From Olivibacter domesticus (GTDB lineage Bacteria > Bacteroidota > Bacteroidia > Sphingobacteriales > Sphingobacteriaceae): a DNA stretch of 64,000 nt. The stretch covers positions 963,662-1,027,661 of the forward strand of contig NZ_FOAF01000001.1 of the NCBI RefSeq assembly GCF_900109575.1, read 5' to 3'. Of the stretch, positions 1 to 64,000 are shown piece after piece (the stretch's first letter is position 1; the number at the start of each line of letters is the position of its first letter). A program made the translations under genes and the position numbers. The notes under the pieces are model-generated. The model saw nothing but the letters and a program-made list of their open reading frames with translations, did no database searches and was not told the DNA's origin.

Positions 1-657
1 TTCTTTTTACTGTACTATCGTGATTTTTTTAGAGAATTTTTTTTCCATGCGTTTAAAAGTACTCCACAGGATAAAGTGCACGAGACACTCAACAAAATTT
101 ATATTGTGGTGCAAAGCTATTTACTGGGGTTGGTCACCGTTATGGCAATTGTAGCTATCTTAAACACCGTTGGCTTAATGATATTGGGGGTTGAGTACGC
201 ATGGTTTTTTGGAACCCTAGCATCGCTTCTTATGCTTCTCCCCTATATTGGTATAGCTATTGGCTCTATACTACCGGCTTTATTTGCACTAGCAACAAAA
301 GATAGTTATTGGTATGCAGTTGGCGTAGTGGCATGGTTTCAGATAGTACAATTTTTGGAAGGAAATTTAATTACGCCAAATATTGTAGGAGGTAAAGTAA
401 GTATTAATCCATTAATGGCAGTAATTGCTATTTTATTAGGCGGTATGTTGTTTGGCCTAGCTGGATTAATTTTAGCATTGCCATTGACTGCCGTAATTAA
501 AGTTCTATTTGACGCTATACCGTCAATGAAAGCATTTGGGTTTTTAATTGGCGAACCGGAAAAGTACCATCTTAAAAGATACTCTACTATGGTTTTGTTA
601 AAACGTTGGCAGCTTAAAGATAAGTTGCAGGAAAATGACAAAAACAAAAAAAAATAG
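1..657 (+). CDS. AI-2E family transporter, C-terminal part (cut by window start)
   Basis: This is the C-terminal part of an AI-2E/UPF0118 family polytopic inner-membrane protein. The frame is open from the first base of the window, so the gene begins upstream and the internal GTG at 76 is not its start. The visible part has several hydrophobic segments and the conserved late-family pattern (NIVGGKVSINPLMAVIAILLG, then GLAGLILALPLTAVIKV), followed by a Lys-rich cytoplasmic tail. A full-length paralogue lies at the other end of the window (53500) and aligns over the same region (VVGNQVNINPLF, GIAGMILAIPLLGMAKI). Family members export small molecules or ions; the substrate here cannot be read from sequence. 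Family assignment is firm, function is not. Confidence 0.85.
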   Translation, partial: FFLLYYRDFFREFFFHAFKSTPQDKVHETLNKIYIVVQSYLLGLVTVMAIVAILNTVGLMILGVEYAWFFGTLASLLMLLPYIGIAIGSILPALFALATKDSYWYAVGVVAWFQIVQFLEGNLITPNIVGGKVSINPLMAVIAILLGGMLFGLAGLILALPLTAVIKVLFDAIPSMKAFGFLIGEPEKYHLKRYSTMVLLKRWQLKDKLQENDKNKKK

Positions 658-710
658 GATAATTTTAACGACAACTACACGTTATTGTTCTATATTATTG
701 AATAAACATC

Positions 711-1076
711 ATGGAGCAATATGAAATTTCCGCCATAATGGCTGCTGCGTTGCCTTCGCTATTTATCGAGACAAAAAATAGTCGGCTAATGAATAATATC
801 AACGGAATAATGAAGTCTGTAGTAGTTTTTACAAGACGTATGCTAATAAAGCATGATCTTAATTCTGTTGAGACATGTATGGCATTGATTTATGAAATTT
901 ATAAGGAAGGAGACAGAAAAATAAAAACAGCTATCGAACGTGTTTATATTTTTTCTTTTTCCAGTTTACGAAAAGAGTGCTCATTACAAGAATGGAATGA
1001 TATTACCAGTAATATGCCAAGACCGCTGTATAATATTTATATTAAACAACTGAAACATGGAAAGATTACCACTTAA
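711..1076 (+). CDS. Hypothetical protein, 121 aa, cytoplasmic
   Basis: This small protein has no signal peptide or membrane segment and is predicted mostly helical. It contains a run of charged and hydrophobic residues (VETCMALIYEIYKEGDRKIK, then AIERVYIFSFSSL) resembling short uncharacterised Bacteroidota proteins, but I do not recognise a named domain. It follows the AI-2E family gene by 53 bases on the same strand and may be co-transcribed. It ends five bases before the convergent topB stop. No function is proposed. Confidence 0.6.
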   Translation: MEQYEISAIMAAALPSLFIETKNSRLMNNINGIMKSVVVFTRRMLIKHDLNSVETCMALIYEIYKEGDRKIKTAIERVYIFSFSSLRKECSLQEWNDITSNMPRPLYNIYIKQLKHGKITT

Positions 1077-1081
1077 GTCTG

Positions 1082-2920
1082 CTATTCTGAGGACAGTACT
1101 GGGTTTATTTCTTTTCCAGCAACTAATAATTCATTGGTAATGGTTCTAGTATAAGCTTTTATCTCTTCTTTAAATTCTTTAACACTTGATCCAGATCTTA
1201 TTTCTTCTAATCTTTTCTCCCATTGTCCGGTTAATTCAGCCTGTGCGATCATTTTATCTTTCACAACATCGTAGACAGCCAGTCCCATTGTTGTGGGAAA
1301 CAAATTCTTCTTTTGCCTAACGATATATGATCTCTTTATTAGTGTTTCAATAATAGCAGCTCTAGTAGCCGGTGTTCCCAAACCACTCCCCTTCATAGCA
1401 TAACGCAACTCCTCATCTTCTATTTCCTTACCCGCAGTTTCCATTGCTTTAAGAAGGGTCGCCTCGGTATAAAAAGGTTTTGGCTTGGTTTGTTTTTCAA
1501 GCATGCTTTTTTCTGTAATGGGCAAATGTTCACCCTCTTCTATTTTTGGTAAGCTTGGATTGTCTTCCTGTTCCTTATCCTCCTCTTCTTTTTCATTATA
1601 TATAGATCGCCATCCCGCGGATCGGATAACCGTTCCACTGGCAATAAAAGTTGATCCCGATTCTATAATTATTTTAGTTAAATCTTTTACGCATATTTCA
1701 TGGAATGCTTCTAACATTCTTGCTATAATCATATCGTAAATTTCTTGCTTATCCGAAGGTAGATTCCTAGGCGTCTCGCCTGTAGGAAGGATCGCATGAT
1801 GATCTGTAACCTTTTTTGCATTGACGCTTCTTTTATTTAATTTTTGGCTTTTTAAATATGCAGCGTGTTTTCCAAATTGTGGATGTCCCTGTTGTTTTTC
1901 GATGAGCGCTGGTACTGTTGCAAATACATCGTCGCCTATATATTGACTACCCGTACGTGGATAAGTAATCAATTTCTCCTCATATAACCGTTGTAATATG
2001 GATAAAGTCTCATCAGCGGTATATCCTTTCTTTTTATTTGCTTCTTGTTGTAAGCTACTTAAATCATGTAATAAGGGAGGTGGTTCTTTTTTAGTTTTTG
2101 CTTCTACTTTTATTATTTCTGCACCGTTAGGGAATCCACTCGCTTGGTCTTTAACAGCTTGTAGAATTTGTTCAGCTTCTTCCTTTTTACTATAATTTTT
2201 CTTCGAGATAGCCTTAAAGTACTGTTCGTTTTTATGTAGTTGTATGCTGATCTGATAATAGGTCTGCGGAACAAAATTTTTGTTTTCTAAGTATCGAGAA
2301 CAGATCATTCCTAATGTTGGTGTTTGAACACGGCCCAACGATAGGACTGTTTTTGAACCTGCAGAAATACTCAAGGCTTGTGTGGCATTCATACCCACCA
2401 GCCAATCCGACTCCGATCTACAATGAGCAGAGTAAAATAATGTATCATACTCCTTTCCAGGTTTTAAGTTTCTAAAACCATCTTTAATAGCCGCATCAGT
2501 TTGCGAAGAAATCCATAGTCGTCTAAATGGTTTTTTACATTGAAGATAGTGATAGATATATCTAAAAATGAGTTCTCCTTCTCGTCCCGCATCTGTAGCC
2601 ACAATAATTTCAGATGCCATATCAAACAACATCTTAATTGTATTTAGTTGCTTTCTTATAGATGGGTCTTCTACAATACCGTCTTTTGTTTTAATCTTAC
2701 GAACACTCAATTTCAATCGCTGAGGTAGCATAGGTAAGTTTTTAGCCTTCCATCCTATATACCCGTATTCCTGTGGAGGTGCTAATTGCAATAAATGACC
2801 AAATGCCCAAGTAAATGAATATCCTTTACCTTCTATGTACCCTTCTCTCTTAGTTGTTGCGCCAAAAACTTTTGCCAAATCGCGAGCAACAGAAGGTTTT
2901 TCCGTTATAATAATTTTCAT
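1082..2920 (-). CDS. topB: DNA topoisomerase III (type IA)
   Basis: This enzyme relaxes and decatenates DNA by passing strands through a transient single-strand break. The N-terminal TOPRIM domain starts at once (MKIIITEKPSVARDLAKVFG) and carries the acidic motif DAGREGE at about residues 110-116. The catalytic tyrosine lies in ITYPRTGSQYI (Tyr320). A late SGLGTPATRAAIIETLI motif is also typical of type IA enzymes. At 612 residues it is short, with no C-terminal Cys4 zinc fingers, which fits the TopB-like enzymes widespread in Bacteroidota and on their integrative elements; nothing nearby indicates such an element. A long imperfect inverted repeat lies just upstream of the start. Confidence 0.95.
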   Translation of the reverse strand: MKIIITEKPSVARDLAKVFGATTKREGYIEGKGYSFTWAFGHLLQLAPPQEYGYIGWKAKNLPMLPQRLKLSVRKIKTKDGIVEDPSIRKQLNTIKMLFDMASEIIVATDAGREGELIFRYIYHYLQCKKPFRRLWISSQTDAAIKDGFRNLKPGKEYDTLFYSAHCRSESDWLVGMNATQALSISAGSKTVLSLGRVQTPTLGMICSRYLENKNFVPQTYYQISIQLHKNEQYFKAISKKNYSKKEEAEQILQAVKDQASGFPNGAEIIKVEAKTKKEPPPLLHDLSSLQQEANKKKGYTADETLSILQRLYEEKLITYPRTGSQYIGDDVFATVPALIEKQQGHPQFGKHAAYLKSQKLNKRSVNAKKVTDHHAILPTGETPRNLPSDKQEIYDMIIARMLEAFHEICVKDLTKIIIESGSTFIASGTVIRSAGWRSIYNEKEEEDKEQEDNPSLPKIEEGEHLPITEKSMLEKQTKPKPFYTEATLLKAMETAGKEIEDEELRYAMKGSGLGTPATRAAIIETLIKRSYIVRQKKNLFPTTMGLAVYDVVKDKMIAQAELTGQWEKRLEEIRSGSSVKEFKEEIKAYTRTITNELLVAGKEINPVLSSE

Positions 2921-2944
2921 CCGTATAAATTGTTTTTCAGTGGA

Positions 2945-3007
2945 GATGAAGCTATCATGATTTTTTACATATTACGTGAGCTTTTACAAAATCATGATGG
3001 TTTCATC
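2945..3007. repeat. Imperfect inverted repeat upstream of topB
   Basis: The left arm GATGAA-gct-ATCATGATTTT (2945-2964) pairs with AAAATCATGAT-ggt-TTCATC (2988-3007). This gives 17 paired bases with a 3x3 internal mismatch and a 23-base loop. It ends 25 bases from the topB start, on the upstream side, so it sits in the promoter or 5' leader. It could be an operator, a leader hairpin, or a terminator for an unseen plus-strand transcript, since T-rich sequence follows on the plus strand. Confidence 0.55.
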
Positions 3008-3186
3008 TTTTCTTGTTTTTGGAAGCGCTAATTTAGCCTATCTTAATATGAAAACGGTATTTTTTTACACATAGCTGATAGTCAATTATTAAGATATTAG
3101 CATTTATTTCTACTATATGCTGCTGAATTTAAGTTAATACTATTAGCTAAGAAAACATTACATTAGTAGTTTATACGCTAGTTTAT

Positions 3187-3969
3187 ATGTATCCTTTAAC
3201 AATCACTTTTTTCCTCATTGTGGCAGCTATTATAGTGCTCTTTTATTTGTCGAGGAGAAAAAAATCACTGAGAAGGCTAGAATTGAATAATAAGATAAGT
3301 GCGTATAGGATACTTCTTGAAAATCATGTGTTGTTTTATCAAAAACTTAACCTAACAGAGAAAGAACGTTTTTTAAAGGAAGTTGTTGATTTTCTGGCAG
3401 GAGTGAACATTGAAGGAGTAGGCGTAGAAGTAAATGATCTGGACAAGATTTTAGTTGCCTCAAGTGCTATTATTCCAATATTCTCATTTAAAAACTGGCA
3501 ATATAAAAATATTACAAACATTATTTTATATCCTGATACGTTTAATGAAGAATATCAGTACGAAGGAGAAAAAAGAAATACACTTGGAATGGTGGGAACC
3601 GGTTATATGAACGGCCAGATGGTCTTATCAAAACAAGCTTTACATCTAGGTTTCTCGTCGCAAGCGGGTGTCAGTAATACTGGAATTCATGAATTTGTAC
3701 ATTTAATAGATAAGAGTGATGGCAGTACAGACGGCGTTCCAGAAAGCTTACTGAATAACAGTTATGTAATCCCCTGGCTCAAATTAATGCATCAGGAAAT
3801 GAAAAAAATAAAAAGAGGTGATTCAGATGTTGATCCATATGCATTAACAAATGAAGCTGAATTTTTAGCCGTTGTAGCGGAATATTTTTTTGAAAAACCT
3901 TCAAAATTAAAGAAGAATCACCCTGAACTATTTCAGATGCTTCAGCAGATCTTTAACATAAAGAGTTAA
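3187..3969 (+). CDS. Membrane-anchored zinc peptidase of the MtfA (Mlc titration factor A) family
   Basis: This is a 260-residue M90-type metallopeptidase. An N-terminal transmembrane helix (about residues 5-22, ending in RRKK) anchors the catalytic domain on the cytoplasmic side. The zinc motif HEFVH is at residues 168-172 and is followed by the family pattern IDKSDGSTDGVPESLL. A downstream Glu in EAEFLAVVAEYFFEKP matches the third zinc-ligand region. In enterobacteria MtfA binds the repressor Mlc and is itself an aminopeptidase; no Mlc homologue is visible here, so a different physiological role is likely. The gene stands alone between topB and a convergent HxlR regulator. Confidence 0.85.
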   Translation: MYPLTITFFLIVAAIIVLFYLSRRKKSLRRLELNNKISAYRILLENHVLFYQKLNLTEKERFLKEVVDFLAGVNIEGVGVEVNDLDKILVASSAIIPIFSFKNWQYKNITNIILYPDTFNEEYQYEGEKRNTLGMVGTGYMNGQMVLSKQALHLGFSSQAGVSNTGIHEFVHLIDKSDGSTDGVPESLLNNSYVIPWLKLMHQEMKKIKRGDSDVDPYALTNEAEFLAVVAEYFFEKPSKLKKNHPELFQMLQQIFNIKS

Positions 3970-4007
3970 ATAAAGCTCTTTCCCTTCTAGTTGGTCGCCA
4001 TAAGATC

Positions 4008-4379
4008 TTAGCGATGACTTTCTTCTTTTATTTTTTCGCGATGATTTAATCCCCAATGAATCATCTCTTTTATGATATTTTGAAGTGTTTCTCCATATGC
4101 TGAAAGTTCATATTCGACTGTTATTGGTTTTGTATCGCATACCTTGCGTGTAACCAAACCATTTATTTCCAATTCTCTCAATTCTTTGGATAACATTTTT
4201 GCTCCAACCCCTTCTACCTCTCGCTGTAATTCCATAAAACGTCTTTTACCAAAACTTAATGATGTAATAATCGAAATTTTCCATTTACCGCTAAGCATAT
4301 CCAACGTGTCATGTACAGCTCTGAGCTTTACTTTACATCCATCACTGGTAATAGATTTTTTTTCTATTTCATTTTTCAT
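4008..4379 (-). CDS. HxlR family transcriptional regulator
   Basis: This is a 123-residue winged-helix repressor or sensor of the HxlR/DUF24 family. The core (VKLRAVHDTLDMLSGKWKIS, then FMELQREVEGVGAKMLSKELRELEINGLVTRKV) is diagnostic. I start it at the ATG at 4379; the same frame extends to 4451, but those residues (MREHSPTVTNLACER...) do not look like family sequence. Members often sense quinones or electrophiles through a cysteine and regulate an adjacent reductase. The divergent neighbour is indeed a nitroreductase, and inverted repeats lie between the two. Regulation of that neighbour is inferred. Confidence 0.9.
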   Translation of the reverse strand: MKNEIEKKSITSDGCKVKLRAVHDTLDMLSGKWKISIITSLSFGKRRFMELQREVEGVGAKMLSKELRELEINGLVTRKVCDTKPITVEYELSAYGETLQNIIKEMIHWGLNHREKIKEESHR

Positions 4380-4522
4380 TAGTGTCAATTTGATTTTTGT
4401 GTTCGAGCGCTCGCAAGCTAGGTTCGTTACCGTTGGTGAGTGCTCTCTCATGTGGTTTCATCTGTAAACAATTTTACTTCCATTGCTTGGATAGGGCTCG
4501 CCATCCAATATAGTTTCTCGGA

Positions 4523-4561
4523 GGAAAGTACTTCCTTATTTATAATTACTTTCAAAAGTAA
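4523..4561. promoter_or_regulatory. Candidate HxlR operators between regulator and nitroreductase
   Basis: Two symmetric elements share an AGTA/TACT core. An imperfect palindrome, GGAAAGTACTTCC, is at 4523-4535. A perfect inverted repeat, TTACTTT-CA-AAAGTAA, is at 4546-4561. They sit between the divergent genes, 77 or more bases before the nitroreductase start. The symmetry is seen directly; binding by the HxlR protein is inferred from the arrangement. Confidence 0.45.
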
Positions 4562-4637
4562 ACTATTATTCTGACTTTTGCAATGACATTATACAAGTGT
4601 GTAGAGAATGTGTTCAGAAATATCAATTTGAAAAAAT

Positions 4638-5270
4638 ATGGAATTATTAAAAGCTTTAAATTGGCGATACGCCACAAAAAAAATGAATGGAGAATCCGTT
4701 CTTCAAGATAAAGTAGATGCAATAGTTGAAGCTGCTCACCTAGCTCCTACTTCGTCAGGTTTGCAACCTTTTGAAATTCTTGTGGTAACAAACAAAGAGG
4801 TGAAAGAGAAAATCAAAGAGATTGCTTACAATCAAAGTCAAATAACTGATAGTTCGCATTTATTGATTTTCGCTGCGTGGGACGACTATACTGCTGAACG
4901 GATCAACAGTATATTTTCTTATACGGTATCCCAACGAGGACTACCGTCTGATGCCATGGACGATTATAAAAATAAAATTTTAGGACTCTATACGGCGCGC
5001 TCCGCGGATGAAAATTTTCAACATGCAGCACGTCAAGCCTATATTAGTTTCGGGATAGCGATTGCTGCTGCAGCCGAACTTAAAGTGGATGCTACACCAA
5101 TGGAAGGATTTGATAATGCTGCCTTGGACAAGTTATTAGGGCTGAATGAAAAAGGGCTTAAGAGTGTAACATTATTACCTTTGGGTTACCGGGACGAATC
5201 AAATGATTGGCTCGTAAATTTAAAGAAAGTTAGAAAACCACGTACAGAGTTCGTTACGGAGGTCGCTTAA
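4638..5270 (+). CDS. NAD(P)H-dependent nitroreductase family protein (NfsB/YdgI-like)
   Basis: This is a 210-residue FMN-dependent oxidoreductase. The N-terminal signature (LNWRYATKKMNG, then EAAHLAPTSSGLQPFEILVV) is the flavin-binding start of the nitroreductase fold. The C-terminal stretch (AELKVDATPMEGFDNAALDKLLG, then SVTLLPLGYRDESNDW) matches NfsB-like members that reduce quinones and nitroaromatics. It is soluble and probably dimeric. It lies divergent from an HxlR regulator, an arrangement common for redox-stress reductases. A strong intrinsic terminator follows directly, so it is a single-gene unit. Confidence 0.9.
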   Translation: MELLKALNWRYATKKMNGESVLQDKVDAIVEAAHLAPTSSGLQPFEILVVTNKEVKEKIKEIAYNQSQITDSSHLLIFAAWDDYTAERINSIFSYTVSQRGLPSDAMDDYKNKILGLYTARSADENFQHAARQAYISFGIAIAAAAELKVDATPMEGFDNAALDKLLGLNEKGLKSVTLLPLGYRDESNDWLVNLKKVRKPRTEFVTEVA

Positions 5271-5286
5271 GCCATTCCAATTATGT

Positions 5287-5319
5287 AATATCTTTAGAAA
5301 TGAAATCTCTAAAGATATT
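5287..5319 (+). terminator. Intrinsic terminator after the nitroreductase gene
   Basis: Perfect 12-base arms AATATCTTTAGA and TCTAAAGATATT, with a nine-base loop, are followed by ATTTTTTT. It lies 16 bases past the stop codon. Confidence 0.85.
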
Positions 5320-5494
5320 ATTTTTTTGTTAATGTGTAAACGTTTGTTTATTGGTATTTGGTAATATATTTCATTTATTAATATGAATATATCAATGAAA
5401 TGATTATTTTCACGCCGGCCAAAATAAAAAAAGAAATACAATTATTAACTCTGTAATACCCTATTTCTGTATTTATTAACATATTCAACAAAAA

Positions 5495-7123
5495 ATGGAA
5501 TTTAGCGATCAATTAAAATCGATTTTTGTGCCAGAAAGCACAATACCGATTGAATTTAGCCTTCCGCAGGAAACACATCAGCGGGAGTATTTGTGTGACG
5601 GCGAAATGCGGCAATGGAATGGAGACGTGAGTGAAGTTTATTCACCAGTTTGTATACCAGATGAACAAGGTAATTTAGTTCGTAAATTTATAGGCACCTA
5701 TCCTGTTTGCACGGAAAAAGAAGCAATGGAAGCACTTGATGCAGCTGTGAATGCCTATGATAACGGTCGGGGCGAATGGCCTACGATGAGCGTTGATAAC
5801 CGTATTAAATGTTTGCAGAAGTTTGTTTTTAAAATGAGTGAGCAACGCACACTGGTTGTTAATTTGATTATGTGGGAAATAGGGAAATCGCAAACCGATG
5901 CTGCAAAAGAATTTGACAGAACAGTTGATTATATCAATGCTACTATTGATGCTTTAAAGGATATAGACCGACAGTCCTCCCGATTTGAAATAGAAGAAGG
6001 CGTAGTTGCGCAAACAAGACGCTCCCCAATTGGAGTAGTGCTTTGCATGGGGCCATTTAATTATCCATTAAATGAAACGTTTACCACGCTTATCCCTGCA
6101 ATTATTATGGGAAACACCTTATTATTTAAACCGCCTAAACATGGCACGTTACTACATTACCCATTATTGAAGGCGTTCCAGGAATCTTTTCCTAAAGGGG
6201 TTGTAAATACGATATATGGTAGAGGAGCTACCATTACGCCAGGATTGATGCAAACAGGAAGGATAAATGTGTTAGCTTTTATAGGCTCGAGCAAGGTAGC
6301 AAATGATTTAAAGAAACGTCATCCTAAAATTAATAGATTAAGAGCTGTTTTAAGCTTAGACGCTAAAAATGCTGCAATAGTTACGAAGAACGCTGATATT
6401 GCACTTTCGGTGAATGAAATAGTTTTGGGTGCTCTATCTTTTAATGGGCAGCGATGCACCGCCATCAAAATTGTTTTTGTACACAAAGACATTGCCGATA
6501 ACTTTTTAATACAGTTAAGCGCTGCTGTTGCCAAACTTAAATTTGGTATGCCATGGGAACCTGGTGTAAGTTTAACCCCTCTTCCTGAACCTGGTAAACC
6601 GGAGTACCTTAAAGAATGCATCGAAGATGCACAAAAAAATGGAGCGAGGGTAGTAAACGAAAATGGCGGTAAAAATGTAGCATCGTTTGTATACCCAGCG
6701 ATAGTATATCCTGTAAATGAAAAAATGAAGCTCTATAGAGAAGAACAATTTGGCCCGATCATTCCTGTTATTCCATTTGATTCAATTGACGAACCAATTC
6801 AATATCAGATAGACTCTCCTCATGGCATGCAAGTGAGTATTTTCAGTAATGATGCGCAAGAAATAGCTTCGTTAATAGATCCTTTTGTGAACTTGGTAAG
6901 TCGCGTTAATATTAATAGTCAATGTCAACGAGGACCGGATAAATTTCCCTTTACAGGTAGAAAAGATAGTGCAGAAGGTACACTTTCGGTAGTTGATGCG
7001 TTAAGATCTTTCTCTATACGTTCATTAGTGGCAACCAAAATGAATGACACGAATAAACAATTGATTAATGAGATTGTAAATCATCAGAATTCTAATTTTT
7101 TAAGTACTAACTTTATTTTTTAG
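5495..7123 (+). CDS. gapN: NADP-dependent, non-phosphorylating glyceraldehyde-3-phosphate dehydrogenase (ALDH11 type)
   Basis: This is a 542-residue aldehyde dehydrogenase superfamily member that would oxidise glyceraldehyde 3-phosphate to 3-phosphoglycerate with NADP+, bypassing ATP-yielding glycolysis and supplying NADPH. The catalytic cysteine is Cys321 in FNGQRCTAIK. The coenzyme-binding part includes GPFNYPLNETFTTLIPAI and FIGSSKVA. The overall match to plant and Bacteroidota GapN-like enzymes is good over the full length. One oddity: the segment that in most ALDHs reads LELGGK, with the general-base Glu, here reads LSLDAK (residues 286-291). The exact substrate is therefore less certain than the family. 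A bidirectional terminator follows. Confidence 0.85.
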   Translation: MEFSDQLKSIFVPESTIPIEFSLPQETHQREYLCDGEMRQWNGDVSEVYSPVCIPDEQGNLVRKFIGTYPVCTEKEAMEALDAAVNAYDNGRGEWPTMSVDNRIKCLQKFVFKMSEQRTLVVNLIMWEIGKSQTDAAKEFDRTVDYINATIDALKDIDRQSSRFEIEEGVVAQTRRSPIGVVLCMGPFNYPLNETFTTLIPAIIMGNTLLFKPPKHGTLLHYPLLKAFQESFPKGVVNTIYGRGATITPGLMQTGRINVLAFIGSSKVANDLKKRHPKINRLRAVLSLDAKNAAIVTKNADIALSVNEIVLGALSFNGQRCTAIKIVFVHKDIADNFLIQLSAAVAKLKFGMPWEPGVSLTPLPEPGKPEYLKECIEDAQKNGARVVNENGGKNVASFVYPAIVYPVNEKMKLYREEQFGPIIPVIPFDSIDEPIQYQIDSPHGMQVSIFSNDAQEIASLIDPFVNLVSRVNINSQCQRGPDKFPFTGRKDSAEGTLSVVDALRSFSIRSLVATKMNDTNKQLINEIVNHQNSNFLSTNFIF

Positions 7124-7141
7124 TCAGATGTTATCTATAAA

Positions 7142-7172
7142 CAAAGGGCATAGGAGTTCTCCATGCCCTTTG
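7142..7172. terminator. Bidirectional terminator between gapN and the M16 peptidase operon
   Basis: Perfect ten-base arms CAAAGGGCAT and ATGCCCTTTG enclose a loop that is itself partly symmetric (GGAGttCTCC). It lies between two convergent stop codons, so it can serve both strands. Confidence 0.8.
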
Positions 7173-7199
7173 CTCTAAGTTTTTATAATATACTAGTAT

Positions 7200-8477
7200 T
7201 TAAATTTTCCCTACGATTACTTTAGACATTTCGGAGAAATTTAAGTATTTATTTGCTATCGCTAAAACATCTTCGGGAGTGCTTTCCTTTATTTTTTGTA
7301 AATGGCGGGTATAGTAATGTAAATCCAAACCGATAAAGTGAACATTTTTAAATTTATCAACATGAGAAAAAATATTCTCCAATGACCCTATAAATGCACC
7401 ATTCATATAGTTTTTCACAAGATTAAGTTCATCTATCGGCATAAGATCTGTCCGTAATTTGTCCATTTCTTTATGAATCTCATCTAATGTAGCCTGCGTA
7501 ACGTTTATACCAACTTCGGTAGCAATTGTAAAGAAGGCGCTGTGCTTTAATGAACCTATGCCTGAACCAATACCATATGTATATCCCTTCTCCTCTCTTA
7601 TATTAGACATTAACCTCGACCCAAAATATCCACCTAAAATGGTGTTTACCAGTTGCAATGATGAAAAATCTTCATGAGCTCTGTTTACGGTTCGGCAACC
7701 TATGCGTATAGCAGATTGAAGTGCATTGTTTTTTTCTATAAGAATCGTTTCATTAGGGTTTATATCAAAAATATATGGATGATCTTCTAGTGGTTCGCCT
7801 GTTCTTTCCCATTCATCGCCAAATATCTTATGTATAGAACTTATGATCTCTGATGAAACCTTACCCGAAACAAACATAGTACAGTTGTCGGCCACAATTT
7901 GCTTATTAGACAAATTAATTAAAGGTTCTTGTTCTAATGTTTTATAATCAACTAGGTCAGGACTGAAGCCATATCGGTTGTCGCCAAAAATAGTTTTGTT
8001 AAAGACTCTTCTCGCTACAAAATCATTTTTTTCCAAAGAAACAGAAAGAGATTGCCTATTATTTCTTTTATAAGTTTTTAATTCTTGTTCAGGGAAAATG
8101 CTATTTGTTAAAATATCTTTTATCACCGGTAACAAAAAATCAACGTACTTATTTAGTACATATAGCGTAAGTGATGTATGGTCAAAAGAATATTCAGGTT
8201 GCAGAAATGCTCCGTAAAAATCAACTTTTTCTGCTATTTCAGCACTCTCGAGGCTTTTCGTTCCTTCTATTAACATACCTCCTAAGGCCATGTTAAGGAG
8301 CGGTGTACTTCCTTTCGGACTGATGTTGTTAAAAACCCACTCAATGCGAACAAGGTCTTGAGCATCCGTATTAAAAATGAAGAGATTAATCCCATTACTC
8401 AAATTTTCTTTAACTGGCTCAAAAAGTTTTACTTGCTCGATATCTTTAAATTCAGGTGCGGTGCTTCTATTAATCAT
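7200..8477 (-). CDS. M16 family peptidase, non-catalytic partner subunit
   Basis: This 425-residue protein has the two-domain M16 (pitrilysin/MPP) fold but lacks the HxxEH zinc motif; the equivalent region reads LNMALGGMLIEGTKS. It keeps the C-terminal substrate-binding signature (REEKGYTYGIGSGIGSLKHS, the R/Y motif of M16 proteins). Its start overlaps the upstream gene's end by eight bases, implying translational coupling. Pairs of one catalytic and one R/Y-bearing inactive subunit form heterodimers in other bacteria and in mitochondrial processing peptidase, so the same is likely here. There is no signal peptide. Substrates are unknown. Confidence 0.88.
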   Translation of the reverse strand: MINRSTAPEFKDIEQVKLFEPVKENLSNGINLFIFNTDAQDLVRIEWVFNNISPKGSTPLLNMALGGMLIEGTKSLESAEIAEKVDFYGAFLQPEYSFDHTSLTLYVLNKYVDFLLPVIKDILTNSIFPEQELKTYKRNNRQSLSVSLEKNDFVARRVFNKTIFGDNRYGFSPDLVDYKTLEQEPLINLSNKQIVADNCTMFVSGKVSSEIISSIHKIFGDEWERTGEPLEDHPYIFDINPNETILIEKNNALQSAIRIGCRTVNRAHEDFSSLQLVNTILGGYFGSRLMSNIREEKGYTYGIGSGIGSLKHSAFFTIATEVGINVTQATLDEIHKEMDKLRTDLMPIDELNLVKNYMNGAFIGSLENIFSHVDKFKNVHFIGLDLHYYTRHLQKIKESTPEDVLAIANKYLNFSEMSKVIVGKI

Positions 8478-9714
8478 CTTTTTTTGCTAAGTATAATAAC
8501 GTTGATGAATTTTCTTTGGTAAATAGTCTGTTGGCCGTTTCTTGAATTTCTTCAGCGGTAACTCTTCGGTACTTTTCAATTTCCTGGTTGAATAAATCTG
8601 CATCCCCTAAGAGTTCAAAGTAGGCTAAATTCATCGCCTTATCCAAAATTGACATCTCGGAAAATACCATAGTTGATTCGATTTTATTTTTAACTTTATC
8701 CAGCTCGTAATCCAATATAGGTTCGTCTTTCATTCTTTTTAGTTCGGTCCAAATAGCTGCTTCTGCATTTTCCAATGGAACATGCTCTAGAGGCTTACCT
8801 TCCACTATAAACAAACCGTTGTCAATACTTCCTAAAAGGTATGCATTTATTTCACTAAATAATTCTTGCTCTTTCAATAGCTTTCTAAATAACCTTGATG
8901 ACTGTCCACGAGAAAGTATATCAGAAATTAAATCACAAATATAATAAGATGGCGAAGATCTATCATCCATATGGAATGCGATATATATACTATTTACCGG
9001 TACTTTGGCTTCAATTATACTTCTTCTGGCTTCAAGTTGAATAGCTTCACGCGCTATACTTCTATTATATTTCTCTCCGGCAGGAATGTTTTTAAACCAT
9101 TTTTCTGATAGCCTTTTTATATCACTTGTTTTAACATCGCCTGCTACCACCATGATGGCATTTTGCGGTGTGTAGTGTTTTTTAAAGAATGCTTTAACAT
9201 CCTCTATAGAAGCTTGTTCTATGTGGGATAGCTCTTTCCCAATAGTTGCCCACTTATAGGGATGTGTTTTATAGGCTAATGGCCTTAATTTTAACCAAAC
9301 ATCCCCGTAGGGTTGATTCAAATAACGCTGTTTAAATTCTTCAGCTACAACATTTCGTTGTGTTTCTAAACTCTTTGTATTAAAAGCTAAGCTTAACATC
9401 CTGTCGCTTTCCAACCAAAATGCTGTTTCGATATTATTCGCAGGAAGTGTAATGTAATAATTGGTTATATCGTTACTTGTAAATGCATTACTTTCTCCAC
9501 CAACACGTTGTAGCGGCAAATCGTACTGAGGTATATTAACAGATCCTCCAAACATGAGATGCTCAAACAAATGAGCAAATCCAGTTTTATCTGGATCTTC
9601 GTCCCGAGCTCCTACATCATATAAAATATTTACAACTGCCATAGGTGTAGCTTCATCTTCATGAACTAATACTTTTAGGCCATTGCTCAAAGTAAAACGG
9701 TTGAAAGTAATCAT
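8470..9714 (-). CDS. M16 family zinc peptidase, catalytic subunit
   Basis: This 414-residue zinc metallopeptidase has the inverted zinc motif HLFEH at residues 48-52 (in FAHLFEHLMFGGS), with a downstream Glu in VVAEEFKQRY as third ligand. I start it at the ATG at 9714 (MITFNRFTLSNGLKVLVHED), where the family similarity begins; 21 further in-frame codons upstream are unlike the family. It lacks a signal peptide, so it is probably cytoplasmic. It is followed and overlapped by an inactive M16 partner, and the two probably assemble as a heterodimer that degrades peptides. Confidence 0.92.
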   Translation of the reverse strand: MITFNRFTLSNGLKVLVHEDEATPMAVVNILYDVGARDEDPDKTGFAHLFEHLMFGGSVNIPQYDLPLQRVGGESNAFTSNDITNYYITLPANNIETAFWLESDRMLSLAFNTKSLETQRNVVAEEFKQRYLNQPYGDVWLKLRPLAYKTHPYKWATIGKELSHIEQASIEDVKAFFKKHYTPQNAIMVVAGDVKTSDIKRLSEKWFKNIPAGEKYNRSIAREAIQLEARRSIIEAKVPVNSIYIAFHMDDRSSPSYYICDLISDILSRGQSSRLFRKLLKEQELFSEINAYLLGSIDNGLFIVEGKPLEHVPLENAEAAIWTELKRMKDEPILDYELDKVKNKIESTMVFSEMSILDKAMNLAYFELLGDADLFNQEIEKYRRVTAEEIQETANRLFTKENSSTLLYLAKKDD

Positions 9715-9812
9715 GTAATAAGTATTCTTTTTTTGAAAAAACAAACCTAAACAATTTTCACAATAATACTGCTCCAATTAGAATATTGTAAAGCTATCTT
9801 GACTTTAAACTA

Positions 9813-9820
9813 TATTTTTG
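9813..9820 (+). promoter_or_regulatory. Candidate -7 promoter box for the ACC deaminase-like gene
   Basis: TATTTTTG fits the Bacteroidota -7 consensus TAnnTTTG and ends 15 bases before the ATG, giving a very short leader. I see no well-spaced TTG at -33, so this is a partial match only. Confidence 0.4.
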
Positions 9821-9835
9821 TGAAAATTAGTATCG

Positions 9836-10729
9836 ATGATTGATTTGAAATTTTATAGCCCCGTAGAGATGATTAACTATCATAAGTTTGAAAATAAGGG
9901 TTGTCACGTTCATATAAAACGAGATGACCTTATTCATCCATTTATTTCTGGGAACAAATGGCGAAAATTGAAATATACACTCAGGCATGCTAAAAATGAG
10001 AATAGAATGCATTTAGTAACCTTTGGAGGTGCATGGTCTAACCATCTGTTAGCTACCGCTGCCGCTTCTGCCAAGTTTGGATTTAGTAGCACAGCCTATA
10101 TAAGGGGAGAAAAGGTAAGTAATGCGAGTCTCGATTTATGTGAGTTATTCGGTATGCAACTCGTATTTACAGATCGAAATACTTATAAAGACAAGGAGCT
10201 AATCTTTAAAAAGCATCACAAGGAAGATCCTAATACTTATTTCATTGACGAAGGTGGAGCGTCTGTCCACGCGCTGGAGGGCTGTGCGGAGATCATAGAC
10301 GAGCTAACTGACGAATATGACCACATCTTTTGTGCTAGTGGAACAGGCACAACCTTGGTTGGTTTAAATAAGGGGATAAAACGCAACAATAAAAAGACGA
10401 AGCTTCATGGTGTGCCTGTTTTGGCTGGTGGGAATTTCCTTTATGAAGAAATGAAAAGATTGGATCGAGATTGCCAAGATGTTTTATTACATACAGAATA
10501 CCATTTTGGAGGATATGCGAAAACGAAATCTTCTCTTATAGATTTTATTAAAGATTTTGTTTCCAGCACTGGTATTTTAATTGAACCAGTATATACTGGA
10601 AAAATGATGTTTTGTGTGATGGATTTAATAGAAAAAGGATATTTTAAACCAGGAACGAAAATTTTAGTATTGCATACAGGGGGGATTATGGGAATTATGG
10701 GGAAACTAGATTTATTCAAAAAACAGTGA
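9836..10729 (+). CDS. PLP-dependent ACC deaminase / D-cysteine desulfhydrase family enzyme
   Basis: This is a 297-residue fold-type II PLP enzyme. The PLP-lysine region reads KRDDLIHPFISGNKWRKLKY, and the phosphate-binding segment FCASGTGTTLVGL lies in the middle of the protein. Family members break down 1-aminocyclopropane-1-carboxylate or D-cysteine to a 2-oxoacid plus ammonia (and sulfide). Short Bacteroidota members like this one are usually annotated as ACC deaminase/D-cysteine desulfhydrase, and sequence alone does not decide between them. The gene is divergent from the M16 operon and followed by a weak hairpin. Confidence 0.85.
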   Translation: MIDLKFYSPVEMINYHKFENKGCHVHIKRDDLIHPFISGNKWRKLKYTLRHAKNENRMHLVTFGGAWSNHLLATAAASAKFGFSSTAYIRGEKVSNASLDLCELFGMQLVFTDRNTYKDKELIFKKHHKEDPNTYFIDEGGASVHALEGCAEIIDELTDEYDHIFCASGTGTTLVGLNKGIKRNNKKTKLHGVPVLAGGNFLYEEMKRLDRDCQDVLLHTEYHFGGYAKTKSSLIDFIKDFVSSTGILIEPVYTGKMMFCVMDLIEKGYFKPGTKILVLHTGGIMGIMGKLDLFKKQ

Positions 10730-10745
10730 ATCAGTATTAAATTTT

Positions 10746-10776
10746 GTAAAAAACATAATTTATATTGGTTTTTTAC
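10746..10776 (+). terminator. Weak AT-rich hairpin after the ACC deaminase-like gene
   Basis: Arms GTAAAAAAC and GTTTTTTAC with a 13-base loop lie shortly after the stop. They are AT-only apart from the ends, so this is a weak terminator candidate. Confidence 0.4.
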
Positions 10777-10815
10777 CATAAAAAATTATATATTCAAATT
10801 ATATCAACAATAAAA

Positions 10816-10846
10816 TTGCATTTTTCAAAATTTTACACTATGTTTG
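10816..10846 (+). promoter_or_regulatory. Bacteroidota-type promoter of the lysine 6-transaminase gene
   Basis: TTG at 10816-10818, exactly 20 bases, then TATGTTTG at 10839-10846: a full match to the -33 / -7 consensus (TTG-N19-21-TAnnTTTG). Transcription would begin near 10853, about 22 bases before the ATG. Confidence 0.72.
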
Positions 10847-10858
10847 GTTATTAACCAA
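10844..10858. promoter_or_regulatory. Palindromic operator candidate overlapping the lat promoter
   Basis: TTGGTTA-T-TAACCAA is a perfect 15-base palindrome. It shares its first three bases with the -7 box and covers the expected transcription start. The position suits a repressor. Which protein binds is unknown; Lrp/AsnC or GntR-type regulators are plausible for a lysine catabolic gene, but this is inference. Confidence 0.55.
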
Positions 10859-10874
10859 TACAAACATCGTTCAT

Positions 10875-12206
10875 ATGGAAAAGATTTCTGTTACTCCTCA
10901 AAATGCACAATCCATTATTAGCAAGCATGTATTAGCAGATGGTTTAGATCTGACCCTTGATTTAAAAAGAAGTAAGGGAGTTGTTATGTACGATTCTAAG
11001 CATGACCGCGAAATTTTAGATTTTTTCACGTGCTTTGCCTCTGTTCCTTTAGGATATAATCATCCAAAAATGTTAAATGACGAAGGCTTCAAAGAAGATC
11101 TTTTTCTAGCCGCGCTTTCAAATCCGTCAAACTCAGACGTCTATACCATGCAATATGCGAAGTTTGTTGAAACCTTCAGCCGTGTTGGTATACCGCCTTA
11201 CTTACCTCATGCTTTCTTTGTTGCTGGTGGTGGGCTAGCTGTTGAAAATGCGCTTAAAACTGCGATGGATTGGAAGGTTCAAAAGAATTTTCAAAAAGGC
11301 TACATAAAAGAACGAGGCTTTAAGGTTATTCACTTCGAAAAAGCTTTTCATGGCAGAACAGGATACACTATGAGTCTAACAAACACGCAACCGGACAAAA
11401 CAAAATGGTTTGCTAAATTTGATTGGCCAAGAGTAAGCATCCCTGCGATAGAATTCCCTTTTTCTGATGAAGGATATGAAAACCTACAACGTAGGGAACA
11501 ACAATCTTTAGCGCAGATTAAACAAGCATTTGCAGATAATAAAGATGATATTTGTGCCATTATTATAGAGCCTATACAATCTGAAGGGGGTGATAATCAC
11601 GTTAGAAGAGAATTTCTCGAGCAGCTCCGAATTATAGCAAATCAAAACGATGCGCTACTCATTTATGACGAAGTGCAAACTGGTGTGGGGTTGACGGGAA
11701 AATTTTGGTGTCATGAACATTTTGGAGCAAAAGCTAGGCCCGATATTATCGCTTTTGGAAAAAAAATGCAGGTTTGCGGAATTTTAGTGGGCGACAAAAT
11801 TGATGATATAAAAACTAATGTTTTTAAAATTCCTTCCCGTATCAATTCAACATGGGGCGGTAACTTAGTAGATATGGTTCGCGCGACAAAGATATTGGAA
11901 ATAATTGCAGAAGATAAATTGTTGGAAAATGTAACGGAATCTGGTAATCATCTCCAACAAGAATTGTTGACAATCGCTGAAAAACACCCTATCATTAATA
12001 ATGTTAGAGGAAGGGGGCTTTTAGTTGCATTTGATTTTCCAAATAAAGAAACTAGAGATAACTTTTTAAAGAAAAGTTTGGAGCGAAACGTCTTGTTTTT
12101 AGGTTGCGGAGAAAAAAGTATTCGTTTTAGACCGGCATTAATTATACAAAAAGACGAAATAGATAAAGGTTTGTCGATACTGGCAGAAGTATTGCGTATA
12201 CTTTAG
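10875..12206 (+). CDS. lat: L-lysine 6-transaminase (lysine epsilon-aminotransferase)
   Basis: This 443-residue class III PLP aminotransferase moves the epsilon-amino group of lysine to 2-oxoglutarate, giving 2-aminoadipate semialdehyde (cyclising to piperideine-6-carboxylate). The sequence runs from VTPQNAQSIISKHVLADGLD to the end in the pattern of actinobacterial Lat. The PLP lysine is in AFGKKMQVCG (Lys296 or Lys297). LIYDEVQTGVGLTGKFWCHEHFG is the strongly conserved cofactor-binding segment. No partner dehydrogenase is adjacent. The gene has a well-formed promoter with a palindrome, so it is probably repressed under some condition. Class III enzymes are hard to separate by substrate, but the length and motifs favour Lat. 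Confidence 0.88.
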   Translation: MEKISVTPQNAQSIISKHVLADGLDLTLDLKRSKGVVMYDSKHDREILDFFTCFASVPLGYNHPKMLNDEGFKEDLFLAALSNPSNSDVYTMQYAKFVETFSRVGIPPYLPHAFFVAGGGLAVENALKTAMDWKVQKNFQKGYIKERGFKVIHFEKAFHGRTGYTMSLTNTQPDKTKWFAKFDWPRVSIPAIEFPFSDEGYENLQRREQQSLAQIKQAFADNKDDICAIIIEPIQSEGGDNHVRREFLEQLRIIANQNDALLIYDEVQTGVGLTGKFWCHEHFGAKARPDIIAFGKKMQVCGILVGDKIDDIKTNVFKIPSRINSTWGGNLVDMVRATKILEIIAEDKLLENVTESGNHLQQELLTIAEKHPIINNVRGRGLLVAFDFPNKETRDNFLKKSLERNVLFLGCGEKSIRFRPALIIQKDEIDKGLSILAEVLRIL

Positions 12207-12319
12207 AAGACGAAAAATAAGATCCTAAAACAATTTTTTAATAAAATAATGCCGTATATTTTAACTAAAAACGTCCTTCCCTATCGCGAGATGTTATTTG
12301 AAGTTTTATTAATATTATC

Positions 12320-12709
12320 ATGATGAACAAAAGACGAACGTTAGGATTTGGCATTGGTATCTTGTTAGTGCTTTTGTTTATCTTTAAAGATGTTTTTTTT
12401 CTACCTAATGTTGAAAGTTTGAAAGGCGAATTTCATGAAGTTACTTTTGTTAGAAATGAACAAAATACAGGGCCTGTGATCAGGCTATATGTGGTTTCGG
12501 TAGGAAAAAAAGAAGACGCGCAATTTGAGGCTTATGGTAATTTTATGCCTCATACTAAATATGGAATAACCACAGTATTCTTTTTTGATAAAAAATCCCC
12601 TATACCGAGAACAATATCAGAAAACGAGCCTTACTTTAATACTGTTGATTTTAAACCAATAGCAAAATATGAAAAGAATCCTATGGGCAACACTTCCTTA
12701 ACATTTTAA
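12320..12709 (+). CDS. Hypothetical membrane-anchored protein, 129 aa
   Basis: An N-terminal hydrophobic helix after MMNKRR (about residues 8-28) should anchor the protein, leaving a roughly 95-residue beta-rich domain outside the membrane. There is no lipobox. I do not recognise the domain. It lies downstream of lat with its own gap and convergent with the GlxA-type regulator, 19 bases apart. No function is proposed. Confidence 0.65.
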   Translation: MMNKRRTLGFGIGILLVLLFIFKDVFFLPNVESLKGEFHEVTFVRNEQNTGPVIRLYVVSVGKKEDAQFEAYGNFMPHTKYGITTVFFFDKKSPIPRTISENEPYFNTVDFKPIAKYEKNPMGNTSLTF

Positions 12710-12728
12710 GAGGTTATCTCAACATTGT

Positions 12729-13709
12729 CTAGACATTCTGCATTCGATTATACTTATTTTTATATTGTACAGGAGATATACCAGTAATGCGTTTAAAAGT
12801 TGTTCTAAATGATTTTGTATCGCTGTAGCCAACATTATACATTACTTCGTTTACATTTTCATTCGTACTTTCTAAACTTATCTTAGCAGCCTCAATTTTA
12901 ACACGTTGAATATACTCCAATATCGTGTTCGCAGTTGCTTTTTTAAATCTTCTTTCAAGGTTTCTTCTTCCAACACAAAGAACAGAGGCTAATTGATCGA
13001 CAGTTATTTTATTGCGAAAGTTGTTTTCTATGAATTCTTGTGCTCTTTTTATCGTCGTATCTTCATGCTCTTTCTGCCGCTGGAATATTATAAAATGTAA
13101 TTGACTATTACGCTCAATGTCAATTTCAAATATTTTAGATGACTGAATTGCCATATCTCTACCGGCATATTTTTCCAATAGATATAGAATCAGATTTAAT
13201 GAAGAGTAGGCTCCACCACTTGTATAAATGCCATTTTCATCCGTTATAATCTTATAAGGTGCTAAATTTACCTTGGGAAACAAACTACTGAATTCGTCGG
13301 CAGATAACCAGTGGGTGGTACAATTTTTTCCATCAAGTAAGCCTGTTGAAGCTAAGATAAATGCGCCCAAACAAAGAGAAGCAATTTCCGCTCCCAGTTC
13401 ATACTGTTTACGGATCCAATCTTTAAAATCACTATTCAATGATAAGATCTCACTCATATCTCCATGTACAGCAGGAATGATAATTAAATCTGTTTGATGT
13501 ACCTCTTGAATCGTTGTATCAGGTTTGATACTGAACATGCTGTTTGATAACATTATTTCATTAGTGAGTCCGACTAACTGTATCTTAAAAAGTGGCAGTT
13601 TACCCTCCTTCTGTCGTGCCTCATTAATTTTTGTAAACATTTTGTAGGTAGCCTCAATATTACTTAAGCTAGTATTACCTATCGGGATGAGTATTGAAAC
13701 ATGTTTCAT
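12729..13709 (-). CDS. GlxA-type AraC family regulator (DJ-1/PfpI domain plus HTH)
   Basis: This 326-residue transcription factor has an N-terminal glutamine-amidotransferase-like DJ-1/PfpI domain (about residues 1-195; the nucleophile-elbow region reads GAEIASLCLGAFILASTGLLDG, with its Cys). A C-terminal AraC DNA-binding domain follows (about 220-320; VDQLASVLCVGRRNLERRFK, then VMYNVGYSDTKSFRTTFKR). Members often control catabolism of amino acids or quaternary amines, with the N-terminal domain sensing a ligand. The gene has its own consensus promoter. The target is unknown. Confidence 0.92.
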   Translation of the reverse strand: MKHVSILIPIGNTSLSNIEATYKMFTKINEARQKEGKLPLFKIQLVGLTNEIMLSNSMFSIKPDTTIQEVHQTDLIIIPAVHGDMSEILSLNSDFKDWIRKQYELGAEIASLCLGAFILASTGLLDGKNCTTHWLSADEFSSLFPKVNLAPYKIITDENGIYTSGGAYSSLNLILYLLEKYAGRDMAIQSSKIFEIDIERNSQLHFIIFQRQKEHEDTTIKRAQEFIENNFRNKITVDQLASVLCVGRRNLERRFKKATANTILEYIQRVKIEAAKISLESTNENVNEVMYNVGYSDTKSFRTTFKRITGISPVQYKNKYNRMQNV

Positions 13710-13735
13710 TTATTCCTAATTTTAATTTCTACAGT

Positions 13736-13766
13736 CAAAATTATAAGAAAATGACGTCGCAAACAA
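13736..13766 (-). promoter_or_regulatory. Bacteroidota-type promoter of the GlxA-type regulator gene
   Basis: Read on the minus strand: TTG (13766-13764), 20 bases, then TAATTTTG (13743-13736), a full consensus match. The ATG follows 26 bases further on. Confidence 0.65.
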
Positions 13767-13808
13767 CACCTTCCGCTGCCGTATTTACCCCAATAAAAAG
13801 AGTTTGAT

Positions 13809-14732
13809 TTAATTATTTTTTATAGCCAAGCTCCTCCAAAGATAAAAGACAACGTAGCTCTCCCAACCTACAAATTGAGTAAAAAAGTGTTCTATTTTTT
13901 TTAAATCGCCTTTTTCCTTTATTATTTGATGATTAACTAACGCATTTAATAAACCTGCATCTCCATATGGTATACTTGAGGGCTCTCTTAGGCACTTCAT
14001 AAGCGTATAATTGGCTGTCCAGATACCGATACCTCTTAAATCAGTCAAAACCTTTTGTCGGACCATCATATCCGGTAAGCCAAGCAAAAAGTCTTTGCTT
14101 AAGATATTGTTGTCGAATGTGCTTGCTAATTCAATGAGGTACTCCCCCTTTCTACTTGAAAATTGCATATCTTTAAGATCCGCCAACTTTGCTTTAGCCA
14201 AGGTACTATAATCTGGAAAAATATAATAACGAGTGTTTCCATACGAAATAAAATCTCCATATTGCTCTACTAGTCGTCTTTTAAGTTTATAAGCAAAGGA
14301 TAAATTAATCTGTTGACCGATGATGCTCCATGCAAGTGCCTCGAAAAGATCTGGGATTCCAACTAAACGTAAACCATAATATTCTTTTGACATATATGCT
14401 AAAATACGATGGCCCTCGAGTAACTTATAAAATGGAGTCAAATCTCGAGCAAGATCAAACCATTCTGTAATGAATTCAATGATTTGCCTTTTAATATTTT
14501 CTGTCACATTTCCCACAAGTACAGTCGCCCTTAAACATCCTATGTCACCTGTAATTTCTAATAGCAAAAGATCGTTATTGAACTTTATGGCTTTTCTTAT
14601 ACCTTTCTCATGGATAACATGTAAGCAGTCGTCAAAATTTCGATTGAGAAACCAAAGACATTCATCGTAATCAACGTGATTTCCATAAGGTATAGTGATA
14701 CTCTCAATACAATCATCTTTCTGGTTTAGCAT
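13809..14732 (-). CDS. alkA: DNA-3-methyladenine glycosylase II (AlkA-like)
   Basis: This 307-residue helix-hairpin-helix DNA glycosylase removes alkylated purines during base-excision repair. An N-terminal AlkA-type domain is followed by the HhH core (LAWSIIGQQINLSFAYKL, then LTDLRGIGIWTANYTLMKCL). The catalytic aspartate is in SIPYGDAGLLNALV. The protein is cytoplasmic and its length fits AlkA rather than shorter MutY/Nth relatives. It is monocistronic; no Ada or Ogt partner is adjacent. Confidence 0.92.
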   Translation of the reverse strand: MLNQKDDCIESITIPYGNHVDYDECLWFLNRNFDDCLHVIHEKGIRKAIKFNNDLLLLEITGDIGCLRATVLVGNVTENIKRQIIEFITEWFDLARDLTPFYKLLEGHRILAYMSKEYYGLRLVGIPDLFEALAWSIIGQQINLSFAYKLKRRLVEQYGDFISYGNTRYYIFPDYSTLAKAKLADLKDMQFSSRKGEYLIELASTFDNNILSKDFLLGLPDMMVRQKVLTDLRGIGIWTANYTLMKCLREPSSIPYGDAGLLNALVNHQIIKEKGDLKKIEHFFTQFVGWESYVVFYLWRSLAIKNN

Positions 14733-14968
14733 GTTTTGAGCGTTAAATTTTATTTACAAATTACCATACTTGCATACATTAACTATTCGCCCAACGTGTA
14801 TTGCGTAGGAAATAGACTATAAAGATAGTTAGTCTTTCTTAGTTATAGAACCCGTTATTTGCTAAAAGAAATCCTTCAGCTTGAGAAATATATGTAGACA
14901 GAAACTTCAAGATTCATCAATTAAATATGTCACAAACGGTGTAACAGTAATTTAATTAAATTTTTTAC

Positions 14969-14994
14969 AGATACCATTTTTACAAATGGTATCT
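14969..14994 (-). terminator. Hairpin terminator after the CDGSH gene
   Basis: Perfect 11-base arms AGATACCATTT and AAATGGTATCT enclose a four-base loop, 12 bases past the stop of the minus-strand CDGSH gene. The U-tract on that strand is poor, so its efficiency is uncertain. Confidence 0.6.
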
Positions 14995-15005
14995 AGATAG
15001 AAGAA

Positions 15006-15227
15006 TTATTTTTTAGGAGGTAATTCGAAGGCTATCGCTTCATGTTCAAAGTGGCCTTTGTGGGAGCCATCGCAAAATGGTTTATTTGTAGATAAACCAC
15101 ATCTGCATATTGAAACTACTGTTCTTCCTTGTAAACCATAGGTATTACCATGCTTGTCCAAGATTTCAAAATCACCCTCAACCCTCAAAGATCCGTTGTC
15201 ATTAATAGTTAGTTTCGTGCTTGCCAT
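15006..15227 (-). CDS. CDGSH iron-sulfur domain protein (mitoNEET-like)
   Basis: This 73-residue protein has the CDGSH cluster motif CRCGLSTNKPFCDGSH, whose three Cys and one His bind a [2Fe-2S] cluster. There is no membrane anchor, so it is soluble, as bacterial members usually are. Roles in electron or cluster transfer are known for the family; no partner is suggested by the neighbours. A TATTTTTG box on the minus strand at 15248-15241 could be its -7 element. Confidence 0.92.
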   Translation of the reverse strand: MASTKLTINDNGSLRVEGDFEILDKHGNTYGLQGRTVVSICRCGLSTNKPFCDGSHKGHFEHEAIAFELPPKK

Positions 15228-15319
15228 AATTATTTTTTGCCAAAAATAACGAGAGAAGTGAACTTTAATAAATCATATTCTAATTCAGATTCATTCTTCC
15301 TTTTTTATCATTCATGCTA

Positions 15320-16147
15320 TTACAATTCGAGTTCTCCTATCGCTATTTCCACGATCCGAAGATCTAAGTGATTTTTCCCGCCATCATTTAAAAGCCAGGT
15401 GGCCGACAACCCACCCCAAGCTATAATCCATTTAAGTAATCGCTTTTTAGACAAATCGGCTTCTTTCGCGACAACTTCTAATTGCTTAGCTAATCTCCCA
15501 GGTTTCAAAGCGGTTTCTATATCGGGGTTGCAAAAAATATTTGCATAGTCAAAACCGAACTCTCCAATTAGTCGTTTTGGATCGATCGCCAGCCAACCCC
15601 TCTCCTCTGAAAACAAAACGTTTTTATGGTGTAAATCACCGTGTAAAACAGTCACTTGTTCTTGCTGATCAAGTAATTCACGAGCAGTTAACGAACAAAC
15701 TTCAAGAACACCTCCATGCCTTCGCGCTGCCGGAAAAAGCTCTTTAAACCAAACTTCTAGCGGAATTAATTCAAGTAGTTCTTTCCTGCGTGGTTGGTGT
15801 AGTTTTTTTGCAACGGTGCAGATGATCTTGCTAGCATCATCATCTGCACCCCTTTTCACTAAATCAACAAGTGAATGATGTCCATCGATACGCTCCATCA
15901 AGATCACATCATTCCACTGATTATAAACTTTCGCCGCGCCATCACCATCCCACCATGTCATAAGAGCGCTTCCCCATTTTTCTTCCGGTTCAATTGGAAC
16001 TTTAATCATAGCAGGAAGGTTCCTATAGGTTACACGTTGCAATAAACTTGAAGTAGATATAAAGGATTTCTCGTCTGATTTTAATTTCCAAAGTTCCATG
16101 CAATATTTAAGGTGCCTTTTTGCTTCAATAATTTCAAGTCTTGTCAT
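15320..16147 (-). CDS. Aminoglycoside/hydroxyurea phosphotransferase family kinase (APH(6)-like)
   Basis: This 275-residue small-molecule kinase belongs to the family that includes streptomycin 6-kinases and hydroxyurea kinase. The catalytic loop VLHGDLHHKNVLF and the metal-binding DPK in WLAIDPKRLIGEFGFDYANI are intact, so it should be active. An N-terminal part (EEKWGSALMTWWDGDGAAKVY) matches the family's nucleotide-binding region. Whether it confers streptomycin resistance cannot be told from sequence; chromosomal homologues are common in Sphingobacteriaceae. The gene stands alone. Confidence 0.85.
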   Translation of the reverse strand: MTRLEIIEAKRHLKYCMELWKLKSDEKSFISTSSLLQRVTYRNLPAMIKVPIEPEEKWGSALMTWWDGDGAAKVYNQWNDVILMERIDGHHSLVDLVKRGADDDASKIICTVAKKLHQPRRKELLELIPLEVWFKELFPAARRHGGVLEVCSLTARELLDQQEQVTVLHGDLHHKNVLFSEERGWLAIDPKRLIGEFGFDYANIFCNPDIETALKPGRLAKQLEVVAKEADLSKKRLLKWIIAWGGLSATWLLNDGGKNHLDLRIVEIAIGELEL

Positions 16148-16396
16148 ATAATGTTAGTTTTGAATCCCGAAAGACCTTATAATGTGCTTATTAGATGATT
16201 TTGTGTAAGCCACAAACCATTTCGTGTAAATTATTCTTTAAATATAACTTTTCATAATAACTTAACATTTTGAGCGATTAATTTACATCGTATTAGATAC
16301 AATAGATGCATAGTTTTTTATGATAAGAGGATTATTACCTGCCACTCGACTCGGATTTAATTTGACGTAACAGTAAGATCTTTTAAAAAAAAACGA

Positions 16397-16795
16397 ATGA
16401 AAAGGAGAGGAAAACTTAGTTTGATTAATCGTACGGTTTATGATTGGATCAAAACCAGCCAAAAAAATGATCATATGGCACGATGGCAATTCCCTGAAAT
16501 AATCCCTGCTAAGAGTTCTGTTGAGGTGTTTATTGAATGGAAAAAAAACGAGAACATCTGCCTCTTAGGAGATAATTTTATCAACTATGTATTATTTGGT
16601 AGCCGAGATAGATCATTTCAAATAAAAACATCGTCTTTTGATTTTTGTGATCTTGAGATTCATTTTTTAAATCTAAAAACATCCAGACACCCCGTAGGAA
16701 GTGTACTCAGTTTGGGATGGACGAAAAGCGATATGACAGAATTTACTCTTTCCGGTACTGCGGACGAATTCGAGGTTAAAAGTCCTATTCATTAA
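16397..16795 (+). CDS. Hypothetical beta-rich protein, 132 aa
   Basis: This short protein has no signal peptide or membrane helix and is predicted largely beta (LSLINRTVYDWIKTSQKNDH, then IIPAKSSVEVFIEW). The rhythm of a small beta-sandwich with an aromatic, polar N-terminal edge recalls actinoporin- or lectin-like folds, but I cannot name a family. It is preceded by a purine-rich stretch and followed by a long non-coding gap before the lipid megasynthase. The assignment as a real gene rests on codon regularity and an open frame. Confidence 0.55.
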   Translation: MKRRGKLSLINRTVYDWIKTSQKNDHMARWQFPEIIPAKSSVEVFIEWKKNENICLLGDNFINYVLFGSRDRSFQIKTSSFDFCDLEIHFLNLKTSRHPVGSVLSLGWTKSDMTEFTLSGTADEFEVKSPIH

Positions 16796-17490
16796 ACACC
16801 TCCTCATTATAATAAAATCTGGAATAGTAATATTAATATATAGTTTGTTCTTGAAATTAATTTCAAATTTTATAATATCGCAATTTTTTAGCTTCATCAT
16901 CGAGCAAATTCACGATTAACCTTTAACGTTATTCAATTTAACGTTGCTATTTGCTACTTCTTAGTCGATTTCGTAAAATAGGTAAAATCTCCTGCTCATT
17001 TTAACTTATTTACTATATTTTTTCGATGTGCATTATCTCATTTTCTGACAATAAATATTAATAAATAGTTAAATGAAAATAAAAAAAACATGTATACTGT
17101 TAAGAAATTATTTCATTTGCTATTGAGCCACGCTATTTCGCAACTTTATACTGACAAAATCCTTTAAAAGGACTCACATAGCTATTCGATGTAATAAATA
17201 ACTGACTCTCCAGCACGAAAACCACTGAACAAAATGAACAGATAAAGAGAATACATGTTTTACTATCTTGCATAAGAAATATTAAGGGATAGTTAAAAAA
17301 CACTTCAAAACTCTTATTATTATAAAGATAGATATGACTAGTTTACAAATTACCAAAAACTACCAAAGTGGAGATATAGGAGAATTCCAAACTTTCAAAT
17401 GGCATCTTTAACATTGGCTTTAGGCAATTTATTCAAGCAAACAGCAGCATTCACGGTAAAATCACATAGACTGTTTCTCCATTTAAACAC
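16796..17490. other. Long non-coding stretch before the megasynthase operon
   Basis: Nearly 700 bases, very AT-rich, with only short open frames that show no protein-like sequence. I see no tRNA, insertion-sequence end or strong repeat. A six-base inverted pair (ACTATC at about 17260, GATAGT at about 17290) is too weak to interpret. The length suggests room for several regulatory sites controlling the large operon downstream. Confidence 0.5.
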
Positions 17491-17521
17491 TTGTTAGCAA
17501 TGAAAACGCAAAAAAGTTTTG
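17491..17521 (+). promoter_or_regulatory. Candidate promoter of the lipid megasynthase operon
   Basis: TTG at 17491-17493, 20 bases, then AAGTTTTG at 17514-17521, matching TAnnTTTG except for its first base. The leader would be about 65 bases. Confidence 0.42.
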
Positions 17522-17592
17522 TTACATAACGGTATATAACAATATCCCAACCAACTAATTTATATCGTTTTACATCATTAATTATTAGCACC

Positions 17593-20500
17593 ATGAAGAG
17601 TACAAAGTTGATTGGTATCACCCCTTTCGAGATTCCTGATCTTGTTTTACTTAATGCGTTAAGCAAAACAGGAATTTTCCCAGTTCTACATATGGGAAAT
17701 GATTCAGATCAAAAAGAGCATTTATTTAAAGAAATAAGTAACTACCCTCCGAAATCAATAGGCATTTGTTTTGGACAAACCGATATATCAGATCCGCTGT
17801 TACCCGAAGCAGTCGGCTTAGTCATCATTCCTTTTGGAAATACAATCAATGTCAATTCAAATGTAACAGAAGTTATTTATCAAGTACACACATATGATGA
17901 GGCGCTGGCAGCAAAAGAATCGGGAGCTAAAACCGTTATCATAAAGGGTAACGAGGCTGGCGGTAAAATTGGAAATGATTCTACATTTATCTTGTTCCAG
18001 CGAGTTATCCAAAATGCAACTTTAAGAGAAATGGATATTTGGGTTCAAGGAGGTGTGGGAATTCACTCCGCCGCCGCGCTGATTGCTCTTGGAGCCGAAG
18101 GATTGGTCTTAGATAACCAATTTGCTTTGTTTCCGGAATGCAGTGCTCCTAATCCACTAAAAAATATTATTGAAAAACTAAACGGTAACGAAACGAAAGC
18201 AATCGGCGGACACAGAGTCTTAGTTAGACCTAATTCACCCATTTTACCCGGAGAACCTACCTATGAGAATCTGCGCCCTTATTTAATGGGTAACTATAAT
18301 TTAGAAAACTCTTACCTCAGTGTTGGCCAAGACATTACATTATCAAAAGATTTAGTTAAGAAGTACAAAACGCTTGATCGTTTCTCATTTGGTCTATTAG
18401 AGGCTATTGCTGGTCATATAAAACAAGCGCAGTATGAAAATGTTATTCGCCCAGAAAATTCCTTAGCAAAAGAATTAAACATCAAATATCCAATTGCTCA
18501 AGGCCCTATGACGCGGGTTAGTGATGTACCAGCTTTCGCTAAGGCTGTATCAGATGCGGGCGCACTTCCTTTTATTGCACTGTCATTAATGACTGGGAAT
18601 AAAGCAAAAGAGTTAGTTCATACAACACACGCGTTGTTAGAAGGCAAAACGTGGGGGGTTGGAATTTTGGGTTTTGCTCCACAAGAATTGAGGGAGGAAC
18701 AAACACAATATATTATGGAAGTTAAACCGCCAGTAGTACTGATAGCTGGTGGAAGACCTTCGCAAGCTATTTCCTTCGAAAAAGCTGGCATAAAAACTTT
18801 TCTACATGTTCCTTCCTTATCGCTTTTGGATATATTCATTAAAGAAGGGGCTAAAAAATTTATTTTTGAAGGTAGAGAATGCGGAGGACATGTAGGTCCA
18901 TTGTCTTCATTGGTATTATGGGAGCAACAGATTGAGCGGATTTTACAAGAAGAGAACTTACCTGCCTTCGAAATGTTCTTTGCTGGTGGTATTCATGATA
19001 GCCTTTCCAGCGCATTCGTATCTATCATGACTGCACCATTAGCTACCGCTGGAGCTAAAATTGGGGTACTAATGGGTTCTGCCTATATCTATACCAAAGA
19101 GGCTATTGATTCGGGTGCTATTTTACCAGGTTTTCAAAAACAAGCGCTAGAACAAGCAGAAACTGTATTACTAGAAACTGCCCCAGGCCATGAAACGAGG
19201 TGCCTACATTCACCATTCACTTCTTTTTTTAAAGAAGAAAAATCAAGATTACAAAATAATGGTGTTGAAAAGCAAGAAATATGGAAATCTTTAGAACAGC
19301 TTAATGTGGGACGTTTACGTATTGCAAGTAAGGGTTTGGAAAGAAATCAAGATACGCTAGTAAATGTAAGCGAAAAAGATCAGTACCAGCACGGAATGTA
19401 CATGATAGGCCAGGTTGCTGCACTTAATAACGCTGTTCAAACGATGGATCAGCTTCACAAAGATGTTGCTTACAACAATTATAAACACATAACGAATGTA
19501 AATACCTCTACTTTGCAAGTAAAATCAGCTAAAGAGGCACTGGATATTGCCATCATTGGGATGGCATGCGTCTATCCAGATGCCCAAGATCTAGATGCAT
19601 TTTGGCACAATGTCCTTGCCTCAAAAAATTGCATAACAGAGGTCCCAGATGAGAGATGGAATAAAGAAATATATTATGATCCAAATGATAGTAATGGTAA
19701 GAAATCACCTTCTAAATGGGGTGGATTTATTCCTCAAATAGATTTTGATCCACTTGAATTTGGAATACCACCTCAATCGCTAGCAGCTATAGATCCTACG
19801 CAATTATTGAGCCTACTTACAGCAAAAAGGGCGCTGGAAGATGCAGGATATGCGTCTAATCAAGTAGATAAAGAAAATATATCGGTAATTATCGGTGCTG
19901 AAGGAGGAAATGATTTAGCGAATAACTATAGTTTTAGAGCTCTTTTTCCGCAAATGTTTGGGGAAATACCAAAAGAAGTAGATGATGCTCTTCCAAAATT
20001 AACGGAAGATTCCTTTCCGGGCGTATTGGCAAATGTGATAGCTGGTCGTATTACGAATCGATTGGATTTAGGTGGTCGCAATTATACGGTAGATGCCGCC
20101 TGTGCCTCCTCCCTAGCAGCTGTTGATTTAGCATGTCAGGAGTTAATCCTTAAAAAATCGGACATGGTAATTGCAGGAGCGGCTGACCTTCATAATGGTA
20201 TCAATGATTACCTGATGTTTGCAAGTACGCATGCGCTATCTAAAAAAGGTAGGTGTGCAACATTCGATGCAGAGGCCGATGGTATTGCCCTCGGTGAAGG
20301 TGTAGCAATGATCGTCCTCAAAAGACTGGAGGATGCACAAAAAGATAATGACAAAATATATGCTGTCATAAAAGGAGTCGGTGGCTCTAGTGATGGAAAA
20401 AGCTTGGGACTTACGGCGCCTAGATTATCAGGGCAAACAAAAGCTTTAGAAAGAGCATATGAACAAGCGGGCGTTTCTCCATCTGCTGTGGGTTTGATAG

Positions 20501-23500
20501 AAGCACACGGAACAGGAACTGTGGTAGGAGATCGTACGGAGTTAAGTGCTTTAACGCAGACAATGATTCAAAGTGGAGCAGTTAGAGGGCAGACACATCT
20601 AGGGTCAGTAAAAACACAAATAGGCCATACGAAATGTGCCGCAGGTATGGCCGGTCTAATTAAAAGTGCGCTGAGTGTGTACCATGGAATCAAACCACCA
20701 ACGATTAATTTAAGACAACCAAATGGCTATTATAAAGAAACAAACAGCCCTTTTGTATTTACTGATAAAGCCGGTTTATGGAATGAACAGGAGAGAATTG
20801 CTGGGGTAAGCGCTTTCGGATTTGGTGGAACTAATTTCCATGCACTTATTTCAAACGTCAAAGAAAAGAGTGATAATGTATTTTCTGCGACTAAACAATG
20901 GCCCGCCGAGCTCTTTGTGTTTAGAGGACATGATTTCTCTGAAGCATCCCTCCTACTTCAGCAGGTTAAAAAATTAATAGATTTAAATGATACAATAAAA
21001 TTAAGAGATATCGCTTTTTCTTTGACTACTTATAGTAAAGCTCCTATACAGTTTACTATATTAGCTGAGTCCATAGATGACCTTATCTTTAAAATGGATC
21101 TGGTACTTTCTGGTACCCATACAAAAGACACTTATCATACCCAACCAGTTACAGGAAAAACGGCCTTTTTATTTGCCGGACAAGGGAGTCAGCGCATCCA
21201 TATGGCTAGAGAGCTGATGGTCAACTTCCCTAAAATGCGGTCAATTCTCAAACTATATCCAGAATACGAAAATGTGCTTTTCCCTAATCAGACATTTGAC
21301 GAAGAAGCACTACAAAATCAAAAAACGGCAATAAAGGATACCCGGATGGCTCAACCATTATTGGGTATTGTTGATTTAGCAATTGCTAGATTTTTGGAAG
21401 ACCTTGGTATCATTCCTGACATGTTAGCTGGCCATAGTTATGGTGAATTACCCGCTTTAGCTTTTTCGGGTGTTTTTGATGATCAATATCTTGTACCAAT
21501 GAGTAAACAGCGAGCCGAGTCTATTCTATCTTCATTAGCTGAGGATAAAGGTATGATGGTTGCCGTTAATGGTAACAAACCCTTAATCGACGGCTTAACA
21601 GAAACTAGAGGAAATGTTTTTGCTGTAAATCACAATTCTCCTCAACAATGGGTGCTTGCAGGGACCTCAGCGGCCATGAATGACCTTATAAAAGAACTAA
21701 AAGATAAGAAAATATCTTACCGGCAATTGGAGGTTGCTTGTGCTTTCCATAGTCCTTTAATTGAAGGGGCTGCTCATAGTTACTATCAATCAATTGAATC
21801 AATACCATTTAATAAGCCAACTATAGCAGTTTGGTCAAACACCACAGCAGCGCTTTATCCCATAGACGGTCAAGCGATCAAAGAAACACTTGCAAATCAT
21901 ATCATTAAACCAGTACATTTTTCTGATGAAGTGGAAGCTATGTATAATGATGGCGCACGTGTATTCATAGAAGTAGGGCCAGGAAAAACGCTTATAGGAC
22001 TTGTAAAATCAATCTTAGGTAAGGATGAAGTGCTATTGCATACAGAAGAAAATGGAAAAGGTGGAATCTTACAGCTATTAACGATGATAGCACAGTATAT
22101 TGCTACAGGAAGATCAGTTAATTTAGAAGCATTATTTACCGATAGAGATGTTCGAACCATTGATTTTAATCATCCGGAAAAATATAAAAGAAGCGCATCT
22201 ACTTGGTTAGTAAATGGCCAAATGGCAATGCCTTTAAAAGGAAAATTACCTTCTTACAGCGTGCCGCCTGTTGTAAAACCCATACTTAACTTTAATCAAT
22301 TGAATGCGGTACAAGGTGGCGCTTCACAAGCCCCTTCTTCAATACCAGGAACGGCAGAACAAATGACGTTAGAATACTTATCAAGTATGAAGTTGTTGAT
22401 TCAGGCGCAGCGTGATGTATTACTTGCTTATCTGGGGCATAATATTTCTCCTATGGCCAACCCAAGTGATGTAACCCCATTACGCACTGAGGCAAAGAAA
22501 AGTACTCCTGTTGTAGAAGCGAAGACTTCAGAAATAATGCCAGAATCGCCAAACAACATTGTGATCGATTTGACAACCATTTTATTGGACGTAGTAAGTG
22601 ATAAGACCGGATATCCAAAAGAAATGTTAGGTATGGATTTAGACTTAGAGGCAGATTTGAGTATTGATTCAATTAAGCGACTGGAAATTATTGGAGAGTT
22701 ACGTGTGCAATTGAGTTCTGCTGAATTTAAGGGCAAAACGCAAGATGAAATGGTAGAGCAGTTGGCCTCCATCAAAACTCTAAATGGTTTGTTAAATTGG
22801 TTCAATGAAAACCTTGAAATACAGAAAGAACCTAAAATATCTCAAGAAACTACAGTAGTTAACGCACAACAAGCATTGTTGTCAGAACAAGATATTCGCG
22901 ACATCTTACTCGAAATTGTAAGTGAAAAAACTGGTTATCCTCAAGAAATGCTAGGTATGGACCTGGACTTAGAAGCTGATTTAAGTATTGACTCCATCAA
23001 ACGGATAGAAATAATTGGTGAACTTCGGAATAAGCTTGACAACGTGCTTCCTCTTAACGAAGAGGGGCATGCAAACATAGAACAACTCTCCTCTTTTAAA
23101 ACCTTACAGCATTTAGTTCAATGGATAGTTACTAATAGCGATAGCAAAGGTAGCACTTCTTCCCTAATGGCAATTGAAGCAATGGATGATATTGCCATTA
23201 ATGAGCATTTGAAGCGAATAAAATTTGAATTGGTAGATATCCACGCTGCATTACAGCATGATAACCCAACTTCATTTATGGGGCACAAGCTGGCTATTAC
23301 AAGAGACGGGAGCTTAGGAGAGGTAATAAAAAAAGCGCTGGAAAAAGAAGGAGCTATTGTTGATGTTATTAATCAGGAAGCAAATTTAGAGGCTTATGAT
23401 GGATTAATTATTTTAGATATGGTTGCATCTAATCATCGTCTGAGTATTATCGAAGCTGTCCAAATGGTAAAATCCTTAGATATGCAGCGGGTGAAATGGG

Positions 23501-24606
23501 TGTATGTGCTGTCAGACCATTCTGCTCATGTTGATAAAAATGATGATCCAAAATTTTTAAGAAGCTATCAAGGATATACGGGATTCATTAAAAGCTTGGA
23601 TAAAGAATATGAACATACAAAGTGTAGAACCGTTCATTTTATGAATGAATTAGATGAAATAAAAATTTCAGATTTATTACGCAAAGAAATGCTTTGCAAC
23701 GATGAGCCATCCGTTATTTATTATAAAAACGAGCAACGGCATACTATTCAAGAAGCCCATCATCCATTACTTACTGAAAATCAAGAAGCTTTAATGCTTG
23801 ACAAAGAAGCAGTAATCTTGGTATTGGGTGGTGCTCAAGGGATAACCTCTGCTCTCACCACGCATTTATCAAAAGAATATCCTTGTCATTATGTATTAGT
23901 TGGTAGGTCCGTTTATCCAGATGTAAAGGGCATACCACCAGATGTAAAAACCAAAGAAGATATTAGAAAGTTTCTCATTAGTCAAGCATACTCTAAATCG
24001 CCAGCTGAAATTGAACAAAAGACATCTCAACTTTACAAGGCAATGCAAATTGTTTCCACAATGGAAACCATTAAATCGCAAGGTGCACGGGTAAGTTATC
24101 ATACCGTCGATGTGAGAGATGAAGAAAAACTTATTCAACTTATACAAACATTATACGCTAAATATGGGCGAATAGATGGCGTCATTCATGGTGCAGGTAT
24201 TTTAGAAGACAAATTATTCCAAAATAAAACACCTGACTCTTTTGAACGCGTATTTTCTACAAAAGTTACGCCACTTCGCGTCTTAGCTGAACATTTAAAG
24301 GTTGATACCAAATTCATTGTCTTCTTTTCGAGTATCGCATCTGTTTACGGTAACCGCGGTCAAACTGACTATGCAGCGGCAAACAGTGTATTAGATCATT
24401 ATGCCGAAGTGTTAAGAAAAAAGATGAAAGGAAGGGTAACCGCTATCAATTGGGGGCCTTGGAAAGGTGCAGGTATGGTCTCTGCAAGTCTAGAAAAAGA
24501 ATATGAACGAAGAGGAATATCCTTAATTCCTTTAGAAAGTGGAAAAGAAACTTTTGCCAATGAAATTAAGTATGGGAACGAAAGCAGAGTTTTAATTATG
24601 GCTTAA
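17593..24606 (+). CDS. PUFA-synthase-like iterative lipid/polyketide synthase, ER-ER-KS-AT-ACP-ACP-KR
   Basis: This 2337-residue megasynthase opens with two nitropropane-dioxygenase-like domains (about 1-290, with KGNEAGGKIG at 118-127, and 294-560, with FEGRECGGHVG at 425-435). This is the flavin-dependent enoyl-reductase type found as PfaD in PUFA synthases. A ketosynthase follows (about 650-1110, Cys837 in DAACASS, His in EAHGTGT and GHTKCAAG), then an acyltransferase (about 1185-1490, Ser1282 in GHSYGE). Two ACPs carry LSIDSIKR with carrier serines 1693 and 1801, and a ketoreductase closes the chain (about 2070-2310, GGAQGIT, SSIASVYGNRGQTDYAAAN). All catalytic residues look intact. It heads an operon with the next two genes. 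PfaA-like KS and ACP motifs place it among secondary lipid synthases; the product is unknown. Confidence 0.93.
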   Translation: MKSTKLIGITPFEIPDLVLLNALSKTGIFPVLHMGNDSDQKEHLFKEISNYPPKSIGICFGQTDISDPLLPEAVGLVIIPFGNTINVNSNVTEVIYQVHTYDEALAAKESGAKTVIIKGNEAGGKIGNDSTFILFQRVIQNATLREMDIWVQGGVGIHSAAALIALGAEGLVLDNQFALFPECSAPNPLKNIIEKLNGNETKAIGGHRVLVRPNSPILPGEPTYENLRPYLMGNYNLENSYLSVGQDITLSKDLVKKYKTLDRFSFGLLEAIAGHIKQAQYENVIRPENSLAKELNIKYPIAQGPMTRVSDVPAFAKAVSDAGALPFIALSLMTGNKAKELVHTTHALLEGKTWGVGILGFAPQELREEQTQYIMEVKPPVVLIAGGRPSQAISFEKAGIKTFLHVPSLSLLDIFIKEGAKKFIFEGRECGGHVGPLSSLVLWEQQIERILQEENLPAFEMFFAGGIHDSLSSAFVSIMTAPLATAGAKIGVLMGSAYIYTKEAIDSGAILPGFQKQALEQAETVLLETAPGHETRCLHSPFTSFFKEEKSRLQNNGVEKQEIWKSLEQLNVGRLRIASKGLERNQDTLVNVSEKDQYQHGMYMIGQVAALNNAVQTMDQLHKDVAYNNYKHITNVNTSTLQVKSAKEALDIAIIGMACVYPDAQDLDAFWHNVLASKNCITEVPDERWNKEIYYDPNDSNGKKSPSKWGGFIPQIDFDPLEFGIPPQSLAAIDPTQLLSLLTAKRALEDAGYASNQVDKENISVIIGAEGGNDLANNYSFRALFPQMFGEIPKEVDDALPKLTEDSFPGVLANVIAGRITNRLDLGGRNYTVDAACASSLAAVDLACQELILKKSDMVIAGAADLHNGINDYLMFASTHALSKKGRCATFDAEADGIALGEGVAMIVLKRLEDAQKDNDKIYAVIKGVGGSSDGKSLGLTAPRLSGQTKALERAYEQAGVSPSAVGLIEAHGTGTVVGDRTELSALTQTMIQSGAVRGQTHLGSVKTQIGHTKCAAGMAGLIKSALSVYHGIKPPTINLRQPNGYYKETNSPFVFTDKAGLWNEQERIAGVSAFGFGGTNFHALISNVKEKSDNVFSATKQWPAELFVFRGHDFSEASLLLQQVKKLIDLNDTIKLRDIAFSLTTYSKAPIQFTILAESIDDLIFKMDLVLSGTHTKDTYHTQPVTGKTAFLFAGQGSQRIHMARELMVNFPKMRSILKLYPEYENVLFPNQTFDEEALQNQKTAIKDTRMAQPLLGIVDLAIARFLEDLGIIPDMLAGHSYGELPALAFSGVFDDQYLVPMSKQRAESILSSLAEDKGMMVAVNGNKPLIDGLTETRGNVFAVNHNSPQQWVLAGTSAAMNDLIKELKDKKISYRQLEVACAFHSPLIEGAAHSYYQSIESIPFNKPTIAVWSNTTAALYPIDGQAIKETLANHIIKPVHFSDEVEAMYNDGARVFIEVGPGKTLIGLVKSILGKDEVLLHTEENGKGGILQLLTMIAQYIATGRSVNLEALFTDRDVRTIDFNHPEKYKRSASTWLVNGQMAMPLKGKLPSYSVPPVVKPILNFNQLNAVQGGASQAPSSIPGTAEQMTLEYLSSMKLLIQAQRDVLLAYLGHNISPMANPSDVTPLRTEAKKSTPVVEAKTSEIMPESPNNIVIDLTTILLDVVSDKTGYPKEMLGMDLDLEADLSIDSIKRLEIIGELRVQLSSAEFKGKTQDEMVEQLASIKTLNGLLNWFNENLEIQKEPKISQETTVVNAQQALLSEQDIRDILLEIVSEKTGYPQEMLGMDLDLEADLSIDSIKRIEIIGELRNKLDNVLPLNEEGHANIEQLSSFKTLQHLVQWIVTNSDSKGSTSSLMAIEAMDDIAINEHLKRIKFELVDIHAALQHDNPTSFMGHKLAITRDGSLGEVIKKALEKEGAIVDVINQEANLEAYDGLIILDMVASNHRLSIIEAVQMVKSLDMQRVKWVYVLSDHSAHVDKNDDPKFLRSYQGYTGFIKSLDKEYEHTKCRTVHFMNELDEIKISDLLRKEMLCNDEPSVIYYKNEQRHTIQEAHHPLLTENQEALMLDKEAVILVLGGAQGITSALTTHLSKEYPCHYVLVGRSVYPDVKGIPPDVKTKEDIRKFLISQAYSKSPAEIEQKTSQLYKAMQIVSTMETIKSQGARVSYHTVDVRDEEKLIQLIQTLYAKYGRIDGVIHGAGILEDKLFQNKTPDSFERVFSTKVTPLRVLAEHLKVDTKFIVFFSSIASVYGNRGQTDYAAANSVLDHYAEVLRKKMKGRVTAINWGPWKGAGMVSASLEKEYERRGISLIPLESGKETFANEIKYGNESRVLIMA

Positions 24607-24624
24607 TTCAGAAAAGAACAGACA

Positions 24625-27600
24625 ATGACGAAGGACATAGCAATTATTGGAATGTCGGCCATATTTCCTGGAGCTCCAAATGTACAAACCTACTGGGAAA
24701 ACATACTTAATAAAATAGATGCTGTTAAAGAAGTACCGGCTAACAGGATTGATAGCCGGTATTTTGGGGCCCATATAGCTACCGTAGATAGATTTTATTG
24801 CGATAAAGGTGGCTTTATTGATGATTATGCGCGCTTTGATCCAGTTGCTTTTGGCATTTTGCCATTAGCAGTTGAAGGTATGGAACCGGATCAATTGCTT
24901 ACTTTACAGTTAGCCCATCAAGCTTTGGAAGATGCAGGTGTTTGGAATAAAAGATATTCGCTTGATAATACTTCTATTATTATAGGAAAAGGCAATTATG
25001 TTGGTCCAGGAGCGACAAGAGCTGTGGAGGTTGTGCACGTATCTGAGCAAATGATAGAGGTGTTAAGAAATCTTATGCCTCACCTGAGTGAGGAAGAACT
25101 TGACAAGGTAAAAAAAGAGTTTCAATCGAAAAAGGGGCGCTTTACTCCAGACACAGCGATGGGGCTGATACCCAATTTAGTCGCATCATTGGTAGCTAAC
25201 CGCCTGAATCTAGGTGGTGCAGCATATACTGTTGATGCCGCTTGTGCCAGCTCATTGTTAGCAATAGACCATGCGGTAAATGAATTGATCTCTGGTCGTG
25301 CGGACATGGCGATAGCTGGTGGTGTACACGTAGCTCAAAATGCAACCTTTTGGAGTATCTTCAATCAGTTAGGAGCGCTATCCAAAAAACAACAAAGCAG
25401 ACCATTTGATGAGGAGGCTGATGGGTTAATCATTGGAGAGGGTTGCGGATTTGTGGTGCTAAAGACGCTGGAAAAAGCGCAGCAAGATCTCGACAGAATT
25501 TATTGTGTTATTAAGGGAGTAGGTATAAGCAGCGATGGTTCGGGTACAAGTGTCATGAGCCCATCAGTTAAAGGACAAGCTAAAGCAATTGAACAAGCAT
25601 TAAGAAATGCTGAAATATCACCAAATGACGTGGGCTATATTGAAGCACATGGAACAGCCACACCGCTAGGTGACCGTACAGAATTAGAGACTTTAAAACA
25701 AGTCTTTGGAACATATCAGAGTGGGTTAAAAGCAAAAATAGGTAGTGTAAAATCAATGATAGGCCATACTATGCCTGCAGCGGGTGTTGCAGGTGTAATT
25801 AAAACGGCTCTTGCTCTTTACCATGATATATTACCTCCTACACTACATTGCGACTCACCCATCGAAACAATGATGAGTACGCGCTTCGAGCCCTCTCTTA
25901 AACCAATTGCATGGTCGGAAAGCGGATTACCCCTCGTGGCAGGTGTAAATGCGTTTGGCTTTGGAGGAATTAATGCACATATTGTGCTAAAGGCTTATCC
26001 ACAGCAAACAAAAATTGCATCCAAGCCAGCAACAACTTCCGTACTACCTGAAGAAAAACTCCTTTTATTAGCACGCACTAACGTAGAAGAATTGGTAGCA
26101 GCTTTGAAAGTACAGGATACTACACTAGGTGAAGGAAGCCACAGGATTGCTATTTTTAACCCTACAGAAGATAGGATAAAAAAGGCAATAAATATTGTAA
26201 AAAAAGGCAAACCATGGCGTAATCGCCAAGATATTTGGTTTAGCAATGAGCCACTCTTGAGTGATAATGGAAAGATCGCATTTCTATTTCCTGGCCTTGA
26301 TGGATTATCATCAGGTGAGACAGACAGTATTGTTCACTATTTTGGAATTGAAAAGGAATTTTTGCTAGACAACTCGATGGAGGAGGCAAACGTACTAGGC
26401 TCTGCTTTAAGTCAGCTACATAATAGTAGAGTAATAGATTTGGCGTTAAAAAAATTGGGAGTATTACCTGATTTAAATGCGGGACATAGTATGGGTGAAT
26501 GGCTCGCGGGTATGTCGGCGGGGCTCGTAACCACAGAATCAGTCAAAACACTAGTCGAAAATTTAGATCCTCGATCTTTTGAAATATCTGACGCACAATT
26601 TATTGCAGTGGGTTGTAGTTATGAACGAATCAGTAACCTGCTAAGCGTGATACCGAATCTCTACCTAGCCAATGATAACTGTCCTCAACAAGTTATTTTA
26701 TGCGGGAGTCATGTAGCAATACAAGAGCTTACGCATCAGCTTAAACAAGACCAAATCTTTCATCAGGTCCTTCCATTTCAATCAGGGTTCCACACACCAT
26801 TTATTAAGGATAAGGTTCCACAGTTACTTTTGGGAATAAATGAAATTGAATTTTTAAAAAATAAAGTACCAATATGGTCTGCTACCACTTTATCTCCTTA
26901 TCCAACAAATGTGGACGAAATCCGTGCACTCACCGTTGAGCACCTAATACAGCCTGTTAGATTTAGAGAACTTATTGAAAAGTTACACCAGGAGGAAGAC
27001 GTTAAAATTTTCTTGCAGATTGGATCAGGAGGAGTGACTGGTTTTGTAGACGATATTTTAAAAGGTAAAGCATATAATGCATTTGCGGCTAATTCTCCTC
27101 ATAGAAATGGTTTGGCGCAATTAAAAAGGGTGCTTGCTTTATTGTATGTTGAAGGCAAAGAAGTAGATCTGGATTTCTTAGGAGTATCTAAAAAGCAAAA
27201 ACTGGACTCCAGTATACAGCTCCAATTGGGTTCTTCACTCGTAACCGATTGGAAATTTTCACTCCCCCTTTTAGCACATCAACCTGAAAAGAAACAGAAC
27301 AGAAGTAGTTTACTGTCTGCTGAACAGGTGAAAAATCCTTTGGCGAAAGCGGTAGTTGAAAATATGGAAGAAGCCATTGGAATGTATTCAGAGCTTATCA
27401 CTATTTTAGAAGAGAGCGCTGTTCAATCAGGTAATTCTATACATAAAGAATATCGAGACACGCAGAAAGAGACGGTTATAATATCGTCTGAACCGCAAGT
27501 AATGTACGCCCCACTCTCTGTTTCTCTAGCAACACACCCCTACTTAATAGATCACGCATTAGTAAAACAAAAGAAAGGATGGCATTGCCCCGAGGATATG

Positions 27601-28941
27601 GATCCTGTTATTCCAATGACAATGATTTTTGAATTATTTGGAGAAATAGCTGAGTCATATGCTGAAGGAAAGATCTTAAATAAAATACAAGATATCAGAG
27701 TGTTCCAATGGATGAATGTAAGTAAGCCATTCAAAGAATCTGTAGAGGTGCGATGGATGGGTGCCGATAAACTCTCACTTAGTATCCAAAAATACGCTGA
27801 ATTAATCGCTATTGTTGATGCAAATCGGAGTGTTGCTCCGCCTATCCAGCCCTTAGATATTGGAAAGCCACTAAACATTTCTATTGAAGCCAAAAGCATC
27901 TATGATCGCCATATGTTTCATGGACCTGCCTATCAAGGTATACGGTCTATATTAAGTATTTCTGATAAAGGAATAAGAGGAATGATTTCTGGGAATGGAG
28001 GAAAAGGTTCCTTACTGGATAATGCCGGACAATTATTTGGACTTTGGTTACAATTAACTTTGCCTATCAATCGTGTAGCATTTCCCGTTAAGATAGATGA
28101 AATTACTTTTTATCAAGATTTCCACGATCAAACTGGTGTCTTTGAATGCACCTGTATGCTAACGGATTTAAATAGTGAAACCGCTACTGCAAATTTTCTG
28201 CTGACTAGAAATGGAAAATTATGGGCCTCTATTCATGGATGGCAGAATATTCGTTTGGAATTTGACGAGCGTTTATGGCAAGTTTCTATGGCCCCAAAAA
28301 GTAATATTCTCTCGGATGAAATATCCCCAGGGGTATTTAAATTTCATAAAGCCTACCAGAAAGTTATCTCTTGGGATTTTATTGCTAAACGTTATTTACC
28401 ACTTGACGATAGAAATTACTTACAGGAAATGCCGCTTAACAAAAGGAAAAAATGGCTAATAAGTCGCGTAGCAGTACGGGATGCCATTCGCTCTTTACTT
28501 CTAAAAGAAAAAAATGAAGCTCATTTTCCTATAGAATTTAATCTTGGAAAGTTGTCAAGTGGCCAACCAATAGTTAAAGGCGAAAATAAAGAAAATATTC
28601 ATATTTCTATAGCCCATAAAAATGATGAGGCAGTTGGAATTGCAAGTATGGGCAAACCCGTTGGGATAGACATAGAAGAAATTAAAGAAAGAGGTAGTGG
28701 TTTCGATGAAATTGCGCTAACACATGCCGAGCAACTATTGCTAAAAGGCAGATTACATGATGAGTGGGTAACACGTTTTTGGGTAGCGAAAGAAGCGTAC
28801 GGAAAATATTTAGGTAAAGGACTGCAAGGAAACCCAAAGAAATATCAGGTAAGCGCTGTAAATGGAAATGATCTATTAATAGAAGGCATTAAAATAAAAA
28901 CTATTAAACATAACAATTATATTATAGGATGGACACTTTAG
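24625..28941 (+). CDS. PUFA-synthase-like lipid/polyketide synthase, KS-AT-DH-PPTase
   Basis: This 1438-residue partner synthase lies 18 bases after the first. Its ketosynthase (4-455) has Cys207 in DAACASS and both histidines (EAHGTAT, GHTMPAAG). It is thus a full KS rather than a chain-length factor. An acyltransferase-like domain (about 545-860) has Ser622 in GHSMGE, but the usual FPGQG entry motif is FPGLDG. A double-hotdog dehydratase (about 960-1215) has His977 in HPYLIDH and Asp1132 in LLDNAGQ. A C-terminal Sfp-type phosphopantetheinyl transferase (about 1270-1438) has GIDIEE (1347-1352) and WVAKEAYGKY (1386-1395) and would activate the ACPs in cis or in the complex. Together with the first protein, the system holds every activity for full beta-carbon reduction. 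Confidence 0.93.
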   Translation: MTKDIAIIGMSAIFPGAPNVQTYWENILNKIDAVKEVPANRIDSRYFGAHIATVDRFYCDKGGFIDDYARFDPVAFGILPLAVEGMEPDQLLTLQLAHQALEDAGVWNKRYSLDNTSIIIGKGNYVGPGATRAVEVVHVSEQMIEVLRNLMPHLSEEELDKVKKEFQSKKGRFTPDTAMGLIPNLVASLVANRLNLGGAAYTVDAACASSLLAIDHAVNELISGRADMAIAGGVHVAQNATFWSIFNQLGALSKKQQSRPFDEEADGLIIGEGCGFVVLKTLEKAQQDLDRIYCVIKGVGISSDGSGTSVMSPSVKGQAKAIEQALRNAEISPNDVGYIEAHGTATPLGDRTELETLKQVFGTYQSGLKAKIGSVKSMIGHTMPAAGVAGVIKTALALYHDILPPTLHCDSPIETMMSTRFEPSLKPIAWSESGLPLVAGVNAFGFGGINAHIVLKAYPQQTKIASKPATTSVLPEEKLLLLARTNVEELVAALKVQDTTLGEGSHRIAIFNPTEDRIKKAINIVKKGKPWRNRQDIWFSNEPLLSDNGKIAFLFPGLDGLSSGETDSIVHYFGIEKEFLLDNSMEEANVLGSALSQLHNSRVIDLALKKLGVLPDLNAGHSMGEWLAGMSAGLVTTESVKTLVENLDPRSFEISDAQFIAVGCSYERISNLLSVIPNLYLANDNCPQQVILCGSHVAIQELTHQLKQDQIFHQVLPFQSGFHTPFIKDKVPQLLLGINEIEFLKNKVPIWSATTLSPYPTNVDEIRALTVEHLIQPVRFRELIEKLHQEEDVKIFLQIGSGGVTGFVDDILKGKAYNAFAANSPHRNGLAQLKRVLALLYVEGKEVDLDFLGVSKKQKLDSSIQLQLGSSLVTDWKFSLPLLAHQPEKKQNRSSLLSAEQVKNPLAKAVVENMEEAIGMYSELITILEESAVQSGNSIHKEYRDTQKETVIISSEPQVMYAPLSVSLATHPYLIDHALVKQKKGWHCPEDMDPVIPMTMIFELFGEIAESYAEGKILNKIQDIRVFQWMNVSKPFKESVEVRWMGADKLSLSIQKYAELIAIVDANRSVAPPIQPLDIGKPLNISIEAKSIYDRHMFHGPAYQGIRSILSISDKGIRGMISGNGGKGSLLDNAGQLFGLWLQLTLPINRVAFPVKIDEITFYQDFHDQTGVFECTCMLTDLNSETATANFLLTRNGKLWASIHGWQNIRLEFDERLWQVSMAPKSNILSDEISPGVFKFHKAYQKVISWDFIAKRYLPLDDRNYLQEMPLNKRKKWLISRVAVRDAIRSLLLKEKNEAHFPIEFNLGKLSSGQPIVKGENKENIHISIAHKNDEAVGIASMGKPVGIDIEEIKERGSGFDEIALTHAEQLLLKGRLHDEWVTRFWVAKEAYGKYLGKGLQGNPKKYQVSAVNGNDLLIEGIKIKTIKHNNYIIGWTL

Positions 28942-29231
28942 TAAATAACAGTAATGAAATTCAAAGTATATTTTTGACACTTAAACAATTCATTACGGAA
29001 ATTATAGGGGAAGAATTTGTGGAAGAAATGGATATTACAATAGACAGTTCTTTTACAAAGGATTTAGAAATGGATAGTATTGAGATAGTTTCATTTTCTG
29101 AAAAGGTAAAAAACTACTTTGGCGAAGAAATAGATTTCACCGGTTGGCTTTCTAGCTTGGATCTTGATCAATTAATAGATTTGAATTTAAAAGACATTAT
29201 ACAATACATACTTTCGAATCAGAATAAATAA
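28929..29231 (+). CDS. Free-standing acyl carrier protein of the megasynthase operon
   Basis: This 100-residue acidic, helical protein has the carrier motif DLEMDSIEIV; Ser50 would carry phosphopantetheine. Its start overlaps the end of the preceding gene by 13 bases, so it is translationally coupled and belongs to the same complex. Having a discrete ACP besides two in-line ACPs suggests a handover step: loading of a starter, release to an external acyltransferase, or presentation to a tailoring enzyme such as the nearby desaturase. A terminator hairpin follows. Confidence 0.9.
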   Translation: MDTLVNNSNEIQSIFLTLKQFITEIIGEEFVEEMDITIDSSFTKDLEMDSIEIVSFSEKVKNYFGEEIDFTGWLSSLDLDQLIDLNLKDIIQYILSNQNK

Positions 29232-29276
29232 AATATTATACTAGTCCTTCTCGCAGAGCACTACTGACGAATCGAG

Positions 29277-29317
29277 ATAAACTTTACTATAATATTCTCC
29301 ATTTCAGTGAAGTTTAT
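29277..29317 (+). terminator. Terminator of the megasynthase operon
   Basis: Arms ATAAACTTTACT and AGTGAAGTTTAT pair over 12 bases with one G-U wobble and a 17-base loop, followed by TTCGATTTTATC. This closes the three-gene unit about 45 bases past the ACP stop. Confidence 0.6.
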
Positions 29318-29324
29318 TTCGATT

Positions 29325-29546
29325 TTATCTTTCAGAAACATATGTAATATTATTTCCTTTTTTCGTTAAGACTAACTGCCACACATTGTTATACTTAGCT
29401 TTAAAAGATGCAGCACTAACACTAGCGATCCAAGGCTCAAACGGCACTATAAAAACGCTTGTCATTAACTGTAAATCATAGGGTCGGTCCCCACCTATCC
29501 TAACATCACTGGGTCTTAATAATTCCGTTAAAAAATCATTCATCAT
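29325..29546 (-). pseudogene. Decayed N-terminal fragment of a cyclopropane-fatty-acyl-phospholipid synthase-like gene
   Basis: The 73-codon frame begins with LLRPSDVRIGGDRPYDLQL, which resembles the start of Cfa-type methyltransferases (E. coli Cfa has ...INGSAPWDIRV). After that the similarity jumps frames. A neighbouring minus-strand frame reads VNDKRFYSAV, matching the next Cfa segment (NPDFFKRVL); then GSL, and in the first frame AKYNNVWQ (compare ESYMDGWWE). The methyltransferase domain of about 300 residues is absent. I read it as a frameshifted, truncated remnant rather than a small gene. It lies antisense between the megasynthase operon and the exporter. Confidence 0.5.
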
Positions 29547-29723
29547 AATTGTAAAGTTTAAGCGATTTATGATTGCATCTTTACTATAGAAAAGGTTGTT
29601 AAATATATTCTAGTACAAAGATCTCAACAAATAGTTTAAAATATTTTTCATACTCAATTTGTTGGTTGAACTGAAAAATATTATTGATAATACATTGACA
29701 ATAAGAAGGAATATTGCGGTTTT

Positions 29724-29741
29724 GAGTATATTTGCATACTC
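29724..29741. promoter_or_regulatory. Perfect inverted repeat abutting the exporter start codon
   Basis: GAGTAT-ATTTGC-ATACTC ends at the base before the ATG and contains TATATTTG, a -7-like box. A promoter at this site would give an almost leaderless mRNA. It may be an operator for a repressor of the exporter. No good -33 element at the proper distance was found. Confidence 0.45.
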
Positions 29742-31193
29742 ATGTTAAAAAGTAAGTCTTTCGTACTCATCACCCTCATGATGGCTACTTCCATGGCAGC
29801 AATAGACAGTAGTATCGTAAATGTTTCTTTACCCGTAATGAGGAGTGACTTTCAAGTAGAGTTAAATCAAATTGAGTGGGTAGTCACCGCCTATATGATT
29901 TCCTTTTCACTTTTCATTCCATTGACAAATTGGTTAAAAAAACGTTTTGGATACTATCACCTTTTTTTGGGAAGCATTTTAATATTTACAATTGGCTCTT
30001 TAATGTGTAGCATATCTCCTACACTTGACCTACTAGTCATTTCCAGAATTATACAGGCTATTGGCGGTGGAGCATTGTCTCCTACTTCGTTAGCTATATT
30101 AAGCGAAACCTATCCTAAAGAAGAACGTGGTACGGCCATTGGTTGGTGGGGAATGGGTAATGTTATGGGGCCAGCACTTGGTCCTACTTTAGGAGGAATA
30201 CTTACCCATTTCCTTGGCTGGCAATCGATATTTTATATAAACATCCCCATAGGTATCCTTACAATTATATTTACAGTTAAATACCTAGGATTTCTTAAAA
30301 AGAAGTTTGATACGGCCAGTAAGTTTGACTTTAAAGGATTTGTTTATTTCTCCTTATTTATTATTGTATTGCAGTATACAATATCGATTATTAGTAAACA
30401 GGGATTCTTTTCGTTGTATTTTTTTATAGGATTGATCGTTTCTGTGCTAACGCTAACCCTATTTATAAGATCGTCAAAACGTCCACAATCGCTTTTAGAT
30501 TTAAACGTTTTTAAAATATTCCAATTTAATATCGCGGCCGCAATAACAATTATTCGCTCATTGGCCTTGTATGGCGGCATGTTTTTTCTCCCTTTTCTGC
30601 TCCAAGGCTTACTTGGTTATTCTGAAATTGAGTCTGGTTTACTCATGTTGCCAAATGCCTTGATAATGCTTATAAGTAGACCCATATCTGGACGATTGGC
30701 CGATAAGGGACTAATAAGATACATTTCCATCACTGGAATTATAATAATTTCGTTTTCTTTTTTTCTATTTTCCCGCATTGACATTGGGGTATCTATTTGG
30801 TTTATCATTATTACAATGCTTTTTAGAGGTCTTGGGATGAGCTTATTAGTCGCACCGGTATCAACTGCGTTATTAAATGCAGTGACACCTTCACAAACAC
30901 AAACAGCTACAGCCTTAAGTAGTCTTTTTTTGCAAGTAGGCGGTTCTATTGGTATTGCAATAAGTGCTGTTATTCATACTTTTATCTATGATCGTTATCT
31001 AGGCCAGGGGTATGAAATTAAAGTAGCAGAACATTTTGCATTACAAAACAGTTTTCTAATTACGGCGATTATTATCTTGTTAGCTGTCATTCCTGCCTTT
31101 AAGTTACCCCAACGTTCTAAAATTGCTTATCTACGGGAAAAACTTAAACATAGAATCGACAAAAAGAACATGGAAAACACTTTAGAAATATAA
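29742..31193 (+). CDS. DHA2-type (EmrB/QacA) major facilitator exporter, 14 TM
   Basis: This 483-residue integral membrane proton antiporter has the DHA2 pattern: motif D1 at the N-terminus (MAAIDSSIVNVSLPVMRSDF), WVVTAYMISFSLFIPLTNWL, and motif C in TM5 (GNVMGPALGPTLGGILTHFLGWQSIFYINIPIG). Relatives export drugs, dyes or lipids. Its position between the lipid synthase operon and a lipid desaturase suggests, but does not prove, export of the product. No EmrA-type membrane fusion partner or outer-membrane factor is adjacent. A palindrome sits directly before the start. Confidence 0.92.
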   Translation: MLKSKSFVLITLMMATSMAAIDSSIVNVSLPVMRSDFQVELNQIEWVVTAYMISFSLFIPLTNWLKKRFGYYHLFLGSILIFTIGSLMCSISPTLDLLVISRIIQAIGGGALSPTSLAILSETYPKEERGTAIGWWGMGNVMGPALGPTLGGILTHFLGWQSIFYINIPIGILTIIFTVKYLGFLKKKFDTASKFDFKGFVYFSLFIIVLQYTISIISKQGFFSLYFFIGLIVSVLTLTLFIRSSKRPQSLLDLNVFKIFQFNIAAAITIIRSLALYGGMFFLPFLLQGLLGYSEIESGLLMLPNALIMLISRPISGRLADKGLIRYISITGIIIISFSFFLFSRIDIGVSIWFIIITMLFRGLGMSLLVAPVSTALLNAVTPSQTQTATALSSLFLQVGGSIGIAISAVIHTFIYDRYLGQGYEIKVAEHFALQNSFLITAIIILLAVIPAFKLPQRSKIAYLREKLKHRIDKKNMENTLEI

Positions 31194-31355
31194 ATGATGG
31201 ACCTTTTATATAGGTATTTACCAGTCAGATCCTAAATAATCTTAGTCACTGCAATTCTTGAAAAAAAATATATATCTTGCACACGTAAAAATAACGGAGG
31301 TTTATACCAATTATAAATACTTCAGTATATTATACTTTTTATAGAACACACACGT

Positions 31356-31363
31356 TAACTTTG
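31356..31363 (+). promoter_or_regulatory. Candidate -7 promoter box for the desaturase gene
   Basis: TAACTTTG matches TAnnTTTG exactly and ends 24 bases before the ATG. The -33 region lacks a clear TTG, so activation by a regulator may be needed. Confidence 0.48.
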
Positions 31364-31387
31364 TTATAAAAAGAACACCTAACATAA

Positions 31388-32356
31388 ATGAGTAAGAAAA
31401 AAAGCTTCAGCTGGTCTGAACAATGTGAACCGCACAAGCTACGCACAAAAGAAATAATCTCCCAGCATCCTGAGATACGCCAGTTAATCGGTAAGAATCC
31501 ATATACTTTTCTTGTCATCTTGTTGTGCGTAGGTATACAGATTGGAATGTCTTGGATTTTGTACGATGAAAGTTGGTGGTTCATATTCCCTTGTGCATAT
31601 TTAGTTGGAGCCTTTGCTTGCCATACTCTTTTTATTTGTATTCATGAATGTTCACATAACCTTATTTTTAAAAATCGTACATTAAATACTATCTCAGGAA
31701 TAATTGCCAACCTGCCATTGGTATTTCCGAGTTCTGTATCCTTTCAAAAGTATCATTTAAAACATCATGCTTTTCAGGGAATAGAGGAGTTGGACGCAGA
31801 TATGCCAAGCGAATGGGAGGCTCGATTGGTGAACAATTCATCTTTAGGAAAAGCACTATGGTTATTGTTTTATCCTATTGTTCAAGCATTAAGGCTCCAC
31901 CGAATGAGCAAAGAAATCAAAATGTTTGATAAATGGCTTGTGGTAAATTATTTAGTCCAACTAGTATTCGTTGCTTTTATATTTTATTTTTTGAAATGGA
32001 AAGCTATTGTTTATTTGCTAGCTAGTTTTTTCTTTTCGGTAGGGCTACACCCGCTAGGTGCACGTTGGATACAAGAGCATTTTCTTACACATGATGAAGA
32101 ACAGGAAACAAAAAGTTATTATGGCGTGCTGAATACAGTTAATTTAAATGTAGGCTATCATAATGAACATCATGATTTTCCATCCATTCCTTGGAATAAT
32201 TTGCCAAAAATTAAGAAAATTGCTGGTCAACATTATACTTCTTTAGGTTATCATAGCTCATATACAAAATTACTCTTCAGATTTTTGTTTGACAGGAGAT
32301 TATCGTTATATTCTCGTGTTGCCCGAAATAATCGTGGAAAAACTAAAATGTCTTAA
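31388..32356 (+). CDS. Membrane fatty-acid desaturase closely resembling sphingolipid delta-4 desaturase (DES1)
   Basis: This 322-residue membrane di-iron enzyme has three histidine boxes: HECSH (86-90), HLKHH (123-127) and HNEHH (258-262). The similarity goes well past the boxes. The N-terminus has the Lipid_DES pattern (FSWSEQCEPHKLRTKEIISQ, then HPEIRQLI). The middle has IIANLPLVFPSSVSFQKYHL, GLHPLGARWIQEHF and YYGVLNTVNLNVGYHNEHHD, and the C-terminus LSLYSRVARN. Human DEGS1, as I recall it, reads nearly the same at these places. DES1 enzymes put the 4,5 double bond into dihydroceramide. Bacteroidota of this kind make dihydrosphingolipids, so a sphingoid substrate is plausible; the megasynthase product is the alternative. 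The gene is a single unit with its own promoter. Confidence 0.88.
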   Translation: MSKKKSFSWSEQCEPHKLRTKEIISQHPEIRQLIGKNPYTFLVILLCVGIQIGMSWILYDESWWFIFPCAYLVGAFACHTLFICIHECSHNLIFKNRTLNTISGIIANLPLVFPSSVSFQKYHLKHHAFQGIEELDADMPSEWEARLVNNSSLGKALWLLFYPIVQALRLHRMSKEIKMFDKWLVVNYLVQLVFVAFIFYFLKWKAIVYLLASFFFSVGLHPLGARWIQEHFLTHDEEQETKSYYGVLNTVNLNVGYHNEHHDFPSIPWNNLPKIKKIAGQHYTSLGYHSSYTKLLFRFLFDRRLSLYSRVARNNRGKTKMS

Positions 32357-32512
32357 TTTATTTCTTTTAGCAAATACCGACAAATTCTTATTTAAGGCTA
32401 TCTAAAACAGAAGATTAGGTTAATTGCACAATCGCCAAGAGAAGTTGATTGATTTTTTGATTTTCATATATGTGCCGAAATCTAATTGTTTACCAATATA
32501 TGTGACACGAAT

Positions 32513-33364
32513 ATGGCTAAACTACATAGTCTGCCAATTCAGATTTTGCTTGCTAAAGACTTTTTAAGAATTGAGAGGCTTCGCACCGATTATCATTATC
32601 TATCAACTGTTCCCCATAGACATGATCATTATGAATTACTTTGGATAACTTCTGGCAAAGGATTTCATTATATTAATTTCAAACCTTACCCTTTTATACA
32701 AAACAGGGTTTATCTCTTACAGGAAGGTCAAATGCATCTCATTCCTGAATTTGAAAGAGATGGTTGGATAATTTTAATTAGCGAACACCTTATACATCAG
32801 TTTTTTGCTATGCACCCAACAGAGGAAGGTTCGGGCTTATTTGATCCTTTTGGTACCGATCCGTTCCTTGATTTAGACGACCATACTAGTTTATTTTTCA
32901 ATAATTGCCTTTCTCTATTGCAAGCAGAATTGGCAAGCGGCTATCCAAGCAAAAATGTACTATTTCACTTATTAAGTATAATGCTTCTAAAGATTAACGG
33001 ACAGCATTTAAAAGCATACGGAAAGGAACCTTTAATACAACGTGACAAGGAAGTTCTTCTAAAGCTTAGAAGACTTATTAATCAACATTATCGAAAGGAA
33101 CATAATACAGATTTTTATGTACAAAAACTTGGAATAAACGTAAAAACAGTTAACCATATCTGCCAGAAATTAGTACAAAGAAGTGTTCACGATCTTATTC
33201 AAGATAAGCTTTTAACCGAAGCCAAAATGTTGTTATTAACCAGCGGTATAAATATGAAAGAAATTGCCTTTAAATTAGGTTTTAGTGATCCTGCCTATTT
33301 TGGCCGTTTTTTCAAAAAGCTTACTAAGCTTACGCCAGCGAACTATAGGTCTGATAATTCGTAA
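32513..33364 (+). CDS. AraC family transcriptional regulator
   Basis: This 283-residue regulator has an N-terminal cupin-like sensing domain (VPHRHDHYELLWITSGKGFH) and a C-terminal double helix-turn-helix (INVKTVNHICQKLVQRSVHD, then MKEIAFKLGFSDPAYFGRFF). I start it at the ATG at 32513; a TTG in frame nine codons earlier adds no family sequence. It lies on the same strand 64 bases before an EamA-like transporter, so it may control that gene. The effector is unknown. Confidence 0.9.
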   Translation: MAKLHSLPIQILLAKDFLRIERLRTDYHYLSTVPHRHDHYELLWITSGKGFHYINFKPYPFIQNRVYLLQEGQMHLIPEFERDGWIILISEHLIHQFFAMHPTEEGSGLFDPFGTDPFLDLDDHTSLFFNNCLSLLQAELASGYPSKNVLFHLLSIMLLKINGQHLKAYGKEPLIQRDKEVLLKLRRLINQHYRKEHNTDFYVQKLGINVKTVNHICQKLVQRSVHDLIQDKLLTEAKMLLLTSGINMKEIAFKLGFSDPAYFGRFFKKLTKLTPANYRSDNS

Positions 33365-33428
33365 TAATACCATACTTTTCTTAAAAGTTCATATAACGGA
33401 AAGCCATACTGAGCTAATTTTGCTCAGC

Positions 33429-34400
33429 ATGAACGAACAAAAAAAAACGTTATCTGCTGTGTTCATTGGAGTGTTAGCAGCTTTATTTTTATCATCAACC
33501 TTTACAATTAATAGCCTATTAGCGCATACAGGAGGGCACTGGGCATGGACCGCTTGCTTGAGAAGTTTATTTATGATTCCGATAATGTCATTTCCTCTTC
33601 TTCTGTCTAAAAAGCTATTTCCCTTAATAGCAGTACTCCTAAGATTTCCATCGATTTTTTTGAAATGGGGTATTTTTGGGTTTGGAGGATTATATACCTG
33701 TATTGCACTTGCCTCTCTATACCTCCCCGGTTGGTTAATTGCCGCTATTTTTCAAATTAATATTCTAGCTGGCATATTAATTGCTCCTTTCATTTATAAT
33801 GATCACCGGAAGAAAATACCCCTGAAAGCCCTGCTCTTATCATTATTCATTGTACTAGGTGTATTTGTGATGCAACTAGACAGATTAACACATCTCCAAA
33901 ATATTCACTCGCTTTATTTCAGTTTCTTACTAATAATTATTGGAGCCTTTGCCTGGCCTTTGGCAAATCGAAAGCTATTAATTGATTTGGAAGAAAAAGG
34001 GTATAATCTAAATGCAATGCAGCGGGTAATGGGACTTACACTGGGTTCGTTACCCTTACTGCTTTTGCTAGTATTCTATGCGTACTCTCAATCAGGCAGT
34101 GCTCCAATTAGTCAAATACAAGCCTCACTTTATTCCGCGATCTTTTCAGGTTTTTTTGGTGGGGTGTGCTTTTATCAAGCTACACAAATGGTCAAACATA
34201 ACCCAATAGCACTTGCGACCGTAGAAGCCACTCAAGTATTTGAAATATTCTTCGCGCTAATTGGTGAAATGATCTTGATAAATGCTCCAATGCCTAGTAA
34301 ATACGCTCTTTGGGGTATGTTGCTAATAGGTACTGCAATGCTGGTGCAAATCTTGTTAGCAGTCCGTACATCGCGATCCTTAACTGCTACTATTAGATAG
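33429..34400 (+). CDS. EmrE/EamA-type multidrug transporter (DMT superfamily)
   Basis: This 323-residue membrane protein with ten predicted helices starts at the ATG at 33429 (MNEQKKTLSAVFIGVLAALF). The N-terminal pattern FLSSTFTINSLLAHTGGHWAWTACLR is characteristic of the putative multidrug resistance efflux family (EmrE, PF13536-like) within the drug/metabolite transporters. LATVEATQVFEIFFALIGEM near the end is also typical. The substrate is unknown. It follows an AraC regulator closely and is probably its target. Confidence 0.85.
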   Translation: MNEQKKTLSAVFIGVLAALFLSSTFTINSLLAHTGGHWAWTACLRSLFMIPIMSFPLLLSKKLFPLIAVLLRFPSIFLKWGIFGFGGLYTCIALASLYLPGWLIAAIFQINILAGILIAPFIYNDHRKKIPLKALLLSLFIVLGVFVMQLDRLTHLQNIHSLYFSFLLIIIGAFAWPLANRKLLIDLEEKGYNLNAMQRVMGLTLGSLPLLLLLVFYAYSQSGSAPISQIQASLYSAIFSGFFGGVCFYQATQMVKHNPIALATVEATQVFEIFFALIGEMILINAPMPSKYALWGMLLIGTAMLVQILLAVRTSRSLTATIR

Positions 34401-34455
34401 TCCTGTCATTTTTCTTAATTTTATTAAAGATAATTTTGTTCTCGGAATTATTTTG

Positions 34456-34463
34456 TAATTTTG
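34456..34463 (+). promoter_or_regulatory. Candidate -7 promoter box for the GntR regulator gene
   Basis: TAATTTTG fits the -7 consensus and ends 16 bases before the ATG. A second TAATTTTG copy occurs at 34431-34438; its TTG is only 17 bases upstream, shorter than ideal for a -33 element. Confidence 0.4.
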
Positions 34464-34479
34464 AAATTCATCAGATGAT

Positions 34480-35145
34480 ATGACGAATATAATTTTTAAA
34501 AGATCATTGGCAGACGAGGTGGCCATAAAATTAACCGAAGAGATTACCTCTGGCCATTACAAGTTAAATGAAAAACTTCCTACTGAGCCCGCGCTTATGA
34601 AACGTTTTGGAGTGGGGCGGTCTACCATAAGAGAAGCGACAAAAATTCTCGCCAATCTCGGTTTATTGAGAATTCAACAAGGAGTAGGAACTTTTGTGGA
34701 AAGTGCCGAACCAGTAAAAGAACCTATAGATCAGCGATTGAAAAGGGCTAAGGTACAAGATCTTGATGAAGTGAGGCAACTGCTTGAAATGAAAATTGCT
34801 GAAAAAGCGGCTAAAAACCGTACTGCTGAAGACATCAAATCAATTGAATTTCATCTAGCTGAAAGAAAGAGAACTGCAGAACATGGTATGCTTAGTGAAT
34901 GTATTGAAGCAGATATTAATTTTCATGTTGCAATAGCAGAAGCCTCTAAAAATGAAATTTTAGCTGATTTATACAAATCAGCCTCTGTACATTTGAAAAA
35001 CTGGTTTTTACAAATACATACTGATACGAAACCTTTTTTGGACACCTATCATCTACATCATGAACTTCTCCAAAATATTGTCAAAGGTGACTCAAAAAAA
35101 GCCTGGGCAGTTGCAGCAAAAATTACTGGACATTTTTCAAAATAA
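34480..35145 (+). CDS. GntR family regulator, FadR/FCD subfamily
   Basis: This 221-residue regulator has a winged-helix DNA-binding domain (MTNIIFKRSLADEVAIKLTE, then LPTEPALMKRFGVGRSTIRE) and a C-terminal all-helical FCD ligand domain with metal-ligand histidines (CIEADINFHVAIAEASKNEI, then LHHELLQNI). It is 38 bases upstream of the Fsr-like transporter and very likely regulates it or is co-transcribed with it. FCD domains usually bind small carboxylic acids; the ligand is unknown. Confidence 0.92.
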   Translation: MTNIIFKRSLADEVAIKLTEEITSGHYKLNEKLPTEPALMKRFGVGRSTIREATKILANLGLLRIQQGVGTFVESAEPVKEPIDQRLKRAKVQDLDEVRQLLEMKIAEKAAKNRTAEDIKSIEFHLAERKRTAEHGMLSECIEADINFHVAIAEASKNEILADLYKSASVHLKNWFLQIHTDTKPFLDTYHLHHELLQNIVKGDSKKAWAVAAKITGHFSK

Positions 35146-35183
35146 TTATAACATAAATCGTAAGCGCATTTGACAATTCAACT

Positions 35184-36416
35184 ATGAAAACGTTAACGGA
35201 AGCACCTATTACTCCACCAACAAAAGAAATAGTAAATAAAACAGTTTTTTCGATTCTGTTTACTATAAGCTTTACACATTTACTTAACGATATGATCCAG
35301 TCAGTTATCCCTGCTGTTTATCCGTTGATCAAAACAAATTTTCATCTTTCATTCAGCCAAATTGGAATGATAACTTTCACCTTTCAATTAACGGCATCTC
35401 TGCTACAACCTTTCGTTGGCTTCTACACAGATCGTACGCCACGTCCCAATTCATTGGCAATAGGTATGGGTTTTACCTTATTAGGCTTGATATTGCTATC
35501 TTTTGCGACTAGCTTTTTAATGATTTTAGTTTCTGTTAGTTTGATTGGTATGGGCTCTTCTGTCTTTCATCCAGAATCGTCAAGAGTTGCGCATATGGCA
35601 TCGGGGGGGCAAAAAGGATTAGCTCAATCCATTTTCCAACTTGGGGGGAACGCAGGCAGTGCTATAGGCCCTCTTTTAGCAGCTATTATAATTGTTCCGT
35701 ATGGTCAAGCGAATATTATTTGGTTCGCTTTTGCAGCAATTTTAGCTATTGCAGTTTTATTCCGTATTGGAAAATGGTATCGAGAACATCTATATCTAAA
35801 GAATTTTAACAAAGTAAAATTATCATCTGATTTCTCTCCTAGCTTACCTAAAAAGAGAATAATATTTTCAATTTGTATTCTATTAGTACTTATTTTTTCA
35901 AAGTATTTTTATATGGCAAGTATGACGAGCTATTTTACTTTTTATTTAATAGAAAAATTTCAGGTTTCTGTACAGCAATCGCAGATTTATTTATTTGCAT
36001 TTCTAGCAGCGGTTGCCGCAGGAACTATGATTGGTGGGCCGTTGGGAGATCGTTTTGGTCGTAAACATATTATTTGGGTTTCTATCTTAGGAGCTGCGCC
36101 CTTTACTTTACTGCTTCCATATACTAATTTGTTTTGGACTGGAGCTCTTTCAGTAATCATTGGATTAATAATATCTTCTGCTTTTTCAGCAATATTAGTA
36201 TATGCAACTGATCTTATGCCAGGAAAAGTAGGTATGATTGCAGGATTATTTTTCGGCTTTGCCTTTGGGATGGGGGGTGTAGGTTCGGCTGTTTTAGGGA
36301 GGCTGGCTGATCATACTAGTATCGAATATGTATTTAAAATTTGTGCATATTTGCCTTTAATTGGAATTATTACGGGCCTGTTACCCAATATTGAAGGCAG
36401 AACTAGACGTAGTTAG
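35184..36416 (+). CDS. MFS exporter of the fosmidomycin-resistance (Fsr) family
   Basis: This 410-residue, 12-TM transporter has the Fsr signature at the N-terminus (FTHLLNDMIQSVIPAVYPLI). It is followed by QIGMITFTFQLTASLLQPFVG and GMGSSVFHPESSRVAHMASG, all typical of the family. E. coli Fsr exports fosmidomycin; other members export diverse compounds. Co-location with a GntR/FadR regulator suggests induction by a small acid. A strong terminator ends the unit. Confidence 0.9.
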   Translation: MKTLTEAPITPPTKEIVNKTVFSILFTISFTHLLNDMIQSVIPAVYPLIKTNFHLSFSQIGMITFTFQLTASLLQPFVGFYTDRTPRPNSLAIGMGFTLLGLILLSFATSFLMILVSVSLIGMGSSVFHPESSRVAHMASGGQKGLAQSIFQLGGNAGSAIGPLLAAIIIVPYGQANIIWFAFAAILAIAVLFRIGKWYREHLYLKNFNKVKLSSDFSPSLPKKRIIFSICILLVLIFSKYFYMASMTSYFTFYLIEKFQVSVQQSQIYLFAFLAAVAAGTMIGGPLGDRFGRKHIIWVSILGAAPFTLLLPYTNLFWTGALSVIIGLIISSAFSAILVYATDLMPGKVGMIAGLFFGFAFGMGGVGSAVLGRLADHTSIEYVFKICAYLPLIGIITGLLPNIEGRTRRS

Positions 36417-36421
36417 TTTTT

Positions 36422-36459
36422 GACACCTTGTTTTCTTTTGCAACCGAAAACAAGGTGTC
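36422..36459 (+). terminator. Intrinsic terminator after the Fsr-like gene
   Basis: Perfect 14-base arms GACACCTTGTTTTC and GAAAACAAGGTGTC enclose a ten-base loop and are followed by TTATTTTTAT, six bases past the stop. Confidence 0.88.
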
Positions 36460-36483
36460 TTATTTTTATAACTATTTTTATTT

Positions 36484-36516
36484 TGTTTGAATATTGCAAT
36501 CATATGTTTGAATATT
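36484..36516 (+). promoter_or_regulatory. Two direct 12-base repeats, 21 bp apart, upstream of an AraC gene
   Basis: TGTTTGAATATT occurs at 36484-36495 and again at 36505-36516. The 21-base spacing puts both copies on the same face of the helix, as AraC-type operators require. A third partial copy (TTGAATATT) is at 36551-36559. The second copy overlaps TATGTTTG, a -7-like box. It is probably the regulator's own operator. Confidence 0.55.
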
Positions 36517-36565
36517 ACTTCCCTTTAGTCGTTTATCTCTTTATCTTTGATTGAATATTTGGTTT

Positions 36566-37468
36566 ATGGAAAATACAGAGACATTAGAACAGTTTTACCA
36601 ACACAAAATGAGTTGGTTGCCAAAAAACCTAAAGCAAGATATTGGACATGTGAATGTTTTTCGCTTAGAGGACTGTATGGGTGTTGGAAAAAGACCAGTC
36701 AAATATAGCAGGAGAGATTTTTACAAAATAGCTTTGACACGCGGTAAACACATTTACCACTATGCCGATAAAAGTTTAGAGGTTACTGGATCAACCTTAA
36801 TATTCTTCAACCCATTAGTCCCTTATACTTACGAACAGCTATCTGAAGACGATCCGTCTGGCTACTTTTGCATCTTTAAAGAATCATTTTTTACGGAACG
36901 TATCAGAGGAGGAATAAAAGATCTACCAATGTTTGTTCCTACAAATAAGCCAAGCTACTCATTAAGTGTTGAACAGGACCATTCTGTTAGTCAAATTTTT
37001 GATAAAATGATAGCAGAAATAAATTCAGATTATGTTTTCAAATATGACTTGATTCGTAATTATATCATGGAAATGATACACTACGCAATGAAGATACATC
37101 CCACAGAAACATTATATACGCATACAGATGCCAATGCACGTATTACAGCTGTATTTACTGAACTATTAGAACGTCAATTTCCAATAGAATCGCCTACCCA
37201 ACGATTTACTATGCGCTCTCCTCGAGATTTTGCAGATCAGCTTGCTGTCCATGTGAATCATTTAAATCGTGCTATTCGCTTAACGACGGGTAAAACTACT
37301 ACTGACCACATTTTTGAAAGACTTGTTAGCGAAGCCAAAATATTACTTAAATATACAGATTGGAATGTAGCCGAAATAGGATACTCTTTAGGTTTTGAAG
37401 AGCCAGCTCATTTTAATCATTTCTTCAAGAAACAGACAGATCTAACACCGAGTTCTTTTAGAATTTAA
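36566..37468 (+). CDS. AraC family transcriptional regulator
   Basis: This 300-residue regulator starts at the ATG at 36566 (an in-frame TTG five codons earlier is less likely). The N-terminal cupin region contains RGKHIYHYADKSLEVTGSTL. The C-terminal AraC domain includes FADQLAVHVNHLNRAIRLTT and WNVAEIGYSLGFEEPAHFNH. It stands alone between a terminator and a convergent gene, so its targets are elsewhere apart from likely autoregulation through the direct repeats upstream. Confidence 0.9.
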   Translation: MENTETLEQFYQHKMSWLPKNLKQDIGHVNVFRLEDCMGVGKRPVKYSRRDFYKIALTRGKHIYHYADKSLEVTGSTLIFFNPLVPYTYEQLSEDDPSGYFCIFKESFFTERIRGGIKDLPMFVPTNKPSYSLSVEQDHSVSQIFDKMIAEINSDYVFKYDLIRNYIMEMIHYAMKIHPTETLYTHTDANARITAVFTELLERQFPIESPTQRFTMRSPRDFADQLAVHVNHLNRAIRLTTGKTTTDHIFERLVSEAKILLKYTDWNVAEIGYSLGFEEPAHFNHFFKKQTDLTPSSFRI

Positions 37469-37556
37469 ATGGGCATCAACGCTTGTTTATGGTCTATTTT
37501 CTCGATAATACGAAGATTGGATTTCTTACTCACAATGAGTGGCGATGAAAATAGCA

Positions 37557-38018
37557 TTAATGGACCGATTTAATTTGGTAATTTTTGCCGTTAAAAATAA
37601 AATGTTCTTTTGCTGCCCTTCCTATTAAATTTTTGCCAATCGGTGATTCGGGTGATATCACAAAATAGCTTTGTCCACGCACAACGAGCTCACCAATACT
37701 TATTGCAATAAAGAAACATCCATTGTTTGTTTCGATCAAATTACCAATTTGAATGGTTACGGTGGTTCTTTTTTCATTTATTTGATTGAGTATTTGTTGC
37801 ATATGCTTAGCAGTATTCAAGAGTTGCTCATTTCTATTGATCTCCTGATTCATCATTTCTCTAGTAGTTTCATACTTATCTCCGGCACTACTTTTAGCAT
37901 CGCTATTCGCTGCATCACGAGCAGAAGCTATTGCTTGTTTTGCCGTCTGCACTCTCTGCTCCACGTATTCTTTGCAAGCTAATAAAAGAGCCAACTTTTG
38001 ATTTTGAAAATCTGTCAT
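37557..38018 (-). CDS. GreA/GreB C-terminal-domain-like protein
   Basis: This 153-residue protein has an N-terminal helical, coiled-coil-like half (KEYVEQRVQTAKQAIASARD) and a C-terminal FKBP-like Gre domain ending ISPESPIGKNLIGRAAKEHF, the SPIG-KALLG type signature of Gre factors. The N-terminal half is shorter than, and different from, the GreA coiled coil, so transcript-cleavage stimulation is not assured. It may act at the RNA polymerase secondary channel. Bacteroidota homologues are often misnamed 3-oxoacyl-ACP synthase in databases. It is monocistronic. Confidence 0.75.
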   Translation of the reverse strand: MTDFQNQKLALLLACKEYVEQRVQTAKQAIASARDAANSDAKSSAGDKYETTREMMNQEINRNEQLLNTAKHMQQILNQINEKRTTVTIQIGNLIETNNGCFFIAISIGELVVRGQSYFVISPESPIGKNLIGRAAKEHFIFNGKNYQIKSVH

Positions 38019-38205
38019 AGGACAAATTTATCATGAAAATAATGGAAATAAAACTTTTTATGTTCGTTCATGCGGGCTCGATAGTCCAATATTTACGATT
38101 GCTATACCTATATATTGCTTATTACGATAATAGTTTTTTTGTTCTTTTTATTATAATTCAAAAACAGAATGCCAGGAATATCGTTAATATAGTAATTTCG
38201 CCCAA

Positions 38206-38610
38206 ATGAATAAGGAGAACATCTTTTCACTACTAAAAAACTGGTCTATGAAAACTTTAGGTGTTGCAGCAGTAATCCATGTGAAGAACATGAATCAATC
38301 TTTGCCTTATTACATAGACATTCTCGGATTTACTATAGACTTTCAATATGGTGAATATATAGGAATTAAGCATGGAGACGTTCTATTGCACTTAAGTAGC
38401 TCTTTAAACCCCGGAAGAAAGAAAGCGCCAGGATCTGGGCATGTTTGTATAGATTGTGATGAAGTCGACACCTATTATGCCCATATCCAAGAAAAAGGAG
38501 CAGATATTTCTGCACCTTTAGATAATAGACCTTATGGCATGCGTGATTTTGCTGTCGATGACCCAGACGGAAATACACTCGTTTTTGGTAAAAGCATTTA
38601 CGTCTTATAA
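38206..38610 (+). CDS. VOC (glyoxalase/bleomycin resistance) family protein
   Basis: This 134-residue protein has two beta-alpha-beta-beta-beta modules. It shows AAVIHVKNMNQSLPYYIDIL at the start of the first and YGMRDFAVDDPDGNTLVFG at the end of the second, the classical VOC ending. It could be a glyoxalase-like enzyme or a drug-binding immunity protein; the generic sequence does not decide. An internal ATG (MKTLGVAAV, codon 15) is an alternative start. It is convergent with the sigma-54 regulator. Confidence 0.85.
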   Translation: MNKENIFSLLKNWSMKTLGVAAVIHVKNMNQSLPYYIDILGFTIDFQYGEYIGIKHGDVLLHLSSSLNPGRKKAPGSGHVCIDCDEVDTYYAHIQEKGADISAPLDNRPYGMRDFAVDDPDGNTLVFGKSIYVL

Positions 38611-38646
38611 AACCACTATAGTTCTTTAAATAAAAGAATTGGAAAA

Positions 38647-39990
38647 CTATATTTTTATTTTATATTCCTCAATTTTTCTGTATAGGGTGGCTAATCCTAA
38701 TTCAAGCAAACGAGCAGTTTCCGTTTTGTTACCCTTCGTATAATTAAGCACGTGTTGGATATGTTTTTTTTCAATACTCCACATGGAAAAAGTTGACTGC
38801 AGTTCAGCATCAGGATATGAAACTGTTTGTATTTCATAAGGTAAAGAAGAAATATCTAATGTATCGTCATTAGACAGTATAACGCTTCTTTCAATTACAT
38901 TTTTTAATTCTCTAATATTACCTTTCCAATAATGTTTTTCTAACGCCGCAATATATTTGGCATCAAGTTTCTGTATTTTCTTGTTAGTTTTTGCGGCAAA
39001 TATGCTAGCAAAATTTTTAGCTAAAATGGATATGTCCGATTTCCGCTCTCTTAGTGGGGGCAGCAAAATCTGAAAAACAGAAAGCCTATAATATAAATCA
39101 TTCCTAAAGCGATTTTCAGCAATTTCAGTGTCTAAATTACGATTAGTTGCAGCTATAACTCTTACGTTCACTTTAGTGGTCACAGTATCACCTACCTTTA
39201 TAAATTCTCCGGATTCCAATACCCTTAAAAGCTTCGCTTGTAGTTCTGCTGCCATCTCCCCGATTTCATCTAAAAAGATTGTTCCACCATTAGCTTCTTC
39301 GAATAATCCTTTCTTATCTTTTAAAGCACCTGTAAATGCACCAGCCTTGTGTCCAAATAACTCACTCTCTAGCAACTCTCTTCCAAAGGCAGAACAATTG
39401 ATGGCAACAAAATTTTTTCTATTTCTTTCACTTGCTTGGTGTATAGCTTGTGCGAATACCTCTTTACCAGTGCCGGTCTCCCCTAACAATAGTACTGTTG
39501 TATCAGTGACAGCTACTCTTTTTGCTAAATCAATAACTTGTAATATGTTTTCAGCATTACCCAATATACTGTCAAATGAATACTTCTTGCCTACACGTTC
39601 CTCTAATTGCTTCACTCGTCGCGATAATTCTACCTTTTCGAGTGCTCTATAGATGAGTGGTAAAATTTTGTTATTGTCATCGCCCTTGGTAATATAATCA
39701 AAGGCTCCGTTTTTAATGGCTTGCACACTATTTGGTATATTGCCATAAGCAGTAAGCAATATTACCTCTGCATTTGGTTGTATATCTTTTATTCTTGGTA
39801 TAAAATCGACACCATTGCCATCCGGTAACTTTACATCGCAAATAATCACATCAACCTCTTGTTGCATTAATTTTTTCTCGGCCGACTTTAGGTTTTCCGA
39901 TTGCATGACATGAAAACCTTCAAAGCCAATAATTTTAGCCATCAGATTTCTGAGCTTCTCCTCATCATCTATAAGTAAAATCTGTTGCAC
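38647..39990 (-). CDS. Sigma-54-dependent response regulator (NtrC/ZraR type)
   Basis: This 447-residue protein has a receiver domain (1-120, phospho-acceptor Asp52 in IICDVKLPDGNG) and an AAA+ domain (about 140-375, Walker A GETGTGKE at 170-177). The sigma-54 contact loop GAFTGA (217-222) is intact. A Fis-type helix-turn-helix closes it (KGNKTETARLLELGLATLYR). It would activate sigma-54 promoters by ATP hydrolysis when phosphorylated. No histidine kinase is adjacent, so it is an orphan here. Downstream targets are not evident in the window. Confidence 0.95.
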   Translation of the reverse strand: MQQILLIDDEEKLRNLMAKIIGFEGFHVMQSENLKSAEKKLMQQEVDVIICDVKLPDGNGVDFIPRIKDIQPNAEVILLTAYGNIPNSVQAIKNGAFDYITKGDDNNKILPLIYRALEKVELSRRVKQLEERVGKKYSFDSILGNAENILQVIDLAKRVAVTDTTVLLLGETGTGKEVFAQAIHQASERNRKNFVAINCSAFGRELLESELFGHKAGAFTGALKDKKGLFEEANGGTIFLDEIGEMAAELQAKLLRVLESGEFIKVGDTVTTKVNVRVIAATNRNLDTEIAENRFRNDLYYRLSVFQILLPPLRERKSDISILAKNFASIFAAKTNKKIQKLDAKYIAALEKHYWKGNIRELKNVIERSVILSNDDTLDISSLPYEIQTVSYPDAELQSTFSMWSIEKKHIQHVLNYTKGNKTETARLLELGLATLYRKIEEYKIKI

Positions 39991-40090
39991 GCTTTATAAA
40001 ATCTATGTGAAAATTAAATTATCTAATGAATGATAAAATAACGATTTACAATATCCATTAAGCTTATTAGGACTTTGCATATTATTGCAA

Positions 40091-40654
40091 TTATTTGATT
40101 TTCAATTTATTCCACCAAACAGAAAGCTTATTATCATCGAGATTTTCCTTCTCTGATAAATCAATCGATTTATTAATCATGTATAAATTGTTCTCACGTA
40201 AGGTGTCAGGATCGGGAAATGGGGACGGGTAAGCTTTGGAAACCCTTATAGTGCCTTTTAGTGTTTCAATCGACTGCCCTTGGTCTTCATCGTAAGCAGT
40301 AACTCTAAAGGCAGAAGGTGTTAAAACTTGAATTTCCATCAAACTCGTAAATATATAAAGCGGAAGATTACCACCCTCTATATTAAAGAAAACATCCCCA
40401 TTTAATTTAATTTTTTTTTGATCGTTGACTTGAGTATCAATAAGTAAACTCGAATTGTCTATATAAAACACTTTAGAGCTATCTGATAAAATATTTTCAA
40501 TTTTAGAAGGGATAGGTATACTATCATTTAAAGAAAGTTTTTTTGAAATATCGGCCTCCTTTATATTATTGTTAGTTGTGCTGCTACCACAGCCAGAAAA
40601 AAAAAATATTAATGTATTTAATAAAATGGAAGCGAGAGATTTGCTAAACATCAT
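40091..40654 (-). CDS. FecR-like lipoprotein
   Basis: This 187-residue protein has a lipoprotein signal (LLNTLIFFFSGC, lipid-attachment Cys at about residue 22). The mature part has a FecR-domain pattern (LNGDVFFNIEGG, then IQVLTPSAFRVTAYDEDQG and IETLKGTIRVSK). Normal FecR proteins are single-pass anti-sigma factors encoded beside an ECF sigma factor and a TonB receptor. Here there is no N-terminal anti-sigma region and no such neighbours. It may therefore be a periplasmic protein that has reused the FecR sensor fold. It sits between the sigma-54 regulator and the exported methyltransferase on the same strand. Confidence 0.7.
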   Translation of the reverse strand: MMFSKSLASILLNTLIFFFSGCGSSTTNNNIKEADISKKLSLNDSIPIPSKIENILSDSSKVFYIDNSSLLIDTQVNDQKKIKLNGDVFFNIEGGNLPLYIFTSLMEIQVLTPSAFRVTAYDEDQGQSIETLKGTIRVSKAYPSPFPDPDTLRENNLYMINKSIDLSEKENLDDNKLSVWWNKLKIK

Positions 40655-40714
40655 TGTACTTTATCGATTAAAGACAAAGCTATGATTTTTTATTGTTTCA
40701 CAATAGTTTTTGTA

Positions 40715-41254
40715 TTATTGTTTATTTGGAACCGTCCATAAATAAATGGTGGAGCTCCCAACAGACATTTGTTTATCAGGTTTCCAGTCGCCCATATCAA
40801 ATGAATGGGATACAATTCTTGTTCCCGGTTTTAAATTAAGTAGTTTTGGTTTAAGCTTTAAATTCACAGAAGGTAACAGATAGAGTGTGACAACGGTGGC
40901 TTTGGTAAAATCTGCATTAAAAAGATCGTCTTGTATAAAAGTAACCTGATCTTTTACTTTAGCTTTCTTTGCGTTTTTTTTTGCTTCTTCTATACGTTGA
41001 GGGTCAATATCTACTCCAACGCTTGTCGCTCCATATTTTTTTGCAGCGGTTACCACAATACGCCCATCTCCACAACCTAAATCGTAAAGTATATCGTTCT
41101 TATTTACCTGAGCCAAATTAAGCATTGCTTCTACAACCTGCTGGTCAGTAGGAACAAATGGCACATCTGTTTTAATAGGTTCTTGAGCAAAAGCTGCTTG
41201 AGAACTGCATATAAATGCAAATAACATTCCGATTATAATTTTCGCCCTTTTCAT
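40715..41254 (-). CDS. Exported class I SAM-dependent methyltransferase-like protein
   Basis: This 179-residue protein begins with a clear Sec signal peptide (MKRAKIIIGMLFAFICSSQA, cleavage near AFAQ-EP). It then has a compact Rossmann methyltransferase core with the SAM-binding motif ILYDLGCGDGRIVVTAAKKY, the acidic ribose-binding VGVDIDPQRIEEAKKNA and FIQDDLFNADF. It resembles the small lysine methyltransferase-like family that includes eukaryotic FAM173 proteins. Export is odd because SAM is cytoplasmic, so the periplasmic role is unclear. Similar signal-bearing copies occur in other bacteria, and the signal looks real. Confidence 0.82.
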   Translation of the reverse strand: MKRAKIIIGMLFAFICSSQAAFAQEPIKTDVPFVPTDQQVVEAMLNLAQVNKNDILYDLGCGDGRIVVTAAKKYGATSVGVDIDPQRIEEAKKNAKKAKVKDQVTFIQDDLFNADFTKATVVTLYLLPSVNLKLKPKLLNLKPGTRIVSHSFDMGDWKPDKQMSVGSSTIYLWTVPNKQ

Positions 41255-41322
41255 GTTTTCATATAACTAGCTGATAATCCAACATATCAGTAAAATAATT
41301 GTTTTATTTTTTTACTATTCCT

Positions 41323-42672
41323 TCATTTCGATTTATCATCTACGAATAAGACAAATAGCAAACCTACCATCAGCACACCAATACCTAGCAGTGCGCCCTT
41401 TCCAGTATATAGAACGCTGCTAAGTAATAGGAACCCGCTACTTAAACAGAAAACTAATGGCATAAACGGATAAAAGGGAACTTTAAATGGCCGATTTCTA
41501 CTCGGATCCTTAACTCTCAAAATCAAAACAGCCAACCCTACTAATAAAAAGAAAAACCAAAAAACAGGCGCAGTATATTCCACAATGGTTTCGAAGCCAT
41601 GTCTCGTAATGACACCGAGTGCGATAAGCATTAAGGAAATAATTGCTTGTAAAATGAGTGCATTTACAGGGGAAGACACCTTATTATTCCATTTACCGAG
41701 AGTAGCAAAATGGGAAAAGTCATTTCCGACGGCATAGTTAGATCTTGCTCCTGTTATTATCGTAGCGTTTGCTGATGTCAATGCAGAAATAGCAACAAGT
41801 AAACCGATAAATTTAACTGAAGCCCCACCCCAAGCTAGTTGAACCAAATCAGCAGCAACGGCCTTTGAATTGGCCACGCCTTGATGGCCTAGCGCATAAA
41901 TATATGCGTAATTAACCAATATATATACAATGGTTATAATCAGGATACTTGCAATCATAGCGAACGCCATACTTCTGCTACCTGATTTCATTTCAGCTGA
42001 AACATAAGCAGCTTCGTTCCAGCCCCCATAGGTTAACAAGACAAAAACCATTGCCATGCCCCAATTACTCATGAACGAACTTGTATTTTCGTGTACATTT
42101 GGTGAAGGTGGGGCTTCGGTAGTAAAAAACAGACCAGCCACGATTACAAGCAATATACCAGTGACTTCCATCAAAGTGAATATCTTCTGGGTACCTGTTC
42201 CGATTTTTATACCAAGTATGTTCACAAATGTGAGCAAAACAATAATGCCCGAAGCATAGATTACTTCAGTATATGGTCCCAAAGTATAAATTTGTGAAGC
42301 ATAATCACTAAATATAAATGCTAATAAAGCAATAGATCCGGTTTGGATAACTGTCATCCTAGCCCAAGCAAATAAAAAAGCTAATCGTTTGCCATACGCC
42401 CTATAGAGGAAGTGATAATCTCCTCCTGTATGCGGGTAAGCGGAGGTTAGCTCAGCATAGCTCAATGCTCCAGACAACGAAACTGCACCCCCTAATAGCC
42501 ATGACAGTAGAAACATAGAGTCATTAGAGGTATTTGCTGCTACCAATGCTGGTGTTTTAAAAACACCGGCTCCAATTACAATTCCAACAATAATTGATAT
42601 AGCATCTACCGATCCTAATATTTTTTTGGGTTCGCCAATGTTTTCATTAGTTGATTTTTTTACATCAATCAC
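41323..42672 (-). CDS. APC superfamily amino-acid permease
   Basis: This 449-residue transporter has about 12 TM segments. The consensus TM1 break GVFKTPALVAANTSNDS follows IIVGIVIGAGVF, a typical APC substrate-site motif, and SGALSYAELTSAYPHTGGDY is the family hallmark. It probably takes up or exchanges an amino acid. It is monocistronic; no enzyme next to it points to a substrate. Confidence 0.92.
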   Translation of the reverse strand: MIDVKKSTNENIGEPKKILGSVDAISIIVGIVIGAGVFKTPALVAANTSNDSMFLLSWLLGGAVSLSGALSYAELTSAYPHTGGDYHFLYRAYGKRLAFLFAWARMTVIQTGSIALLAFIFSDYASQIYTLGPYTEVIYASGIIVLLTFVNILGIKIGTGTQKIFTLMEVTGILLVIVAGLFFTTEAPPSPNVHENTSSFMSNWGMAMVFVLLTYGGWNEAAYVSAEMKSGSRSMAFAMIASILIITIVYILVNYAYIYALGHQGVANSKAVAADLVQLAWGGASVKFIGLLVAISALTSANATIITGARSNYAVGNDFSHFATLGKWNNKVSSPVNALILQAIISLMLIALGVITRHGFETIVEYTAPVFWFFFLLVGLAVLILRVKDPSRNRPFKVPFYPFMPLVFCLSSGFLLLSSVLYTGKGALLGIGVLMVGLLFVLFVDDKSK

Positions 42673-42818
42673 GCTAACATTAATTTTGGTTCATCATACT
42701 TAATATAAAACATAAATTAAGTACAAATGAGAACCATTAATTGTTTAAGCATCAATTTGATTAGTTAGCTCTAAAAAGACCTAACCGTAACAAGCTGAAT
42801 TAACTGTTGATTGACGAA

Positions 42819-43349
42819 TCAATTTCGTTCTACAGCATTGACATATTCTTCCAAAATAGTATTAATTTGTTTGACACTAACTAGCGTAAAATAAGCAGCC
42901 AATGAGCAGGCTAAAATCCCATTTATACAGGCCAGTAGCAAACCATTGAAAGTGCTCTCAGCTGGCAATAACCACTGTACCACCAGCATAATAATCAAAA
43001 TAGCAAGAAATGTTTTTAAACCATTATAAACACCTTCACGCAAAAAAAAACGCATATTTACTTGCTCATCGTCCCATAATTTCCCTAGGTTGGCTGTGGT
43101 AAAAAATTCAGTGATTTTTTTCATAAAATCAACTGTAATGGCTAATGGTACAAATAATGCCATTGGTAATATAAATCTGGCAAAACAAAACTCCCCTTCA
43201 AATAACGAAACTGCTGTGGGGTTTTCAAAACTAAAATAGGGTATTATCCCATTAAATAACAGATTAGGAACCAAATACCAAAAAAGCTTCCTTTTGAGAA
43301 AGGCTTTTGCTGGTTTATAATCAGTAATAGTTTTAATCTGGTCTATCAT
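42819..43349 (-). CDS. Hypothetical membrane protein, 176 aa, end of glycolipid operon
   Basis: It has four predicted hydrophobic segments (around residues 24-40, 58-75, 114-130 and 136-158), a basic N-terminal end and no signal peptide. I recognise no family. It is the last gene of the minus-strand operon, 17 bases after the second acyltransferase gene. It could be a scaffold, a transporter part or a membrane anchor for the lipid-modifying enzymes; this rests on context only. Confidence 0.7.
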   Translation of the reverse strand: MIDQIKTITDYKPAKAFLKRKLFWYLVPNLLFNGIIPYFSFENPTAVSLFEGEFCFARFILPMALFVPLAITVDFMKKITEFFTTANLGKLWDDEQVNMRFFLREGVYNGLKTFLAILIIMLVVQWLLPAESTFNGLLLACINGILACSLAAYFTLVSVKQINTILEEYVNAVERN

Positions 43350-43366
43350 TACGTACTAGTGCAATT

Positions 43367-44650
43367 TTAATTTTCTAATAGATCCTGATGTATGATTGAC
43401 CTTAACGTCTCAAAAGTAGTTTTAATAAAAACGTTTGCTTCCTTTTCTGCCATTATTGCCTCATTAGACATAAATGTTAAGTCCAGAATACCTTTATAAG
43501 AACTAATCACAATTGTATTGGGGTTGCGCCATGGAAATGACACTGACGGACTATAAATAGATTGTACCTCAAACGTATTAAATGTTTCTTGTATAGCTAA
43601 ACTGCCCATATTAGAAAATGTAAAATCATGTGTACCATCTTTCGTAAGAAGGTGGTTTATAAGCTTCGGAACTATTTTTTGAAATCCCTCGCTCATTTCT
43701 AGAATTTCAGCAATATTGATCTTTTTGATTCCACGGTTGATTTCTTCTTTCATTTTTTTAGCTGATGGCCAAATAGCATCTAAATTCCTTTTGTCTAAGT
43801 TCAATTCAATAATTGGAGCAAAAGCAAAAAGTTGATCTTCTTCTATGTCAGTTAAAAATTTTCGTATATCAATTGGACATATTAATTTCCCTTTAAATTT
43901 CTCAGGAAAGAGATTAAAGTACGTCTTTAGTAAAGATACACCCACTACCGTATACAATGAAGCACCTTGTGATTTACACAACCTAAGTATTTTTTTTGTC
44001 TCCCCAGCTTCTAAACGGTGATGTATCATGTAAGACAATTCCGGTTTTAATAATTTTTTTTGATTTACTTTGCTCGGTAACAAAATATTCGCCAGTCCCT
44101 TACCAACATAACCTTTAAGGGATAAATTCAATTTTTTCCAGCCAGAAAGTGCTATAGGAGAAGATAACTTTTCTATGAACGGCTGGCCTTCCAAATGGTG
44201 TTGTGGATCATCAATAAGTAAGAGTAATTCTCTTAAAAGAGTAGTCATGCTTGTTCCATCAGCAATGCAATGGGGGCAAACGAGTATAATTTCAGAAATC
44301 TCATCTCCTTTCACCCAAATAAGTCTTGCCAAAGGTCCGCTGACCACATCGAAAAATGATTGCCATTGCATTTTAGAAATAATCTGCCAGTACGCATCAT
44401 CCTTTCTTTTATGTTCGATTATTGGAATAGGTTCAATCTCATTTTTAAGCATGAAATAGGGTTTCGTGTCCTGTTCGCAAACGATCGATCTTAAAAGAGG
44501 ATGTTTTTTCTGAAGTTTTTCTAAGGCCGCACTAAGTATAGGTCGGGATAATTCTCCTCTAATGCTTACAGTAAATAAACAATTGACGGATTGATGTTTA
44601 CCGACATACATTATTCGCTCACCAACAGAAAGTGCTCTTTGCTTCGTCAT
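43367..44650 (-). CDS. Condensation-superfamily acyltransferase (PapA-like), second copy
   Basis: This 427-residue CoA-dependent acyltransferase fold resembles PapA5 and NRPS condensation domains. The active-site motif reads PHCIADG (catalytic His127, structural Asp131): the first His of HHxxxDG is Pro, but the catalytic one is kept. A C-terminal DFTFSNMGS and LDLTFMSNEAIM correspond to the DFGWG-like and late motifs of the superfamily. Such enzymes transfer acyl chains from carrier proteins or CoA to hydroxyls. It is the likely partner or paralogue of the next gene upstream, six bases away, and suggests that two different hydroxyls, or two acyl donors, are used. Confidence 0.82.
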   Translation of the reverse strand: MTKQRALSVGERIMYVGKHQSVNCLFTVSIRGELSRPILSAALEKLQKKHPLLRSIVCEQDTKPYFMLKNEIEPIPIIEHKRKDDAYWQIISKMQWQSFFDVVSGPLARLIWVKGDEISEIILVCPHCIADGTSMTTLLRELLLLIDDPQHHLEGQPFIEKLSSPIALSGWKKLNLSLKGYVGKGLANILLPSKVNQKKLLKPELSYMIHHRLEAGETKKILRLCKSQGASLYTVVGVSLLKTYFNLFPEKFKGKLICPIDIRKFLTDIEEDQLFAFAPIIELNLDKRNLDAIWPSAKKMKEEINRGIKKINIAEILEMSEGFQKIVPKLINHLLTKDGTHDFTFSNMGSLAIQETFNTFEVQSIYSPSVSFPWRNPNTIVISSYKGILDLTFMSNEAIMAEKEANVFIKTTFETLRSIIHQDLLEN

Positions 44651-44656
44651 CGTTAT

Positions 44657-45943
44657 TTATTTATCTGTTAGTAACTCGATTTTTTCATGCAAATAATCTA
44701 TTAATTCTACTGCTTTATTTTGGGGAAGAAAGGCTTCATTCGACACAAACGAGAAGTCTAATTTGTCCCTAAAGGTCGAGCAAATTAGCGTGGATGGGTT
44801 TGCAAAAGGACCTATAACCATTGGGCTAAAAACAGTATCAATCTCAAACTTACCATATTTTTCCTTTAAGGGAATTTTTCCGATATTAGAAAACATCATA
44901 TCATTACCAACTTTACCATAAGTAAGCATGTTTAACATATTTGGTAAGGCACTGTGCAACCGCTCAAATGTCATTAAAAATTCGTAGGGACGTAATTTTT
45001 TTGTTTGCCTGTCAACGGTTGTTTGCAATACGGTAGCTTCTTTCCAAAAATCTTGCTCTTTTTTGCCATCACGACTTAGTGTTAATACCAAGCCAAATGA
45101 AAATAGTTGATCATTGGTTATCTGTGTTGCAAATCTTCTAATATCAACCGGACAAGAAATTTTATTTTTTGCATGATTCCCTTGTACATGTTGATATGCC
45201 TTCAACATCAGAAGTCCCGTGGCCGTATTTACAGTGGTTGATGCTTCTTTGCATTTTTTTATCCATCTATCCGTCAATTCTAAAGGTAATTTTCTATGAA
45301 TAATATAATCATCCAATCGCGATAGTCGTAATTTATTTTTTGAGATAAATGGTGCAGAAACGGTAAGGGCAGATTTTACAAGAGCTGCTAAGATAGTCGT
45401 TTTTAAGTGCACCTTCTTTTGCTTCAATATGTCTTTGGGTACAATATCCTTATAATCAAGTAGGCGATCGTGTCTTCCAATAGAAACCCCTGGTTCCTTT
45501 AATATTTCCAATAGTTCATGGAGCAAGAGCACTCCCCCACCACCATCGCAGATGCAGTGGTGAAAGGTGATAATTAAATCAAACATTCCCTCAGTATTCA
45601 AACAAACAGCTTGTATAAGTGGACCGTTTTCTAAATCAAAATGGTGTCTTAAGCCAAGTAGTGATTGCTCTTGCCATTCATGTTCATGTTTCCAAGGAAG
45701 GAAGCTCACCGGTATTGGCTTGATTTCTGTTGGTATAAAAAAATACGGCCTTTTCTCTTTTATATCAGCTATTGCTATTTGCAACTGCGGATGTTTCCTT
45801 TGGATCTTGCTAAATGCGTTTGAAAGTTCTATTGAATTTACTTGGCCTTTAATTCGTATGGAAAATACACCGTTAAAGGGTTGGCTGCCATCGCCAGCTA
45901 ATGTCCGTTCTAAAAAAAGAAGGGGTCTCTCTTTTCGCTGCAT
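44657..45943 (-). CDS. Condensation-superfamily acyltransferase (PapA-like), first copy
   Basis: This 428-residue paralogue of the next gene has the complete motif FHHCICDGG (His129, Asp133). Architecture is the same: an N-terminal half opening with LFLERTLAG and ending in the HHxxxDG loop, and a C-terminal half with DMMFSNIGKIP and LDFSFVSNEAFL. The family esterifies alcohols, as mycobacterial PapA5 does with phthiocerol; here the acceptor is more likely a sugar or lipid hydroxyl, given the two glycosyltransferases upstream. It is soluble, with no signal peptide. A gap of only 22 bases follows the glycosyltransferase. Confidence 0.83.
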   Translation of the reverse strand: MQRKERPLLFLERTLAGDGSQPFNGVFSIRIKGQVNSIELSNAFSKIQRKHPQLQIAIADIKEKRPYFFIPTEIKPIPVSFLPWKHEHEWQEQSLLGLRHHFDLENGPLIQAVCLNTEGMFDLIITFHHCICDGGGGVLLLHELLEILKEPGVSIGRHDRLLDYKDIVPKDILKQKKVHLKTTILAALVKSALTVSAPFISKNKLRLSRLDDYIIHRKLPLELTDRWIKKCKEASTTVNTATGLLMLKAYQHVQGNHAKNKISCPVDIRRFATQITNDQLFSFGLVLTLSRDGKKEQDFWKEATVLQTTVDRQTKKLRPYEFLMTFERLHSALPNMLNMLTYGKVGNDMMFSNIGKIPLKEKYGKFEIDTVFSPMVIGPFANPSTLICSTFRDKLDFSFVSNEAFLPQNKAVELIDYLHEKIELLTDK

Positions 45944-45965
45944 TTTTTTCTATTATAATTACTCG

Positions 45966-47156
45966 TTAAACGGCAATTGCATTATGGGTCATTTCCTCCA
46001 ATAATGACGCTGCTTTATCATTACCCCCAGCTTCTCTGAAGGTTTTGTTTACATAGGCCACACCTCTTTTATAAGTTGGTTGTTCAATTAGATCCCAAAC
46101 TGTTTTCTTTAATTCATCCAAACGCATACGCTTATACCTTATTTTTCGACCACAACCTGACTTTTCAACTAAATCAGCCGTATGAAAATGATCATACGCA
46201 ATGGGAGTTATAAGAAGCGGTAATTCGTTTAAAATTGCGTCATTAACTGTGTTAAAACCTCCGTGACATATTACAATATCCATCTTTTCCATCACCTTAG
46301 TTTGCGGTACAAAACCTTGGACTATAAAATTTGATGGCCAGCTCTCAATAATGGCTGGATCTGTTGCCGCAACAATTGTTAATGGTTCATCTTTAAAGGC
46401 CTCTATAAGCTTTTCAAAGAATTCCTTCCTAATATTTTCCAGTAAGGTGCCCAAGGATACAAATACTCTCGGGCGATTGCTATTTTCTAATTTCTGCCAA
46501 TCAAAACCAACTTTATTTGGTCTACCTTTAACTGGGCCAACAAACTGCATATGAGATTCCGAATCTTTTATAGCTGCAAAATATTGAGAGGTGAAAACAA
46601 TATTTAACTGCTTAGAATGAAAAATCAATTCGTTAGTATGTACATCTAAGTCCTTTTGTAAATTAAACATAAGTTGTTGCTGCCACTCCCAAATTTTTGG
46701 AGAATTAATTGCATTCGCACCAAGGTCGGGTGGTACGGGAGTGGTGGTGACGTAAGGAATTCCCTTTTTATATGCGCATATTCCTCCTACAAAGGTTATA
46801 CAATCACTGATTATCAAATCTGGTTTAAAATCATCTATTACCGCATTTACACCGTCATGCATGATTTTACAAAACGGAATATAGGTCTCTTCCAATGCTA
46901 GTTTCCAGGTTTCAGCTCCAGAGAGTAAGGGGCCATTATCTTGTTTTTTCAGTATGTCGTCTATCTGCTTTTTATGATTATTCCAATAAGACGAAGGAAC
47001 AACAAATTTTCCACCAGCCGGAACTTGATCCTCTTTTATCTTAAGCAAAGATACCCATTGCACCTCATGACCTCTTTCTAACAGAGTTGCTCCTACACTT
47101 AAAGTCGGACTAACATGCCCGAAAAAGGGGGGCACAACAAATAAAAATTTAGCCAT
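45966..47156 (-). CDS. GT-B glycosyltransferase, MGT/UGT (GT1-like) family, second copy
   Basis: This 396-residue NDP-sugar glycosyltransferase has an N-terminal acceptor domain starting MAKFLFVVPPFFGHVSPTLS, the typical GT1 glycine/His opening. The C-terminal donor domain contains VICHGGFNTVNDAILNELPL and ITPIAYDHFHTADLV, matching the HGG-x-T-E-like donor motif and the PxxxDQ-like end. Similar enzymes glycosylate macrolides, carotenoids and sterols, that is, hydrophobic alcohols. It follows its paralogue by 10 bases. Two copies suggest a disaccharide or two sites on the acceptor. Confidence 0.9.
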   Translation of the reverse strand: MAKFLFVVPPFFGHVSPTLSVGATLLERGHEVQWVSLLKIKEDQVPAGGKFVVPSSYWNNHKKQIDDILKKQDNGPLLSGAETWKLALEETYIPFCKIMHDGVNAVIDDFKPDLIISDCITFVGGICAYKKGIPYVTTTPVPPDLGANAINSPKIWEWQQQLMFNLQKDLDVHTNELIFHSKQLNIVFTSQYFAAIKDSESHMQFVGPVKGRPNKVGFDWQKLENSNRPRVFVSLGTLLENIRKEFFEKLIEAFKDEPLTIVAATDPAIIESWPSNFIVQGFVPQTKVMEKMDIVICHGGFNTVNDAILNELPLLITPIAYDHFHTADLVEKSGCGRKIRYKRMRLDELKKTVWDLIEQPTYKRGVAYVNKTFREAGGNDKAASLLEEMTHNAIAV

Positions 47157-47166
47157 TTTTTATAAA

Positions 47167-48378
47167 TTATATTGTATTCTTGTTATTGTAAATATTATTA
47201 AGAGCCAAGTCTTCCAACAATCTTACAGCATAGCCAACGCCACCTGCTTGTTCAAATGAACGACGAAGCTTTTGAGCTGCCAATCGATAATTAGATTCAA
47301 ATAAAACAGATTGTAAAGAACTTAAAAGATGGTGCGCTTTAAACCGTCTGTAATTCAATCGTAAGCCAGCTCCAGTGGCGACAACTCTTCCTGCAACATA
47401 TGATTGATCATAAGCAATTGGAATAACAACCAACGGAATGCCGTTATTTAAAGTCTCACAAACGGTATTATGCCCACCGTGGCAAATAACAGCATCAAAA
47501 AACGGTAATAAATCCAATTGAGGAATTTTCTTTGATACCATAAAATTGGAAGGCCATTGATCAAATAGACTTGGATCGGAAACTACCACTACTCCTAAAT
47601 CCTGGTTGCCGAATGCCTCTATAACTTTCGAGAAAAAGTCACGCTTAAAAGAATGATCGAAAGTTGTTCCTATAGAAACCAAAATTTTATGTGCATAAGG
47701 CATTGCGTGGAAATATTCCCAATTAAAGTCGAACGCAGTTGGGCGATTTAGCGTGGACAAACCAATAAATTTATAATTTCCATTGAGTTCCATTTCACCA
47801 AAAAAATCCAACGATGTGTAAACAAGGGTTAAATCGTTCGAACAGGCTACGGATGTTTCCATTGCTAGTCCTAACTCGTATTGAAGCTTTATAATTTGAT
47901 TATCCTCCCAAGCTGATACACCTGGCAAATCTTGCTGCATTTTTATAGCAGCCGGTGCTGTCACTGATGTCGCATACTTTATTTGCTGCTGCTTAGCAAC
48001 TATTGCTCCGCTAAAAAGCTGTTGGTCGTTAATAATGACATCGGGGTTAAAAGAACCAACACAACTGTTAATGTGCTCATACATATACCTATTTAGCGGT
48101 ATTAACACCTCTTCATATAAAAATCTTACACTTTCTATTCCTGTTACATTCTTACTTGAAATTTGGTTCTGATAAGCTTCATGTTCATTTTTATTGACAT
48201 CCAGTTCTTTATGCGTTATACAAAAAAACACACCGCCAACCGGAAGGAGCTTTTCCAAATTAGCGTCTACGCTGAGCCAAGCCACCTCATGCCCACCTAA
48301 TAATAAAGCCTTTCCTAAACTTAATGTCGGGTTTACATGACCCGAAAGCGGGGGAACAACAAATAAAAACCTGCTCAA
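47167..48378 (-). CDS. GT-B glycosyltransferase, MGT/UGT (GT1-like) family, first copy
   Basis: This 403-residue paralogue of the next gene begins MSRFLFVVPPLSGHVNPTLS. The donor motif reads AVICHGGHNTVCETLNNGIP, followed by VVIPIAYDQSYVAGRVVATG. Its start overlaps the hydrolase stop by four bases (ATGA), showing translational coupling. The hydrophobic acceptor pocket of the family fits a lipid alcohol; the sugar donor cannot be predicted. There is no signal peptide, so glycosylation occurs on the cytoplasmic face. Confidence 0.9.
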   Translation of the reverse strand: MSRFLFVVPPLSGHVNPTLSLGKALLLGGHEVAWLSVDANLEKLLPVGGVFFCITHKELDVNKNEHEAYQNQISSKNVTGIESVRFLYEEVLIPLNRYMYEHINSCVGSFNPDVIINDQQLFSGAIVAKQQQIKYATSVTAPAAIKMQQDLPGVSAWEDNQIIKLQYELGLAMETSVACSNDLTLVYTSLDFFGEMELNGNYKFIGLSTLNRPTAFDFNWEYFHAMPYAHKILVSIGTTFDHSFKRDFFSKVIEAFGNQDLGVVVVSDPSLFDQWPSNFMVSKKIPQLDLLPFFDAVICHGGHNTVCETLNNGIPLVVIPIAYDQSYVAGRVVATGAGLRLNYRRFKAHHLLSSLQSVLFESNYRLAAQKLRRSFEQAGGVGYAVRLLEDLALNNIYNNKNTI

Positions 48379-49151
48379 AACAATACTTTTTCTTTAGTTA
48401 AAAACTCAATTAATGTTTCGGCTACTATTTCTGGATGCTGTATGGGTAAATTATGATCACCTTCAAGTGTTTTTAATTGTGATTCAATAATTTTGGACGA
48501 CAAAATTTCTCCCGATTCCAGACAATTAGATGCTAAACCATACAAGAGAAGTGTTTCATGATTAATTATATTAAACGGTGCATCTTCAAAAAAAGCCATT
48601 TCACATTCCATATCGTTCTTAATACTTGTGTTATTAAAAAGATACGTATACATACGATGATTTTTCTCTAGTTGTCGCCTCCCCATGTTAATCTTCGTCG
48701 TATCCGTAAAATTCTGAATATAGTTTTCGAGAAATTCTTTACTATACACATCAATTAAATCCATGGCTTTACGATCGCCAGGATTTGGGGCTTCAATTAC
48801 ACACAATTTTTCTATCCGCTCAGGACAGCTCATACAAGTATTTAACGAAACTAATCCACCAAAGCTATAGCCCACAAGATGCACTTTATCTAAGTTTAAC
48901 TGATCCAGTAATTGAATTAAATCGTCTGTCATATGTGAAAATCGATACCCACTTTCCGCCCGGGCCGAAAGACCATGGCTTTTAAGATCATACATGACTA
49001 CATGAAATCTTTTAGCTAAGATTGGTGCTATTTTAAAATAGTAAACAGAAAGGTTGCTAAACATGCCGTGTACCAGCACTAAAGTATCAGAAGCTCCTTT
49101 GTTTAATTCCTGGATATGTACACTTCTATTATGTATATCTATGTAGGGCAT
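48375..49151 (-). CDS. Alpha/beta hydrolase, first gene of the glycolipid operon
   Basis: This 258-residue alpha/beta hydrolase has the oxyanion HGMFS region (LVHGMFSNLS), the nucleophile elbow GYSFGG with Ser96 and the terminal His in LEGDHNLP. It lacks a signal peptide. As the first gene of an operon with glycosyltransferases and acyltransferases, it could release an acyl chain from a carrier (thioesterase role), trim esters or hydrolyse a precursor; the choice is open. The intergenic region to the divergent yccF-like gene (about 220 bases) must hold the operon promoter, but I see no consensus match. Confidence 0.88.
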   Translation of the reverse strand: MPYIDIHNRSVHIQELNKGASDTLVLVHGMFSNLSVYYFKIAPILAKRFHVVMYDLKSHGLSARAESGYRFSHMTDDLIQLLDQLNLDKVHLVGYSFGGLVSLNTCMSCPERIEKLCVIEAPNPGDRKAMDLIDVYSKEFLENYIQNFTDTTKINMGRRQLEKNHRMYTYLFNNTSIKNDMECEMAFFEDAPFNIINHETLLLYGLASNCLESGEILSSKIIESQLKTLEGDHNLPIQHPEIVAETLIEFLTKEKVLF

Positions 49152-49371
49152 CGGCTATGTAATTATTAAAAATGTTTAACCGTTGACTAAAAAAAGTCAT
49201 TGATCATCGAAAGGCTAAAATACGTTCTTTGATATTTTAAGACACGAAAGACAAGTAAAGCATTTTGTTCACTTTTTTTTACGCATCTAACCCTGTCCAA
49301 TAATTAATACTGTAACAATTTTTTAAATTGTGCATCTTTGTTAAGAACAACATTTTAAAAACTATTAAAGG

Positions 49372-49746
49372 ATGAATTTTTTAGGGAATATAATATGGTT
49401 AATTTTTGGTGGATTTCTTGCTGCTTTGGGTTATTTCATAGGAGGCCTTGTCTTGTGTGTAACTATTGTTGGAATTCCTTTTGGAATCCAATGTTTTAAG
49501 TTAGCGGGTCTCATGTTGTTTCCCTTTGGAAAAAGAGTTGTCAATACAGCCGGTGCATCGGGGTGCTTTAACTTGTTCGCTAATATTATCTGGATTTTCT
49601 GTGGAGGAATATATACAGCTTTGAATCATCTTTTTTGGGCAGTATTGCTCTCTATTACAATTGTAGGTATACCATTTGCTAAACAGCATCTCAAATTGCT
49701 CGAAATATCATTAATACCATTTGGTAAAAAAGTTATTGAGAACTGA
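49372..49746 (+). CDS. YccF domain membrane protein
   Basis: This 124-residue protein carries two copies of the YccF (DUF307) module, NIIWLIFGGFLAALGYFIGG and NIIWIFCGGIYTALNHLFWA. Each is followed by VTIVGIPFG or ITIVGIPFA and a KxGKxVxN-type end. It has about four membrane segments. The function of the family is unknown. It is monocistronic and divergent from the glycolipid operon. Confidence 0.9.
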   Translation: MNFLGNIIWLIFGGFLAALGYFIGGLVLCVTIVGIPFGIQCFKLAGLMLFPFGKRVVNTAGASGCFNLFANIIWIFCGGIYTALNHLFWAVLLSITIVGIPFAKQHLKLLEISLIPFGKKVIEN

Positions 49747-49774
49747 GATAATACCTATCAAAAAACGTCTACTG

Positions 49775-50296
49775 TTAGGGATTCTTTAGGTATTGCGATT
49801 GACCAGGCAGTATAACAGCTCTTCTATAAACAATATCTAAATAAGTCAGTATTCTTCTTGAATAGCTATGTAGTTCATTTTTGTGGTGATTAATGCCATT
49901 ACGCAGCATAACAAAAGTTAATAGCCAGCCACCTATTGCAATCGTTGATGGTATGAGTTTCATCCCGCCTAAATAAAAAACGTATGTGGTAAATACAAGT
50001 AAGAAAGACAAAAGCGCCAAAGACCAGTTTCTTATGAATTTTTTAGTAAAAGGTTCTATTGTGCATTTAATAGTTGTTCCATTATCTGCGGCTGAAAGTC
50101 TAAAATTCACGACCCCCTCCCCTCTGAAACTCTCAAATATAGAGGGATTTCTTTCCACTCTTATGCAATCTTGATGTATACTAAATTTTCCTTGATGGTC
50201 CTGCCCTACTTTCTCACATATACTATCAAAAACATCTTCCAAAGATAACTCTGTATATACCTCATAATAATACTGTAACTTGTTTAGATTTCTCAC
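49775..50296 (-). CDS. Hypothetical membrane protein, 173 aa
   Basis: The soluble N-terminal part has short beta segments (KFSIHQDCIRVERNPSIFES, then NFRLSAADNGTTIKCTIEPF). Two adjacent helices follow (about residues 91-108 and 116-131), then a charged tail. The soluble part recalls small-lipid-binding or polyketide-cyclase-like folds, but this is not firm. It is convergent with the YccF-like gene and 224 bases from the next start. No function is proposed. Confidence 0.6.
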   Translation of the reverse strand: MRNLNKLQYYYEVYTELSLEDVFDSICEKVGQDHQGKFSIHQDCIRVERNPSIFESFRGEGVVNFRLSAADNGTTIKCTIEPFTKKFIRNWSLALLSFLLVFTTYVFYLGGMKLIPSTIAIGGWLLTFVMLRNGINHHKNELHSYSRRILTYLDIVYRRAVILPGQSQYLKNP

Positions 50297-50520
50297 GGTC
50301 TAATTGTTGTAAATGTTCAATCGATAGGACAATAAAATTACGTTCTCACTATATATAGCTAATGTAAATAAGTAAATTTAATTTCACAAATTTTTAGAGA
50401 AAATATGTAAAATTACGTGCAACTCTGAAATATTCCTTGAAATATTTCACAAATCTAAAAAAGAATTTTTGGCCCTATAAGTCAATTAGGAATTCGGGAA
50501 AGAAAAGACTAATTACAAGT

Positions 50521-51750
50521 CTATCGAGCACTACTTTTTTTAAAACTACGAATCGCTAAGAATGCGCTAATAAGCATTAAAATAGCCGCAATATAATATG
50601 GTGCCGCTGGTAGGTATATAGGTGCTTTACCACTTGTAAAAAAATAAAAGATATAAGTCATGAACCATGGGCCAAAGATAGAACTGAGACTCATCAAACT
50701 TGTCAATCCACCCTGAAGTTCACCTTGTTCGTTTGCAGGCACTTCATTTGTCATCACTCCTTGGAGCGCGGGACCCGCAATACCCCCTAAAGAATAAGGA
50801 ATCATATAGGCAAACATCATCCAACTTTGGTTGGCGAGTCCAAACAATAACATACCAATTGAATATAAAATGAGTCCAACCCATATACTTCTTTCTTGAC
50901 CTATTTTAGGAATAACCACTCTAATTAAACCTCCCTGAACTAATGCTATTAACAAGCCTATAAATCCAAGCGAATAACCTACAAGATCTTCATCCCAATT
51001 AAATTTTTGCATTGTATAAAATGTCCATACACTCTGTACCGCGTGCCCTGCAAAATAAACAACAAATAAACATATAGCTAATCCTATTACTGCTGGATAT
51101 TTTTTTAGTTGAACCAATGTGCCTAGCGGGTTAGAACGTTTCCAACTAAAGGGGCGTCTATGTTCCTTAGCCAAAGATTCTGGAAGAATGAAAAAACCAT
51201 AGGCAGCATTTAAAAGAGCTAGTGCTGCTGCAGCATAAAAGGGATAATGGACATCCATTTTCCCTAAAACACCCCCTATCACAGGGCCAATAATAAACCC
51301 TAGTCCAAAAGCTACTCCTATCATTCCGAAATTCTGCGATCTCTTTTCTGGGCTGCTTACATCAGCTATGTAAGCAGAAGCAGTGGTAAAGCTAGCTCCA
51401 GTAATACCTGCAATAACCCGCCCAATAAATAACCATCCAATACTTGGCGCAAATGCTAAAAAAAGATAATCAATGCCAAACCCTAATAAAGAGAACAACA
51501 GTACAGGTCGGCGACCATATTTGTCACTTAAGTTACCCACTAAAGGAGAAAATAAGAACTGCATAACAGCATATGCAACAAGAAGTAAACCTGAGATTCT
51601 AGAAGCATCACTTATATTTCCATGAATCAGTCCTTCAATTAATTTAGGAAAGACCGGAATTATAATGGCCAGACCAATAACATCAATAAGTAAAGTGATA
51701 AAAATAAATCCTAATGCTGCCGGTTTTTTGCTGCTGTTCGTTTGATTCAT
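50521..51750 (-). CDS. Tet/TCR-type MFS drug exporter (DHA1)
   Basis: This 409-residue, 12-TM antiporter has the TetA family pattern. TM1 reads [20 protein letters not shown]; motif A is [20 protein letters not shown]; motif C is [20 protein letters not shown]. Homologues annotated as tetracycline resistance MFS are common chromosomal genes in this group and often do not confer resistance. There is no TetR-type regulator beside it. It is monocistronic. Confidence 0.9.
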
Positions 51751-51964
51751 ATCTTAAAAAATCTATCTGCAAAGAAAGCATATAGATTTAATTTTTCTTA
51801 AAAAACAAAGAAATTTTGAACAATTAGAAGTCATGATTATTTAGGAAAGTCCAAAGGTCAATTGACTATCAAGTCCTCATTATCGTAAATAACGGCGAGA
51901 CTAGCATATTTTGGCTTACCAAAAGACGATTCTTATTTAAAATTATTGGTAAATAACAAGTTAT

Positions 51965-52264
51965 TTACCTCTTTCTAAACTTAAACGGATGCTCCCCTTG
52001 GTTCGAAAGAAAAGAGAAAACTTCTTCCTTAGAATAGACTATTTTTCCTTTTTTTGTGCCATAATTGATTGCAGCTGATGTTATGTGTGAGGGGTCAATA
52101 TGACCGCCACAATTTTTTGGATAGTGCTCTTCAATACCTATCCATGGTTTATCTTTGTGAATATAATATCGTATAACAATATAATCGTAATTATTTGTTA
52201 ATACGGGACCTTCAGAATCCTCAAAACCTAATTCTAAAAGATCATTTCTGTTAATCGTTGCCAT
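51965..52264 (-). CDS. Hypothetical protein, 99 aa
   Basis: This small soluble protein (MATINRNDLLELGFEDSEGP, ending in a basic HPFKFRKR) is probably alpha/beta, with no membrane segment or recognised motif. It resembles short conserved Bacteroidota proteins that often sit singly between genes. It is separated from its neighbours by more than 180 bases on both sides. Confidence 0.6.
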   Translation of the reverse strand: MATINRNDLLELGFEDSEGPVLTNNYDYIVIRYYIHKDKPWIGIEEHYPKNCGGHIDPSHITSAAINYGTKKGKIVYSKEEVFSFLSNQGEHPFKFRKR

Positions 52265-52449
52265 AATACGCTCTATTAAATATCTCTCGCACAGTTGTAT
52301 TATAATAACAGATTCATCTATATGTTTGTTCTGTCTAAACGATAAATAGCTTTACCAAGAATGCATTTTCAAAACAGATGTAATGTTTAAATACGGGATT
52401 CAAATCGTACCTATTCTGTACATGTAGCACTATCCGTACATTTATTGAA

Positions 52450-52545
52450 TTATCTTTTGTAGATAAACGTTAGCACAAAAATTAAGATAATGGCCATCAG
52501 CGTATAATCCAATGCTATAAATAAAGCAGTTGACAGCTTTTCCAT
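52450..52545 (-). CDS. Candidate 31-aa single-helix membrane microprotein
   Basis: An open frame from ATG at 52545 encodes MEKLSTALFIALDYTLMAII followed by LIFVLTFIYKR, a short acidic-to-neutral head, one hydrophobic helix and a positive end. It starts five bases after the stop of the GNAT gene on the same strand, so it could be translationally coupled. The composition is that of a real single-span peptide, but a frame this short can arise by chance. Confidence 0.35.
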   Translation of the reverse strand: MEKLSTALFIALDYTLMAIILIFVLTFIYKR

Positions 52546-52549
52546 TAAA

Positions 52550-53071
52550 TTAATATAATAAATTAGTAGTTCTCCTTGGAATATATTGCTGAAGGATCTT
52601 AGAATAAATTGTGTTTCCGCTGTTCTTTTTATCCTTTGCGAAACCTAATTTTTCCATGACACTAATCACGTGGTCGTTTATCGTATTTAATAAAATTTTC
52701 ACTTCATAAATACCATAGTAATACCTAGCCATTTCAAGCATTTGATTAAACGCGTCGAGCATAAGCCCTTTATCTCTATATTCAGGCAGCAAAGTACCGC
52801 CAACATATATTTCTTTTCTATTCTGTCCGCCTTTATAGATTTCACATGCCCCAACTATTACGGTGGGGGCCGATTTTAATCTGATTGTATACATGCATTT
52901 AGAAAGCCACAACAATCTTCTTGTAAAGTCCTCAGGCGATTCGTCATTAGCATACAAGTCTTTACAATAAGTGCCATATTGTTCAGGATAATCAAGCAAA
53001 TGACAAACTTCACGTGCATCACTTAGACATAGTTTTCTTAAAACTACACCTGCTTTCTTTTCATTTTCCAT
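52550..53071 (-). CDS. GNAT family N-acetyltransferase
   Basis: This 173-residue GNAT protein is counted from the ATG at 53071 (MENEKKAGVVLRKLCLSDAR). An in-frame TTG at 53113 would add 14 hydrophobic residues. The acetyl-CoA-binding loop region is YVGGTLLPEYRDKGLMLDAF, and IYEVKILLNTINDHVISVME, then KLGF, is the typical late motif, in the style of RimJ-like enzymes. The substrate is unknown. A possible microprotein follows directly. Confidence 0.85.
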   Translation of the reverse strand: MENEKKAGVVLRKLCLSDAREVCHLLDYPEQYGTYCKDLYANDESPEDFTRRLLWLSKCMYTIRLKSAPTVIVGACEIYKGGQNRKEIYVGGTLLPEYRDKGLMLDAFNQMLEMARYYYGIYEVKILLNTINDHVISVMEKLGFAKDKKNSGNTIYSKILQQYIPRRTTNLLY

Positions 53072-53204
53072 TAGATAAGAGTATATTATATATGTTAAGA
53101 ATAAAATTCTCAAGACGTTTATAGCTATAAATTCTATAGTAGATGTTCCATATAGCCACTACAGCAAATTGTTCTAAAATTTTTAACCTGAAAAAAGTTA
53201 AATA

Positions 53205-53423
53205 CTATTGCAATAAAGAATTCTTTTCTCCAATGATATGATAGTTGTCCATTATGGCACTGTAACTTGGGTAATTCTTATCTATTTTGGTAATAGGAAG
53301 TGTACCCACTTCTCGGAGAAATTTTTTTAAATGAGGAGAGCTGGCACTATTTAAATTCCTTAGATCCACATCATCATTTATTGCAACAGCCATTTCTAAC
53401 TGATAACAAACTAAATAATACAT
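53205..53423 (-). CDS. Hypothetical small protein, up to 72 aa
   Basis: A short open frame of soluble, mixed-charge sequence. A likelier start is the internal Met at codon 11 (MAVAINDDVDLRNLNS), which gives 62 residues. It has no recognised domain. It lies in a gap between the GNAT gene and the AI-2E transporter, divergent from the latter. Reality as a gene is uncertain. Confidence 0.4.
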   Translation of the reverse strand: MYYLVCYQLEMAVAINDDVDLRNLNSASSPHLKKFLREVGTLPITKIDKNYPSYSAIMDNYHIIGEKNSLLQ

Positions 53424-53499
53424 AGCTTTAAATAAATTTTTCTTTCTTTAATACAACACTTGCCGATTTTATTTGTTTTGAATTATAAATTATCTCCAA

Positions 53500-54600
53500 A
53501 TGCATAAACTTCAATATAGTATCTATATTCTTCTTTTTATTATATTAAGTGTCGCAATACTGTTCTTCTCTAGGAGCTTTTTAATACCCATCGCCTTAGC
53601 CGGAATTCTCGCTATGTTATTCATAGGTATTTCTAATAAATTAGAAAGTTTCGGCATAAGAAGAGTATTTTCCGCTCTAATCGCTATATTATTTTTTTTA
53701 TTTGTAATAGCGTTTATCTTTACGTTACTCACTTGGCAACTAAGTGATCTTCCAGATAACATGGAAAATATGAAAGAGCGTTTACTATCTCTTGTAGAAG
53801 AGGTAAGAATCTGGTTAAATGAAAAAATAGGCATCAGCAATCAACAACAAGACGCTATCGTTAACCAACAAGGCGCTCAAAATGCTAAATCACAGGGCAA
53901 TCTATTAGCAAACTTTGCCATTGGTATTCTTGATGTTGTAATTAACATTATTTTAGTCTTAGTTTACACGTATCTCTTTTTACTGTATCGATCACGAATT
54001 AAAAAATTTATTTTAAAGCTTGTATCTCCTAAAAATTACAATCAAGCAGAAGAAATTATTCAGCAATCAACAAAGGTATCACAACAATACCTCATTGGTT
54101 TGGCCACTATGATTTTGATGCTCTGGGTACTTTATGGCATTGGTTTCAGTTTAGTTGGTGTTGAAAGTGCGTTATTTTTTGCGATATTATGTGGGCTTTT
54201 AGAAATCATTCCATTTGTAGGAAATATTACCGGCACCTCTATTACGGTATTGGCAGTTATCGCGCAGAATGGTCAAAGCGAAAAAATATTAGGTGTTATT
54301 GTTGTGTACCTCATTATACAATTTTTTCAAACATATATTTTAGAACCATTGGTAGTCGGTAATCAAGTAAATATCAATCCGTTATTTACAATCTTGGTCC
54401 TAGTAGCCGGAGAATCAGTATGGGGGATTGCTGGAATGATTTTAGCCATCCCCTTATTAGGAATGGCTAAAATTATATGTGATCATGTTCCTTACTTACA
54501 ACCTTATGGATACTTGATAGGTACTGATAGGAAGCCAGAAAAAGGGATTATTACGAAAATAAAGAAGATCAAAAACCGATTCATCAATAAAAGCACTTAA
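53500..54600 (+). CDS. AI-2E family transporter, full length
   Basis: This 366-residue protein has about eight membrane segments. A short periplasmic-type region (about 85-130) sits between the first helices and the core, and the C-terminal half carries EALVVG-like motifs (ILEPLVVGNQVNINPLFTIL, then GIAGMILAIPLLGMAKI). It is the full-length paralogue of the cut gene at the start of the window. The family includes transporters for autoinducer-2, ions and peptides; the substrate is not predictable. Confidence 0.9.
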   Translation: MHKLQYSIYILLFIILSVAILFFSRSFLIPIALAGILAMLFIGISNKLESFGIRRVFSALIAILFFLFVIAFIFTLLTWQLSDLPDNMENMKERLLSLVEEVRIWLNEKIGISNQQQDAIVNQQGAQNAKSQGNLLANFAIGILDVVINIILVLVYTYLFLLYRSRIKKFILKLVSPKNYNQAEEIIQQSTKVSQQYLIGLATMILMLWVLYGIGFSLVGVESALFFAILCGLLEIIPFVGNITGTSITVLAVIAQNGQSEKILGVIVVYLIIQFFQTYILEPLVVGNQVNINPLFTILVLVAGESVWGIAGMILAIPLLGMAKIICDHVPYLQPYGYLIGTDRKPEKGIITKIKKIKNRFINKST

Positions 54601-54740
54601 AGATAGACTAAACGAATTTTATATAAGGCAAAGCATATTGGTTTAAATAATTTATATCGTTTTGTTAGAAAGGTTTGATGAAGGAATAATCTCTTTTAAG
54701 AGAGGAATAATATTTGTAACAGTGTATAAAGCACCAATGA

Positions 54741-55229
54741 TTGATTTCTATGCCCTTCGCAGCTATCATACTTTCCGGATTAATTGGTACAGCAGCAATG
54801 ACAGGAATAATGTACATATGTTCTTTTATGAATGAAAAGACGATAAGAGTTCCAAAAATTCTTGGTACCATGTTATCTTTCAGCACTACTGCCCATGGCA
54901 AATTGTGCAACACCCCCCTTTGCATAAGTATAGGAATTGTATCTCATTACGCCATGGGAATTTTTTTTATGTTTTGCTACTATTTACTTTGGTATTTTAA
55001 CTATGGTAAACCAGATATATTCTATGCGCTTGTTTTTGGTTTAGTTCATGGAGTGGTAGGGATAGGCATTTGGCGCATATTCTTTAATCTTCATCCAAAC
55101 CCACCCTATATTCCTCTAACTAGTTATTCAATAGAGCTTTTGATAGGACATTTCGTTTTCGCCCTGACCGGCATTATCTCCTATAATTTAATAAATCAAG
55201 TTTTGAGAATAGGAGAAATACAACCGTAA
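54741..55229 (+). CDS. Hypothetical polytopic membrane protein, 162 aa
   Basis: It has four predicted transmembrane helices (about residues 6-28, 63-88, 94-112 and 130-153), joined by short loops including a small HGKLCNTPLC segment. It has the look of uncharacterised Bacteroidota membrane proteins. The Met at codon 4 is an alternative start. It follows the AI-2E family gene by 140 bases on the same strand. No function is proposed. Confidence 0.65.
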   Translation: MISMPFAAIILSGLIGTAAMTGIMYICSFMNEKTIRVPKILGTMLSFSTTAHGKLCNTPLCISIGIVSHYAMGIFFMFCYYLLWYFNYGKPDIFYALVFGLVHGVVGIGIWRIFFNLHPNPPYIPLTSYSIELLIGHFVFALTGIISYNLINQVLRIGEIQP

Positions 55230-55547
55230 TTAATAATAATAACATATGGAGGGGGTATAAATCAATTAATTGGCCAGTCTTCGTTACAACCTAAGCAAAA
55301 CTTTGCTATAAACAAGTACATAAGTAGGTGTCTGGCTGTATTCTTTTTTATATAGAATATCCTTTATTATATACAGTAATCAAAACTGTACCAAACCCAT
55401 CACTGCGGGTTAAATCTCACGGTTTAATAGCATTGAAATATACTTAAATAAAATACGCTAAATTTAAACCTCTTCCCAAACGTGCTGAGTTTCGCTTTAT
55501 TTTTTAGCATTCTATTTGCTTATATAAAAAAAACAAAAAACACTCCT
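55230..55547. other. Non-coding gap
   Basis: About 320 bases without a convincing gene, repeat or promoter match. The in-frame extension of the following gene at 55482-55547 is hydrophobic but unlike the family. Confidence 0.5.
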
Positions 55548-55988
55548 ATGTCAATAAATAAGTTTTTCGAAAAATTTTCTGATAAAATCACCAGTTGGAC
55601 CGGAAGTTCAATGGCATTCGGTATTGCTTTGGGTGTAATCATTGTCTGGGGTATTTCAGGTCCTATTTTCGGTTATTCAGACACCTGGCAGCTAGTGATT
55701 AACACAGGTACTACTATTATCACTTTCTTAATGGTTTTTTTAATTCAGAAAACACAAAACAAAGACTCAAAAGCTATTCAACTGAAATTAAATGAACTCG
55801 TCGCAGCTAACAAAAAGGCAAGCAACCGAATGGTAGACGTTGAAGACTTTACAGAAGAAGAGCTGGATGTATTACATAAATTTTATCAAAAGCTTTCGGA
55901 GAAAGCAAAGGAGGAAGATGATATTCACAAATCGCATTCTATTGATAATGCTGAGGAATTGCAGAAAGCCAAACAAGCAAATAAATAG
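55548..55988 (+). CDS. Low-affinity iron permease family protein
   Basis: This 146-residue protein is counted from the ATG at 55548 (MSINKFFEKFSDKITSWTGS), where family similarity begins. Two membrane helices (SSMAFGIALGVIIVWGISGPIFG and VINTGTTIITFLMVFLIQ) are followed by NTQNKDSKAIQLKLNEL-like sequence, the hallmark of the low-affinity iron permease domain (PF04120). The acidic and Lys-rich C-terminal tail is cytoplasmic. In yeast the related FET4 carries iron; bacterial members' substrates are not settled. It is monocistronic. Confidence 0.88.
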   Translation: MSINKFFEKFSDKITSWTGSSMAFGIALGVIIVWGISGPIFGYSDTWQLVINTGTTIITFLMVFLIQKTQNKDSKAIQLKLNELVAANKKASNRMVDVEDFTEEELDVLHKFYQKLSEKAKEEDDIHKSHSIDNAEELQKAKQANK

Positions 55989-56213
55989 GAACACCCTCCA
56001 GCAAGTCGATTAATTTCAAGACACAAAAAGATCAAATCAATCGATTTGCTTGATTCCTAGATTTTTAATATTAGCTTTAATGACCTATTAGCTCTTTACG
56101 ACAACACATAAAATGAGGAGATAAGAAAATCTATCATGCGAAAAATTGGGAGTAGGAAGCAATGTAAGTCCGCCCGCCATTTTCGAGAAGCAATTACCAA
56201 AAAAAATCAATTA

Positions 56214-58427
56214 CTATAAATCGTAGTAATTCTTAGCAATTTCATTTAAAAAACGAGTTGGCTTGGTAAATACGGCGTCCCACGACGCTACATATGCTGG
56301 CATTGTTAAAAAAAGATATTCTTTTGCTCTGCTACATGCTACATAAAAAAGTCGTCTTTCCTCCTCCAGTTCTTGAAGAGATCCTAAAGATCTTACAGAT
56401 GGTATAATTCCATCAAGCACAAATGGAATAAATACGGCATACCATTCTAGTCCTTTTGCTGAATGTATGGTGGAGATTGTTAAAGGCTTTTCGTCGCCTT
56501 CGTTGAAAGGAACTGATTTATCTTGGTAACGGTTAGCAGGCGGTTCAAGCGTAAAATCAGTTAAAAATTTTTCTAAATCTTCATACTTACTAGCTATCTC
56601 TGCGAAAATTTCTAAATCCATTTTCCGCGCTTGAAAGTCATCCTCTATTTGTTGTAAAATTGGCTTATAAAACTCATAAATACGTGGAATTACCATCGAA
56701 GGAGATTCCACACTCTGCAATTCATTCAATAAAGTCATTAATGGTCTAAGGTTATCGATATGTTTTTTACTTTTAAAATTTTCAGGGTCAATATTACCTG
56801 CCTGCTCGTGGATGATGGTAATGATCTCTTTGGCTCGTACATCTCCTATCCCTTCCAAAAGCTTTAAAATTCTATGCCAGGCAACGGCATCCATGGGATT
56901 CATTAATATCTTTAAAAATGAAATCATATCTTTAACATGCCTACGTTCACTAAATTTTATGCCGCCTACAACGACAAAAGGAATGTTTCTTTTCATTAAT
57001 TCAGCCTGTACAAAATTAGATTGCCATGAAGCTCTTGTAAGAACAGCGAAATCTTTATACGTTAAATAATTCTCTTTCATTGCCATAATGGTATCCACAA
57101 TAAATTCGGCTTCTGTCTGCGTGTCTGTCAAGCGCTTTACAAGTGGTTTTTTCCCTTTTTTTATTCTTGAGAAAAGCCTTTTTTTAAATCCTACCCGAGC
57201 GTTTAAAGCAATATCATTTGTAAAGTCCAAAATAGGTTGATTGCTTCGATAGTTTTCTTCGATTTTCACCACTTTGCAATCTGGAAAAGATTGAGGAAAA
57301 CGAAGTATATTTTCGAAGTTAGCCCCTCTAAAGGAATAAATGCTCTGGGCATCATCTCCAACTACCGTTACTTTCCCACTATCCGCTGTAATCAGCTCCA
57401 CTATTTCTCGTTGTATAGTATTTGTATCCTGATATTCATCTACCAAGGTATAAGCTATCTGTTTCTGTAATGTCTTTCTGAAAACCTCATTTTCTCTTAG
57501 TTTATTACGTAGCATATCAATGAGATCATCATAGTCCATTAAGTTTGAACGCCGCTTGTAGGCAATTAATACTTTATTAATCTTCTCTATATCTTCTATA
57601 TGCCGTTCATGATCAGAAAAATACTCCAAAATGGTATCTCTTATTCTAAGTTCCAAATTTTTAGATTTAGACAGAATTGTTTGTATTGTAGCAGATTTTG
57701 GAAAATGTTTACTTCCCTTTTTAGGAGTCAAATTTAATTCGGCTTTCAACAAACTGATGATATCAGTCACATCTTCACCATCAACAATTGTAAAGTTAGC
57801 AGGTAACCCTATTAATGCATGATATTTTCGAAGCGCGAAATTAGCAAAGGCATGAAAAGTACCACCTAAAACGCCAGTTATAGACTTAGATCTAAGTAAT
57901 TGTTGTACACGGCTAAGCATTTCGTTAGCAGCTTTTCTCGTAAATGTAAGTAATAACAATTGGTTTGGCTCGTATCCTTGCTCGATAAGATAGCTTACTT
58001 TATAGGTAATAACCCTCGTTTTTCCGCTACCTGCCCCGGCAATGACTAACAAGGGGTGTTTCAGCATACGAACAGCTGCTAGTTGCTGACTATTTAACTC
58101 TTGTGCATAATTGATTTTGAATTTGCTAGCGTCAAAAGGTTGGTGGATATCCACCAAACGACTTTCAATACTGTCAGTAATTACTTTTAATTCTTTGAGA
58201 TGATTGGAAAGTTCGTCATTAAAATCATCTTTATTTACTATTTCTTCAGCTAATAGTGATTCCAAGCTACGATATCCTTTATCAGAATGAGTGACAATAT
58301 TGGTGTTTAATAACAAACCATCTAATAAATTATCAAAATTTAATGAAGATTCCTTATTCCAATCATGCTCATTTTTATGGCTATCTTTATTGTTCATAAA
58401 CTCAAAACTAGTTATGGGATTACTCAA
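56214..58427 (-). CDS. UvrD/Rep family ATP-dependent DNA helicase
   Basis: This 737-residue superfamily 1A helicase has Walker A GAGSGKTRVI (131-140), the motif II DEYQDTNTIQ, the motif III GDDAQSIYSFRGA and the late ISTIHSAKGLEW and RLFYVACSRA motifs. A 100-residue N-terminal extension precedes the helicase core and shows no known domain. It probably unwinds DNA in repair or replication restart. No RecB-like nuclease or AddB partner is encoded beside it. The first Met could be at codon 1 or 11. Confidence 0.9.
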   Translation of the reverse strand: MSNPITSFEFMNNKDSHKNEHDWNKESSLNFDNLLDGLLLNTNIVTHSDKGYRSLESLLAEEIVNKDDFNDELSNHLKELKVITDSIESRLVDIHQPFDASKFKINYAQELNSQQLAAVRMLKHPLLVIAGAGSGKTRVITYKVSYLIEQGYEPNQLLLLTFTRKAANEMLSRVQQLLRSKSITGVLGGTFHAFANFALRKYHALIGLPANFTIVDGEDVTDIISLLKAELNLTPKKGSKHFPKSATIQTILSKSKNLELRIRDTILEYFSDHERHIEDIEKINKVLIAYKRRSNLMDYDDLIDMLRNKLRENEVFRKTLQKQIAYTLVDEYQDTNTIQREIVELITADSGKVTVVGDDAQSIYSFRGANFENILRFPQSFPDCKVVKIEENYRSNQPILDFTNDIALNARVGFKKRLFSRIKKGKKPLVKRLTDTQTEAEFIVDTIMAMKENYLTYKDFAVLTRASWQSNFVQAELMKRNIPFVVVGGIKFSERRHVKDMISFLKILMNPMDAVAWHRILKLLEGIGDVRAKEIITIIHEQAGNIDPENFKSKKHIDNLRPLMTLLNELQSVESPSMVIPRIYEFYKPILQQIEDDFQARKMDLEIFAEIASKYEDLEKFLTDFTLEPPANRYQDKSVPFNEGDEKPLTISTIHSAKGLEWYAVFIPFVLDGIIPSVRSLGSLQELEEERRLFYVACSRAKEYLFLTMPAYVASWDAVFTKPTRFLNEIAKNYYDL

Positions 58428-58744
58428 AAATACACTAATTTTTTTAGCATAACAAAAGTTTATAGGCAGATCTATTTAATTTAAATTATCAAAAGCCACT
58501 CTTCCCACCCGGCAGGCCTCGTAACTTCCTTACATAAAATTTCAGTGATAAGTTAACCTGTTATCATGCAATAACCTAAGCCATTTTCCTGGCAGTGGTC
58601 AACACCGTCTTCCATACATCTTAAAAAACGTTCCAATCGCTATATTTTATATTTTAACATCATTAGATAACACTTAACTCCGTTAAAAAAACAGAAAAGT
58701 CCCTTATGTGTTACAATATATAGAACCAACTAACAAATGATCTA
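58428..58744. other. Non-coding gap between helicase and microprotein genes
   Basis: About 317 bases with no clear gene. A small GATAA-gttaacctg-TTATC inverted repeat near 58550 is too short to interpret. Confidence 0.45.
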
Positions 58745-58930
58745 ATGGAAAATAATTCAAATAGTACAAAAGTGAAAGTCGAAACAGATTACAGCGCTCA
58801 TGAAGAGAATCCAGGACCTGCGAAAAACGCAATTGAAGAAAAAAATGATAAGGGAGTTGGAAATACAATCAAGTGGGTCATATTAATTGCTGTGATAGCT
58901 TTAGCAATTATTTATTTCTTCTTTATTTGA
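58745..58930 (+). CDS. Small single-pass membrane protein, 61 aa
   Basis: It is highly polar and acidic over the first 40 residues, with one C-terminal helix (VGNTIKWVILIAVIALAIIY) and a short aromatic end (FFFI). It has a tail-anchored type arrangement. I do not recognise a family. The frame has the codon regularity and topology of a real gene. The neighbour on the right is convergent (AraC). Confidence 0.6.
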   Translation: MENNSNSTKVKVETDYSAHEENPGPAKNAIEEKNDKGVGNTIKWVILIAVIALAIIYFFFI

Positions 58931-59017
58931 ACCATTTAAACTATCCTTTTCTAAAAATAATAAGTTAACAGACGGAAATAAATTGCTATTTAACAAAAAA
59001 CTTTACCAATTAATCGT

Positions 59018-59911
59018 TTATACTAAAGCAGAAGAAAGATGCAACTTCTGATAAACTTTAGGAGTTCTTCCCGTTACTGATTTAAATATTTCATGAAAAG
59101 ATGTATAATTGGTAAAACCGCTATCATAACATATCTGCTTTATAGTATCATGATTTTCAAGCAGTAATTTGCAAGCATATCCTATACGGATATTCTGCAA
59201 AAATTGCGTATAAGTTTTGCCCGTACGATGTTTGAAGTATCTGCAAAAGGAACTGGGAACTAAATCTGCAATAGTCGCAACATCCTCCAAGTTAATTTTG
59301 CTCTTAAAATGTTTAAGTGTATAGTTATATATATTATTGAGCCGATCCGTTTCTTCCACACTATGTTTATATTCAAAACCCACAGAAGATAACAAATGGT
59401 GAGATTTTATGGAGGCAATCATCTGTAAACATTCCAACAAATACATAACACGCTTAAAACCATCCGATTCATAAATACGGTTGATATGGTTGGCTATTTC
59501 TATCTCTTTAATAAGAATGCCCCGATCTGCCGTCGCCAATAAAGATCGTATAGATCTGAATTCAGGTAAGTTTAACCAACCTTCCCCCATGAAGTCCTTA
59601 TTGAAATGAAGTACGGTTGAATAAGAATCTTCTTTACCGTTATCTTCAGAGTCTAGATCATATCTCCAGTAATGTGGCAAATTAGAACCAACAAGTACGA
59701 TGTCTCCTGCGGCAAATCTTTTTATATTATCTCCTACAAATTGCGTTCCCCCACCTTTGTGAAAACAAATAAGTTCTACTTCTGTATGACAATGCCACCG
59801 ATTATTAATATTAGGTATCTGTTCCTTTCTTATAGAAAAAGAATTTGTAGTAGTATGGGGAACAATTAGTTTTTGTGGCTTCATCGGTTTAGCATCTATT
59901 ATTAAAGACAA
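59018..59911 (-). CDS. AraC family regulator with cupin domain
   Basis: This 297-residue regulator has an N-terminal cupin (NNRWHCHTEVELICFHKGGG, then FAAGDIVLVGSNLPHYWRYD) that probably binds a sugar or small molecule. The C-terminal AraC domain includes DLVPSSFCRYFKHRTGKTYT and TIKQICYDSGFTNYTSFHEI. It is divergent from a zinc alcohol dehydrogenase, a typical sugar- or polyol-catabolism pair, and candidate operators lie between them. Confidence 0.92.
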   Translation of the reverse strand: MSLIIDAKPMKPQKLIVPHTTTNSFSIRKEQIPNINNRWHCHTEVELICFHKGGGTQFVGDNIKRFAAGDIVLVGSNLPHYWRYDLDSEDNGKEDSYSTVLHFNKDFMGEGWLNLPEFRSIRSLLATADRGILIKEIEIANHINRIYESDGFKRVMYLLECLQMIASIKSHHLLSSVGFEYKHSVEETDRLNNIYNYTLKHFKSKINLEDVATIADLVPSSFCRYFKHRTGKTYTQFLQNIRIGYACKLLLENHDTIKQICYDSGFTNYTSFHEIFKSVTGRTPKVYQKLHLSSALV

Positions 59912-59950
59912 TTTTCATAAAAAAATATCACTATTCAAAATATATGTTAA

Positions 59951-59970
59951 AAACTCGTAAAAACTTGTAA
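59951..59970 (+). promoter_or_regulatory. Tandem decamers between AraC and alcohol dehydrogenase genes
   Basis: AAACTCGTAA is followed directly by AAACTTGTAA: two ten-base units differing at one position, in the 137-base divergent intergenic region. AraC proteins commonly bind direct repeats, so this is a candidate operator, though AT-rich DNA makes coincidence possible. Confidence 0.4.
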
Positions 59971-60048
59971 AAATAGCTAATGGTAAATTCATAAAAATAC
60001 AGGTTCTTTGTATAATTAATGATGATTCAAAATGAATAATAGAATTTT

Positions 60049-61062
60049 ATGAATACGCTGATTTGCTCCACACCTTATACCTTTGAATATATACAAACGC
60101 CGATGCCTGTACTAACTACCGATAGCTCTATTCTGAAAATAGAAAAGGTAGGTATCTGTGGCACCGATATACATGCTTTTGAAGGCACACAACCTTATTT
60201 TAGTTATCCCCGTATTCTTGGTCATGAAATAGCTGCGGAAGTCTACGAGACACAATTAAATAGCGGATTCAGCAAAGGAGACAAGGTAACGCTTATCCCG
60301 TATCTACATTGTGGTGAATGCATAGCTTGCAGGAATGGTAAAACGAACTGTTGCGTGCATATGCAGGTGCTTGGAGTACATACAGATGGAGGAATGAGAA
60401 CTTTTTTAAGTGTTCCTAATAAACATATTATTAAAGGAAACCAACTATCAAGCGATGAATTAGTTTTGGTAGAACCGCTTGCTATAGGTGCACATGGCGT
60501 AAGAAGAGCGAACATACTACCAGAATCATATGTTTTAGTTGTAGGAGCGGGTCCTATTGGTTTAGGGACCATGGAAATGGCAAGAATTGCTGGAGCGAAA
60601 GTAATTGCATTAGATATTAATCAGAATAGATTAGACTTTTGTCAAGATCGTATAGGTGTTTTTGCTACTATTAATGGAAGAAAAACAAATGTATTAGAAA
60701 AGCTACAAACGATAACAAACGGAGATATGCCGCTTACAGTATTCGATTGTACAGGAAATTTGCAATCTATCAATCATGCATTTCAATATGCTTCACATGG
60801 TGGAACTTATGTGCTTATCGGTCTTCAAAAAGGCGAAATAGCATTTAGTCATCCAGAATTTCATAAAAAAGAGCTAACGCTCATGAGTAGTAGAAATGCA
60901 ACTAAAGAAGATTTCGAACATGTAATGAAAAGTATTGAACGGAAACAGATCAATCCAAAAAACTATATTACTCACCGTTTTGATTTTAACCAAGTAAAGG
61001 ATGAATTTGAATCATGTCTAAATCCGCAAAATAATATCATAAAAGCGATCATTAATTTTTAA
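60049..61062 (+). CDS. Zinc-dependent alcohol/polyol dehydrogenase (MDR superfamily)
   Basis: This 337-residue medium-chain dehydrogenase has a catalytic zinc site (GICGTDIHAFEG, then LGHEIAAEV), the four structural-zinc cysteines CGECIACRNGKTNC and the NAD motif VVGAGPIGLGTMEMARIAGA. The sequence resembles sorbitol or L-gulonate/L-galactonate dehydrogenases, but the substrate is not decided by sequence. The divergent AraC regulator suggests substrate induction. It ends without an adjacent pathway gene, so the catabolic route must be completed elsewhere. Confidence 0.9.
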   Translation: MNTLICSTPYTFEYIQTPMPVLTTDSSILKIEKVGICGTDIHAFEGTQPYFSYPRILGHEIAAEVYETQLNSGFSKGDKVTLIPYLHCGECIACRNGKTNCCVHMQVLGVHTDGGMRTFLSVPNKHIIKGNQLSSDELVLVEPLAIGAHGVRRANILPESYVLVVGAGPIGLGTMEMARIAGAKVIALDINQNRLDFCQDRIGVFATINGRKTNVLEKLQTITNGDMPLTVFDCTGNLQSINHAFQYASHGGTYVLIGLQKGEIAFSHPEFHKKELTLMSSRNATKEDFEHVMKSIERKQINPKNYITHRFDFNQVKDEFESCLNPQNNIIKAIINF

Positions 61063-61309
61063 GACCGGGTCCAACTAAAAGGCAATACAAAAGCTAAGGC
61101 TGGGGAAGCCAATGTTTTTATCAGCGGTTATCGTGCCCTTGCCAAGACCGAGAATACATCATAGACCGGAATAAAATACAATATCAAGATCTTAATTCTG
61201 TTAGCAGCGTGAATAAAACAAGGAATTACCGGATTATTTGCATTAAACTGGCATACATATTGGTAGCATTAGCCGAATATTTTATATGTTTACAAAAAGT
61301 TTAATCCAA

Positions 61310-61846
61310 ATGAATATTTCAAAAGCTTATTTATTAATTTTCGCGATGGCCGTTTCGACTGTGGCGATGCAAGCATGTAAATCTAAAAAGATGGCTGTTC
61401 AGCCAAGTGCGGATGTAGAAACCGTTAAAAAAGAACCCGTAGAAGAAAAGCAACCCGAAAAGCCGCCTGTTGAAGAAAAAGAAGAGGTTGCCCCAGTTGT
61501 TGAAAAACCTAATTACGATTTTAAAAATATACAGTTCGAATTTGATTCAGGTGTATTAAAAACCGATTCTTATAGTATATTAGATCAGATTGTAAGGGAA
61601 ATGAAAAAGGACACTTCCGTTAAATTTATCATAAACGGTCACTCGTCTATTGAAGGGTCGGCAGAACATAATATGGCTCTTTCTGTAGATCGTGCAAATG
61701 CTGTAAAGTTGTACCTTGTTAATGCAGGTATTAGTCCCGACAACTTAACTAGTAAGGGATTTGGAGCAACTAAACCAACAACTACAAACGATACCGAGGA
61801 AGGACGGACTTTAAATCGTCGCGTTGAAATAGAAATTATGCAATAA
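61310..61846 (+). CDS. OmpA family lipoprotein (Pal-like)
   Basis: This 178-residue protein is counted from the ATG at 61310 (MNISKAYLLIFAMAVSTVAM). The lipobox ends in MQAC. A Lys/Glu/Pro-rich linker (VEEKQPEKPPVEEKEEVAPV) is followed by the OmpA peptidoglycan-binding domain (NYDFKNIQFEFDSGVLKTDS, INGHSSIEGSAEHNMALSVD, GFGATKPTTTNDTEEGRTLN, then RRVEIEI). It should sit in the outer membrane and bind peptidoglycan. It is monocistronic with a strong terminator. Confidence 0.93.
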   Translation: MNISKAYLLIFAMAVSTVAMQACKSKKMAVQPSADVETVKKEPVEEKQPEKPPVEEKEEVAPVVEKPNYDFKNIQFEFDSGVLKTDSYSILDQIVREMKKDTSVKFIINGHSSIEGSAEHNMALSVDRANAVKLYLVNAGISPDNLTSKGFGATKPTTTNDTEEGRTLNRRVEIEIMQ

Positions 61847-61850
61847 AACA

Positions 61851-61897
61851 ATTTGTCTCTTCATTTTTCGATACACTGATAAAATGAAGAGACAAAT
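61851..61897. terminator. Bidirectional terminator between OmpA-like and histidine kinase genes
   Basis: Perfect 17-base arms ATTTGTCTCTTCATTTT and AAAATGAAGAGACAAAT enclose a 13-base loop. They lie between two convergent stop codons, with A/T tracts usable in both directions. Confidence 0.9.
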
Positions 61898-61917
61898 CTG
61901 CTAAGTTTGATGTTATA

Positions 61918-63648
61918 TTAAGCAACTTGTAAGACCTTAAAATAAAACCTACTCCCCTGCCCAAGAGCACTTTCTACTCCAATCTCACCGCCTTGTGCTT
62001 CTATAAAATCCTTACTGATGGCTAAGCCAAGTCCTGTTCCTGATTTACTACTTCCCGGAATTTGGAAATATCTTTCAAATATGCGTTCTTGATAACGTTT
62101 GTCAATGCCCTGACCATAATCCCTTACTGAAAACACCAAATAATCATTATCTTTTGTTAAGGATAGGGATATTTCGCTTTGCTCGGGGGCATAGCGTATC
62201 GCATTACTCAAAAAGTTAGTTAGTACCCAAGCGGTCTTTTCCACATCAGTTTTAATTCGCGGTGAATCCTCGGTAGTGATAACTTTAATATGAATATTTT
62301 TTTGCCCGGCCGATATTTTTGTTGCTTCAATGGCATAGTTGATGATTTGCATAGGGTCACACGTTTGCAAGTTCAATTGAATATTTCCAGTTTCCACTTG
62401 CGACATGTTCAATAATTCCCCCGTAATCCGCAATAAACGGTCGCTATCTTCCTTTATACTTTCTAACAAATATTTCTGGTCATCATTTACTTGTCCGGTC
62501 TTTTCGTTATTAAGTAACTGCAAACTCATCTTTATAGAAGCAATTGGTGTTTTAAGTTCATGTGATACAGTTGCAATAAAATTCGTTTTCGCCAGATCTA
62601 ATTCTCGGAAAGGGGTGATATTTTTAAGTAGGATAACGTAACCAATATGTTGCTTTATTAGCTCTCCAGCGGGAGTGATACTAATATCTAGTAGCTCTTT
62701 TTCAAAATAACTCTCTTTTCCATTCGCAAATATTTTGATAGGTTCGTGTACAATCTTTTTGGCCGACTGATTATTGATATCCTTAATCAATAATCTGGTA
62801 AGATCATTATATGAGGCAACATCTGTAATGAACTTACCAACTATTTTTTCTTTTTCTAAACCTAATACTTTTAACGCTTCGTCATTCGCAAATAATACTG
62901 TTAATTTTTCATCTAAACCAATCACAACATCCTGCATGTTATTTATCAACGTATCAATGCGCCTTTTCTCCATTAATATTTTAGATAAATTGCTACCTGC
63001 ATATTCTTCCAATTTACTGGCCATGGTGTTAAAGGATCTCGCCAGTTCTCCAAATTCACTATGGCTTTCAAAATGTACGCGCTCTCTATAATTATGAGAG
63101 GCAATTTGCTTGATACTTGCCGTCAATTCGCCTATTGGATTTGCTATATTTCCTGGTAAATTAATCAGCAGTGTGAAAGCAATAATAAAGCAGGTGGCAC
63201 CCGTAACACCAGCCCATACCATAGCTTTATCAGCAGTATCGGTTGCAATATTGCTTTTTCTAATAATTGCGTTCATATTTAAGCGCATAATTTCCATAAT
63301 ATCACTACGTATGAGCGGTAAAAGAATTTTGTCCTTTGGGCGTTTTTCAAATGCGTTAAAATGTTCACTTAATTGGACGGTTAAATCGCCCTCTCCTTCT
63401 TCCGTTAAATTTACTTGCTGTTTAGCAAGATTACTCTTGAAAATAGTCAAGGCATTTGACTGAGAGTCAAGCTCATCAAGGGCTCTTAGCATATTACCTG
63501 AATAAAGAAGTGTATTATAATTCGCTGCTAATATTTTTTTTGTATCTCTTTTTAAAGTGTGAATATACCATACGCTTAACCCAGAAAGCAATGTAATGAG
63601 TAGAAATAATACACCTATTCCCAACGTTAATTTTGTTTTAATATTCAT
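61918..63648 (-). CDS. HAMP-PAS sensor histidine kinase (partner of KdpD N-terminal protein)
   Basis: This 576-residue membrane kinase has TM1 (8-28), a periplasmic region of about 115 residues and TM2 (146-166). HAMP is at about 165-218 ([14 protein letters not shown] onward) and PAS at about 232-345. HisKA has His363 in [14 protein letters not shown], and the HATPase has [20 protein letters not shown] and [20 protein letters not shown]. Its start overlaps the KdpD stop by four bases, so the two are translationally coupled. In Bacteroidota the KdpD sensor is often split into a soluble N-terminal protein and a separate kinase like this one; it probably controls the potassium P-type ATPase. 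Confidence 0.92.
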
Positions 63649-64000
63649 GATAGAATAATCAAATCTATATTTTCTTTAGTTAACTGTTTTAATAAACGGT
63701 TAAATACTCCAGTTGCTAAAATGATACGAAATAAGTTCAATCGCGGTTTACCAATGCAGACAGTGGTAGCTTTGTATTTAACAGCCTGCTCAGAAATCAT
63801 TATAGGAACATTCTTTGCCTGTACCTGTAGCACTGTACCGCCAAGCTCAGTCGCTAATTTAAAGTTGTTAATCAAGAACCTTTGTTTGTACAATGCTATT
63901 TTGTCGCTACTTTCTTGAGGAGTTTGTACATATAAAACGAACCATTTACCACTATAATAGCTCGCTAAGCGGGCGGTCTTTCGTATAACATCCTTTGCCT
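63645..64000 (-). CDS. kdpD: KdpD N-terminal sensor protein, C-terminal end (cut by window end)
   Basis: The end of a soluble KdpD sensor. The open frame runs to the window edge and reads ARLASYYSGKWFVLYVQTPQ, then LGGTVLQVQAKNVPIMISEQ and ATTVCIGKPR, the universal-stress-like domain that follows the KdpD ATP-binding domain. It then terminates without any kinase core, so the protein is the split form seen in Bacteroidota. The stop overlaps the next gene's start by four bases. kdp structural genes are expected beyond the right edge. Confidence 0.85.
   Translation of the reverse strand, partial: AKDVIRKTARLASYYSGKWFVLYVQTPQESSDKIALYKQRFLINNFKLATELGGTVLQVQAKNVPIMISEQAVKYKATTVCIGKPRLNLFRIILATGVFNRLLKQLTKENIDLIILS

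What the first reader, a model, noticed from the sequence alone, without database searches (positions are those of the whole stretch)
17593..29231. Compact PUFA-synthase-like lipid megasynthase with both enoyl-reductase domains fused at the N-terminus
The operon encodes NPD-NPD-KS-AT-ACP-ACP-KR, then KS-AT-DH-PPTase, then a free ACP. Classical marine Pfa systems have five or more tandem ACPs in PfaA, the ER as a separate PfaD, a KS-CLF pair in PfaC and a standalone PPTase. Here the ER type is at the N-terminus and doubled, only two in-line ACPs are present, and the PPTase is fused to the DH protein. All visible catalytic residues are intact. It should make a reduced, long-chain lipid of unknown length and saturation, a candidate new class of secondary lipid in Bacteroidota.
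Basis: partly seen in the sequence, partly recalled or inferred. Interest (0 to 1): 0.85.

Follow-up and report, generated by a model that had tools for sequence, protein, structure and literature searches.

The report
Long-chain glycolipid synthase, widespread in Bacteroidota
A soil-type bacterium carries a large fatty-acid assembly line that resembles a kind first listed in 2011; its relatives keep it next to sugar- and acyl-attaching enzymes, so it probably makes an acylated glycolipid whose structure is still unknown.

Summary
Three genes at 17593-29231 encode NPD-NPD-KS-AT-ACP-ACP-KR, KS-AT-DH-PPTase and a free ACP. The novelty claimed for the layout does not hold: Beijerinckia indica, a published carrier of the Azotobacter-type (Type P) synthase, and two Streptomyces plasmids have the same SYN1 domain order, and genera plus PPTase motifs match the published 'Type N' synthase. 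NPD1 is not an intact enoyl reductase: the catalytic His is Lys here and kept in 1 of 78 aligned relatives; NPD2 keeps it in 78 of 78.

The more informative result lies outside the coordinates. In 76 of 80 named Bacteroidota loci the synthase continues in one gene row with an alpha/beta hydrolase, two GT1 glycosyltransferases and two PapA5-like acyltransferases. The other four: two cut by contig ends, one with a split acyltransferase, one Olivibacter. In this window (Olivibacter by kinship) that half lies on the opposite strand at 42819-49151. Among 201 family genomes the same 15 carry both halves. Two Streptomyces plasmids hold the first five genes.

Best reading: a very-long-chain hydroxy-fatty-acid glycolipid, acylated on its sugars. 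Glycosylation and acylation are inferred from gene content. I found no reported product.

The parts
17593..24606 (+). SYN1: NPD1-NPD2-KS1-AT1-ACP-ACP-KR, 2337 aa
17593..18447 (+). NPD1: FabK-like TIM-barrel domain that lacks the catalytic His (K125); probable pseudo-ER; borders approximate
18448..19512 (+). NPD2: FabK-like FMN enoyl reductase, H433 in motif RECGGHVG, kept in 78 of 78 aligned homologs; borders approximate
19543..20712 (+). KS1 (C837, H972, H1012 intact)
21166..22011 (+). AT1 (S1282, H1386)
22570..23091 (+). two in-line ACPs (S1693, S1801); borders approximate
23809..24465 (+). KR (S2247, Y2260, K2207)
24625..28941 (+). SYN2: KS2-AT2-DH-PPTase, 1438 aa; KS2 is an intact KS, not a CLF
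27502..28254 (+). DH double hotdog (H977, D1132); borders approximate
28402..28938 (+). PPTase domain, motifs P1a (SGQP) and P1b' (ISIAH), no P0 seen; borders approximate
28929..29231 (+). free ACP (S50)
48375..49151 (-). ABH: alpha/beta hydrolase, thioesterase-like (S96, H233), first gene of the second half
47167..48378 (-). GTa: GT1/MGT-type glycosyltransferase
45966..47156 (-). GTb: GT1/MGT-type glycosyltransferase (nearest solved: YjiC)
44657..45943 (-). ATa: condensation/PapA-type acyltransferase, HHxxxDG intact
43367..44650 (-). ATb: condensation/PapA-type acyltransferase, second His and Asp of HHxxxDG intact; nearest solved PapA5
42819..43349 (-). TM: 176-aa, mostly helical, probably membrane-bound protein of unknown fold; detected in 65 of 80 loci
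29742..31193 (+). EmrB-like MFS exporter that follows the synthase in the window and, after one opposite-strand ORF, in O. jilunii (L044); not seen in the other 79 loci within the fetched flanks; possible lineage-specific exporter
31388..32356 (+). fatty-acid desaturase/DES family, next to the MFS in the window and in O. jilunii; link to the pathway uncertain

Best explanation
This is the core of a nine-gene glycolipid pathway, split in two in Olivibacter. SYN1, SYN2 and the free ACP form an iterative type I fatty-acid/polyketide synthase. The PPTase domain charges the ACPs, AT1 loads malonyl units, KS1 and KS2 extend the chain, and KR, DH and the FMN-dependent NPD2 reduce it; NPD1 is a non-catalytic partner that completes an ER pseudo-dimer. 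The chain is probably longer than C20, saturated or nearly so, and keeps at least one hydroxyl. GTa and GTb then glycosylate the hydroxyl(s), the alpha/beta hydrolase releases or lactonises the chain, and the PapA-like ATa and ATb put acyl groups on free hydroxyls of the sugar. Shown by sequence: domains, active sites, conserved gene order, co-occurrence. Inferred: order of steps, chain length, sugars, acyl groups, role of NPD1 and of the membrane protein.
For: All eight genes SYN1-SYN2-ACP-ABH-GTa-GTb-ATa-ATb are distinct and co-directional in 76 of 80 named loci. The other four: L044 (O. jilunii, split like the window), L077 (ATa in two ORFs), L080 (contig begins inside SYN2, the rest present), L103 (contig ends in ABH). 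TM is detected in 65 of 80. Of 201 family genomes the same 15 have SYN1 and ATa; GTb is in those 15 plus one weak partial match. In Olivibacter 2 of 5 genomes have both halves, 3 neither. Two Streptomyces plasmids carry SYN1-SYN2-ACP-hydrolase-GT-methyltransferase in that order; in the one compared, the first five are homologous. GTs hit UDPGT (over Pfam's cut-off) and MGT models; ATs hit Condensation over Pfam's cut-off, and ATb's best solved relative is PapA5. Tested residues of KS, AT, ACP, KR, DH, PPTase and NPD2 are invariant in 78 (SYN1) and 79 (SYN2) homologs. KS1 groups with Streptomyces (100/99), then Type P (96/91), apart from PfaA-type rows.
Against: No product has been measured. 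The GT matches to NCBIfam's MGT model (160 and 196 bits, cut-off 260) and the AT matches to PapA5 models are under the curated cut-offs, so exact substrates cannot be named. GT1 enzymes also glycosylate carotenoids, macrolides and other acceptors (my own knowledge). PapA-like enzymes may acylate something other than the sugar. In the window the two halves are about 13.6 kb apart on opposite strands. The 15 co-occurring genomes fall in 4 of 25 genera, so they are not 15 independent events. A tight row could mean co-inheritance after horizontal transfer rather than one pathway, though order is kept across several families and in part in Streptomyces. TM was not detected in any of the 9 Dyadobacter loci and has no fold match.
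Confidence: 0.74

Rival explanations
1. One reading: a stand-alone lipid synthase that makes a reduced long-chain fatty acid, without sugars; the GT/AT genes in the window belong to another pathway.
For: In the window the GT/AT half is on the other strand and separated from the synthase by other genes.
Against: In 76 of 80 loci the two halves form one co-directional gene row; at E<=1e-30, presence and absence of SYN1's NPD region and of ATa agree in the 201 family genomes searched and in 5 of 5 Olivibacter genomes. The sister species has the same split, so the separation looks like one rearrangement in the Olivibacter lineage.
Confidence: 0.1
2. A polyunsaturated fatty acid (EPA/DHA/ARA-like) synthase.
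For: Best NCBIfam model of SYN1 is PfaA, 1004.1 bits.
Against: The score is under the curated cut-off of 1010.1. No CLF, one recognised DH instead of the PfaC pair, two in-line ACPs, and a FabK-like ER: no PfaD among the 12 solved relatives of NPD2 at E<=0.001, and PfaD first at rank 45 by fold. KS1 and KS2 lie outside the clades of the PfaA-type and PfaC-type rows (those labels are mine).
Confidence: 0.05
3. A macrocyclic glycolipid of the cycloviracin/fattiviracin/glucolipsin type: the hydrolase acts as a macrolactonising thioesterase that joins the carboxyl of one glycosylated chain to a sugar of another, and ATa/ATb add further acyl groups.
For: Actinobacteria make macrodilactones of glucosylated long-chain (C22-C33) trihydroxy acids, in cycloviracin with methylated sugars (PMC4365757 section 11, passages read). 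The Streptomyces relatives pair the synthase with an alpha/beta hydrolase, one GT and one methyltransferase.
Against: No title or abstract listed links a gene cluster of this kind to these compounds. No methyltransferase belongs to the conserved eight-gene row. The chemistry of the hydrolase cannot be read from its fold.
Confidence: 0.22
4. A resting-cell (microcyst) lipid like the Azotobacter cyst phenolic lipids, as suggested for Type N in Chitinophaga.
For: Shulse and Allen propose it for Chitinophaga pinensis (PMC3098273 section 7); Type P is the nearest clade in the tree with a known product.
Against: No type III PKS is among the eight genes of the row or the 30 window proteins scanned with Pfam (ORFs beyond the row in the relatives were not scanned). 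The cluster is also in Pedobacter and Chryseobacterium; that Chryseobacterium gleum is not known to make differentiated cells is from the paper, for Pedobacter it is my own knowledge.
Confidence: 0.12

Closest known systems
Type N secondary lipid synthase (Shulse and Allen 2011: Chitinophaga pinensis DSM 2588, Chryseobacterium gleum ATCC 35910)
   Same: Other species of the same two genera carry the cluster found here; PPTase motif class P1a + P1b' as reported for Types M-T.
   Different: The domain figure of the paper is not held, and the two named strains are not among the 80 loci, so identity is inferred. The section that describes Type N does not mention glycosyltransferases or acyltransferases.
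Type M secondary lipid synthase (Actinomycetota: Frankia, Streptomyces avermitilis, Renibacterium)
   Same: Two Streptomyces plasmids carry SYN1 (38% identity over the full length), SYN2, ACP, hydrolase and GT in the same order; KS1 and KS2 are both sister to the window's clade. A 2026 paper describes fused pfaDA and pfaBC-PPTase genes resembling those of Renibacterium (PMC13291983, passages).
   Different: One GT and a methyltransferase instead of two GTs and two PapA-like acyltransferases. That these plasmid loci are Type M is my inference.
Type P / Ars synthase of Azotobacter vinelandii and Beijerinckia indica (C22-C26 chains of phenolic lipids)
   Same: Beijerinckia indica pBIND02 has NPD1-NPD2-KS-AT-ACPs-KR and a DH-PPTase protein; its NPD1 also lacks the catalytic His. 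A glycosyltransferase gene also follows its DH-PPTase gene (its type was not tested).
   Different: No second KS-AT in the DH-PPTase protein; two genes annotated as 3-oxoacyl-ACP synthase III-like, which I take for the type III PKSs of the paper; KS1 48% identical and in a separate clade.
PfaA-PfaE omega-3 PUFA synthase
   Same: Iterative KS-AT-ACPs-KR core; PfaA is the best NCBIfam model.
   Different: No CLF, no DH pair, no PfaD, two in-line ACPs, fused FabK-like ER, PPTase fused; under the PfaA cut-off.
PapA5 and other mycobacterial polyketide-associated acyltransferases
   Same: HHxxxDG active site; PapA5 is the closest solved structure to ATb by sequence.
   Different: Low similarity, far under NCBIfam's PapA5 cut-off; donor and acceptor unknown.
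Thraustochytrid PUFA synthase ERb/ERc heterodimer
   Same: Two TIM-barrel ER domains acting as a pair (PMC13311796, passages read).
   Different: There both keep the catalytic His; here NPD1 lost it and both sit in one chain.

Membership tests
PfaA-type PUFA synthase (TIGR02813) | score over the curated cut-off of 1010.1 bits | tested here: not met
   1004.1 bits
PfaA-type PUFA synthase (TIGR02813) | 4-6 tandem ACPs in PfaA | tested here: not met
   two in-line ACP serines; paper's definition
PfaA-type PUFA synthase (TIGR02813) | PfaC = KS-CLF-DH-DH | tested here: not met
   SYN2 has one intact KS, AT, one recognised DH, PPTase; no CLF
PfaA-type PUFA synthase (TIGR02813) | separate PfaD-type ER | tested here: not met
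   ER is N-terminal in SYN1 and FabK-like
Type N secondary lipid synthase | PPTase with motifs P1a and P1b' and no P0 | tested here: met
   SGQP and ISIAH read; no hRxhLS seen by eye; definitions. P1b' is shared by Types M-T, so it is not specific to N
Type N secondary lipid synthase | found in Chitinophaga and Chryseobacterium | tested here: met
   several species of both genera among the 80 loci; the two named strains themselves not tested
Type N secondary lipid synthase | domain order of the published Figure 1 | not testable with these tools
   figures are not held in the library
Type P / Ars synthase | NPD-NPD-KS-AT-ACPs-KR protein | tested here: met
   compared with Beijerinckia, not with Azotobacter itself
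Type P / Ars synthase | partner type III PKS genes | tested here: not met
   none among the eight genes of the row or the 30 window proteins scanned with Pfam
Type P / Ars synthase | KS inside the Type P clade | tested here: not met
   separate clade
PapA-type acyltransferase (ATa, ATb) | HHxxxDG catalytic motif | tested here: met
   ATa fully; ATb keeps the second His and Asp, first His is Pro
PapA-type acyltransferase (ATa, ATb) | score over NCBIfam's PapA5 cut-off (396 bits) | tested here: not met
   22.7 and 34.1 bits
FMN enoyl reductase FabK/PfaD (NPD2) | catalytic His of motif III | tested here: met
   H433, 78 of 78 homologs
FMN enoyl reductase FabK/PfaD (NPD1) | catalytic His of motif III | tested here: not met
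   K125; His in 1 of 78 homologs
Cycloviracin/fattiviracin glycolipids | macrodilactone of glycosylated long-chain trihydroxy acids | not testable with these tools
   needs isolation of the product

The most novel reading that the evidence does not exclude
The cluster and its Streptomyces relatives form one shared family of pathways for very-long-chain polyhydroxy-acid glycolipids that spans Bacteroidota and Actinomycetota. The Actinomycetota branch would make cycloviracin/fattiviracin-type macrodiolides. The Bacteroidota branch would make a doubly glycosylated form, further acylated by PapA-type enzymes as in mycobacterial surface lipids. Its enoyl reduction would run on a one-chain pseudo-dimer of a dead and a live FabK-like domain.
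Probability: 0.25. Interest if true: 0.75.

Novelty: new member of a known kind. Interest (0 to 1): 0.5.

Why it matters
Type N was listed in 2011 with an unknown product. Tying the synthase to two glycosyltransferases and two PapA-like acyltransferases in 76 of 80 loci gives a definite, testable product class (an acylated glycolipid) for a cluster that occurs in Pedobacter, Chitinophaga, Mucilaginibacter, Dyadobacter, Chryseobacterium, Flavobacterium, Sphingobacterium and others. The dead NPD1 beside a live NPD2, shared with Beijerinckia (Type P), Methylosinus and Streptomyces, offers a simple question about how FMN enoyl reductases are built into megasynthases.

Tried and rejected
Architecture as the novelty: rejected once Beijerinckia, Methylosinus and Streptomyces showed the same SYN1 order. 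PUFA synthase: rejected. CLF in SYN2: rejected, the KS2 triad is intact in the window and in 79 of 79 homologs. Defence-system reading of ATa, ATb and TM: no PADLOC match at E<=0.01. Fold of the TM protein: AF2 model pLDDT 83, no PDB match at E<=0.001. A function for the desaturase at 31388-32356 in the pathway: left open. Promoter scan of 28800-49500: not done (asked for too long a stretch and was not repeated).

Paper searches in whose listings I saw no product for this cluster. Several listings were capped (15 of 92, 20 of 24, 15 of 71, 10 of 14). Only open-licence PMC papers are held, so absence there proves little; the Azotobacter ArsA/ArsD papers and the fattiviracin papers were not read. 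Passages of PMC11804610 (hgl islands called close to PUFA-type PKSs of some Bacteroidetes) and PMC12964715 added no product.

Limits of counts. The genome scan kept 80 of 212 confirmed relatives. The SYN1 active-site table used 78 homologs: L059, whose ORF is split in two, and L080, whose contig begins inside SYN2, fell out by the length limit; SYN2 used 79 (L080 left out). My first presence count (SYN1 79, ACP 76, GTa 77, GTb 76) missed genes hidden by antisense ORFs. The tblastn count (SYN1 80, GTs and ATs 78) let one gene match two queries, so that SYN1 in L080 and ATa in L077 were cross-matches; the strict recount, which asks for distinct places, gives 76 of 80 and replaces it. This lowers an earlier figure of 78 in my draft; it does not change my odds, because the four misses are two contig ends, one split ORF and the Olivibacter split. 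In one search the stretches were cut at different points, so the ATs and TM were seen there only in part. The KS tree used 11 of the 80 loci, and its Type P, M, O, Q and Pfa row labels are mine; its tool warned of long branches, among them the Rhodobacteraceae KS, whose placement (90/64) I do not rely on.

Full report
What was checked. The three ORFs exist at the stated positions and their translations carry the stated domains. NCBIfam's best model for SYN1 is PfaA at 1004.1 bits, just under its cut-off of 1010.1. The NPD region has one match in the window's genome, and the other PfaA-model matches outside the window are short single-domain pieces, so the cluster is single-copy. With the NPD region as query, 2 of 5 genomes of the genus have it, 15 of 201 of the family, and 4 of 395 drawn from the phylum, the window's own included.

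Residues. Against 78 SYN1 and 79 SYN2 homologs, every tested catalytic residue of KS1, AT1, both ACPs, KR, KS2, AT2, DH, PPTase and NPD2 is invariant. The exception is NPD1. The motif that carries the proposed catalytic His in FabK and PfaD (motif III, xEAGGH; PMC13311796, passages read) reads NEAGGK in the window, and 1 of 78 homologs has His there; NPD2 reads RECGGHVG in all 79 rows including the window. HMMER aligns the window Lys to the FabK His directly. Beijerinckia (EAGGQ), Methylosinus (EAGGR) and Streptomyces (ECGGR) also lack it. AlphaFold2 on an alignment of 24 sequences predicts the two domains together with pLDDT 85.6 and pTM 0.90; the best fold matches are FabK structures, PfaD first at rank 45. 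I read this as an inherited pseudo-ER plus ER pair; the structural role of NPD1 is inference.

Relatives and gene context. I compared 17 orthologous stretches. In 16 of 17 the synthase is followed directly by homologs of window genes that lie some 13.6 kb further on, on the minus strand (42819-49151). In the window those genes are an alpha/beta hydrolase, two MGT-type GT1 glycosyltransferases and two condensation/PapA-type acyltransferases, then a 176-aa protein with no Pfam match. The 17 stretches were cut at different points, so a named set followed: 212 confirmed relatives, 80 kept. A strict recount asks for SYN1 with its NPD part, SYN2, ACP, hydrolase, two distinct GTs and two distinct ATs: 76 of 80 have all eight, all on one strand. 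The four others are O. jilunii (L044), L077 (its ATa is in two ORFs), L080 (contig begins inside SYN2; the rest of the row is there) and L103 (contig ends in the hydrolase). The 176-aa protein is detected in 65 of 80. O. jilunii carries the second half about 20 kb away, convergent with the synthase, in the same gene order as the window, so both Olivibacter genomes share one split.

Co-occurrence. In the 201 family genomes, ATa (E<=1e-30) is found in exactly the 15 that carry the SYN1 NPD region; GTb is found in those 15 and as one weak partial match in another. The 15 belong to 4 of 25 genera, so they are not independent, but within Olivibacter the match is also 2 with both and 3 with neither.

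Other phyla. A tblastn of SYN1 against 72,556 plasmids gave 743 records at E<=1e-30, 3 of them with one place covering at least 80% of the query. Two Streptomyces plasmids have SYN1-SYN2-ACP-hydrolase-GT-methyltransferase by annotation; in NBC_01243 the first five were compared and are homologous (the ACP only at 21% identity). Beijerinckia indica pBIND02, named as a Type P carrier by Shulse and Allen, has NPD1-NPD2-KS-AT-ACPs-KR, two genes annotated as 3-oxoacyl-ACP synthase III-like (taken here for type III PKSs), a DH-PPTase protein, a glycosyltransferase and an ABC exporter. A KS tree of 43 rows puts window KS1 with 11 other Bacteroidota rows (100/100), then Streptomyces (100/99), then in a group with Type P (96/91) that is sister to the rows I label PfaA-type; KS2 groups with Streptomyces KS2 (100/99) away from the PfaC-type rows.

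What is known. Shulse and Allen 2011 (PMC3098273; sections 6 and 7 read whole, abstract and passages of others) list Type N in Chitinophaga pinensis and Chryseobacterium gleum with unknown product and suggest a role in resting cells. Their Types M-T share PPTase motif P1b', which the window PPTase also has. A 2026 paper (PMC13291983, passages) describes fused pfaDA and pfaBC-PPTase genes in Flavobacterium/Aquimarina NRPS hybrids, resembling Renibacterium. A Chryseobacterium description (PMC10459008, passages) reports an antiSMASH hglE-KS/T1PKS region without similarity to known clusters; whether it is this cluster was not tested. So the layout is not new.

Mechanism. Carrier loading, elongation and reduction follow from the domains. 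That the chain keeps a hydroxyl is inferred from two GT1 enzymes in the same gene row. That acyl groups are added is inferred from two PapA-type enzymes; ATb's nearest solved relative is PapA5 (1.9e-12), though both ATs score far under NCBIfam's PapA5 cut-off. Release by the hydrolase is inferred from its place right after the ACP. The comparison with cycloviracin/fattiviracin rests on their published chemistry (PMC4365757 section 11, passages: glucosylated long-chain trihydroxy acids, methylated sugars in cycloviracin, from actinomycetes) and on the methyltransferase in the Streptomyces loci; no gene link was seen in the listings. An analogy with fungal mannosylerythritol lipid clusters (a glycosyltransferase, acyltransferases and an exporter) is recalled, apart from one abstract in the listing.

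Verdict. The useful result is a concrete product hypothesis for Type N-like synthases, with the missing half of the pathway located in the window.

Noticed in passing
window 42819-49151 versus 17593-29231: The pathway is split and convergent in the window and in O. jilunii, while 76 of 80 named loci keep it as one row: a lineage-specific rearrangement.
   Followed up: yes
window 15320-16147 (-): Protein of the aminoglycoside/hydroxyurea phosphotransferase family (APH_6_hur) near the synthase.
   Followed up: no
window 40091-42672 (-): Amino-acid permease, small methyltransferase and a 187-aa protein follow the GT/AT genes in the window and in O. jilunii; link to the pathway unknown.
   Followed up: partly
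G000:C12:135751-136977: A further condensation-type acyltransferase (32% identical to ATa) elsewhere in the genome, and a similar one in O. jilunii (G001:C4, 31%); its neighbours have no homolog in the window.
   Followed up: partly
L083, L097, L105, L106, L108, L109, L111 and others: GTa and GTb are fused into one protein of about 800 aa in Chryseobacterium, Flavobacterium and Sphingobacterium loci, which suggests the two transferases act together.
   Followed up: partly
KS tree: Chryseobacterium, Flavobacterium and Sphingobacterium KS rows group together against their taxonomy, which points to horizontal transfer within Bacteroidota.
   Followed up: no
L052 and L053 (Pedobacter panaciterrae O48, one contig): Two clusters of identical gene lengths about 92 kb apart on one contig in opposite orientation: recent duplication or assembly artefact.
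   Followed up: no
Dyadobacter loci L048, L050, L055, L059, L062, L064, L072, L075, L091: No TM gene detected and three condensation-type acyltransferases instead of two.
   Followed up: no
L059, L077 and L101: SYN1 of Dyadobacter frigoris and ATa of two Pedobacter loci are each split into two ORFs; sequencing error or decay not resolved.
   Followed up: no
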